From a virus: 35,487 nucleotides of DNA. The translations under genes and the position numbers were made by a program. Of the stretch, positions 1 to 35,487 are shown one piece after another; the stretch's first letter is position 1; each line of letters begins with the position of its first letter. Location of the stretch: positions 1 to 35,487 of the IMG/VR virus record IMGVR_UViG_3300023179_000284. One strand, 5' to 3'. The notes under the pieces were generated by a model that was not told the DNA's origin, did no database searches, and saw only the letters and a program-made list of their open reading frames with translations.

Positions 1-2
1 GA

Positions 3-122
3 TTACAGTCTCGCGCTCCGGCATACAACGACCCGCCTTGCATGGCGGTGCACTACGACACCTATGGGAGGTTATTGTTTACACGTTTTATATTTAAGGA
101 CGGTACGTGGAGGGACGCATGA
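3..122 (+). CDS. Possible C-terminal end of an unknown protein cut by the window edge
   Basis: This frame is open from the left edge to a TGA at 120-122. The last residues read ...YGRLLFTRFIFKDGTWRDA, with ordinary amino-acid composition. The TGA overlaps the ATG of the next gene at 119 in an ATGA junction, the usual translational coupling of this phage. Another frame is also open from base 1 to 336, so the choice rests on the ATGA overlap and composition only. No family is recognised. Confidence 0.35.
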   Translation, partial: LQSRAPAYNDPPCMAVHYDTYGRLLFTRFIFKDGTWRDA

Positions 123-460
123 GCATGAGCATTGTGCGGTTGAGGATCAAAGCGAAAGAGGACCGTGGACAGGCTTGTCTCAAATATATGGAGACACGAA
201 CCTCACCCGTCACGCTGAAAGATTTGGCAAGCAAGCTGGGTATGACAACGAAATCTATATCCAATTCACTGATGCCTCTATTAGATCAAGGACTAATCAA
301 GCGCGAACTTGTGAAGCGTCAGTCCGTTATTTCTAACAAGCCAGGGTGGGCGTACGGCTACGTCGTCGCAGAAAAGAAAGACAAGGTGAAGAAAACCAGA
401 AAACCTAAGTTCCAATCCCACGACCCATTCAACATAACAAGGAGCAATGCGAATGTATGA
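119..460 (+). CDS. Small winged-helix DNA-binding protein
   Basis: This 113-residue protein looks like a transcriptional regulator. Residues about 18-66 have the pattern of a winged helix-turn-helix of the MarR/replication-initiator type: a first helix (ACLKYMETR), a helix-turn-helix (VTLKDLASKLGMTTKSISNSLMPLLDQGLI), then a basic strand (KRELVKR). The C-terminus is basic and likely disordered. The ATG at 119 is preferred over the GTG at 107, because GGAGG at 109-113 sits five bases before it. Its stop overlaps the next gene. Being at the head of the arm with other regulators, it could act on phage promoters, but no target is shown. Confidence 0.7.
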   Translation: MSMSIVRLRIKAKEDRGQACLKYMETRTSPVTLKDLASKLGMTTKSISNSLMPLLDQGLIKRELVKRQSVISNKPGWAYGYVVAEKKDKVKKTRKPKFQSHDPFNITRSNANV

Positions 461-755
461 AAGGTTGAAAACACTCGACGATCGAATAACGTTTGAAGTT
501 CAGGTGAGCATGCTGCCTACACATACACAAGAACCTACAGCAAACCACTGGGTCATTCTACGTTTGCTACGAGTGATCGCAGCTAACTACGGCATAGCCG
601 ACCTGACTAACGCACAGCTCGCCGACTACCAAAGATCAATCACGTACTTACAAAAAACGGTGGGGCCGCTAGGGTTTGCGGAGATGATTAATAAACTAAA
701 CAAGGAAGCAAAAGGAGCAAAACATGAACGAGTATCGCGTAGACGTAAAGGTTAG
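453..755 (+). CDS. Hypothetical protein, about 100 residues
   Basis: A mostly helical 100-residue protein with no recognised family. The middle (NHWVILRLLRVIAANYGIADLTNAQLADYQRSI) looks like packed amphipathic helices and the C-terminus is very basic (HERVSRRRKG). The AAGGAG at 439-444 is eight bases from the ATG at 453 but only two from the ATG at 447, so 453 is preferred. It overlaps the end of the upstream winged-helix gene and the start of the downstream sigma-like gene by 32 bases, so it belongs to the same tightly coupled regulatory operon. Confidence 0.65.
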   Translation: MYERLKTLDDRITFEVQVSMLPTHTQEPTANHWVILRLLRVIAANYGIADLTNAQLADYQRSITYLQKTVGPLGFAEMINKLNKEAKGAKHERVSRRRKG

Positions 756-1317
756 AAACAATCTTATCCTGACTGCTATTACTAACGCAGGATATAAAAA
801 TATCTCGCAGTTCTGTGATGACAATGGGTTACTCAAGACTTCAATCTTTGCGCTTATAAACCTGAAAGAAACCCCTCTGCGTCAAGACGGGACGTTCACG
901 GCACAAGCACAAAAACTTATGGATGCACTGTGCGCACTGCCCGAGGACTTGTGGACACAGGATCAGATGTATTCATCACTGAACTCAAACCTCAAAAGCA
1001 TGACGATGAATGAAACGCAGCTAGAGATACTGACGTACGGTAATCCCATAGAACCAAAAACACTTGAAGACTTTGCCGAAACAACACAGATCAGAAAAGT
1101 GGTGAATGAAGTTCTAGATACGTTAACTCCCAGAGAAGCAAAAGTGTTGCGGCTGCGTAATGGTATGGAAGACAACTCTGAGGGTATGACGCTTGAAGAG
1201 GTTGCCGACAAATTCCATATAACCCGAGAACGCATACGACAGATAGAAGCTAAGGGCTTGCGCAAAATGCGAGAACGAGGGCGTGTGGAACTATTAAAAC
1301 CAATCATAGAAGAGTGA
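724..1317 (+). CDS. HTH plus sigma-70 region 4 regulatory protein
   Basis: A 197-residue protein joining two DNA-binding parts. Residues about 10-75 resemble a Cro/CI-type helix-turn-helix followed by an ALPEDLW motif. Residues about 131-185 are a clear sigma-70 region 4: LDTLTPREAKVLRLRNGM, then TLEEVADKFHITRERIRQIE with the recognition helix, then AKGLRKMR. No region 2 (the -10-binding and core-binding part) can be seen, and the protein is too short for a complete sigma factor. It may dock on the flap of host RNA polymerase or on -35 elements to redirect it to phage promoters; this is inference. The AGGAG before ATG 724 is well spaced. All promoters found here have extended -10 elements. 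Confidence 0.8.
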   Translation: MNEYRVDVKVRNNLILTAITNAGYKNISQFCDDNGLLKTSIFALINLKETPLRQDGTFTAQAQKLMDALCALPEDLWTQDQMYSSLNSNLKSMTMNETQLEILTYGNPIEPKTLEDFAETTQIRKVVNEVLDTLTPREAKVLRLRNGMEDNSEGMTLEEVADKFHITRERIRQIEAKGLRKMRERGRVELLKPIIEE

Positions 1318-1318
1318 T

Positions 1319-1564
1319 ATGAAACGTAAGACCACTAATATTTTTTTCCTTAGCTCTGAAAAAATACCTGATCTCAAAGAAGAAAAAACCTTTGATTACG
1401 ATGTCAAAACACCCACAGAGATAAAACGTAGGAAGTTTTGCTTTGTTGTATTAAGTGGAGAGCGATACCTTGCAGACATCATAACGGGTAGTTTGTATTC
1501 AACCACGACAGGTTATTGTATGAGCACTGAACAACTCAAAATAGTTGGAGGTATAAATGGGTAG
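1319..1564 (+). CDS. Hypothetical protein, 81 residues
   Basis: No family recognised. The protein has a basic N-terminus, an acidic stretch (LKEEKTFDYD) and a strand-rich middle (KFCFVVLSGERYLADIITGSLY), suggesting a small beta fold. Its ATG follows the previous stop by one base, and its end overlaps the next ATG (1557) by eight bases, so it fits the operon. The ribosome binding site is weak (GAAGAG). It is called real mainly because of the packing and the sensible composition. Confidence 0.6.
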   Translation: MKRKTTNIFFLSSEKIPDLKEEKTFDYDVKTPTEIKRRKFCFVVLSGERYLADIITGSLYSTTTGYCMSTEQLKIVGGING

Positions 1565-1721
1565 CCCACTATGGAAGTTCGCCATGCTCGCTGCATGGCT
1601 TGATGGGTACAGTGATGGACTGCCGGATCACTGTGAGATAGAAAAGGCTAAGACCAAGGAAGCATCAGCCTTACTGATGGAAGTGTACGAGGAACGTATG
1701 AGCAAGGAGGATAACAAGTGA
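1557..1721 (+). CDS. Small hypothetical protein, 54 residues
   Basis: This short gene begins MGSPLWKFAMLAAWLDGYSD and ends KEDNK. It has a strong GGAGG at 1547-1551, five bases before the ATG, overlaps the previous gene by eight bases, and its TGA overlaps the GTG start of the next gene (GTGA). It is acidic and helical, with no known family. The ribosome binding site and coupling on both sides are the evidence that it is real. Confidence 0.6.
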   Translation: MGSPLWKFAMLAAWLDGYSDGLPDHCEIEKAKTKEASALLMEVYEERMSKEDNK

Positions 1722-1891
1722 AATGCAAAGATCATCCTGATGCACCACACGGGTTTGATCGAAATGCTTCACATAGCTTACATAGGTATGTCTGCGAGTG
1801 TGAGTTTTGGGAACCCCCGTTAACACCAAAAGATTTTTTGCTTTCAAACTACAACGTTCGTGACATTTGTCAGGACAATGATGATTGGTAA
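1718..1891 (+). CDS. Small Cys/His-rich hypothetical protein, 57 residues
   Basis: The GTG start at 1718 is seven bases after GGAGG (1706-1710) and overlaps the previous stop as GTGA. The product begins MKCKDHPDAPHGFDRNASHS and has a CxC pair (VCECEF) plus several His residues, so a small metal-binding site is possible. It ends with an acidic tail (DNDDW). The palindrome at 1861-1872 lies inside its coding sequence, over codons for R-D-I-C-Q. No known family. Promoter P1 starts just after its stop. Confidence 0.55.
   Translation: MKCKDHPDAPHGFDRNASHSLHRYVCECEFWEPPLTPKDFLLSNYNVRDICQDNDDW
1861..1872. promoter_or_regulatory. Palindrome TGACATTTGTCA, copy 1
   Basis: First copy of the TGACA-WW-TGTCA palindrome family. 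It lies in the end of the 57-residue gene, 24 bases upstream of the -35 of promoter P1. An operator role is inferred from position and repetition. Confidence 0.6.
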
Positions 1892-1896
1892 AAAAT

Positions 1897-1925
1897 TTGA
1901 CTTACCTACTTTTTTGTGGTATAAT
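1897..1925 (+). promoter_or_regulatory. Promoter P1, extended -10 sigma70 type
   Basis: The -35 is TTGACT (1897-1902) and the -10 is TATAAT (1920-1925), with a 17-base spacer. A TG lies one base upstream of the -10 (TGGTATAAT), giving an extended -10. It sits in the only sizeable gap of this region, 112 bases, before the MoxR-like gene, and is flanked by two copies of the palindrome. The leader is about 75-80 bases. Confidence 0.85.
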
Positions 1926-1954
1926 ATAATATAGTCGTAAATGTATCTGTAGTA

Positions 1955-1965
1955 CCTGAGTCAGG
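1955..1965. repeat. Short palindrome CCTGAGTCAGG
   Basis: An 11-base inverted repeat in the P1 leader, ten bases before palindrome copy 2. It shares the CCTGA/TCAGG outer arms with some family members but not the TGACA/TGTCA core. It may be a degenerate site or form alternative RNA pairing with copy 2. Confidence 0.35.
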
Positions 1966-1974
1966 CGGGATTCC

Positions 1975-1986
1975 TGACAATTGTCA
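1975..1986. promoter_or_regulatory. Palindrome TGACAATTGTCA, copy 2
   Basis: A perfect 14-base palindrome when the flanks are included (CTGACAATTGTCAG, 1974-1987). It lies in the P1 leader, ending ten bases before the GAGGAG ribosome binding site of the MoxR-like gene, where it could act as an operator or as an RNA hairpin near the start. Confidence 0.65.
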
Positions 1987-2009
1987 GAAGTGATTAGAGG
2001 AGTTTGAAC

Positions 2010-3086
2010 ATGTCAGAAGTTTCTTTCGGTAAATCCATCACACTCAAGCAAGCAGCTATGCTTATCAAGCACAACCCCGAGACTAGGTTCCTGCTTCAAG
2101 GCGAGCCTGGGATCGGCAAGTCTTCATTGCTTGAGTCGATCGCTGCCGATCTGGATTGTGACTATGCGTATATTGACGTACCCAATATGGATTTGGGTGA
2201 CATCGCAATGCCTGTGGTCGATCACGAAACAAAGACGACGCGCTATTACCCGAACGCTCGCTTCAAGATTCACGAGAAGAAGCCCTTGGTCATCATGCTC
2301 GACGAGTTTACGAAGGGGGCCGAGCCGGTCAAGAACATGCTGCACCCCATGCTAGAGAAGAAGAATCCACGCTTGGGTGATCTGCCGCTACCTAAAGATG
2401 GGCCTCAGCAGACGATCGTGTTTCTCACGGGCAACTTGTCTTCCGACGGTGTGGGCGATAACTTGAAAGCGCATAGTCGTAACCGTATCGTGCCGCTAAC
2501 AATCAGCAAGCCCAATGCCGATGAGTGGATCGAGTGGGGTATCAACAACGGGATCGAGCCCGAGGTACTTGCTTGGGTCCGTCAGTTTCCTCAAGTGTTG
2601 GCAAGCTATCGTGATGGGGATCAATCCGAGAATCCGTACATCTACAACCCGAAAAAACCCCAAGCTGCGTTTGTATCGCCGCGCTCGCTTGAGACTGCTA
2701 GCTTCATCGTGCGTAGACGTAAGCATTTGGACGTTGACAGTTTGATCGCAGGTCTTAGTGGTGCGTTGGGCGAGGCAGGTTCGCGGGATATGCAAGCCTA
2801 TATTGATTTCTCTGACCAGCTATCGCCGTGGGAAGTGACGATCGCTCATCCTGATACGACTCCTGTACCTACGAGTGCAGGTGCTTGTGCCATTGTGGTG
2901 TTTGGTGCAATCGCTCGCATCACTAAGGACACGATCGGTCCATTCATGCAGTACTTGGAGCGGTTCGAGCCCGAGTGGCAAGCTGTGTTCGCAATCAATG
3001 TAGCCAAGACTCCAAGCAAGCAGAGCATTGCTTTTTCGAGTAAAGCGTTTGCTGCGTGGGTCGCTAAGAACCAAGACCTTTTGTGA
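2010..3086 (+). CDS. MoxR-like AAA+ ATPase
   Basis: A 358-residue AAA+ ATPase. Walker A is GEPGIGKS (residues 31-38), Walker B is LVIMLDE (93-99), and a sensor-1-like FLTGN is near 138-142. MoxR-type ATPases act as ring-shaped remodelers, usually with a von Willebrand A (VWA) partner. Here a VWA protein follows one gene later, which supports the call. The ATG at 2010 has GAGGAG seven bases upstream; an in-frame TTG at 2004 is only one base from it and is not used. First gene of the P1 unit. Its target is unknown; a role in remodelling a host or phage complex is inferred from the family. Confidence 0.9.
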   Translation: MSEVSFGKSITLKQAAMLIKHNPETRFLLQGEPGIGKSSLLESIAADLDCDYAYIDVPNMDLGDIAMPVVDHETKTTRYYPNARFKIHEKKPLVIMLDEFTKGAEPVKNMLHPMLEKKNPRLGDLPLPKDGPQQTIVFLTGNLSSDGVGDNLKAHSRNRIVPLTISKPNADEWIEWGINNGIEPEVLAWVRQFPQVLASYRDGDQSENPYIYNPKKPQAAFVSPRSLETASFIVRRRKHLDVDSLIAGLSGALGEAGSRDMQAYIDFSDQLSPWEVTIAHPDTTPVPTSAGACAIVVFGAIARITKDTIGPFMQYLERFEPEWQAVFAINVAKTPSKQSIAFSSKAFAAWVAKNQDLL

Positions 3087-3112
3087 GAAAACAGAAGATA
3101 TAACCAACGAGC

Positions 3113-3124
3113 TGACAAATGTCA
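3113..3124. promoter_or_regulatory. Palindrome TGACAAATGTCA, copy 3
   Basis: Sits in the gap between the MoxR-like gene and the next gene, just before its AAGGA ribosome binding site. The flanks extend it to CTGAC-AAAT-GTCAG, which in RNA could form a five-base stem with a four-base loop. Confidence 0.6.
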
Positions 3125-3140
3125 GGGAAGGAAATTGAAT

Positions 3141-3440
3141 GTGTACGCACCAATAAAAATAAAAAACTGGGACGATATACCGCACGAGTGGTTGCCTGTG
3201 TTTGATGTGGTTAGGCGTTTACATGGTTACTACTCTGTTGACCTGGAGAAGAGAGCTTTCAATTTCAGTGAGCTTGCACCAGCGTATCGGTTAAAACTTT
3301 TCAGGTTCCGCAGAGCTACGGGTAAGAGAGAGCTAATCAATGTGTTTGAAGATACGCACGAGGCGTTAGCCATACTGTTATTGTTACAAGGTGTAGTCGA
3401 AGACGAAATCAAGGAGTTGAACAATGAACGAAGAACGTAA
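3141..3440 (+). CDS. Hypothetical protein, 99 residues
   Basis: No family recognised. It starts MYAPIKIKNWDDIPHEWLPV and has a charged helical middle (APAYRLKLFRFRRATGKRELINVF) followed by a hydrophobic helix (HEALAILLLLQGVVEDEI). The GTG at 3141 is eight bases after AAGGA and is preferred over a TTG at 3135. It lies between the MoxR-like and VWA genes and overlaps the VWA gene by 17 bases, so it may be an accessory of that pair. Confidence 0.65.
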   Translation: MYAPIKIKNWDDIPHEWLPVFDVVRRLHGYYSVDLEKRAFNFSELAPAYRLKLFRFRRATGKRELINVFEDTHEALAILLLLQGVVEDEIKELNNERRT

Positions 3441-4629
3441 ATTGAAGAAGGCGAAGATCTCGCTCATGCGTGATCCTCGGTTCGCACTGTGGCAAGGCAT
3501 CATGATGGTGGGTAAGACAATTGTCAGCGATGACATCCCCACTGCTGCGACGAACGGACGCGACGAAATCTATGGTCGCAAGTTTATTAAAGAGCTATCC
3601 GAGCAGGAGCTTAACTTTGTGGTCTTGCACGAGAACCTGCACAAGGCGTTTCGGCATCTAACCACATGGCGCAAGCTGTTTGATGAAGATAGGAACCTGG
3701 CTAATGCTGCTTGCGACTACGTCATTAATCTCAAGCTGAGAGACATGGATCCTTCTGGGCGTACGTTGAAGTTTCCTACGTTCAAGGAAGGTAAGTATGC
3801 GGATAAAGAGATGGGTCTGGTCGATGAACGCTTTCGCAACATGCACGTTAAGCAGGTGTTCGACATTCTGAAGCAGGAGAGAAAGGCTCGCGGCGGTGGT
3901 GATGGTGATGGGCCGATGGGGTTCGATGAGCATGATTGGGGTGGCGCGAAAGAGATGACTGAGGAAGAGAAGCAGCAACTTTCTCGCGAGATCGACCAAG
4001 CACTACGTCAGGGGCAGATGGCTGCGCAGAAGATTGCAGGTAAGGGCGCAGGTGGTATCGACCGTGACATTCAGGAGATGCTCGACCCCAAGTTGGATTG
4101 GCGCGAAGTGCTGCGTGAGTTTGTGAAATCAACCTGCCACGCGAAAGATGCGAGTAGCTGGCGCAAAGTAAATAGGAGGTACTTGAGTACGGGTGTGTAC
4201 ATGCCGACGTTGATCGGCGAGAAGGTGGGTCACTTGGTAGTTGCAGTCGATACGTCAGGGTCAATACAAGGTACAGAGCTTGCCGAGTTCCTTGGTGAGA
4301 TTAAGGGTATCGCAGAAGAAGTAACTCCCGAGCGTGTGGACTTATTGTATTGGGACAACGCTGTTGCTGCGCACGAGGAGTATGAGCTGTCGAACGTGGA
4401 CTCGATCATTACATCAACTAAACCTCGCGGGGGTGGTGGCACTTCGCCTTCGTGTGTATCGGCTTACTTAAAGGAGAAGAACATTGTTCCGGAATGCGTG
4501 GTGGTATTCACAGATGGGTACGTGGGTTCGGACTGGGGTTCTGATTGGAGTGCTCCGCTGCTATGGGTTATCACGCAGAACGCCTCGGCTGTGGCAGAGC
4601 ATGGCAAGACAATTCATATGCCTCACTGA
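3424..4629 (+). CDS. VWA protein with putative metallopeptidase domain (DUF2201-like)
   Basis: A 401-residue protein with the two-part architecture of DUF2201 proteins. The N-terminal part carries a zinc-peptidase-like HENLH (residues 69-73). The C-terminal part is a von Willebrand A fold with a MIDAS metal site: DTSGS (276-280), GGGGTSPS and a downstream VVFTDGY. A charged, Gly-rich linker (near residue 155) separates them. MoxR ATPases and VWA proteins commonly work as pairs; the VWA part binds partners through the metal site and the ATPase remodels them. AAGGAG precedes ATG 3424. Whether the HENLH site is catalytic is unknown. Confidence 0.88.
   Translation: MNEERKLKKAKISLMRDPRFALWQGIMMVGKTIVSDDIPTAATNGRDEIYGRKFIKELSEQELNFVVLHENLHKAFRHLTTWRKLFDEDRNLANAACDYVINLKLRDMDPSGRTLKFPTFKEGKYADKEMGLVDERFRNMHVKQVFDILKQERKARGGGDGDGPMGFDEHDWGGAKEMTEEEKQQLSREIDQALRQGQMAAQKIAGKGAGGIDRDIQEMLDPKLDWREVLREFVKSTCHAKDASSWRKVNRRYLSTGVYMPTLIGEKVGHLVVAVDTSGSIQGTELAEFLGEIKGIAEEVTPERVDLLYWDNAVAAHEEYELSNVDSIITSTKPRGGGGTSPSCVSAYLKEKNIVPECVVVFTDGYVGSDWGSDWSAPLLWVITQNASAVAEHGKTIHMPH
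3515..3526. promoter_or_regulatory. Near-copy of the palindrome (AGACAATTGTCA), copy 4
   Basis: One mismatch to the TGACA-WW-TGTCA core, inside the VWA coding sequence about 90 bases from its start. It could be a weak site or chance. Confidence 0.3.
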
Positions 4630-4645
4630 TAGATGGAGAGAGAAG

Positions 4646-4894
4646 ATGATCGTTATTAACCTTGGGTATTCAGCAAACTATGTAGTTAACAAGGAAGATG
4701 CAATGACGTTGATCGGCATCCTTGAACGTGCTTTGGTGTGGGAAGAGAAGTATGTGTCGAAAGACAACTCAGCAACGGGTAAGTCGCACTACTTGTATCA
4801 CGCTTACCCTAGCGAAAATATGCCGAGCATGAAGATTGTCCCCAACGATTTGTATGACATGGCGAAACTAGCAGGTAAGCCAATCGGTGAGTAG
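4646..4894 (+). CDS. Hypothetical protein, 82 residues
   Basis: No family recognised. The ATG at 4646 follows a purine-rich GGAGAGAGAAG tract shortly after the VWA stop. The product starts MIVINLGYSANYVVNKEDAM and is a mixed alpha/beta small protein with a central YLYHAYPSENMPSMKIV. The longer frame reaching back to 4484 is a shadow over the VWA gene. It sits between the VWA and DUF3150-like genes. Confidence 0.65.
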   Translation: MIVINLGYSANYVVNKEDAMTLIGILERALVWEEKYVSKDNSATGKSHYLYHAYPSENMPSMKIVPNDLYDMAKLAGKPIGE

Positions 4895-4902
4895 TTCAAA
4901 GC

Positions 4903-4914
4903 TGACATTTGTCA
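4903..4914. promoter_or_regulatory. Palindrome TGACATTTGTCA, copy 5
   Basis: Lies in the 52-base gap before the DUF3150-like gene. Flanks give CTGAC-ATTT-GTCAG (4902-4915). No convincing promoter accompanies it. Confidence 0.6.
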
Positions 4915-4946
4915 GGTTGTTAAATCAGTGTAATTAGGAGAATGAG

Positions 4947-5810
4947 ATGAGCATTAGTGCTTCAGCAGTATTGGTAGAACTTAACATCAGTGTGTGGCCC
5001 GCCTCGAAGATCGACAAGGAGGTCACTGAGCGTACTAACAAAGATGCGGCTGCTGTGTCCGACGCATCACAAACCAAGAAGAACCTGTTTGCAGGTACGT
5101 CGCTACGCAAAGACATCGAGAAGTACGCAGCGCGTATCCGTTTGTACCACAACCTCCACACCCTCCCGTGGGCAGATAAAGGTGAGCGCCTTCTGCCGAC
5201 CAAGATGTTCATGGACTACAAGATAAGCATGACGACGTTCAAGGACACGTTCGAGGACATGTGCGAAGAATTTTTCAATGCGTACCCTGCACTAGTTGCG
5301 CAAGCTCCACTTAATTTGGGTAAGTTGTATCGGGCCGAGGACTATCCCCCGCTCGAAGAGGTACGTCAGAAGTTTGGGTTCCGTCAGGCGATTAGTCCGT
5401 TACCCGAGTCGGGTGACTTTCGTTTAGACGTTCCGTCGAATGACTTGATAGAGATGCAATCAGAGTACGAGGCGAAGTTTCAAGAGCGTCTTGCCGATGC
5501 GATGCAAGCTCCTTGGCAGCGGCTGCACACCATGCTGACTAATATTTCTACCAAGTTAACGGATACGAAAGAAGAGGAAGTAGAAGGCAAGAGCAAGCGT
5601 TACCACGACTCCCTAGTGATGAATGCGCTAGACCTCTGCTCGCTGCTGACTAAGTTGAATGTGACTAACGATCCGAAACTGGAAGAGGCTCGCAGACAGT
5701 TGGAGATTGCCATGACGCAAACGAACATAGAGGCAATCAAAGACAGCCCGAACGAGCGGGAAGTTGTGAAGTCTCGCGTAGATGCAATCCTTAACAAGTT
5801 TTCCTGGTAA
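4947..5810 (+). CDS. DUF3150-like protein, partner of the MoxR/VWA pair
   Basis: A 287-residue helical protein. The N-terminal pattern (LVELNISVWPASKIDKEVTE..., then KKNLFAG, then HTLPWADKGERLLP, then EFFNAYPALV, AEDYPPLEEVRQKFGF and GDFRLDVP) matches my memory of the DUF3150 family, which has no known function. It has no catalytic motif that I can see; the C-terminal half is coiled-coil-like. AGGAG precedes the ATG. Its place after MoxR-like and VWA genes suggests a third component or substrate adaptor of that system; this is inference from neighbourhood. Confidence 0.75.
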   Translation: MSISASAVLVELNISVWPASKIDKEVTERTNKDAAAVSDASQTKKNLFAGTSLRKDIEKYAARIRLYHNLHTLPWADKGERLLPTKMFMDYKISMTTFKDTFEDMCEEFFNAYPALVAQAPLNLGKLYRAEDYPPLEEVRQKFGFRQAISPLPESGDFRLDVPSNDLIEMQSEYEAKFQERLADAMQAPWQRLHTMLTNISTKLTDTKEEEVEGKSKRYHDSLVMNALDLCSLLTKLNVTNDPKLEEARRQLEIAMTQTNIEAIKDSPNEREVVKSRVDAILNKFSW

Positions 5811-5819
5811 GAGGGCATG

Positions 5820-6740
5820 ATGAATAACTTACTTGATAAGCCTAACGTACGTCTTAGTATTGGGTTAGCGTCGCAGCACCCTGGGATCGTTCTACTTGCA
5901 GATAAGGCAGAATGTACAGGTGGGCGCGAAGTAATCCATAACATGCTGATCGACATGTTGAACGAGCTGCGCAAAGAGAAACCCACATGGCATTTTGTGA
6001 TTAACAAGATAAATTCATTCGATATTCCAGGTGTTCATTTGATTGGGTCGTTTGATATTGAGTACCAAGGGGGCATCCTTGGTACTGTCAACATAACAGC
6101 AAGAAGGTCTGGGTACAGCTACGTGAATGTATATGCGATCAGCAACGACAGGATTGAGAAAAGCTACGAGCGAAATAGCGATTACAAAACTCAAGACTTG
6201 AAGCGAGCTGTTGCGCGTATCCGTAAAACCTTTTTCCCAATTACACCGTTGGAAAACTTAGCGGAGGCTATGAAAGGTGCAAGGACTCAAGCGCAGCAAT
6301 TATCGTGGGATGCGGGTGGAGAGTTAGAAAGCAAGAAAAATAGTGTCGAGAAGCTAGCCAAAGAGTTTATTGTAGGTGTTGGGTGGCCTTTGTTTCTTGA
6401 ATACGTGCATAGCGATAGCATATCCCCCGCAGAAAGGAAAAAAATACTAGATAACCTCACTGTTCAGGTAGAGCTGCAAGAGAGGAAAGATGCTATTACA
6501 AAAATACATGATGCAGTTGATGGTAACGAGTGCACGATTGTTATCAGGACCGCGCATGAGAATTATATTGTCTGTGGTATGGGTAGACAGGACTATGTGT
6601 TCAAGACCGATGCAGAACTTGACGAGGGGATGAGAATGAAACTAGGTCTGCTCAAGCTAGTAGATAAGGGCGCTCTGATAAGTGACGTAGGTATTAGAGT
6701 GAACGAGACTACGTTTGCGTTGACAAACGAGGTACAATAA
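5820..6740 (+). CDS. Hypothetical protein, 306 residues
   Basis: No family recognised. The N-terminal half contains several beta strands (IPGVHLIGSFDIEYQGGILG, then VNITARRSGYSYVNVYAISN), and the C-terminal half is helical with a final strand-rich part (CTIVIRTAHENYIVCGMGRQ). It starts MNNLLDKPNVRLSIGLASQHPG. Two ATGs are adjacent at 5817 and 5820; GAGGG (5811-5815) is nearer a usable distance to the second. It follows the DUF3150-like gene by nine bases and precedes the next gene by one base, so it belongs to the same transcription unit. Confidence 0.75.
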   Translation: MNNLLDKPNVRLSIGLASQHPGIVLLADKAECTGGREVIHNMLIDMLNELRKEKPTWHFVINKINSFDIPGVHLIGSFDIEYQGGILGTVNITARRSGYSYVNVYAISNDRIEKSYERNSDYKTQDLKRAVARIRKTFFPITPLENLAEAMKGARTQAQQLSWDAGGELESKKNSVEKLAKEFIVGVGWPLFLEYVHSDSISPAERKKILDNLTVQVELQERKDAITKIHDAVDGNECTIVIRTAHENYIVCGMGRQDYVFKTDAELDEGMRMKLGLLKLVDKGALISDVGIRVNETTFALTNEVQ

Positions 6741-6741
6741 A

Positions 6742-7011
6742 ATGTCTGAACACAATGTTACAGTTAGATCTAACCCACACTTTAGAAAACGAGATGATGG
6801 GGGGCCGTTTATTCTAAGCGACCCGAGGTTTAGGTACGTGCCTTCAGCCGCTACTGATATTAGAGAATCCTGGAAGCGGTATGGTTGGACGCCCATAGAA
6901 CAAAGGAATGGAGCAGAACATGAAGCCCCAAAAGTCCCGTTTTCAGGCAGTGCCTTGCGACTATCCGGAGGGGGAGAATATAAAGACTCGGAAGAAGGGA
7001 TTGATAACTGA
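6742..7011 (+). CDS. Hypothetical protein with long overlap into the next gene
   Basis: An 89-residue frame starting MSEHNVTVRSNPHFRKRDDG. The first 55 residues look natural (FILSDPRFRYVPSAATDIRESWKRYGWTPI). The last 34 (after EQRN) run over the next gene in another frame and are Gly/Ser/Glu-rich, so they may be passenger sequence. Either the two genes truly overlap by 92 bases or one indel has moved this gene's stop. No family recognised. Confidence 0.5.
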   Translation: MSEHNVTVRSNPHFRKRDDGGPFILSDPRFRYVPSAATDIRESWKRYGWTPIEQRNGAEHEAPKVPFSGSALRLSGGGEYKDSEEGIDN

Positions 7012-7153
7012 CGAGGAACTTGCGCGTAGCTGGCCGTTTGGCAACGTAGACCCTAGACGATGTGAGTGGTACGTAAGGGAGAAGAAAACCAAGCGGACAG
7101 CAAAGGAAGACCTCCTGACAAATGTCAGGTCTGTAGGTGAAGCACCTTTTTAG
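6920..7153 (+). CDS. Hypothetical basic protein, 77 residues
   Basis: The ATG at 6920 follows GGAG (6910-6913) by six bases. The product starts MKPQKSRFQAVPCDYPEGEN and continues with GLITDEELARSWPFGNVDPRRCEWYVREKK. It is small, basic and unrecognised. Its beginning overlaps the end of the previous frame by 92 bases. Palindrome copy 6 is inside its last codons. Confidence 0.6.
   Translation: MKPQKSRFQAVPCDYPEGENIKTRKKGLITDEELARSWPFGNVDPRRCEWYVREKKTKRTAKEDLLTNVRSVGEAPF
7116..7127. promoter_or_regulatory. Palindrome TGACAAATGTCA, copy 6
   Basis: The longest-armed copy: CCTGAC-AAAT-GTCAGG (7114-7129), a six-base stem if it folds as RNA. It lies 35 bases upstream of the ribbon-helix-helix gene. 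Confidence 0.65.
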
Positions 7154-7161
7154 GAGTAGCT

Positions 7162-7359
7162 ATGGAAGAATCCTTGGGGCAACCCCTAAAGAAAAGGCGA
7201 GGCCTTGGTAAGAAGCCCGCTATGGTTTGTACGAGTTTGCGAATACCTAGAGAAGTGATGAGGTATTTTGAGCAGTTTCCAAACAAGCAAACACGTATGA
7301 GAGAAGTACTTACCAATTTTGTTAAACAGCAACAAGGAGCTGACAATGAGTCTGCGTGA
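7162..7359 (+). CDS. Ribbon-helix-helix protein, BrnA-antitoxin-like
   Basis: A 65-residue protein. The segment MVCTSLRIPREVMRYFEQFP with following TRMREVLTNFV has the strand-helix-helix pattern of ribbon-helix-helix DNA-binding proteins and resembles the C-terminal part of BrnA-type antitoxins (LR-P-EV--YF...QTRINEVLR). Such proteins are dimers that bind palindromic operators with paired beta strands. No BrnT-like toxin gene is next to it. It sits between palindrome copies 6 and 7, so it is a candidate binder of that family; this is inference. Its start is not supported by a strong ribosome binding site (TAGGAG is ten bases upstream). Confidence 0.65.
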   Translation: MEESLGQPLKKRRGLGKKPAMVCTSLRIPREVMRYFEQFPNKQTRMREVLTNFVKQQQGADNESA

Positions 7360-7783
7360 ACGAGTGATTGAGTATGTTACGGCTAACCCAACAGCAAAAG
7401 CAGCAGAGGTCGCTGCCGCATGTGGCACAACTGCACAAGCTGTGTATCAGATCAAGTCCGATGCAGGGTTGTCTAAATCTCGGAAGGTTAAAGCCGCTAA
7501 GTCGAAAGCCAAGAAAGTTGTAGCAGCGAAACCAAAGAAAGATAAGGCTACTGTAGTAGAAGCTGATAAGGTCAACCCGCCCCACTACAAAGTCGGCGGT
7601 ATCGAGGTGATCGACTACATCAAGGCCAAGCTGACTCCCGAGGAGTTCCGTGGATACCTGAAGGGCAACGTGCTCAAGTACGTCAGCCGAGAGGGTCACA
7701 AGAACGGTGACACAAAAGATTTGGAAAAAGCCAATTGGTATATTGGCAGGTACATCGAAGAAGGGCATAATACTATTGGTTGA
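7346..7783 (+). CDS. DUF3310 protein with N-terminal HTH-like segment
   Basis: A 145-residue protein in three parts. Residues 1-43 look like a small helix-turn-helix (ERVIEYVTANPTAKAAEVAA, then TTAQAVYQIKSD). Residues about 44-75 are a Lys/Ala-rich linker. Residues about 80-140 match DUF3310: VNPPHYKVGGIEVIDYIKAK, GYLKGNVLKYVSREG, DLEKANWYIGRYIE. DUF3310 is common in phages and has no firm function. AAGGAG precedes the ATG by six bases. It is the last gene of the P1 unit. Confidence 0.85.
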   Translation: MSLRERVIEYVTANPTAKAAEVAAACGTTAQAVYQIKSDAGLSKSRKVKAAKSKAKKVVAAKPKKDKATVVEADKVNPPHYKVGGIEVIDYIKAKLTPEEFRGYLKGNVLKYVSREGHKNGDTKDLEKANWYIGRYIEEGHNTIG

Positions 7784-7799
7784 TTCGTAATTCCTCTCC

Positions 7800-7811
7800 T
7801 GACATTTGTCA
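7800..7811. promoter_or_regulatory. Palindrome TGACATTTGTCA, copy 7
   Basis: Lies between the DUF3310 stop and the terminator, with only four bases before the terminator stem. Flanks give CTGAC-ATTT-GTCAG (7799-7812). Confidence 0.6.
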
Positions 7812-7815
7812 GTTC

Positions 7816-7839
7816 AAGCCACCTTCGGGTGGCTTTTTT
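7816..7839 (+). terminator. Rho-independent terminator of the P1 unit
   Basis: AAGCCACC (7816-7823), a TTCG tetraloop (7824-7827) and GGTGGCTT (7828-7835), running into a six-T tract to 7839. An eight-base GC-rich stem with a stable UUCG loop and U-tract is a strong intrinsic terminator. It separates the P1 unit from promoter P2. Confidence 0.95.
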
Positions 7840-7847
7840 ATTGCCTG

Positions 7848-7875
7848 TTGACAGTGTCAAATGTTATGTTATAAT
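7848..7875 (+). promoter_or_regulatory. Promoter P2, extended -10, with -35 inside a palindrome
   Basis: The -35 is TTGACA (7848-7853) and the -10 is TATAAT (7870-7875), both consensus, with a 16-base spacer and a TG one base before the -10. The -35 forms the left arm of a perfect palindrome TTGACA-G-TGTCAA (7848-7860), whose arms are the same half-sites as the palindrome family, with one central base instead of two. It directly follows the terminator and drives the DNA-metabolism genes. Confidence 0.92.
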
Positions 7876-7904
7876 GATCCTCCGAAAACGAGTTGGAGGG
7901 TTAG

Positions 7905-8252
7905 ATGAGTACACTTTTTGATGTTATTGTCACAGAAGATAATTTGCTTGTTTGTCCTACGTGCAATGAAACATACCTGCATCAACAGAACACCACAATC
8001 TTTGAACGGCACGAAGACGAAGAGATAACAACTGTTATTGCGCAAAACGATCGCACGGTCCAAGTCTCAGATTTCCGATCTGAAGATACGTGTAATCCAA
8101 GCTACCGTCGGCACGGTATGCTGATTGAGTTTAAGTGCGAGCACTGCCATAATTGGGGCGCAGATGGGCCTTCTGATGAATACAGAACCCCGCACCGACT
8201 AGCTATCTACCAACATAAAGGCAACACGTTTATGGAGTGGCAAGTTGGCTAA
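7905..8252 (+). CDS. Zinc-ribbon-like hypothetical protein
   Basis: A 115-residue protein with two CxxC knuckles, CPTC (residues 17-20) and CEHC (78-81), the usual layout of a zinc ribbon with a long insert. The core is otherwise beta-rich and acidic. No named family. It is the first gene after promoter P2, with a strong GGAGG before its ATG, so it is probably well expressed. It overlaps the nuclease gene that follows. Confidence 0.75.
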   Translation: MSTLFDVIVTEDNLLVCPTCNETYLHQQNTTIFERHEDEEITTVIAQNDRTVQVSDFRSEDTCNPSYRRHGMLIEFKCEHCHNWGADGPSDEYRTPHRLAIYQHKGNTFMEWQVG

Positions 8253-8559
8253 GACCCCAGAAGCGAAAGTAAAAGACCTCGTTAAAAAAATTCTTAAAGA
8301 AGAGGGCATTTACTACGCTATGCCTATTGGCACAGGGTACGGCAACTCAGGTGTGCCTGACTTTCTTTGTTGCGTGCAAGGGAAGTTTGTGTCTATCGAA
8401 GCAAAGGCAGCTAACAACAAGCCGACCGAATTACAACTAAAAAACATGCGCGACATCGAAGCCGCAGGTGGACTGACAATTGTCATCAACGAAACGAGTG
8501 TTGCTGTCCTTAGAGGGTATATCAAACTAATCAAGGAGAAAAAAGTTGGAAATGTCTGA
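8245..8559 (+). CDS. VRR-NUC domain nuclease
   Basis: A 104-residue stand-alone nuclease of the VRR-NUC branch of the PD-(D/E)XK superfamily. Active-site pattern: GVPD (D39), then IEAK (E52, K54), then TELQ (Q64). Family members cleave structured DNA in a metal-dependent way and in phages are often next to SNF2 helicases and polymerases, as here. The TTG start at 8245 is placed seven bases after GGAG and overlaps the previous gene; no internal ATG would keep the first helix. Confidence 0.9.
   Translation: MAKTPEAKVKDLVKKILKEEGIYYAMPIGTGYGNSGVPDFLCCVQGKFVSIEAKAANNKPTELQLKNMRDIEAAGGLTIVINETSVAVLRGYIKLIKEKKVGNV
8474..8485. promoter_or_regulatory. Palindrome TGACAATTGTCA, copy 8
   Basis: An exact copy inside the VRR-NUC coding sequence; the rightmost member of the family. 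As it lies in coding sequence, function is less certain. Confidence 0.4.
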
Positions 8560-8887
8560 AGGCGTTAAAGCACTGATCGCTCGGATGGGAACAAAACCAG
8601 AAGAGTTTTATGACGACAGTAGAAAGTGGACGTTCATCTTCAAGGATAAGTACAAGGAAGTGCTAACCGAGCAAGAGAAGGGAGCCATACATACAGCTCT
8701 GTTGCAAGTACGCAGGAAAGAGTTTGATGCGAACGTGCTGTCCACCATACTTCAACTAGACGAAGAAGACGAAGAAGAGAAAGTGAACAAATCTGTAAAG
8801 AACTATGTAACTGCGACGCAGATTAAAGAGGTCGCAAAACAGTTAGCAGCTACAGCACCACGAAAACCAACTACAAAAGGATACTAG
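8546..8887 (+). CDS. Hypothetical acidic helical protein, 113 residues
   Basis: No family recognised. It begins MEMSEGVKALIARMGTKPEE, has a very acidic run (LDEEDEEEK) near residue 75, and a helical basic C-terminus (TATQIKEVAKQLAATAPRKP). The TTG at 8546 is seven bases from GGAG, while the in-frame ATG at 8552 is 13 bases away, so TTG is preferred. It lies between the nuclease and the polymerase, both closely spaced, so a role in replication is plausible but unproven. Confidence 0.65.
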   Translation: MEMSEGVKALIARMGTKPEEFYDDSRKWTFIFKDKYKEVLTEQEKGAIHTALLQVRRKEFDANVLSTILQLDEEDEEEKVNKSVKNYVTATQIKEVAKQLAATAPRKPTTKGY

Positions 8888-8890
8888 CAG

Positions 8891-10708
8891 ATGCAGATAC
8901 TAACGGTTGACTTTGAGACCTACTACAGCAAGGACTTCAGTCTGTCCAAGATGACCACGGAGGAGTACATTCGTGATGGGCAGTTTGAAGTCATTGGTGT
9001 ATCGGTTCAAGTCGATGACGGTGAGCCCGAATGGTTCAGCGGTAAAACAGAAGACCTATACCAGTTCCTTAAGAAGTACAACTGGGGGAGTAGTTTAGCG
9101 TTAGCCCACAACGCTATGTTCGATGGTGCGATCCTTGATTGGATCTTTGACATCAGACCGAAAGGTTGGTTGGACACACTGAGCATGGCCCGAGCATTAC
9201 ACGGGACTGAAGTTGGTGGTAGCTTAGCGGTACTAGCTAACTACTATGGCATAGGGCAGAAGGGTGATGAAGTCGTTCATGCAATGGGTAAACGACGAAT
9301 TGATTTTTCTCCTGCTGATCTTGCTCGGTATGGCGCTTATTGTTCCAATGATGTTGCTCTTACTTATGATCTTTTTGGACACATGAGCAAGGGGTTCCCC
9401 CCTGTAGAGCTACGCTTAATCGACCAAACCATACGGATGTTTACCGAGCCGCAACTAAGGCTCGACGTGCCGGTCTTAAAAGAACACCTTCTTTTTCAGC
9501 AAACAAGAAGGAAAGAGCTACTCGAAAACTTTGACGAGCGCACACTGATGAGCAACCCCAAGTTTGCCGAGCTGCTTGAGACATGGGGTGTGGAACCTCC
9601 GATGAAGGTAAGCCCGACAACAGGCAAAGATACTTATGCGTTTTCAAAAACAGATGAAGCGTTCAGGGCATTACTTGAACACGAGAACGTAGAAGTTCAG
9701 GCACTTGTAGCTGCTCGGCTAGGGGTTAAGTCAACACTTGAGCAAACACGGACGGAGAGGTTCTTAGGCATAGCGTATCGCGGTGCGCTTCCAGTACCCC
9801 TGCGGTATTACGCTGCGCATACAGGCAGATGGGGAGGTGACGACAAGTTAAACCTTCAAAACCTCCCAAGAACGTCCCCGCTGAAGAAGGCGATCATAGC
9901 CCCCCGAGGGTTCAAGATTGTTGACTCAGACTCATCGCAGATTGAAGCACGTACGCTTGCATGGTTAGCCGAGCAAGATGATTTGGTCGAGGCGTTTGAT
10001 AAAGGTGAGGACGTGTACAAGATCATGGCTTCAGCTATCTATAACAAACCCATTAACGACATAACCAAAGACGAACGCTTTGTCGGCAAGACGACAATCC
10101 TTGGTGCGGGGTACGGCATGGGGGCTAAGAAGTTTCAGGCTCAGCTTAAGAACTTTGGCGTTTTTGTAGAGTTGGAAGAAGCACAGAGGATCATCGACAC
10201 CTATCGTTCCACATACCCAAAGATAAAGCAGCTATGGTTCGATGCAGGCGAAGCGTTATCGTCGATACTAAGGAATCAGCAAACGTACATGGGTCGTAAC
10301 GACTTGTTATCCGTCGAAGGTGAACGAGGCATTCGGCTACCCAACGGGCTGTACATCAAGTATCCCAACCTGCGTAACTTCGTAAACGACAGCGGTAAGA
10401 CCGAGCTAGTCTACGATACAAAAAAGGGTAAGCAAATCGTACCCAATAGGATATACGGTGGAAAAGTTGTGGAGAACGTATGTCAAGCCTTAGCGCGAAT
10501 TATTATCGGCGAGCAGATGCTTTTAATCGCTAAAAAGTATAGAGTTGTGATGACGGTACACGATGCCATAGCATGCTTAGTCCCCGAGATGGAAGCAGAC
10601 CGAGGCATAGAGTTCGTCGAATTATGTATGAAAATTCGCCCGTCATGGGCTTCTGAGCTACCCCTTAATTGCGAAGCGGGGAGTGGTTATTCTTACGGTG
10701 ATTGTTAG
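8891..10708 (+). CDS. Family A DNA polymerase with 3'-5' exonuclease
   Basis: The phage replicative polymerase, 605 residues, without a 5' nuclease domain. The N-terminal DEDDy exonuclease shows DFET (D7, E9), HNAMFD (N74, D78) and YCSND (Y150, D154). The polymerase domain has motif A DSSQIEAR (catalytic D347), motif B R396-x3-K400-xxx-L404-G-xx-YG, and motif C VHDA (H557, D558). Two substitutions stand out: the Tyr after the motif A Asp is Ser, and the position equal to E. coli Phe762 is Leu404, the variant reported as common in aquatic virus PolA. It is compact compared with T7 polymerase (704). Confidence 0.97.
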   Translation: MQILTVDFETYYSKDFSLSKMTTEEYIRDGQFEVIGVSVQVDDGEPEWFSGKTEDLYQFLKKYNWGSSLALAHNAMFDGAILDWIFDIRPKGWLDTLSMARALHGTEVGGSLAVLANYYGIGQKGDEVVHAMGKRRIDFSPADLARYGAYCSNDVALTYDLFGHMSKGFPPVELRLIDQTIRMFTEPQLRLDVPVLKEHLLFQQTRRKELLENFDERTLMSNPKFAELLETWGVEPPMKVSPTTGKDTYAFSKTDEAFRALLEHENVEVQALVAARLGVKSTLEQTRTERFLGIAYRGALPVPLRYYAAHTGRWGGDDKLNLQNLPRTSPLKKAIIAPRGFKIVDSDSSQIEARTLAWLAEQDDLVEAFDKGEDVYKIMASAIYNKPINDITKDERFVGKTTILGAGYGMGAKKFQAQLKNFGVFVELEEAQRIIDTYRSTYPKIKQLWFDAGEALSSILRNQQTYMGRNDLLSVEGERGIRLPNGLYIKYPNLRNFVNDSGKTELVYDTKKGKQIVPNRIYGGKVVENVCQALARIIIGEQMLLIAKKYRVVMTVHDAIACLVPEMEADRGIEFVELCMKIRPSWASELPLNCEAGSGYSYGDC

Positions 10709-10718
10709 GAGCGCCAAA

Positions 10719-10910
10719 GTGAAAGTGGATACGGTTATGGACTATGCAGAACATATTCTTAGAGCAAAAAACAACCTTACTGAGGCGTACAACCTCATGC
10801 AGATGAACAACAGCGTAGAAGCTTCGGTGGTCATTATGGAGGCGTTAGTAGAAACTAAGCTAGCGTACAACGTCATTAAAGACATGGCTGAGAAAAGCGC
10901 AAATCGATGA
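10719..10910 (+). CDS. Small helical hypothetical protein, 63 residues
   Basis: A GTG start at 10719 is seven bases after AGGAG, which overlaps the polymerase stop. The product starts MKVDTVMDYAEHILRAKNNL and is entirely helical, ending MAEKSANR. Its TGA overlaps the ATG of the nuclease gene (ATGA). No family known. Confidence 0.65.
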   Translation: MKVDTVMDYAEHILRAKNNLTEAYNLMQMNNSVEASVVIMEALVETKLAYNVIKDMAEKSANR

Positions 10911-11572
10911 CTCCTATCTCTTGGTCTTACAGCAGCCTCAAAACGTTTCAACAATGTCCGAGGAAGTACTACCACACGAAGGTAGCCAAGGACGTTGTTG
11001 AACCCAAAACAACCGCCATGATGTATGGCGAAGCAATGCACAAAGCTGCCGAGGATTACATCAAGCACGGGGTCCCCATACCCGAGAAGTTTGCGTTCAT
11101 CCGAGACATCATGGAGCAGCTTGCTGCGTTGCCAGGAGAGAAGCACTGCGAGTTACGGTTAGGCCTAACAAAGGACCTACAACCTTGCGAGTTCTTTGCC
11201 AAGGACGTTTGGTGGCGCGGCATAGCCGACTTGGTTGTTGTAAATCAAGATAAGGGGTTGATCCACTCGATCGACTACAAGACGGGGAAAAACGCACGGT
11301 ATGCGGACGTGCAGCAGCTTGATATGGTTGCAGCGGGTTTGTTCGCCAAGTTCCCAGGTATTACAAAAATAAAATCCGCTCTGTTGTTTGTGGTTAGCAA
11401 AGAATTCGTAAGGGCTGACCATCAAGCGGATATGGCGCAGAAGTACATGGACAAACCTGCACAAGACGTAGCCCGTATCGAGAAGGCTATGGAGACGGGA
11501 GTATGGAACCCCTCACAAAGCGCACTGTGCAAGTACTGCCCAGTAAAGACTTGTGAATTTAATAGGAGTTAA
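10907..11572 (+). CDS. PD-(D/E)XK exonuclease, Cas4/RecB-like with probable iron-sulfur cluster
   Basis: A 221-residue nuclease of the RecB/Cas4 type (PDDEXK_1). It shows the SYSSLKTFQQCPRKYY entry motif, GEAMHKAAE (H45), RGIAD (D108), IDYKTGK (D123, K125) and a QLDM (Q137) helix. Four Cys residues, C17 near the start and C208, C211, C216 at the end, have the split layout of the 4Fe-4S cluster of Cas4 and AddB. The family degrades or trims DNA ends; in phages it takes part in recombination and genome processing. It overlaps the previous gene (ATGA). Confidence 0.9.
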   Translation: MTPISWSYSSLKTFQQCPRKYYHTKVAKDVVEPKTTAMMYGEAMHKAAEDYIKHGVPIPEKFAFIRDIMEQLAALPGEKHCELRLGLTKDLQPCEFFAKDVWWRGIADLVVVNQDKGLIHSIDYKTGKNARYADVQQLDMVAAGLFAKFPGITKIKSALLFVVSKEFVRADHQADMAQKYMDKPAQDVARIEKAMETGVWNPSQSALCKYCPVKTCEFNRS

Positions 11573-11574
11573 TC

Positions 11575-11883
11575 ATGCCTTACGTGAATAAGCCGAGGCC
11601 ATACAAAAAGGAATACAAACAGCAACTAGCTAGAGGTGAACATGCCGACAGGATGGAGCGACAGCGAGCTAGGGAAAACATCGACAAGAAGAACCCTGAC
11701 CGAGACAAAGACGGTATTGCGGACATACGCGAGGGTAAAGATGTTGCGCACCGTAAAGCGTTATCAAAAGGAGGTACGAACGGGGATGGGGTTCGTCTTG
11801 AAAGTGCTAAGAAGAATCGATCGTTTAGACGAAACGCGCAACACAAACTTGTATCGGAAGTGAGCAAAAAGGAAAGGAAGTGA
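11575..11883 (+). CDS. HNH-like small basic protein
   Basis: A 102-residue, very basic protein. The middle has a calcium-loop-like acidic stretch (NPDRDKDGIADIREG), followed by DVAHRKALSKGGTNGDGVRL and then SAKKNRSFRRN. This is the H...N...N layout of an HNH fold, but the usual D-H pair before the metal site reads A-H and the last His is Asn. Such proteins are common in phages and are often labelled HNH or unknown. Active nuclease function is doubtful. It lies between a nuclease and a helicase. Confidence 0.6.
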   Translation: MPYVNKPRPYKKEYKQQLARGEHADRMERQRARENIDKKNPDRDKDGIADIREGKDVAHRKALSKGGTNGDGVRLESAKKNRSFRRNAQHKLVSEVSKKERK

Positions 11884-11886
11884 TTA

Positions 11887-13281
11887 ATGAATTTATCAGC
11901 GTACGAGTGGCCCTGTCCAAGAGGGTTCGCTCCATTTGAGCATCAGAAGGTAACAGCAGAGTTTTTAGTTAGTAAGCGCAAAGCATTTTGTTTCAACGAG
12001 CAGGGTACAGGTAAGACAGCTTCCGTGATATGGGCAGTTGATTACCTTATGAAGCTAGGAGTCGTGAACCGAGTGCTTGTGATCTGTCCGTTATCAATCA
12101 TGAAGTCTGCATGGCAAACAGACCTGTTTAAGTTCGCTATCCATCGCACCGTATCAATTGCTTACGGGTCAGCGGAAAAAAGACGTGAGATCATCAAAGG
12201 CATGGCCGAGTTTGTCATCATCAACTTCGATGGGGTCAACATCGTCAAGAAGGAAATACTAGCGGGTGGGTTTGATTTGATCGTGGTCGATGAAGCGTCT
12301 GCGTATAAGAATGCGCAAACAGACCGATGGAAAACCTTGCGTGACCTGACAAAAGTCATCAAGGGGTTGTGGATGTTAACGGGAACACCAGCGGCACAAG
12401 CTCCTACGGATGCTTACGGATTAGCAAAGCTAGTCAACCCAAAAGGCATACCAATGTTCTTCGGGCAATTCAGAGACATGGTGATGAACAAAGTCAGCAT
12501 GTATCGATGGGCTCCCAAGAATAACGCCGAGCAGATTGTTTTCAACGCACTTCAACCTGCCATAAGGTTTGAGAAAAAGGACTGCTTGGATCTGCCTCCG
12601 GTTACATTCGTTGAGCGTGAAGCACCAATGACCCCCCAACAACAAAAGTATTACATCAAGCTGAAGAAGCAGATGTTGATTGAGGCGGCGGGGGAAGAAG
12701 TGTCCGCAGTAAATGCTGCCGTACAGATAAGCAAGCTGCTGCAAATAGCAGGTGGTGCGGTGTATTCGGACTCAAAAGAAGTTATAGAATTTGACGTTAA
12801 GCACAGGTTGAACGTGGTGCAGGAAGTCATTGAAGAGGCTTCGCATAAAGTACTCGTTTTTGTACCATTCACGCATACGATCGAACTGCTTGAGAAGCAC
12901 TTAACAGCAGCGAACATAACGTGCGAAGTCATCAACGGGTCGGTCAGTGTGAACAAGCGAGCCGAGATCGTTAAGCACTTTCAAGAAAAGCCCGATCCCC
13001 GTGTGCTCATCATTCAACCCCAAGCTGCATCGCATGGGCTTACCCTCACTGCTGCTGATACGATCATTTGGTATGCGCCGTGTTCAAGCGTGGAGACGTA
13101 CCTGCAAGCTAACGCACGTATCGATCGGCCAGGGCAAAAGTACAACATGACTATAGTGCATATCAAAGGAAGTCCAGTCGAATCAAGGATGTATAAATTG
13201 CTGCAAAGCAACATCGCCGAGCACCAACGAGTGATCGATTTATATAAACAAGAACTGTCACAAGAAGACTTGACAGTGTAA
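11887..13281 (+). CDS. SNF2-type superfamily 2 helicase
   Basis: A 464-residue SF2 ATPase. Motif I is GTGKT (residues 40-44), motif II DEAS (135-138), motif III LTGTP (164-168) and motif VI QANARIDRPGQ (407-417), the last typical of SNF2/SWI2 proteins. These move along duplex DNA and remodel protein-DNA or branched DNA structures. With the stand-alone VRR-NUC and the Cas4-like nuclease in the same unit, it likely supports phage recombination or replication restart. Promoter P3 overlaps its last codons. Confidence 0.93.
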   Translation: MNLSAYEWPCPRGFAPFEHQKVTAEFLVSKRKAFCFNEQGTGKTASVIWAVDYLMKLGVVNRVLVICPLSIMKSAWQTDLFKFAIHRTVSIAYGSAEKRREIIKGMAEFVIINFDGVNIVKKEILAGGFDLIVVDEASAYKNAQTDRWKTLRDLTKVIKGLWMLTGTPAAQAPTDAYGLAKLVNPKGIPMFFGQFRDMVMNKVSMYRWAPKNNAEQIVFNALQPAIRFEKKDCLDLPPVTFVEREAPMTPQQQKYYIKLKKQMLIEAAGEEVSAVNAAVQISKLLQIAGGAVYSDSKEVIEFDVKHRLNVVQEVIEEASHKVLVFVPFTHTIELLEKHLTAANITCEVINGSVSVNKRAEIVKHFQEKPDPRVLIIQPQAASHGLTLTAADTIIWYAPCSSVETYLQANARIDRPGQKYNMTIVHIKGSPVESRMYKLLQSNIAEHQRVIDLYKQELSQEDLTV

Positions 13282-13297
13282 AATGTTATGGCATAAT
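13270..13297 (+). promoter_or_regulatory. Promoter P3, near copy of P2
   Basis: The -35 is TTGACA (13270-13275) and the -10 is CATAAT (13292-13297), with a 16-base spacer and an extended TG. It matches P2 at 25 of 28 positions, including the shared spacer text AAATGTTATG. The change of C to A at the eleventh position breaks the palindrome seen at P2. It begins in the end of the helicase gene and reads into the ssDNA-binding/primase genes. Confidence 0.88.
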
Positions 13298-13324
13298 CGC
13301 CATAATAACCACAAGGAGAAAGCA

Positions 13325-13750
13325 ATGGATGAACAAGTCCAGGGGGCTGATACCCCCATCGATTTAGGCAAACTCACAGAAGCGTACATAAAGCTACGTG
13401 ATGCGAGAGCTACCCTAAAGAAGCAATACGAGAATGAAGACAAAGGTCTAGAGGAACAGATGGACCTTATACAAGCGGAGCTACTAGACAAGTGTTCAGC
13501 TATGAACGCCGACAGTATCCGCACCCCACATGGCACGATCATACGTTCGATCAAATCACGGTATTGGACGAATGATTGGGATTCTATGTATCAAGTTATT
13601 AAAGAACATGATGCGTTTGGCCTGTTAGAGAAAAGACTTCATCAGACAAATATGAAGCAGTTTCTTGAAGAGAATCCAGACATTCTTCCGCATGGGTTGA
13701 ACGTGGAGAATGCTTACACCGTGGTCGTTAGACGTGCAAAGGAAAAATGA
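13325..13750 (+). CDS. Coiled-coil hypothetical protein, 141 residues
   Basis: The first half is a long charged helix pair (KLTEAYIKLRDARATLKKQY, then GLEEQMDLIQAELLDKCSAM), typical of a coiled coil. The second half has a beta segment (IRTPHGTIIRSIKSRYWTND) and ends in a short strand (AYTVVVRRAKEK). The general plan recalls Gam-like or other DNA-end-binding phage proteins, but I do not claim homology. It is the first gene behind promoter P3 and has AAGGAG before its ATG. Confidence 0.75.
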   Translation: MDEQVQGADTPIDLGKLTEAYIKLRDARATLKKQYENEDKGLEEQMDLIQAELLDKCSAMNADSIRTPHGTIIRSIKSRYWTNDWDSMYQVIKEHDAFGLLEKRLHQTNMKQFLEENPDILPHGLNVENAYTVVVRRAKEK

Positions 13751-13751
13751 G

Positions 13752-14612
13752 ATGAGTAACATAACGCTATTTGGTTCAGAACTTCCCGACTTCTTGCAAA
13801 ACGCAGGGGTCAGTGAGCTTACAAAACGGTTAGCGGGTAAGTCCGGTATGGCTCGCATCGTTCCGAAAAACGGAATCTTTCGCAAGGTGGTCGGCGGCGA
13901 GGAGATGGGCAAATTAAAGGGTAGCCTCAAGGCGATCATCGTCCAAGCATCCCCTGATATAAGCCGGATCTTTTACGCTAAGCAGTGGACTCCTGATGCG
14001 GAACCGACTGCACCCGATTGCTTCTCGAATGACGGACGTACCCCCGACGACAAAGCCGCGAACAAGCAGTCTGATCGGTGCGACACATGCCCAAAGAATA
14101 TTAAAGGCTCAGGCCAAGGTAACTCGAAGGCATGCCGGTATTCACGTAGGTTGGCGCTGCTGTTGGAAGAAGACTTCGGTACGGCACTTGAGGGTAGGCT
14201 GTATCAAATGAATCTGTCTTCCAAGTCACTGTTTGGTGATAGCGTGGCTGACAATAAGCATCCGTTTGAGAACTACACCAAGTACATTGCGAACAACGGT
14301 GAGAGTGTTGACTTTGTTGTTACTGAAATCAGCTTCAATGAGGATAACGACAATCAATCAGTGCTGTTCTCGCCGATCCGTCGAATCGTACGCAATGAGT
14401 TTGAAATCAGTTCCAAGGTAGCAGCATTGCCTGAGACACAGCGTATGGTCATCATGACTCCGTACCAAGCGGACATGTCGGGGCGCAATAAGTTGGAAGC
14501 ACCCAAGCATACGGATGCTGAAGATGCGTCAGTAGTCGAAGAGCCCACAGTGCGCCAAAAGAAAAAAGCTGACTTAACCTCTGTGCTTAAGGCATGGACC
14601 GACGAGGAGTGA
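13752..14612 (+). CDS. Putative ssDNA-binding protein with Cys-rich site
   Basis: A 286-residue protein. The middle carries C90, C110-xx-C113 and C128, spaced like a zinc site (DCFSNDGRTP, RCDTC, KACRYSRRLALL), a pattern I recall from phage replication-region proteins of unknown structure. It is followed by strand-rich sequence and an acidic C-terminus ending LKAWTDEE, as in many single-strand DNA-binding proteins. The location just before the primase-helicase fits a ssDNA-binding or annealing role. This remains inference; a strong ribosome binding site is not evident. Confidence 0.6.
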   Translation: MSNITLFGSELPDFLQNAGVSELTKRLAGKSGMARIVPKNGIFRKVVGGEEMGKLKGSLKAIIVQASPDISRIFYAKQWTPDAEPTAPDCFSNDGRTPDDKAANKQSDRCDTCPKNIKGSGQGNSKACRYSRRLALLLEEDFGTALEGRLYQMNLSSKSLFGDSVADNKHPFENYTKYIANNGESVDFVVTEISFNEDNDNQSVLFSPIRRIVRNEFEISSKVAALPETQRMVIMTPYQADMSGRNKLEAPKHTDAEDASVVEEPTVRQKKKADLTSVLKAWTDEE

Positions 14613-14613
14613 G

Positions 14614-14856
14614 ATGAGCTACGGCTACAGTCACGATTTGGTTGAGGCCAATAAAGCCGCAGACCGTCGATTGGTGGGCGTAGCCTTGGGTCGCTTTTGC
14701 ATCAAGCAGGGTATCAGTGTTTCTGAGGTGGCTGACTATTTCAAAGTCAGCCGCATGACGATTTACAACTGGTTCAGGGGGGTAACCCTCCCCTCCCGCG
14801 ACAACGAAGATGCGATCCGTGGGTTCTTAATACGATCCACAAAACATCGGAGTTAG
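14614..14856 (+). CDS. Small helix-turn-helix protein
   Basis: An 80-residue protein whose residues about 25-60 form a Cro/CI-type helix-turn-helix (FCIKQGISVSEVADYFKVSR, then MTIYNWFRGVTLPS). It is nearly all DNA-binding domain, with a short basic tail. ATG 14614 lies one base after the previous TGA, preceded by GAGGAG. It may be a phage regulator of the P3 unit or a replication accessory; no target is shown. Confidence 0.75.
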   Translation: MSYGYSHDLVEANKAADRRLVGVALGRFCIKQGISVSEVADYFKVSRMTIYNWFRGVTLPSRDNEDAIRGFLIRSTKHRS

Positions 14857-14857
14857 C

Positions 14858-17707
14858 ATGACGTTCGACCTACTTGACACTGTGCTCCCACCAGAGGGGC
14901 GATATTGTGTGCTTGCTGTTGGTCGGTACGCAGAACAGAAACTTGTGGATACGCGAGAGCAAGTAGATGAACTTGCCAAGCAGTTTGTTGAAGAAGGTAA
15001 AGACGTATATTTTGGCTGCGCCAAGTTTGGTGAGTTGAACAACCGAACACATGCTAACGCCAAGTACTTCAGTGCAATATGGCTCGATATTGATTGTGGC
15101 CCCACAAAGGTCATACCCGACGAAAAGGGTAGGATCAAAGGATATATTGACCAACAGACAGGTATTACTGAACTACAGAGTTTTTGCACAAAGACAGGAC
15201 TGCCTATACCTATTATGGTTAGTTCTGGCAACGGGGTGCATGCGTACTGGTTAGTAGGAAATACATTAACAAAAAACGAATGGGAGGCATTAGCTAACAG
15301 ATTAGAAGATTTATGTATTGAGCATGGGTTGATCGTTGACACGAGTGTTTTTGAAGCCTCCAGAGTATTGCGTATCCCAGGAACTAAAAACTTCAAAGAC
15401 CCAGACAATCCGTTGCCTGTAGAGGTGCTGAACTCAAAGACTACGAAGTTTCAGTACGATGAGTTAAGAGAGCTATTAGGCGCAGCCGAGCCGGAAGAAG
15501 AAAAGCCTGACTTCATTCCAAGGACGATGAGTCCTATGATGCAAGCGTTGATGAAGAACAAGATCAGACGCTTCTCAACAATCATGATTCGCTCGGCAAA
15601 CGGTACGGGGTGTAACCAACTGCTTCACTGCTATGAGGAACAAGAGAACATCTCTGAACCTTTATGGCGATCCGCACTATCCATAGCTGCATTTTGTGTA
15701 GACAAAGATAAGGCGGTTCATAAGCTATCAAGTAAGTACCCTGGTTATGACCCAATCGAAACTGAAAAGAAAGTCCATTATCTAGTTAAGACAGGTGGGC
15801 CTCATCACTGCGCAACGTTTGAAAAGCTGAACCCCAGTGGGTGTGATGGATGTCCACACAAAAGCAAACTGAAGTCCCCGATCAATCTGGGTATCGAGAT
15901 TGAAAAAGCCGACGACGAACCTATCGCAGTGCATGGTAAGGACGACGCAGTTACATTTTTCCAGATACCGGAGTACCCGTACCCATTTTTCAGGGGTAAA
16001 AACGGCGGTGTCTATAGCCAGCCCCCTATCGAGGATGAAGCTCCTGCGGTAGTTGTCTACGAGCACGACTTCTATTTAGTTAAGCGAATGAAAGACCCAG
16101 AGCAAGGAGAGGTGGCCTTGTTTCGGCTGCACTTGCCACAAGATGGGGTACGCGAGTTCACAGTAACTGCTGGTGCAATTTGTTCCAAAGACGAACTACG
16201 CAAAATACTAGCTCAGTATGGAGTGGTTACGTCAAAGTCTCAGTACGACAAACTTGCGCAGTACGTTATTGCATCCTTAAAAAATTTACAGTTTGAAAAA
16301 AAGGCGGAAATGATGCGAACACAATTTGGTTGGGCCGACGGTGACAGTAAGTACATCATTGGCGATAGAGAGATCACAAAAGACGGTGTGTTTTACAGCC
16401 CCCCATCATCGACGACTAGAGAAATAGCAGAGAAGATGTCGGTCAAAGGGTCGCTAGAGAAGTGGAAAGAAGCATTCAATATGTACGCAAAGCCAGGACT
16501 TGAACCGCATGCGTTCGCTGCGCTTACTGCGTTTGGTTCCCCTTTGTTGAAGTTCACGGGGCTTGAGGGAGCGATCATTAACTTGATTCACCCAACGTCA
16601 GGCTCAGGCAAGTCAACGGCACTGTATATGTGCAATAGCGTGGTAGGTCAGCCTAAAGAATTGACCTCTATGTTTAAGGACACTTTCAACGCAAAGATTC
16701 ATCAGCTCGGCGTTATGAACAACAACGCCAATACGATCGACGAGATCACAAACATGACGGGCATGGAGTTCTCTGACCTCTCCTACAGTATTTCGCAGGG
16801 GCGAGGCAAAAACAAAATGCGTGGGTCAACGAACGAGTTACGCATCAACAATACTCGGTGGCAGGGCATCACACTGTGCTCCTCAAACGCTAGCTTTTAC
16901 GAGAAGTTGGGGATCACGAAGAACTCACCTGATGGGGAGATGATGCGCCTACTTGAGTACAAAATATCTCCCAACAACATCATCTCGGTGGAAGAAGGCA
17001 AAGCTATGTTTGACCACCAACTGCGTGAAAATTATGGGCATGCTATGGAGCCCTACGCACAATACTTGGTCAACAACCTTGAAGGCGTTAAGGAGCTTTT
17101 GCGGAAAACTCAGGCTAAGATCGATCGAGAAGTCCAGTTCAGCTCAAGAGAAAGATTCTGGTCGGCAGTTGCTGCATGCAACATAACGGGTGGGCTAATC
17201 GCAAAATCCTTGAAGCTACACGACTACGACATGCTAGCAATCTACGCATGGATGAAAGACATGCTCAGTGGTATGCGGGAAGAGATTGCACCGCCGAACA
17301 CATCGCCCTCTGCAATTATTGGAGAGTTTATTAACAATAATATTGGGCATATCCTTGTTGTTAAGGATGCTAACGATGCACGAAGCAGCATGAACTCAGC
17401 GCCGACGCTGGAACCAAAAGGTGAGCTAGTCATACGCTACGAGCCAGATACAAAGTATTTGTATTTGGCGGCTGGAAAGTTCCGTGAGTTCTGTGTAGTA
17501 AAGCAGATCAATTACCGCAGTACGCTCAACGAACTAACGCAGATGGGGCTTTTCAAAGGGGCGATAAACAAGAGGATGGCTAAGGGTATGCAGTTGGATT
17601 CCCCCGCTGTACGGGCGCTCTTGTTTGATGTTTCAACTTCCGAGTCTTTGCAAATGGGTGGACGAGATGAAGATAGCGAACGTCCTGTATCAGATCAACT
17701 GGAGTAA
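14858..17707 (+). CDS. Primase-helicase fusion (AEP-type primase plus helicase ATPase)
   Basis: A 949-residue replication protein. Residues about 1-200 look like an archaeo-eukaryotic primase of the RepB/PrimPol group: LDIDCG (D77, D79), SGNGVHAYW (H128) and SRVLRIPGTKNF (near 175). A Cys/His cluster follows (H316, H317, C318, C329, C332), like the zinc part of primase C-terminal modules. The C-terminal half carries a P-loop SGSGKST (K585) with DUF927-like surroundings, so it is the likely replicative helicase. It would unwind DNA and make primers for the PolA encoded upstream. It follows the HTH gene by one base. Confidence 0.88.
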   Translation: MTFDLLDTVLPPEGRYCVLAVGRYAEQKLVDTREQVDELAKQFVEEGKDVYFGCAKFGELNNRTHANAKYFSAIWLDIDCGPTKVIPDEKGRIKGYIDQQTGITELQSFCTKTGLPIPIMVSSGNGVHAYWLVGNTLTKNEWEALANRLEDLCIEHGLIVDTSVFEASRVLRIPGTKNFKDPDNPLPVEVLNSKTTKFQYDELRELLGAAEPEEEKPDFIPRTMSPMMQALMKNKIRRFSTIMIRSANGTGCNQLLHCYEEQENISEPLWRSALSIAAFCVDKDKAVHKLSSKYPGYDPIETEKKVHYLVKTGGPHHCATFEKLNPSGCDGCPHKSKLKSPINLGIEIEKADDEPIAVHGKDDAVTFFQIPEYPYPFFRGKNGGVYSQPPIEDEAPAVVVYEHDFYLVKRMKDPEQGEVALFRLHLPQDGVREFTVTAGAICSKDELRKILAQYGVVTSKSQYDKLAQYVIASLKNLQFEKKAEMMRTQFGWADGDSKYIIGDREITKDGVFYSPPSSTTREIAEKMSVKGSLEKWKEAFNMYAKPGLEPHAFAALTAFGSPLLKFTGLEGAIINLIHPTSGSGKSTALYMCNSVVGQPKELTSMFKDTFNAKIHQLGVMNNNANTIDEITNMTGMEFSDLSYSISQGRGKNKMRGSTNELRINNTRWQGITLCSSNASFYEKLGITKNSPDGEMMRLLEYKISPNNIISVEEGKAMFDHQLRENYGHAMEPYAQYLVNNLEGVKELLRKTQAKIDREVQFSSRERFWSAVAACNITGGLIAKSLKLHDYDMLAIYAWMKDMLSGMREEIAPPNTSPSAIIGEFINNNIGHILVVKDANDARSSMNSAPTLEPKGELVIRYEPDTKYLYLAAGKFREFCVVKQINYRSTLNELTQMGLFKGAINKRMAKGMQLDSPAVRALLFDVSTSESLQMGGRDEDSERPVSDQLE

Positions 17708-17861
17708 GTTTCGTAGAGGGTACTCCTTTTTTGTACCCTGTATTGATTCGTCTGAGGCCAAAAAGGATATAAGAGCGATCGCCAAGCGCCTCAAGATGGA
17801 AATACTTATGAAAGTAGTCATAGAGGATGGCATAAAGGGTTTACGTGTGTGGAGAATTTAG
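17667..17861 (+). CDS. Small basic hypothetical protein, 64 residues
   Basis: The ATG at 17667 overlaps the end of the primase-helicase gene by 41 bases. The product starts MKIANVLYQINWSKFRRGYS and continues with FFVPCIDSSEAKKDIRAIAK, an alpha/beta plan with a basic helix. A longer frame from 17625 is less likely, because GGTGG just before 17667 gives a usable site. It is the last gene before the convergence terminator. No family known. Confidence 0.65.
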   Translation: MKIANVLYQINWSKFRRGYSFFVPCIDSSEAKKDIRAIAKRLKMEILMKVVIEDGIKGLRVWRI

Positions 17862-17910
17862 GTATAGTGACCTCTGCTTCTCCTTGTTGGTTGTGAACTT
17901 CCCCAACTTA

Positions 17911-17933
17911 CCCCGCGCAATGCGGGGATTTTT
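17911..17933 (+). terminator. Terminator at the convergence of the two arms
   Basis: CCCCGC (17911-17916), loop GCAAT, GCGGGG (17922-17927), then ATTTTTTT. It has a GC-rich six-base stem and a U-tract for rightward transcription. Leftward, the stem is not followed by a U-tract. It touches the stop codon of the 2,209-residue gene of the opposite strand (17934-17936). Confidence 0.92.
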
Positions 17934-20900
17934 TTACCTATTCTTACCAACCCCCGAGACTTCAACGTCTATCTTGCGTTTTGCCGCCATCTCCTCGGCT
18001 CGCTTTTCAAGCCGCTCGGCTAACTTGTCCGCAGCAGTCCCAACCAACGGCGCACTCTTTTCGGTAATCGCTACCCCTGCTACAGCACTTGCTCTACGTT
18101 CAGCTTTGCTGCTTAAGGAATCAACAATCGTGTCGGCATCGATCGCATAAGAAGGATACTTGCGGTTGAACTTAGACACTTCGTCTTCAATGATCTTGTC
18201 GAACATCGCATCGCCTGCCTCGGATTCTTTTTTGAACTGCACGTTCAAACGAGTGAGGATAAGGTTGCGCTTGTTCAGAATCTTCTGCTCGACACCATTT
18301 AGCTTGAAGTTGTTGACCTGCGTGATTGCGTTGATGTCAGGATTGAAACCCAGCACCCTACCGATCAATTCACCAGTCTTCACATTATCTTTTGTAACTA
18401 AGTCAGCACCAGCAGACGTTTTAATGCCTTCGTTCATCATTTTGTTAGCCATGACCCAGTTGCGTATGGCTGCTGGCGACATGCGTTCCCACATTTTTTG
18501 GTAGTCGCCCTCGGTGTAGGCTTGATACGCATCGGCCATAGACAGTCCAAGGCTCGCAGTCGGCCCCATGTTCTCAACCATGAAAGCAATTGCAGAGTCT
18601 CTAGCGGTCTTGGTCTCTTTGCTATCCCTACCCCACATATCGTTAAGCTGCGTACGAGAGGCAATATCCCAACCCGTCATAGCGTTAAAGATTCCACGGT
18701 CGATAACATCAGATACAGGCACACTTCCAATAGACATGCCGCCGAGAGCTTCAGGAATTTGAACGGTGCGCAACCAAGTCTCAAGGTCCATTTCACGCAA
18801 CTCATCCGGCCAATCATCGTCATCGGACATCTTGCTCCACAACCATCCAAGCAAGCCAACGATCGAGCTAAACATAGCCATACCGGGTACACCAGCAACC
18901 AATGCGCTCATACCCATAACGCCAAAGAATTTCTTGATAGCTACCGCTTTACCTTCTTTGTTCATGAAGGGGATCATGCGCATGAGGTTGGTTCCAAGCA
19001 GCAGCGTCATCTGCAACGGGTACATCTTGAACTGGAACAACACCTTCCCTAAACCCTGCTGCATCCAAGTCGGTCGGTTAGCTATGTCGTAGTTACCAAG
19101 TGCTTCGTTTGTATCGCTGACAGCTTGTCTGACTGCATCTTCATAGTCTAGCCCACGACCAATACCTAAGTTGAAAGACGCAAGATAAACAGCTTCCCTG
19201 GTAAGCCGCTCGATGTTATGAAGCAACCCAGCGATAAGAACATTAGCTAACCGCTTCCCTTTACCTGGAATGCTGTCAAAGTCGTCGGTCGTTACACTCT
19301 TGTACCCGTAAACCAAAGACGAATAGGTAGACTGCTCAACCCCACGCTCAACCATCTCAGCAACAGCACGTTTCTGTAAAGGGGTTAAACCTTTAGCGTT
19401 AGCTATGCTAGGTGGTACATAAGAAGTCGTACCGTCTGGGTTCTCTCTAACGATTCCATACTGGTTAATAAACGTCAGCATCTTGCCAAGTTCTTTAGCA
19501 GCTTTAGTCATACTGCCGTGATTTGCCCCAAGCACAGGCACACCAGAAATCAACAAGCTGAAAGGCTGGATCAGCGCAGAAGATATACCCGTCATGTAGT
19601 AGATGTAAGACAGACGGTTAGCTACTCCCGACACCGCATCAAGGAAGCCACCTCTATTACCTGCAAGTGCTGCGTTGACTCGACGCTCAGCCTCATCTAC
19701 AAACGGAGAAAGCTCTTCACGCTCGGCGATCGAATCCTTTGCAGCCGACACTGCATTACGCAGTTGTGGGGAGAACTCAAGCCTAGCTAGTTGGACAGCT
19801 TGCTTAGCAGCAACCGAAGCAATGTTTTGCGTCAGGTCAACACTAAAACCAATGCGTCCTTTACGATGGATGAACTGCCTACGGAAGCTCTGCTCCGGCA
19901 TCGTGGTTAAGTAAAGCTGATAGATCGAATCCTTCAAAGCCTCACGAGCAGCAGTTGCTTCCGCACGTTGATCGACTTCGTTCATACCACTAGCAACAGG
20001 ATTGAAATCACCTTCGTCGATTGCCTTGAACACAGCTTGTAGCAACGGAGCCGCATCTAAGGAATCAAGTCTTAGATCACGAATGTTATTGCCGAGCTTA
20101 AAGTTACTGGAATCAAGTTCTACATTAAGCGCGTCGGGGTTACCTGGGTTAAGTTCTTCAGCAAGTTTCTTTGCTGCATTGTTACGAGCCCCGCGAGTCT
20201 TGAAGATATAAAACTCAGGTTGGTCAGCGTACAACCCTTCGTTGATACGTAAATAGAAATTACCGTCAGGACGAACAAGCGGGAAGAATGGACGAATGCG
20301 GTTCTCCACCTCAAACGTTTGCCGAATCATTGCCATCAAGTTAGTCTTGGTCTCTTGCGAAACCCCTTGAAGGTTTTGGATTTGCTTATCGAGCAGGTTG
20401 TTGTACAGATTGATAACCGACTCGTAGTAGTTCCTGATGCGCACGTATAGCTTTTGCCCTGTGGGACCAAGAGCTAAAAAGTTCTTATCGAAGTTTGGAT
20501 TACGGCTAGGCAGCTTAGGGTTTGACGGGTCGTACTCGGCGAGCGTAGTGTCGTAGATAAGATTTTCTAACTTCACACGAAGCGTCTTATCTTGTTTATA
20601 TCCACGTTTTACTTCGTTGATAAGATCAACCGCACCACGCATAAACTGCTGCGACGTACCAAACATCTGCCCAACAAGATCATTAATTTCCTTGATTCTG
20701 GGTACTTCATCTTTTGACCATTCAGCCAAAAACTGTAAGGTAGGCATACGGACGAAGGCAGTCTTTGCCGCACCAGACATGTTGTCCCAAACTTCATCCA
20801 AGTATTCACGAACAGCCAAAGGATTACGAGCAAGCTGAGTGAGCTTAGTTCCTTCCATAAGCTCAGTCCCACTACGAGACCTAGCTACGATTTCCTCGGC

Positions 20901-23900
20901 TTTCCTTTGCTCACGCACCAAACGTTTAAGGCTCTTCTTCTCGACAGGCTCCGGTTCGGATTTGTACTTCCTTTGCTCAAAAGCCTTCAGTCCCTGTTCA
21001 GCTATACGCATACCAGGAGTTTTTTGTGCTGATAGCAACTTATCAGTTATGTCGATTAGCTCTGCCAGCGCGTTGTATTTACTTTCTCCAAGCCCAAAAG
21101 AACGCAAAAGAATGCGCACAAAAGACGAGAACCCAGTTTGCGTTTTTTTGGGGGGAAGTGCTGACAAAAAGGCTTGGAAGTCCGCATCAGACATACCATA
21201 CGCCAAGAACTCATTGGGGTCGTCAAATATATCGTAACCACCATTTTCGTTTGCGGTGGCTTCAACAACCCTGCTTACTTCTACCGGAAGGTCTCCTTTA
21301 TTTTTTAAGTATTCATAGAATTGCCCACTCTGAATACCTAAATCTCTTAAATCTCGAACAAGTGTTTGGAGCTTTGAATCTTTGCGCCCACCTAAACTAG
21401 CAGCCGACCCAAGCGCAATCTTTGTAGATGTTGCAGCATGCAGAGCTTCGTGAAGGATGGTTGTGTTGTTGATCCCTTGGTCTTTACCAAAACTTTTACC
21501 GCGAACGTAAATGGTCCTGTTCTCTGGTACGTAAATACCCCGTGCTCGGTTCCAACTGTCTATGTTCTTTTCCAACACAGGAGGCAGCGCATCACCGACT
21601 TCGATGACAACAAACTTAACTCCATTGAGGAAAGGCCGAAGCCGCATAGCTAGCGCACTTTCAAACGCATCTCCTATCTTTGCGATCAAGCTAACTGCTT
21701 GGGAAGCGTTTTGCGCCTTACTTAACTTATCTTCAGGAGGACCAACGGTTGTCTCAGTCTGAGACGGTAGTACTTCTTTCTTAGCTACAGCCGCACGATT
21801 AGCGTCTTCCTCTTTGATCTTCCTACGGAAAAACTCTATAGCTTGAGGAGCTAACCCAAGGTTCTTGATCGCTTCTTTGACGCGCTTACCGACAGCCGTA
21901 CCACGCAGGTTGGGGTTTGCTTCCAACCGTAGCAATTGTTTGATTGCGTTTTCCCGTAGCTTGCCCTGTTGGTCTCGGATACTTTCTTCCGACTCACCTT
22001 TGCTTCCTAGAGCTTTAACAAGTTCGGCATCATCAACTTCTGCCTGAGAAAGCGTAAGATCACCTTGAGCTTTTTTTAGCGCACGATCAGCCCTAGCCTT
22101 CTCAGCCTGAGCTTTATTCTTTTCCTCTGCTTTCTTCTCCGCTACTTCAGGAGCTAGCTTTTTGCGCCCACGCCCAGTCTTTTTTCTTACTTCTTCTGAA
22201 GAAGGTAGCCGAGTGATGAGTGGGGGTCCGACAAATTCTTCTGTGGCAGACTCTGCCACTTTTGTTCCTTCAGGAGGCGCTGCTGCTCCCTCTTCTTTTG
22301 CTTGCTTGGCTTCGGTGGGCGTAGTGGCACTAGGGGTTCCTTTTTGTTTGTTAACTTCAGCATCAAATGCGCGATCGGCTGCATTCAGTAAAGCATCCCA
22401 ATCATCACTTTCTTTAAATCCTTCTTCTACTAGCGTATCCGCCATGTTCGTGCGGTAGGAATCTAAAGCGGCATCAAGGTCTCCACCGTATTCACCGAGT
22501 TGGTCAAATGCAGTACTTGCGTTTGTACGAGCAATTTGTTGAGCCTTAGCTTTTTTAGCTTCAAATGCTGTGTCACGCTCTTCTTCAGTTAATGGTGTCG
22601 GCTTCGCCTCTTCTCTTCGTACAGGTCCTGCAACAGATTCTTCAGTAGAAACCATTCCACTTGGTTCAGCCCCTTCAACTCCTGCGGGGGCAAGAGTTGG
22701 TTCGGGTCTGCCAGAAATTTCAAAGCTCTTTCCAACTGCTGGGATGACAGGTCCTGTAACACTTGGTTCTCCTTCCGCTTGTGCTTCTTCATCAGCACGT
22801 CTACGAGCAACAGCAAACGCTTGGTCAGGTGGCATACCACCAATCATTAAATCTTGCGCAATTTCATCGGTACGACTTGTTACGGGACCCTGAGCAATAT
22901 CTGCCGCTTTTTGAATAATCCCATCATCTACTTCACGAGTAGCAACATCCAGCGCACGGGACTTAGTGAACCCCGACAATTTAACAAGCTGCTCGGCACG
23001 AGCCTCAATCATCTCTTTTCGATCTTCTGCTGCAAGAACTTTGGGAGACGCTACTTCATCTTCCCCTTCCTTTTTGATCGAAGGCTCAACCTTTTCCGTA
23101 GGTGCAGTAGTTGCCGATACCGTCGGTTCGCCCCGAGCTTTTGGCTTTTCTTGCCGCTCAAGCTCTTCAGCTTCACGTCGCTTCAATTCAGCCGACGCAT
23201 CCAGTATTTCTTGTGCGGTTAGTGGACGATCTGTGGGTAAGCCTAGAGCTTCACGAGTTTTTCTAACAGACGCGGACAAACCCCTAGCACCACCAGTCAT
23301 AAGGCCAGTCTGAGTGATTGTTTGTAAAACAGTATCTTGAAGCTGGTTGAGCAGCTTCATTAGTGTCGGCGTTTTATCGACCCCCGAAGCTGCGTCAGTG
23401 AAAAACTGCCCTGTAGTAGTAAACGACTCTCCAGGTATTTCTTTTGCAAGAGCTTTACCAAAATACTCAGTTAGTTTTTCCGGTGGTATGCCTCTAGCAA
23501 CAGCTCTAATACCTGAAAGCGTTTCTTTCAACCCACCGTAACGCGCACCAAGAATTTCAAAAGCAGTAAATGCAGAAGCTCTTGCCGCAGCCTCCATTGG
23601 AGTTAAGTTAACTTCTCTCCCAGTTGCATATTCCTGCCCAAAAGTTTGTAGCCCCAGATACATGAGTGGCGCACCCAAACCACCAGAAAGAGTACCACTA
23701 ACTAAAGTAGGAGCCTGTTGGAGGATTGAATTAATAGCAGCTTCTAAAATCTGAGCAGGTCTTCCTTTACCTTTACCCATATTCTCTTGGAATTGGGAGG
23801 CATTTTTTGCCGCATCTGTATAAAATTCAGCAGCGCGATCGTCACCTAGTAACTCCGCCGAAAACATTCCGAGTCCAGAAAACCCTTGTTTTGTCGCTTG

Positions 23901-24563
23901 TTTTGCAAGCGTAGCAGCCCTGCTAACAGCCCCTTCTTTACCAGCTTCCTGTGCCTCAATAACTCGTTGAGGAGTTTCCGTTAGTTGTACAATAGAAGAA
24001 GGCATTTCACCAGCTTTTGCCGCACGTTGAGCTTCCATCCTCGCAATTTCAGGGCGAAGTCCTTGGGCCGTTAGCGCAGCTTGTCTTTGCTCTCTAGTCG
24101 TACCGAGTTGCTGTACTTGTTTGGATTTTGTCTCAAACTCTTGCTGTTGCTGATCGATGGTTTTTGCTACTGACCCAACCCAATCATCACGGCTAATCAT
24201 CTCCAGGCGTTTTTCAGGAGAAGCGGCATCATAAGCAGCGCGAACTGCTGCAAACATTTCTTCAGTAACCGGAGCCCCTCGGCGTTCTATTCTTGGTTGA
24301 ACGGGGGGTTTAAAGTCCTTCATTACGCTAGGAGCAGTTGTTCTCCCTTCTTCAAAAGCCGGAGCAGCCTCAAGCCCTTCTATTTCAGAAAGCCCACGTA
24401 GTAATTCTGTTTTTGGTTCTGCTTTAACTTCTGCTTTTGGTTTTGCAGCGGGTGCAGCCGTACCTCCAAACTGCTTGGCAAGCTCCGCAAAGTCTACGGG
24501 TGGGGGTGCAGACGTAGCCGTACCACCAAATTGTTTGGCAAGGGCAGCGTAATCAGTCGCCAT
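17934..24563 (-). CDS. Giant polyvalent internal virion protein with HEALH peptidase motif and LPD38-like region
   Basis: 2,209 residues, 6.6 kb, last gene of the leftward arm. The N-terminus has two near copies of LAKQFGGTA. Residues up to about 960 are low-complexity, charged and coiled-coil-like. A zinc metallopeptidase motif HEALH is at 1038-1042, with a later NEFLAYG (E1118) as possible third ligand. The final part (about 1800-2110: RPTWMQQGLGKVLFQFKMYP, then LNDMWGRDSKETKTARDSAI) resembles the LPD38 domain of polyvalent proteins; a hydrophobic stretch lies near 1870-1905. Such proteins are packaged and enter the cell with the DNA. ATG overlaps the upstream stop (TAATG). Confidence 0.85.
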   Translation of the reverse strand: MATDYAALAKQFGGTATSAPPPVDFAELAKQFGGTAAPAAKPKAEVKAEPKTELLRGLSEIEGLEAAPAFEEGRTTAPSVMKDFKPPVQPRIERRGAPVTEEMFAAVRAAYDAASPEKRLEMISRDDWVGSVAKTIDQQQQEFETKSKQVQQLGTTREQRQAALTAQGLRPEIARMEAQRAAKAGEMPSSIVQLTETPQRVIEAQEAGKEGAVSRAATLAKQATKQGFSGLGMFSAELLGDDRAAEFYTDAAKNASQFQENMGKGKGRPAQILEAAINSILQQAPTLVSGTLSGGLGAPLMYLGLQTFGQEYATGREVNLTPMEAAARASAFTAFEILGARYGGLKETLSGIRAVARGIPPEKLTEYFGKALAKEIPGESFTTTGQFFTDAASGVDKTPTLMKLLNQLQDTVLQTITQTGLMTGGARGLSASVRKTREALGLPTDRPLTAQEILDASAELKRREAEELERQEKPKARGEPTVSATTAPTEKVEPSIKKEGEDEVASPKVLAAEDRKEMIEARAEQLVKLSGFTKSRALDVATREVDDGIIQKAADIAQGPVTSRTDEIAQDLMIGGMPPDQAFAVARRRADEEAQAEGEPSVTGPVIPAVGKSFEISGRPEPTLAPAGVEGAEPSGMVSTEESVAGPVRREEAKPTPLTEEERDTAFEAKKAKAQQIARTNASTAFDQLGEYGGDLDAALDSYRTNMADTLVEEGFKESDDWDALLNAADRAFDAEVNKQKGTPSATTPTEAKQAKEEGAAAPPEGTKVAESATEEFVGPPLITRLPSSEEVRKKTGRGRKKLAPEVAEKKAEEKNKAQAEKARADRALKKAQGDLTLSQAEVDDAELVKALGSKGESEESIRDQQGKLRENAIKQLLRLEANPNLRGTAVGKRVKEAIKNLGLAPQAIEFFRRKIKEEDANRAAVAKKEVLPSQTETTVGPPEDKLSKAQNASQAVSLIAKIGDAFESALAMRLRPFLNGVKFVVIEVGDALPPVLEKNIDSWNRARGIYVPENRTIYVRGKSFGKDQGINNTTILHEALHAATSTKIALGSAASLGGRKDSKLQTLVRDLRDLGIQSGQFYEYLKNKGDLPVEVSRVVEATANENGGYDIFDDPNEFLAYGMSDADFQAFLSALPPKKTQTGFSSFVRILLRSFGLGESKYNALAELIDITDKLLSAQKTPGMRIAEQGLKAFEQRKYKSEPEPVEKKSLKRLVREQRKAEEIVARSRSGTELMEGTKLTQLARNPLAVREYLDEVWDNMSGAAKTAFVRMPTLQFLAEWSKDEVPRIKEINDLVGQMFGTSQQFMRGAVDLINEVKRGYKQDKTLRVKLENLIYDTTLAEYDPSNPKLPSRNPNFDKNFLALGPTGQKLYVRIRNYYESVINLYNNLLDKQIQNLQGVSQETKTNLMAMIRQTFEVENRIRPFFPLVRPDGNFYLRINEGLYADQPEFYIFKTRGARNNAAKKLAEELNPGNPDALNVELDSSNFKLGNNIRDLRLDSLDAAPLLQAVFKAIDEGDFNPVASGMNEVDQRAEATAAREALKDSIYQLYLTTMPEQSFRRQFIHRKGRIGFSVDLTQNIASVAAKQAVQLARLEFSPQLRNAVSAAKDSIAEREELSPFVDEAERRVNAALAGNRGGFLDAVSGVANRLSYIYYMTGISSALIQPFSLLISGVPVLGANHGSMTKAAKELGKMLTFINQYGIVRENPDGTTSYVPPSIANAKGLTPLQKRAVAEMVERGVEQSTYSSLVYGYKSVTTDDFDSIPGKGKRLANVLIAGLLHNIERLTREAVYLASFNLGIGRGLDYEDAVRQAVSDTNEALGNYDIANRPTWMQQGLGKVLFQFKMYPLQMTLLLGTNLMRMIPFMNKEGKAVAIKKFFGVMGMSALVAGVPGMAMFSSIVGLLGWLWSKMSDDDDWPDELREMDLETWLRTVQIPEALGGMSIGSVPVSDVIDRGIFNAMTGWDIASRTQLNDMWGRDSKETKTARDSAIAFMVENMGPTASLGLSMADAYQAYTEGDYQKMWERMSPAAIRNWVMANKMMNEGIKTSAGADLVTKDNVKTGELIGRVLGFNPDINAITQVNNFKLNGVEQKILNKRNLILTRLNVQFKKESEAGDAMFDKIIEDEVSKFNRKYPSYAIDADTIVDSLSSKAERRASAVAGVAITEKSAPLVGTAADKLAERLEKRAEEMAAKRKIDVEVSGVGKNR
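24472..24560 (-). repeat. N-terminal LAKQFGGTA repeat in the giant protein
   Basis: The first 30 residues of the giant protein contain YAALAKQFGGTA and FAELAKQFGGTA, separated by a Pro-rich linker. The DNA of the two copies differs at several third positions, so the peptide rather than the DNA is conserved. It may be a short binding motif. Confidence 0.75.
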
Positions 24564-25966
24564 TACTTTACCCCTGCGGCTGCTCTAAATTGATCTGCGG
24601 CTTCTTTCGTCGGGAAAAAATACGTTACTCCACCAGCGGTCACTGGGAAATTACCACCTGCACTTGCGGCAGGTTTGGGGGCAGGGGCATTGGGTTTGGC
24701 AGCAGATTCAAGTCCGTAAGTATTTTTCCACCTATTCATAACTTCTGCTTCAACTTGATCGGCAGATAAGTTGGGGTTCGCTTCTTTTATTTGTTTGGTC
24801 ATTTGGTTATAAATCGAACGACCACTCACCATCTTCCACTTATTAAAGTTTTCTACTAACTTAGGATCAAGTTTCCCTTCTTCCGCTTGTACTCTGCTAG
24901 GACCAATATCTGAAGTACGTGTTTGTGCTACAGCACGACGTAAAGCCTCTACCCTCGTTTTGTTTTCCGGTGTCGGGTTCTCTCCAAACGCTATTTCAGC
25001 AGCGGCTAATTGCTCTGGTAGTTTTGGTCCACTACCAGGACGTGGAGGCGTAGGAGGTTTAGTCGCAGTAAGCGCCCTACCAATATTTGTACCAATAGCA
25101 GCTTCAGTACGCATACGAGCGTTAGCAGCATCAGCTTGATTTTTACGAGCAGACTCAAGTGCCGATAGCGCCCCACGCATATTGCCTTGACGTTCTTTAC
25201 GTTGCGCATCCATAAGATCAAACTGCATCCGATCGATTGCAAGCTCTTCAGCCCGTTGTGCTTTCTTAATAGCCCCAAGACCTTTACCTAAAGATGCACC
25301 TGCCGAAGCAATCCCACGAAGAGCACCCCCAGGTTGTTGCGCAGCGGCAGCGGCCTCAAAGAATGCACCAGCACGTTCGTAGTTATCCCCAGCACCTATA
25401 CGCCCACGGCGAGCAGCTAATGCTTCTAATGCTTTTGGATAGGGACTCGGACCCCCAGCACTCTCGACCTGAGACATATAGTTGGTAATAAATGCTTTTT
25501 GTTGGTCGGGAGTCATCTCTTTAAACTCCATCCCCGACAAACGCTTACTACTATCGATTAATTGCCCAATCAAACGTTTTCTAAGATCCCCAACACCAAG
25601 TTTTTCGTATTCTTCAGCAGTGACGCCACTTTCATTTTTAACGACTTGATTGGTTTGATCCTCGTCATCGTCACCAGAAAACGCAACAATCCCACCAGGG
25701 GCGAACCCTTGTTCAGGTACAGGCATGGCACCCAGACCAGCAGACTGAACAGCTTCTTGCGCTAAAGAGGGAGCACCCTTCGGAGGAGCGTTTTGACCTG
25801 CCATCGAAGCTCGCATAGCGGCTTCTTCTTTAATAAGTTGAAGGGCTCGAAGTGCGGTAAACGCATCAAGGTTGGGAACTTGACCCTGACCAAGCACAGC
25901 CTGTTGAAGGATCGTCGGGTTCGTCTTGAACCGCTCGGCGAAGATCGAAGCCTTATCGATTGCCAT
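24563..25966 (-). CDS. Putative internal virion protein, 467 residues
   Basis: Ala/Gln-rich, mainly helical protein starting MAIDKASIFAERFKTNPTIL. It has a loop-like region (PEQGFAPGGIVAFSGDDDED), a long coiled-coil part (KKAQRAEELAIDRMQFDLMD), and a short C-terminal domain (AGGNFPVTAGGVTYFFPTKE). FAPGGIVAF is a type of motif I have seen in other phage internal proteins. It has a GAGGAAAAC site before ATG and its stop overlaps the next ATG (TAATG). The place next to the giant protein suggests it is part of the ejected complex. Confidence 0.75.
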   Translation of the reverse strand: MAIDKASIFAERFKTNPTILQQAVLGQGQVPNLDAFTALRALQLIKEEAAMRASMAGQNAPPKGAPSLAQEAVQSAGLGAMPVPEQGFAPGGIVAFSGDDDEDQTNQVVKNESGVTAEEYEKLGVGDLRKRLIGQLIDSSKRLSGMEFKEMTPDQQKAFITNYMSQVESAGGPSPYPKALEALAARRGRIGAGDNYERAGAFFEAAAAAQQPGGALRGIASAGASLGKGLGAIKKAQRAEELAIDRMQFDLMDAQRKERQGNMRGALSALESARKNQADAANARMRTEAAIGTNIGRALTATKPPTPPRPGSGPKLPEQLAAAEIAFGENPTPENKTRVEALRRAVAQTRTSDIGPSRVQAEEGKLDPKLVENFNKWKMVSGRSIYNQMTKQIKEANPNLSADQVEAEVMNRWKNTYGLESAAKPNAPAPKPAASAGGNFPVTAGGVTYFFPTKEAADQFRAAAGVK

Positions 25967-25973
25967 GTTTTCC

Positions 25974-27176
25974 TCACACCAATGTATTCAACGCAAGAGC
26001 GCCCAGACCACCACCCCGCAACCCTTCATTCTCATCAATCCTACCCCCTTCTGCCTTCAAAAGCGAGGAGACACCTGCTGCACCGAGACCCAAAGACGTT
26101 AAATTCTGGATGGTAGTCGGCGCAGGTTGATAAAGTGTCGAGCCTTGAGCAGATAACGGTACACCCCTGATGATGTCCGACATGAACGCAAGCTGCTTGT
26201 ATGGGTAGTTTTGGTAGTTAAGGTAGTCTTGATATTGCTGGTTCAGGATATTTTGCGCTTGTTGTTGCTGCTGCAATCCGTATCCTGCTTGAAGCTGATT
26301 GATACCGAGGTTCTGCCCATACTCAAGCTGACCTAAATTACCAAGCTGACCAGCACCCTGAAGCGCGGTCTGTAATCCTTGAAGACCGAGACCAGCACCA
26401 AACTGTCCTTGCTGTGCGTTAAGTTGAGCAGCGGCTTGACCAAACTGAGCTTCTTGACCCGCAGCACCCATCTGCTGTCCATACCCAAACTGCCGAGACT
26501 GTTCTGCTTGTTGCTGTGCAACAAGTTTTGCTTGTTGGTTTGCTAACGCAGCTTGGAGGCCTAGTCCCGTTTCAGTGTTGTACTGCTGTCGAGCCTGTTG
26601 AAACGCAGCCGCATCAATACCGCCAAGTTGTTGTTGCAGTGCACGGTTTGCTTCGGAGCGTTGGATGATGTCTCTAGCACCGCCAAATGCACCCGACCGA
26701 GCAGCCGCAGCTTGTTGCGCTAAACCAGAAATACCTGCTTGTCTCTTCGCTTCTTGTTTCAGTACGTCCGTGTAGGGGTCCATGTACTTCTGAGCGACCC
26801 CAGCATTTGTAAACGAGCCTGTACCTACTTTGTCAGTAGCAAACGATCCAGGTTGGTAGAGGTCTGGACGACTGTATTGGTTAGTTACTGGGTTGTAAGT
26901 AAACGAGGTGTTAAGCGCCCCAAGACCTGCGAGCCCAGCTAGACCCGTAGCATCCGTGAGTTGAGGCGCAGCCTGCATAAGTGCTGCATTCTGGTATGCC
27001 TGCTGTTGTAGAGGAGAGAACTGAGCTACACGTTCCCCTTGATACTGCATATAGGGGTTTTGAGTAGTATCAGTAACCGCAGCAGCTTGCCCAAGTAAGT
27101 TTTGTGCATAGGGCGATATTTCAGGAGCAAACCCAATTTGAGTCTGCTGAATTGCGGTCGGGATACTGTCAGCCAT
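25974..27176 (-). CDS. Gln/Ala-rich putative internal virion protein, 400 residues
   Basis: A Gln-, Ala- and Gly-rich protein, mostly predicted helix (for example AAQLNAQQGQFGAGLGLQGL). Early residues contain QGERVAQFSPLQQQAYQNAA, a pattern typical of phage internal or tail-tube-lining proteins. It ends with a helical segment, then LKAEGGRIDENEGLRGGGLG, resembling Gly-rich tail segments in its neighbours. AAGGAGT precedes the ATG. No enzyme motif is seen. The repetitive QLGNLGQLEYG-type sequence may form elongated structure. Confidence 0.7.
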   Translation of the reverse strand: MADSIPTAIQQTQIGFAPEISPYAQNLLGQAAAVTDTTQNPYMQYQGERVAQFSPLQQQAYQNAALMQAAPQLTDATGLAGLAGLGALNTSFTYNPVTNQYSRPDLYQPGSFATDKVGTGSFTNAGVAQKYMDPYTDVLKQEAKRQAGISGLAQQAAAARSGAFGGARDIIQRSEANRALQQQLGGIDAAAFQQARQQYNTETGLGLQAALANQQAKLVAQQQAEQSRQFGYGQQMGAAGQEAQFGQAAAQLNAQQGQFGAGLGLQGLQTALQGAGQLGNLGQLEYGQNLGINQLQAGYGLQQQQQAQNILNQQYQDYLNYQNYPYKQLAFMSDIIRGVPLSAQGSTLYQPAPTTIQNLTSLGLGAAGVSSLLKAEGGRIDENEGLRGGGLGALALNTLV

Positions 27177-27187
27177 GTTGTGACTCC

Positions 27188-29611
27188 TTAAGCAGGAAGA
27201 TATTTGTCAGACCGGCTGTCTTTAGCGACTCGCCCTTTTCCGACTGTTTTGCCACGGGCTTTCTGAACCCGATCCATCATTTCATAGAGCTTTCTAGCAC
27301 CAGCTTCTGTAGACCCGTTACCAAGTTCAGAAACGATACGAGCAGGTACTACAAATTCCCCGTCGGCCAAACGCGCTGGACGGTCCTTACCAATGACCGC
27401 AGGGATAGAATCAGATACCCCATCACCAGGACCACGCAGCAACCGACCACCGTCAGAATAAGAACCAAGGTTATAAGCAAGACTCGAAAGACCTCCTTCA
27501 GCCATGAGTCCACCATTTTTATCTCCAGTTACTATTTCTTCTTTTTCCGTCTCTGCTGACCTTTTGTCTTTCTTTGTTGCCTCGATAAATTTACCCGCTG
27601 CATCGTAGTAGTTGTTGTCAGAACCACGGTAACGGTTATCGCTCTCACGAACGGCAGTAATCATCTGTCCGTCTTTGTTGTAAGTGCTAATAACAGCAGG
27701 TTGGTAGTTAGGGTTAGCCACGTATTGCTGCTTACTTGTGTCCCATGTATATTTACTTTGGTATGAAGGACGGGGTATACCCATCACTGCTTCAGCATAC
27801 GGACGAGCAACCTCACCAGTCGGCGTAACAGGACGTAGTGGGTAAGCAGCTCCAGGTCTGCCCATTAAATAATCGTATGCAGACTTAGACCCACCTGTAG
27901 CCGTGCCGTATTTAGTTAAAAAGTCTTCGTAAGAAGTAGGTACGTATGGACGATAACCCAAACTACCACCGCCCTTTGTATACGCATCGCGTACATCTTT
28001 CATGCCCGTAAATCCACCTTCAGGTCGATAAGGAATGTTCGGTGTCGTAGTGATCGTACCATTAGGATTAACTACAGTATTGCCCCCACCACTTACACCA
28101 GGAGCAAGTGCAGTTTCAGGCGCGGTAGATATATCTGTAGGTTTGTCTACTCTAGTTAATTCAGTAGTGTCAGGTACACAAGCGTTTTTTACTGGATCAA
28201 ATGTGTATCCAGTGGGGCAAGTAAGCGCATTATAACCCCCACCGTATTTGATTGCATCTTCTTCAACAACGACAGGTTTTGCAGCGAAATACTCATCAAG
28301 TGTTTTACCTGTAGCCCTTATAAAGTCGGCTTCGTTTGACCCCCATTTGTTTAACTCTTGCTCTACAACAGACCGCTTCGTAGGTTTGAATTTATCAAGA
28401 GCATAATTAATATTGCTGCTCATTCCAGCAAGTCCGCCATAAGTCTCAGCTACGTTTTCCGGCGAACCAATATCTTTATTAGTAAGCGCATAAACATTAG
28501 CGGCTGAAACTTGTGTGGGATGCAATTGCTGAGCTTTTTCTAAATCTGCGGCAGAAACCCCCCAAGTCTTCATAGCTTCTTGAGCTTGGTCATAAGTTAG
28601 GTTGGGGTTGTTGGTTATGTAATTAGCAATATTTTGATAGTACTTATCTGCACCAATACCACCTGTCCCAGTTGCAGTTAAATACCCAGCAGAACCACCA
28701 TCGGCCATGCGGACAACAGGCTCGTTGCGATACATCAACCCCATCAATCCACCGTCGGCAACACCACCATCAGCCATACCAGGAGGAATACTGTATGGGA
28801 ACGGACGACCCGCAGCTTCTTCGGCTTTTACCGGAGTGAGTGCTGTGTACTCTTGAGAATAAGGATCGTAGGTATAGGGACGAATGTACGCAGTAGGAGA
28901 TGTACGGGTTTGCGGTAGCTGGCTTTTAACCGCCATATCAGCAAGGATCGGAGAAGCCGCAGCACCAGCAGACATAAGCGCAGCTTTATTACCACCCATC
29001 TGAGAAGCAAGTGATTGCAAACCACCTTCGCCTGTAGCGGCTTGATACCCTCTTTGCAAAATCTCTCCTGGGCCTAGAGCTGCTCTAGTTGCTGCAAGCT
29101 GTTCAGGAGTGGCGGTTGCCCCCATTAATTTAGCCATCTCTGCATTTGACATTCCAGCTACAACATCTGGATTAGCTTGTGCTAACGCCGCCATACTTTC
29201 ACCCGTAGCAGCCTGAGCACCCAAAGACTCCAAGCCACCAGCAAAGTTAGCACCACCGTAAGCACCAAGACCTGCCATAAGTCCTTTACCCAAATCACCA
29301 GTACGAAGGGCTTCCACACCACCAACCAGAAGACCTGTACCTACGGAAGCACTTGTACCTAAAGCAGCGCCGATTGCAGAGCCAACACCAGGAGCTACCA
29401 AGTTCAAACCGAATCCAATAATTGCGGGTAGGAGCGATTTCAAGAACCCAGCTTCAGGGAGCCCAGTGTCAGGATTAATAGTCAGCGACCCACCATGTGC
29501 TTTAGCAAGTGCTTGCAGCCCCCGAACTTCTTCAGGAGCCATATGTACGAGCATGGTGTCAGGGCCTCGACCCTTGGAGGCTAATTCGTTGGCGATAATA
29601 GCTAGGCTCAT
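27188..29611 (-). CDS. Large virion protein with hydrophobic Gly/Ala region, 807 residues
   Basis: The ATG at 29611 follows GAAGGGG by five bases; a longer frame from 29641 would overlap the previous gene. Residues about 40-110 form a Gly/Ala-rich hydrophobic region (IIGFGLNLVAPGVGSAIGAA), suited to membrane insertion. The middle has Tyr/Pro-rich linkers and small repeated motifs (GLMYRNEPVVRMADGGSAG). The C-terminus (GKDRPARLADGEFVVPARIV, then GNGSTEAGARKLYEMMDRVQ) resembles the ends of ejected internal proteins in podovirus-like phages. I infer an internal virion role, perhaps forming a channel during DNA entry. Confidence 0.78.
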   Translation of the reverse strand: MSLAIIANELASKGRGPDTMLVHMAPEEVRGLQALAKAHGGSLTINPDTGLPEAGFLKSLLPAIIGFGLNLVAPGVGSAIGAALGTSASVGTGLLVGGVEALRTGDLGKGLMAGLGAYGGANFAGGLESLGAQAATGESMAALAQANPDVVAGMSNAEMAKLMGATATPEQLAATRAALGPGEILQRGYQAATGEGGLQSLASQMGGNKAALMSAGAAASPILADMAVKSQLPQTRTSPTAYIRPYTYDPYSQEYTALTPVKAEEAAGRPFPYSIPPGMADGGVADGGLMGLMYRNEPVVRMADGGSAGYLTATGTGGIGADKYYQNIANYITNNPNLTYDQAQEAMKTWGVSAADLEKAQQLHPTQVSAANVYALTNKDIGSPENVAETYGGLAGMSSNINYALDKFKPTKRSVVEQELNKWGSNEADFIRATGKTLDEYFAAKPVVVEEDAIKYGGGYNALTCPTGYTFDPVKNACVPDTTELTRVDKPTDISTAPETALAPGVSGGGNTVVNPNGTITTTPNIPYRPEGGFTGMKDVRDAYTKGGGSLGYRPYVPTSYEDFLTKYGTATGGSKSAYDYLMGRPGAAYPLRPVTPTGEVARPYAEAVMGIPRPSYQSKYTWDTSKQQYVANPNYQPAVISTYNKDGQMITAVRESDNRYRGSDNNYYDAAGKFIEATKKDKRSAETEKEEIVTGDKNGGLMAEGGLSSLAYNLGSYSDGGRLLRGPGDGVSDSIPAVIGKDRPARLADGEFVVPARIVSELGNGSTEAGARKLYEMMDRVQKARGKTVGKGRVAKDSRSDKYLPA

Positions 29612-29621
29612 CTTTGCCCCT

Positions 29622-30257
29622 TCAATCGGTAGCAGATACAAAACTCATTGTGGCAATCACCGAAGGCGTTGCCGGTCTGGTAGGAGAAGACGCAGCAGGG
29701 ATATGCTCAATCTTAACTCCAAGGTCATTTGTACACCAATACAATTCTACGTAATCGCTGGCGTTTAAAGGCAAAAATAAATTTAGTGACGCAATCAAAT
29801 GCCCGTCTACGCCACCGTGACGATTTGGCACCGAAAACCGAGAATTACTGTTACTTAAATTCGTGCCGTTGATCGCCGCCCAAACATCAACATCATGGAT
29901 CTGCGTATCAGTGTTAGTAAATTGAATACTGAATTGTAGATTGTAAACTCCAGCGTAGGTAACAGTCATCTTTGAACCATCAACCAAGTACACACTATCA
30001 ACAACGTCGGCTACATCAAACGTAATGGCGTACGATGCAGTGGTACTTGATGCTGTTTGATCGGATTCGCTTGACCAAGCGCCGAATGGGTTGACGATAT
30101 ACCTACCCCCTCGATCCCCAAACAAAGCCAATAAATTGTTATTTAGCCGGTTGAAGTACAAACGAAGGACATTATTAAACTGCTCGTGGTATCGAGGTTG
30201 ATAGTCCGTAGGGGGTACAGGCAGGTTTGGTGCAGCAGGATGAACTATCCGAGCCAT
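29622..30257 (-). CDS. Virion protein with C1q/TNF-like jelly-roll domain
   Basis: A 211-residue protein. The N-terminal about 60 residues are helical with Pro-rich start (HPAAPNLPVPPTDYQPRYHE). The rest is beta-rich and fits a jelly-roll of the C1q/TNF type: TVTYAGVYNLQFSIQFTNTD, then DVDVWAAINGTNLSNSNSRF, then FLPLNASDYVELYWCTNDLG. Such domains form trimers on phage fibres or heads. Its ATG overlaps the stop of the 695-residue gene (TAATG), so it is co-translated with that tail protein. Confidence 0.75.
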   Translation of the reverse strand: MARIVHPAAPNLPVPPTDYQPRYHEQFNNVLRLYFNRLNNNLLALFGDRGGRYIVNPFGAWSSESDQTASSTTASYAITFDVADVVDSVYLVDGSKMTVTYAGVYNLQFSIQFTNTDTQIHDVDVWAAINGTNLSNSNSRFSVPNRHGGVDGHLIASLNLFLPLNASDYVELYWCTNDLGVKIEHIPAASSPTRPATPSVIATMSFVSATD

Positions 30258-32344
30258 TACCGTCTACCGTCAGGACGAATATCGATACGTGGTGCGCCTA
30301 ACTGCCACGTCGTGTTAATTTGGTTGGACTCTATTTTGAAGATCATCTGTCTTCCGCGCATACGGGTGAAAATCTGACCCGTGAACTCTTCAGTAATGAC
30401 GTATGTTGAGCTACTAGCTACTTGCGCACTAGCAGAAGTTACTGAGCCAGAACCTGAGTTATACAACCCGTAGAGCGTCATTGACACAGCGGGTGAAGAA
30501 TTGTCTGGAGCATTTTCAGAATTAGAAAACGTAATATCGGGCAATACACGCCATACAAATCCAAAATTATGTCCGTCGCCAATATCAAACTCAGAGGAAG
30601 AAATATTGGCAGCAATTGCAGTTTCAGTACCCGTTTCGTTATTGTTTAACCCTTGTTCGTGGTTCACGATGTTATAGGTGTACGTAGCAGCTTGTGGATA
30701 ATCTCTTAATCCTGAATCCAACCAAGCAGTACGAGCCATCGTGCCGTAGTACCAAATACGTTCTTGATAGTTGTACACCACGTACTTATCAACAGTCATG
30801 GAGTTTGCGGAACAATAAAACCACCAAACCTCGTTGAATCCTTCGTTAGTTCCAGCAAATATTTGTTGATTTTGAGTTAAGTTTATATCGTTAAATACAT
30901 ACCTACGTAAATCACAGCCAAGTGTTTGGACTCGACCATCATACAAATAAAACTTATCGACACCCATCCAATACACGATACCGGATGCAAGCGCCACACA
31001 GTTTTGGCTAAGTATTGATATGTTATCTCCAAGAAGCTGCGAACCCCAAACATAGGGAGGGCCTAAATATTGGAGTGAATAAACAGCAGAATCAGTAAAA
31101 GTAACAATTTCTTGGCGAGTCTGAATAACAGTAACAATCTCCGACCCATGCGATAACCGCACACTCCCTGCTTGGTTGGTAGCGTTAGGAGTCCAGTTGT
31201 ACGGATCATCTTGGTTAGACCAACGAATAAGCATTGGGTCTTGTGTGGCGCTCCCATAATCGTTAGCACCAAACGCAAAAATAAACCGAGATGTATCAGA
31301 GACAAAAATGTAATTTTGGACAGTGGGTACGTCAACAAGCAAAGACACATACGCATTTGAAGCCGCACTGCCCGTAGCATTAACGACAGCCCCAGCAGAA
31401 TCCAACAACTTAAACGACAGCCCATCAACGTCATACACATAATAAGTCGTACTTGCGCTTATCCCAGTCGGCAAACTGCCGCCAGTCGTGTAATTAAACT
31501 GAATGGCTGCGCCTTCAGTAAGAAGTAAGCTGGTTGCTGTAACAACAGCAGGAGATGCAACAGGAATTGAGACCGCGCCATAAGTAGAAGAAGGTGAATT
31601 TAACAACGCTCCTCTGGTGGTTACATTAGCGGTTGCGTCCCAATAATAAATACCGCCACCACGAGGGCCAAAAACTAAATCTTCACCGTAATTACTTTGA
31701 CTCCATAACCGAATATTTGTAATAGTACTGATTCCATTACCCCAAGAACCAAGCCCCCAGGGTCCTGCACCCCAACCAAAAAAAGGAACTTGAGTAGCAG
31801 GCCCAATGTTTAATTGATAAGCGGCATCAACAGCGGAGCCACCTGTAGCCCCAGCAGCTACAACAGAAGCAGTGGTTATAGAGTAGGAATTACCATTTAT
31901 ATAAGTAATTTGATACTCAGCGTTAAGGAGAGAGGCGTAAGTACCTGTAACCCCACTAAAAGTAACAAAGTCACCATTAATAACACCGTGAGAGTTGGCG
32001 GTAACTGTAACCGTAGTTGTTCCATTACCTGTGAACGGATCAGTACCAAGTCTTGTTGTTACTCTTATAGGTGTAACGTCGTAGTAACTACCGTCACGCT
32101 CAATATAATATTTAAGGTTAGTACCGACGCTAAGTAAATTTTCAAACGACAAAGTTACCCAATTCCAAAGGGCTCGGCAAACACCAAGAAAAGTATTAGC
32201 AGAGATACGACTCCACCCACCGATAACTTCGGGAGTGCCTTGGCGAAAACGAACTTTGTCGCAGTCATACCAACCACCTTCGGTTGTATACCGAGTGTTT
32301 TCTCGATTGACCCCAGGCTTAAAAAGTATCTTTTGGAGTGGCAC
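30257..32344 (-). CDS. Tail hub / stabilization protein, gp10-like
   Basis: A 695-residue beta-rich protein starting MPLQKILFKPGVNRENTRYT and continuing with GGWYDCDKVRFRQGTPEVIG. This start is common to podovirus virion proteins related to the P22 gp10 packaged-DNA stabilization type, with a beta-propeller-like body. Two inserts (about 106-163 and 265-335) share the plan HG..GD.V.F...TG...Y.I: the first reads NSHGVINGDFVTFSG, the second TEGAAIQFNYTTGGSLPTG. Start is GTG at 32344, preceded by AGGTGA. It follows the lysozyme gene by three bases. Family call is from memory of the N-terminal pattern. Confidence 0.75.
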   Translation of the reverse strand: MPLQKILFKPGVNRENTRYTTEGGWYDCDKVRFRQGTPEVIGGWSRISANTFLGVCRALWNWVTLSFENLLSVGTNLKYYIERDGSYYDVTPIRVTTRLGTDPFTGNGTTTVTVTANSHGVINGDFVTFSGVTGTYASLLNAEYQITYINGNSYSITTASVVAAGATGGSAVDAAYQLNIGPATQVPFFGWGAGPWGLGSWGNGISTITNIRLWSQSNYGEDLVFGPRGGGIYYWDATANVTTRGALLNSPSSTYGAVSIPVASPAVVTATSLLLTEGAAIQFNYTTGGSLPTGISASTTYYVYDVDGLSFKLLDSAGAVVNATGSAASNAYVSLLVDVPTVQNYIFVSDTSRFIFAFGANDYGSATQDPMLIRWSNQDDPYNWTPNATNQAGSVRLSHGSEIVTVIQTRQEIVTFTDSAVYSLQYLGPPYVWGSQLLGDNISILSQNCVALASGIVYWMGVDKFYLYDGRVQTLGCDLRRYVFNDINLTQNQQIFAGTNEGFNEVWWFYCSANSMTVDKYVVYNYQERIWYYGTMARTAWLDSGLRDYPQAATYTYNIVNHEQGLNNNETGTETAIAANISSSEFDIGDGHNFGFVWRVLPDITFSNSENAPDNSSPAVSMTLYGLYNSGSGSVTSASAQVASSSTYVITEEFTGQIFTRMRGRQMIFKIESNQINTTWQLGAPRIDIRPDGRR

Positions 32345-32347
32345 GGC

Positions 32348-32815
32348 TCACCTCATTAACGCAGCTTCAGCCGCACGGCGGCGGGTAAGTCCGGGGAGGA
32401 CACGACCTGCGGCTTTATTCCATCTAACGCACTCTGTAGCCGCACCATCCCAGTCCCCCGCATCAATACGTTTTTTGAAGGTAGAAACTCGGTAGTTTCC
32501 TAAGCCGCAATTGTAAACCCATGAAGTGACAGCGGCAATGCGTCGGGGTAATGCGGTTTGAATCTTTGGAGAGAACTTAAACAAACCTTGCAAAAAATAA
32601 TCAACGTGATGGTCTAGCGCATCCTCACACTGCTCAATCGTCCAGACGGTGCCGGGATTAATGTCAGGGCCGGTTGCTCCCCAGCCAATTGTCCAAGGAT
32701 GCCCACGGGTTCCGGGGTCAGGATAAGCCGTTACTCGTCCATCAGGCAAACGCTTTGCCAGCCCTTCAAAGGGCTTGATCAGTACATCCTTGCAAAGCTT
32801 CTTAGCCTCATTCAC
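32348..32815 (-). CDS. Endolysin, GH24 lysozyme
   Basis: A 155-residue phage lysozyme (T4/lambda R21 type) that hydrolyses the glycan strands of peptidoglycan. Catalytic pattern: FEG (E17), YPDPGT (D33) and WTIGWGAT (T42), the E-D-T triad of GH24. The C-terminal half has the usual TSWVYNCGLGNYRVSTFKKR and LPGLTRRRAAEAALM. No clear signal or SAR helix is seen, so it depends on a holin to cross the membrane. GTG start overlaps the stop of the membrane-protein gene upstream (GTGA). Confidence 0.95.
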   Translation of the reverse strand: MNEAKKLCKDVLIKPFEGLAKRLPDGRVTAYPDPGTRGHPWTIGWGATGPDINPGTVWTIEQCEDALDHHVDYFLQGLFKFSPKIQTALPRRIAAVTSWVYNCGLGNYRVSTFKKRIDAGDWDGAATECVRWNKAAGRVLPGLTRRRAAEAALMR

Positions 32816-33297
32816 GATTTATTGTACTTTTCTATGCTTCTGCCAACGAACCAGAACGTTAACATCATGTTCAGCATCGCAAAGTCATCTTCGTCGTAGC
32901 TCTTGGTCAAGACCTCAGCCCAGTTAGCATTCGTCTGGAAAGCAATCGTCAGGCCAGCAGCTTTAACAGCAACGTATACGCCAAATGCAATCCAAGTAAG
33001 ACCGGGGCGGGTAATAGCAGTGATAAAGCTAGCGAGCCAGCCAGCCTCTTTTGCGGTCTGGGCCTGTTCCTTAAATGCCTCTTTAATTGTGTCCATCTGC
33101 TGGATAGAGTAGTCAACATACTTCTCCTCCATCTTGAACTCACCCCGCATTTTCTCCAGATCGGTTTGTAGCTGGAACATGCTTAATTCATGGGCACGTT
33201 CATTTTTCTTGTCCATAAACTTGAGGACTTCCGGGGCAAGCCGGAACAGGCCACCGAAGATGGAGCCGAGCAAACCACCACCGAGTAGTTCAAACAT
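32812..33297 (-). CDS. Putative holin, three-membrane-segment type
   Basis: A 161-residue membrane protein. Hydrophobic segments lie at about 3-22 (GGGLLGSIFGGLFRL), 98-120 (PGLTWIAFGVYVAVKAAGLT) and 139-152 (FAMLNMMLTFWFVG), with a long charged helix between. The second is preceded by an ITRPGLTW motif like the one seen in three-segment holins of gene-transfer-agent type. It lies directly upstream of the endolysin gene, which fits a holin. AAGGGG precedes the ATG. Confidence 0.7.
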   Translation of the reverse strand: MFELLGGGLLGSIFGGLFRLAPEVLKFMDKKNERAHELSMFQLQTDLEKMRGEFKMEEKYVDYSIQQMDTIKEAFKEQAQTAKEAGWLASFITAITRPGLTWIAFGVYVAVKAAGLTIAFQTNANWAEVLTKSYDEDDFAMLNMMLTFWFVGRSIEKYNKS

Positions 33298-33299
33298 GG

Positions 33300-33716
33300 T
33301 TACCCCTTAGCCGTTACGATGTCGGCACCTTTCTTAACCGTCACCTTGCTGCCTTCAACATCAACCTGCATAGGTGGCTCGGCTCGGTCCAGCTTGTCCA
33401 AACGTGTGATGAGATCTTTGATGACTTCAAACTCAGGCTTCTCTTGCTTAGGCGCAGTGCCTGCGATTCCATTCAGCATTTGAATAAGTGCAGTAAGTGA
33501 AGCACCAAGAAGACCCATAACAGCAGCAATTTTTTCGCCTTCTAGAAAGAGGGACGCACCGACACCCACAAGCACAATCAGAAAGATGTACAACAGCCCA
33601 TCTTCACCAATGGCTTTTCCTGCTACTTCTTTGGCCGAATCTTGCGCTTTAAGCTCTTCAAGCCGAATCTTGGCTTGCGCTTTGAGGACCGCTAGTTCGT
33701 GGGTTTTATCGTCCAT
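33300..33716 (-). CDS. Membrane protein, possible second holin or antiholin
   Basis: A 138-residue protein with an N-terminal charged helix (about 5-30), two transmembrane segments at about 41-58 (LLYIFLIVLVGVGASLFL) and 62-84 (KIAAVMGLLGASLTALIQML), and a hydrophilic C-terminus (VEGSKVTVKKGADIVTAKG). Two segments plus the cassette position suggest a holin or antiholin. I cannot decide between these two membrane proteins as the main holin. Start ATG 33716 overlaps the neighbour stop by a few bases. Confidence 0.65.
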   Translation of the reverse strand: MDDKTHELAVLKAQAKIRLEELKAQDSAKEVAGKAIGEDGLLYIFLIVLVGVGASLFLEGEKIAAVMGLLGASLTALIQMLNGIAGTAPKQEKPEFEVIKDLITRLDKLDRAEPPMQVDVEGSKVTVKKGADIVTAKG

Positions 33717-33950
33717 TTATTCCTCCACAATTACTGCGGTGTCGGTGTCAGCAAACCAAAGCATCCTACCTCGGCAAGCAATGTTGTAGTCCTGACCATT
33801 GGCATCCAATTCGCTCCAAGTCGGTACTCGGATTTGCAAGTGCCGTGCAAGGTGCTCCTGTCCATTCTCAAAGACCCGCCATACATGCTCTATGGTTCCT
33901 CGTCCTGGTTGGCCTCGGCTTTTGTTAAACCGAATTTTGTAATGATTCAC
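33717..33950 (-). CDS. Small hypothetical protein, 77 residues
   Basis: A basic-to-neutral protein starting MNHYKIRFNKSRGQPGRGTI and ending TAVIVEE. It has several Trp residues and a beta-rich plan (HVWRVFENGQEHLARHLQIR). ATGA overlap with the stop of the tail chaperone-like gene shows coupling. It lacks a signal or membrane segment, so a spanin role is unlikely. No family known. Confidence 0.65.
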   Translation of the reverse strand: MNHYKIRFNKSRGQPGRGTIEHVWRVFENGQEHLARHLQIRVPTWSELDANGQDYNIACRGRMLWFADTDTAVIVEE

Positions 33951-34333
33951 TCAGGACGAGTTGGCCAAATAATGCTATCGGGGAACCCTGCTTGCAGACG
34001 AATCTCACGCAACCCACGGCGATACTCAATCCAACCAGCTTTATCGCCAGCCGTCATGGGCACATCAGGCAGCATTGACCAATCAGAATCGCGCAGCTTT
34101 GCTTTAGCCTCTTCCCAAGCCATGTCTGCTTTGGTCGCAACTGCGGGAAGTGGTGGCGCCTCACCTACTTGCACCCAGCCCTGATCGTTATAAGCTTCAC
34201 CTAACCATGATAAATCACCAAGTCGATCCGCAAAGCCATGAAGGCCGAAGATCGGCCCCCAGTTTTCAGGTAGTGGTTGCGGCTCGTTTAGCGCTTCGCC
34301 GGTTGACAGTTTTTTTAGTTGCCACAGGCTCAT
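33947..34333 (-). CDS. Tail assembly chaperone-like protein
   Basis: A 128-residue protein. The C-terminal part (about 80-128: LRDSDWSMLPDVPMTAGDKA, then GWIEYRRGLREIRLQAGFPD, then IIWPTRPE) matches the SDW...LPD.P......W..YR..LR......FP..V.WP pattern of the phage tail assembly chaperone family (Pfam Phage_tail_APC). These proteins assist fibre or tail assembly and usually follow a fibre gene, as here after the Gly-rich protein. ATG 34333 is six bases after AAAGGA. In-frame starts at 34339 and 34348 (TTG) exist and are less well spaced. Confidence 0.82.
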   Translation of the reverse strand: MSLWQLKKLSTGEALNEPQPLPENWGPIFGLHGFADRLGDLSWLGEAYNDQGWVQVGEAPPLPAVATKADMAWEEAKAKLRDSDWSMLPDVPMTAGDKAGWIEYRRGLREIRLQAGFPDSIIWPTRPE

Positions 34334-34772
34334 TTTCATTCCTTTCAAGTTTTAATCCAGGTTGCAGCTCGGGCTTAGGCAAAGCGGTAGCGTTTTTTAA
34401 TGCGCCGTTCTTTTGTTTTTGGTAAGGTGGAAATGGGCCGTAAAAAAGCTTTTCTTCATCAGTGACCTTCCAATCTCTCCAGCTTCCAAAATCATTACGG
34501 GGTTGTAAGTTTATGTGACAACCTATATTTGCAGCTAATTGATGGATAAGCTCTATAACCTCTACGGGTTGAAACAAACCCCAGTGTGTTTGCCCATTAT
34601 TGGCCCTTACACTAATTTCTGTGACGCCGCCAAAAGCTGTACCTACCGTTAAAGATCGGATACGGTTTAAATCTGCATACCGAGACTCCGTTTGCATACG
34701 AAGCTCAACGAGTGAACGCTCTATTTCAAGAGCCTTCTTTTGTTGGCGCAAAGAAGTTGTCTTTTCTTTCAT
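34266..34772 (-). CDS. Hypothetical protein next to the adhesin, 168 residues
   Basis: The ATG at 34772 overlaps the stop of the Gly-rich gene (TAATG). The first 35 residues form a charged helix (KTTSLRQQKKALEIERSLVE), followed by a beta-rich part (TEISVRANNGQTHWGLFQPV) and a long disordered C-terminus (NATALPKPELQPGLKLERNE) with a basic tail. No family recognised. Position suggests a fibre-associated or assembly protein. The longer frame from 34850 overlaps the upstream gene and is not used. Confidence 0.65.
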   Translation of the reverse strand: MKEKTTSLRQQKKALEIERSLVELRMQTESRYADLNRIRSLTVGTAFGGVTEISVRANNGQTHWGLFQPVEVIELIHQLAANIGCHINLQPRNDFGSWRDWKVTDEEKLFYGPFPPYQKQKNGALKNATALPKPELQPGLKLERNENEPVATKKTVNRRSAKRAATTT

Positions 34773-35487
34773 TATTGAGGGTTCCAAGATACGACAATTT
34801 GTCCGTTTACTGTCAAAGGATAAGAAGCCCCAGGAGTCACGGATACGCAATTAAAAGCTGTTGGATTTGCTGCTGAACCGGGATTGCCAGCACTGCCTGA
34901 ATTGCCATCGTTGCCACCACCTCCACCACCACCACCTGATCCGCGGTATATGTATCCAGCGGGGCAAAACCAACGACCCCCACCGCCACCACCACCGCCG
35001 CCACCCTGAAACAAAGATCCACTACCGCCACAATTGCCTGGACTGCCGGGGTATCCTGGTAGCACTGGAGTTCCGGGCCAGTTTACATTACCTCCGGCAC
35101 CTCCATAAGTCCCACCGCCGCCACCACACGGGCCTGGAGTGCCAGGGCCTTGCCCATAGCCACCAGCCCCCCCACCGCCTCTATGTATAGAGGCGGGAGC
35201 ATTAAATGTACACCCCGAAGCAGGCCCACCAGTGCCCCCACTTCTACCACCTGTACCCCCTGGAGCAGCACCGGCGTTTGGCGTCCCGCCAGGACCACCA
35301 CTACCTCCATTACCCGCAGAGCCGCCATTACCCCCGGCGCCGCCATTACCCCCGGCGCCACCAGGAAAGGTCTTAGAAAAACCCGTAGACGAAGCGCCCG
35401 TATTCCCTGCGCTCCCGGCGCAACCATTTTGTCCCGCGCCACCAGCCGCACCCGCCCCCCCATTGAAGACACAACCAATACCACCGG
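34772..35487 (-). CDS. Glycine-rich adhesin-like tail protein, cut by the right edge
   Basis: The frame is open from the right edge to TAA at 34772-34774, giving at least 237 residues. Nearly half are Gly, with Asn, Ala, Ser and Pro in runs such as GGAGGNGGAGGNGGSAGNGG and a run of ten Gly. Such stretches can pack as polyglycine-II helices, known from the adhesin gp38 of phage S16. Several Cys residues are spread among the runs. The end (VTPGASYPLTVNGQIVVSWN) is a common C-terminal cap of Gly-rich phage proteins. The start lies outside the window. It is probably host-contacting. Confidence 0.8.
   Translation of the reverse strand, partial: GGIGCVFNGGAGAAGGAGQNGCAGSAGNTGASSTGFSKTFPGGAGGNGGAGGNGGSAGNGGSGGPGGTPNAGAAPGGTGGRSGGTGGPASGCTFNAPASIHRGGGGAGGYGQGPGTPGPCGGGGGTYGGAGGNVNWPGTPVLPGYPGSPGNCGGSGSLFQGGGGGGGGGGRWFCPAGYIYRGSGGGGGGGGNDGNSGSAGNPGSAANPTAFNCVSVTPGASYPLTVNGQIVVSWNPQ
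35323..35358. repeat. Tandem 18-base duplication in the glycine-rich gene
   Basis: Two perfect adjacent copies of CGCCATTACCCCCGGCGC (35323-35340 and 35341-35358), each encoding six residues of the GGAGGN type. It is consistent with recent slippage or recombination that changes adhesin length. Confidence 0.9.

Follow-up and report, generated by a model that had tools for sequence, protein, structure and literature searches.

Palindrome arrays in the early region of a phage group as candidate operators of a dimeric regulator

Results

The window analysed here is the whole of IMG/VR record IMGVR_UViG_3300023179_000284, a fragment, 35,487 bases long, of an uncultivated phage. Its left part carries the gene of a MoxR-like ATPase, followed by that of an ATPase partner matching phrog_1314, which we take to be VWA/metallopeptidase-like, and further on by genes for a small RHH-like protein and a DNA polymerase (Table 1). 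Distributed among these genes are seven exact copies of the palindrome TGACAWWTGTCA (TGACA-WW-TGTCA), all between positions 1861 and 8485, with zero in the other 27 kb and the array stopping just short of the polymerase gene; the window itself begins just 1.9 kb upstream of site 1. Only 0.03 copies are expected, with none of 100 dinucleotide-preserving shuffles yielding seven. A mismatch-tolerant search adds the one-mismatch copy at 3515, the remaining matches being background, and beyond 8485 a one-mismatch copy is found at 12347 alone. The seven exact copies and one near copy reported in the initial annotation were all recovered, and its estimate of ~0.03 chance copies in 35 kb agrees with the shuffles, as does the confinement of the motif with our search of the whole window. 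Its placement of copies 2, 3, 5 and 7 in gene gaps is likewise borne out, these being the copies at 1975, 3113, 4903 and 7800 when that at 3515 is counted as copy 4.

The top two promoter matches in the region are P1 and P2, with P2 the best. P1 is bracketed by sites 1 and 2, the former lying just upstream of it as previously described, and the half-sites that had been noticed around the -35 box of P2 in fact make up a perfect TGACA-G-TGTCA, the eighth perfect palindrome of the window and a copy with a one-base spacer. Flanking C and G are present on both sides of the palindrome in five of the seven exact copies, in keeping with the frequent extension to CTGAC-NNNN-GTCAG noted earlier; the RNA stem that these flanks had suggested is not supported (see Discussion). 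The array had also been assigned to one transcription unit region; it is confined to one region, but its sites span two units, one running from P1 to the terminator and the other from P2 onward.

Table 1. Features of the palindrome-bearing region, in window coordinates.
Feature	Position	Strand	Remarks
Palindrome site 1, TGACATTTGTCA	1861..1872	none	25 bp upstream of P1 -35; in 3' end of ORF 1718-1891
Promoter P1, TTGACT-17-TATAAT	1897..1925	+	TG before -10; 11/12; TTGACT at 1897, TATAAT at 1920-1925
Extra half-site GTCAG	1960..1964	+	Between P1 and site 2; GTTAG in relatives; from sequence and alignments
Palindrome site 2, TGACAATTGTCA	1975..1986	none	Gene gap; 114 bp from site 1
MoxR-like ATPase	2004..3086	+	First gene behind P1 in the window; probable start is the ATG at 2010
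Palindrome site 3	3113..3124	none	Gene gap past the ATPase stop codon; near this stop there is a site in relatives too
ATPase partner, phrog_1314	3424..4629	+	PHROG match
Near copy, AGACAATTGTCA	3515..3526	none	Inside gene 3424..4629
Palindrome site	4903..4914	none	Gap upstream of gene 4947; L001 and L034 also have a site ahead of this gene
Palindrome site	7116..7127	none	3' end of ORF 6908-7153, upstream of RHH gene
Small RHH-like protein	7162..7359	+	Not favoured as binder
Palindrome site	7800..7811	none	Gene gap; immediately before terminator at 7816
Terminator-like hairpin, AAGCCACCTTCGGGTGGCTT, then T run	7816..7835	+	
Promoter P2, TTGACA-16-TATAAT	7848..7875	+	12/12
One-base-spacer palindrome, TGACAGTGTCA	7849..7859	none	Covers P2 -35 box
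Palindrome site	8474..8485	none	Inside ORF 8245-8559 (endonuclease-like)
DNA polymerase	8891..10708	+	

Relatives were taken as phages with the same MoxR/VWA/polymerase block, with a scan of viral contigs for the MoxR-like ATPase giving 80 loci (numbered L), over which all dyads with 5-base halves were counted. Most of these loci carry TAACA-N1-TGTTA or TAACA-N2-TGTTA instead of the TGACA form, typically in 5–22 copies and usually extended to CTAACA..TGTTAG. Among the matches listed, the TAACA sites of records of ~60 kb are gathered in a single early region some 10 kb long, and strays are few. Across 22 phages, 106 sites fall in gaps, 83 straddle a gene end and 150 (44%) are inside genes and away from promoters, in array regions that are 12.7% noncoding according to a rough gene call; the sites are enriched at gene ends and are spaced more regularly than chance would give (mean CV 0.62).

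Between the DUF3310 gene and the terminator, the window has TGACATTTGTCA where L001, L006, L024, and L032 have TAACA-N1/2-TGTTA. The paired sites around P1 also have TAACA-type counterparts in relatives, the additional half-site between P1 and site 2 is aligned with its GTTAG equivalent, and P1 itself aligns as the ortholog of the relatives' first-gene promoter (best L220, z 9.4). Some sites are orthologous, with their half-site letters having switched together, and palindrome positions at gene gaps, whose conservation the initial annotation had singled out for comparison, are retained in relatives with changed letters. A single trans-acting factor reading every site would account for such coordinated change at the same place, and two-fold symmetric sites changing together genome-wide, the general mark of an operator array for a dimeric regulator, are found here.

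In the TAACA-type relatives, the first gene of the array adjoins paired sites and encodes a protein of ~155–200 aa (~165 aa), of which there are two related types, A and B. Of the 38 MoxR loci whose upstream sequence extends over 7.5 kb or more, 19 have both protein and array, 16 have neither, three (L053, L058, and L068) have the array only, and none has the protein only; L068, a partial record, has 12 sites. Protein-based searches raised the number of first-gene-protein loci to 186, some being the same contigs twice, with 1909 TAACA-type sites against six of the reversed pattern and with no locus devoid of a site; 15 of the 186 have just one or two sites, many of these being short contigs. 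Palindrome-free relatives with the genes of this phage had been named as evidence that would tell against a regulon, and 16 relatives answer to that description in the letter, but the same 16 also lack the first-gene protein. After filtering for redundancy, the spacer is N1 in 40 of 41 cases of type A and N2 in 34 of 46 cases of type B. The spacer label changes five times on the first-gene tree and six times on the MoxR tree, and co-evolution with the first-gene protein is thus not separable from phage ancestry. At the 57 loci with exactly two sites near the first-gene start, these are 104–140 bp apart, with one outlier at 205 bp, and a sigma-70-like promoter lies between the paired sites in most distinct examples.

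The regulator in the TAACA-type relatives is probably this ~165-aa protein. Pfam and PDB have no match to it and PHROG none that convinces, and it was not found in isolated phages (50,697 phage records). Its structural models (pLDDT 78 and 84.7) consist largely of helices, include a disordered linker and gave no confident fold match; for the model at 84.7, Foldseek against PDB and BFVD returned nothing at E ≤ 0.001 and the VIA Z stayed below 5, with no known DNA-binding family listed with confidence in the fold searches. The protein was also not found in the 35 kb window, in the TGACA-type records L245 and L248, or in L068. Within the window, the proteins encoded at 7162, 119 and 724 had been put forward as the regulator, and none of the three is favoured: β-strands equally similar to those of the RHH protein at 7162 occur in palindrome-free phages, the protein at about 119 gives weak winged-helix matches and nothing stronger, and no relative of the protein at 724 was confirmed in viral_contigs.

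Arrays of TGACATATGTCA are carried by L246–L248, that of L248 surrounding a divergent MoxR block. In L245, 20 TGACA-N1/2-TGTCA sites occupy another early region, where two of them enclose a promoter-like sequence. Since the TGACA-type records L245 and L248, as well as L068, have arrays although the first-gene protein was not found in them, the array layout is broader than one protein family; the 236-aa first gene of L247–L248 gave no profile match to the first-gene protein. The cultured Rhizobium phage RHph_TM3_14A has 29 TTACC-N5/6-GGTAA palindromes, and resembles the phages studied here in its many palindrome copies, a spacer varying by one base and related ATPase and polymerase genes, but differs in its half-site, in the genome-wide spread of the sites and in that a first-gene homologue was not found. 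No such array was seen in the stretches read of isolated phages with related terminases (L253–L256) or of Pseudomonas phage KPP25 (L258).

Discussion

Taken at the level of sequence, the palindromes are likely to be duplex-DNA operators of a single trans-acting, dimeric and most likely phage-encoded regulator, distributed over the early region, where it would repress the early promoters and probably hinder elongation. We infer binding, dimerisation, repression and roadblocking, as follows. Sites that flank or cover promoters suggest repression of initiation, which protein bound to the operators flanking the main early promoter (P1 in the window) and to the operator over the -35 box of P2 would exert, whilst those spread along the transcripts point to impeded elongation or to bridging: protein at the other sites, which recur every ~0.5–1 kb within genes and at their ends, would slow or block RNA polymerase, or these sites would be bridged together. 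The same dimer would act in trans on all of the operators, the result being a shutdown of the early region, and in the TAACA-type relatives the first-gene protein would be autoregulated. Counted against this reading are the 44% of sites inside genes and away from promoters, the lack of any match, in sequence or fold, by which the first-gene protein could be recognised as DNA-binding, its not having been found in the window, the other TGACA-type records or L068 with its 12 sites, and the nearly equal numbers of spacer changes on the first-gene and MoxR trees.

The earlier description had left the choice between operators of a dimeric regulator and RNA elements acting on start sites. The first is supported by the conserved positions, by half-site and spacer changing together, and by the form of the consensus, which over 846 non-redundant sites is symmetric and weakens outward, with the inner A/T pair showing the largest variation in excess of background and the spacer being symmetric in its use of A and T. 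RNA hairpins affecting start sites, transcript stability or processing would be consistent with the window sites folding on their own as RNA, with energies around -5 to -10 kcal/mol, however the TAACA-type stem of L032 reaches just -1.9 kcal/mol, site 1 lies upstream of P1, and Rfam has no match to the sites. Furthermore, compensatory change in the stem, as expected of an RNA hairpin, is not seen: there is no covariation between the outer bases of a phage's sites (z of 1.0 at ±1, then -2.2, -1.9, -4.1, and -1.7, with partners shuffled within each phage), and G.U is not favoured over its mirror A.C in one-mismatch sites (eight of each). The lack of flank covariation together with the lack of G-U bias points to a constraint on duplex DNA, and argues for palindromes that are DNA sites and not RNA stems; the hairpin reading is already largely refuted, and we regard it as highly improbable. 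Distant N4-like matches also raised the idea that the palindromes are hairpin promoters for a virion RNA polymerase, which is not favoured given the spacer's symmetric use of A and T and the sigma-70-like promoters.

The nearest known system in layout is that of the stoperators of cluster A mycobacteriophages, where some twenty or more short sites for the L5 repressor lie in promoters and along transcription units (PMC9283540). The likeness is of layout only, with many sites along transcription units (seven exact in the window, 5–22 in relatives): L5 stoperators are 13-mers that lack symmetry, follow the direction of transcription, are recognised by a monomer and are spread genome-wide in temperate phages (PMC9283540), whereas the sites described here are orientation-free palindromes with a symmetric consensus, restricted to the early region of phages in which no integrase was found. 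In SPbeta, the repeated element SPBRE was predicted in silico as a repressor site, occurs at several promoters and is assigned to one master regulator, MrpR, a protein of tyrosine-recombinase fold (PMC10516654). Our elements were likewise predicted in silico and would serve several promoters through one master regulator, however SPBRE sites lie in promoter regions (PMC10516654), many of ours are inside genes, and PF00589 has no match in 18 relatives, whose records are perhaps incomplete.

These two multi-site repressors are the precedent for a temperate immunity function, in which a stoperator-like array would allow a repressor to silence the prophage. Such a role in lysogeny is possible but not favoured, and on balance unlikely, since searches for tyrosine or serine integrase or resolvase and ParA-type ATPase (PF00589, PF00239, PF13614) in these 18 records of 60–67 kb were empty; moreover, one degenerate pattern scanned against bacterial genomes (genome_contigs) returned no relative of the first-gene protein. 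A host transcription factor or nucleoid protein could instead read the sites, as CtrA does in alphaproteobacterial phages, whose genomes have CtrA sites distributed over them (PMC9437464). The TGACA arrays of L245 and L246–L248, where the first-gene protein was not found, would suit a host reader; however, set against the CtrA sites, ours accompany a gene of the phage itself and differ even among close relatives, hosts would have to differ in step with phage lineages, and the absence of first-gene-protein loci without sites would not be explained, which makes a host reader distinctly unlikely. The even spacing and the many sites inside genes would also fit an array for DNA handling (partition, replication initiation, packaging or condensation) in place of transcription control, but with the main promoters flanked or overlapped by sites, enrichment at gene ends and no ParA found among the 18 relatives, we give this only a slim chance.

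Multi-site silencing of phage transcription units is already known from temperate phages. Here such a layout occurs in phages in which no integrase was detected, its sites are symmetric and often intragenic, and the candidate regulator family went unrecognised in the library and fold searches. Going beyond the operator reading itself, we tentatively suggest that a virulent phage group may silence its own early region through a novel DNA-binding family encoded by the first gene of the array, acting at ~20 palindromes at gene ends and inside genes, with half-site letters and spacer rewritten together across lineages. RHph_TM3_14A offers a bench model, and the natural series of TAAC or TGAC half-sites with spacers of 0 to 3 bases, together with the sequenced protein variants, amounts to a ready-made specificity-change experiment in which regulator and some twenty sites change together.

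Other proteins of the window

The protein encoded at 724-1317 carries a C-terminal sigma-70 region 4 domain, with a search for its relatives in the viral_contigs collection yielding none that could be confirmed. A protein of 2209 aa, encoded on the minus strand at 17934-24563, shows a weak match to LPD39.

Palindromes and repeats in other phages

The array of TAACA-N(1 or 2)-TGTTA sites found in most relatives is absent from contigs L030 and L031, with several palindromes resembling AGGGTTAACCCT in its place, and the first gene (169 aa) present twice, at 4481-4990 and 5542-6051. A further relative, L068, carries CTAACATGTTAG in mixed spacing at 7982-14768 (three copies spacer-less, nine with a one-base spacer); its upstream region is a different one, and the first-gene protein was not found in this record. 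Some palindrome-free relatives contain repeats upstream of the MoxR-like ATPase gene.

Repeats upstream of MoxR in palindrome-free relatives
Contig	Positions	Repeat
L072	8958-9536	ATTGTAAGGA
L073	2890-3468	ATTGTAAGGA
L022	6233-6750	AAACGTAACA-like words
L045	8020-8496	AAACGTAACA-like words
L050	7157-7676	AAACGTAACA-like words

In contig L058 (1-7500), a partial TAACA array is fused to a differing set of minus-strand genes, which look like tail genes, the junction being either recombinant or a misassembly.

The cultured Rhizobium phage RHph_TM3_14A (MN988472), which has a related ATPase and DNA polymerase, carries 29 TTACC-N5/6-GGTAA palindromes over 50 kb, 18 of them intragenic. Two other phage contigs, L240 (5897-6064) and L251 (521-712), hold TGACA-NN-TGTCA in tandem at intervals of 39 and 36 bases respectively, an iteron-like arrangement.
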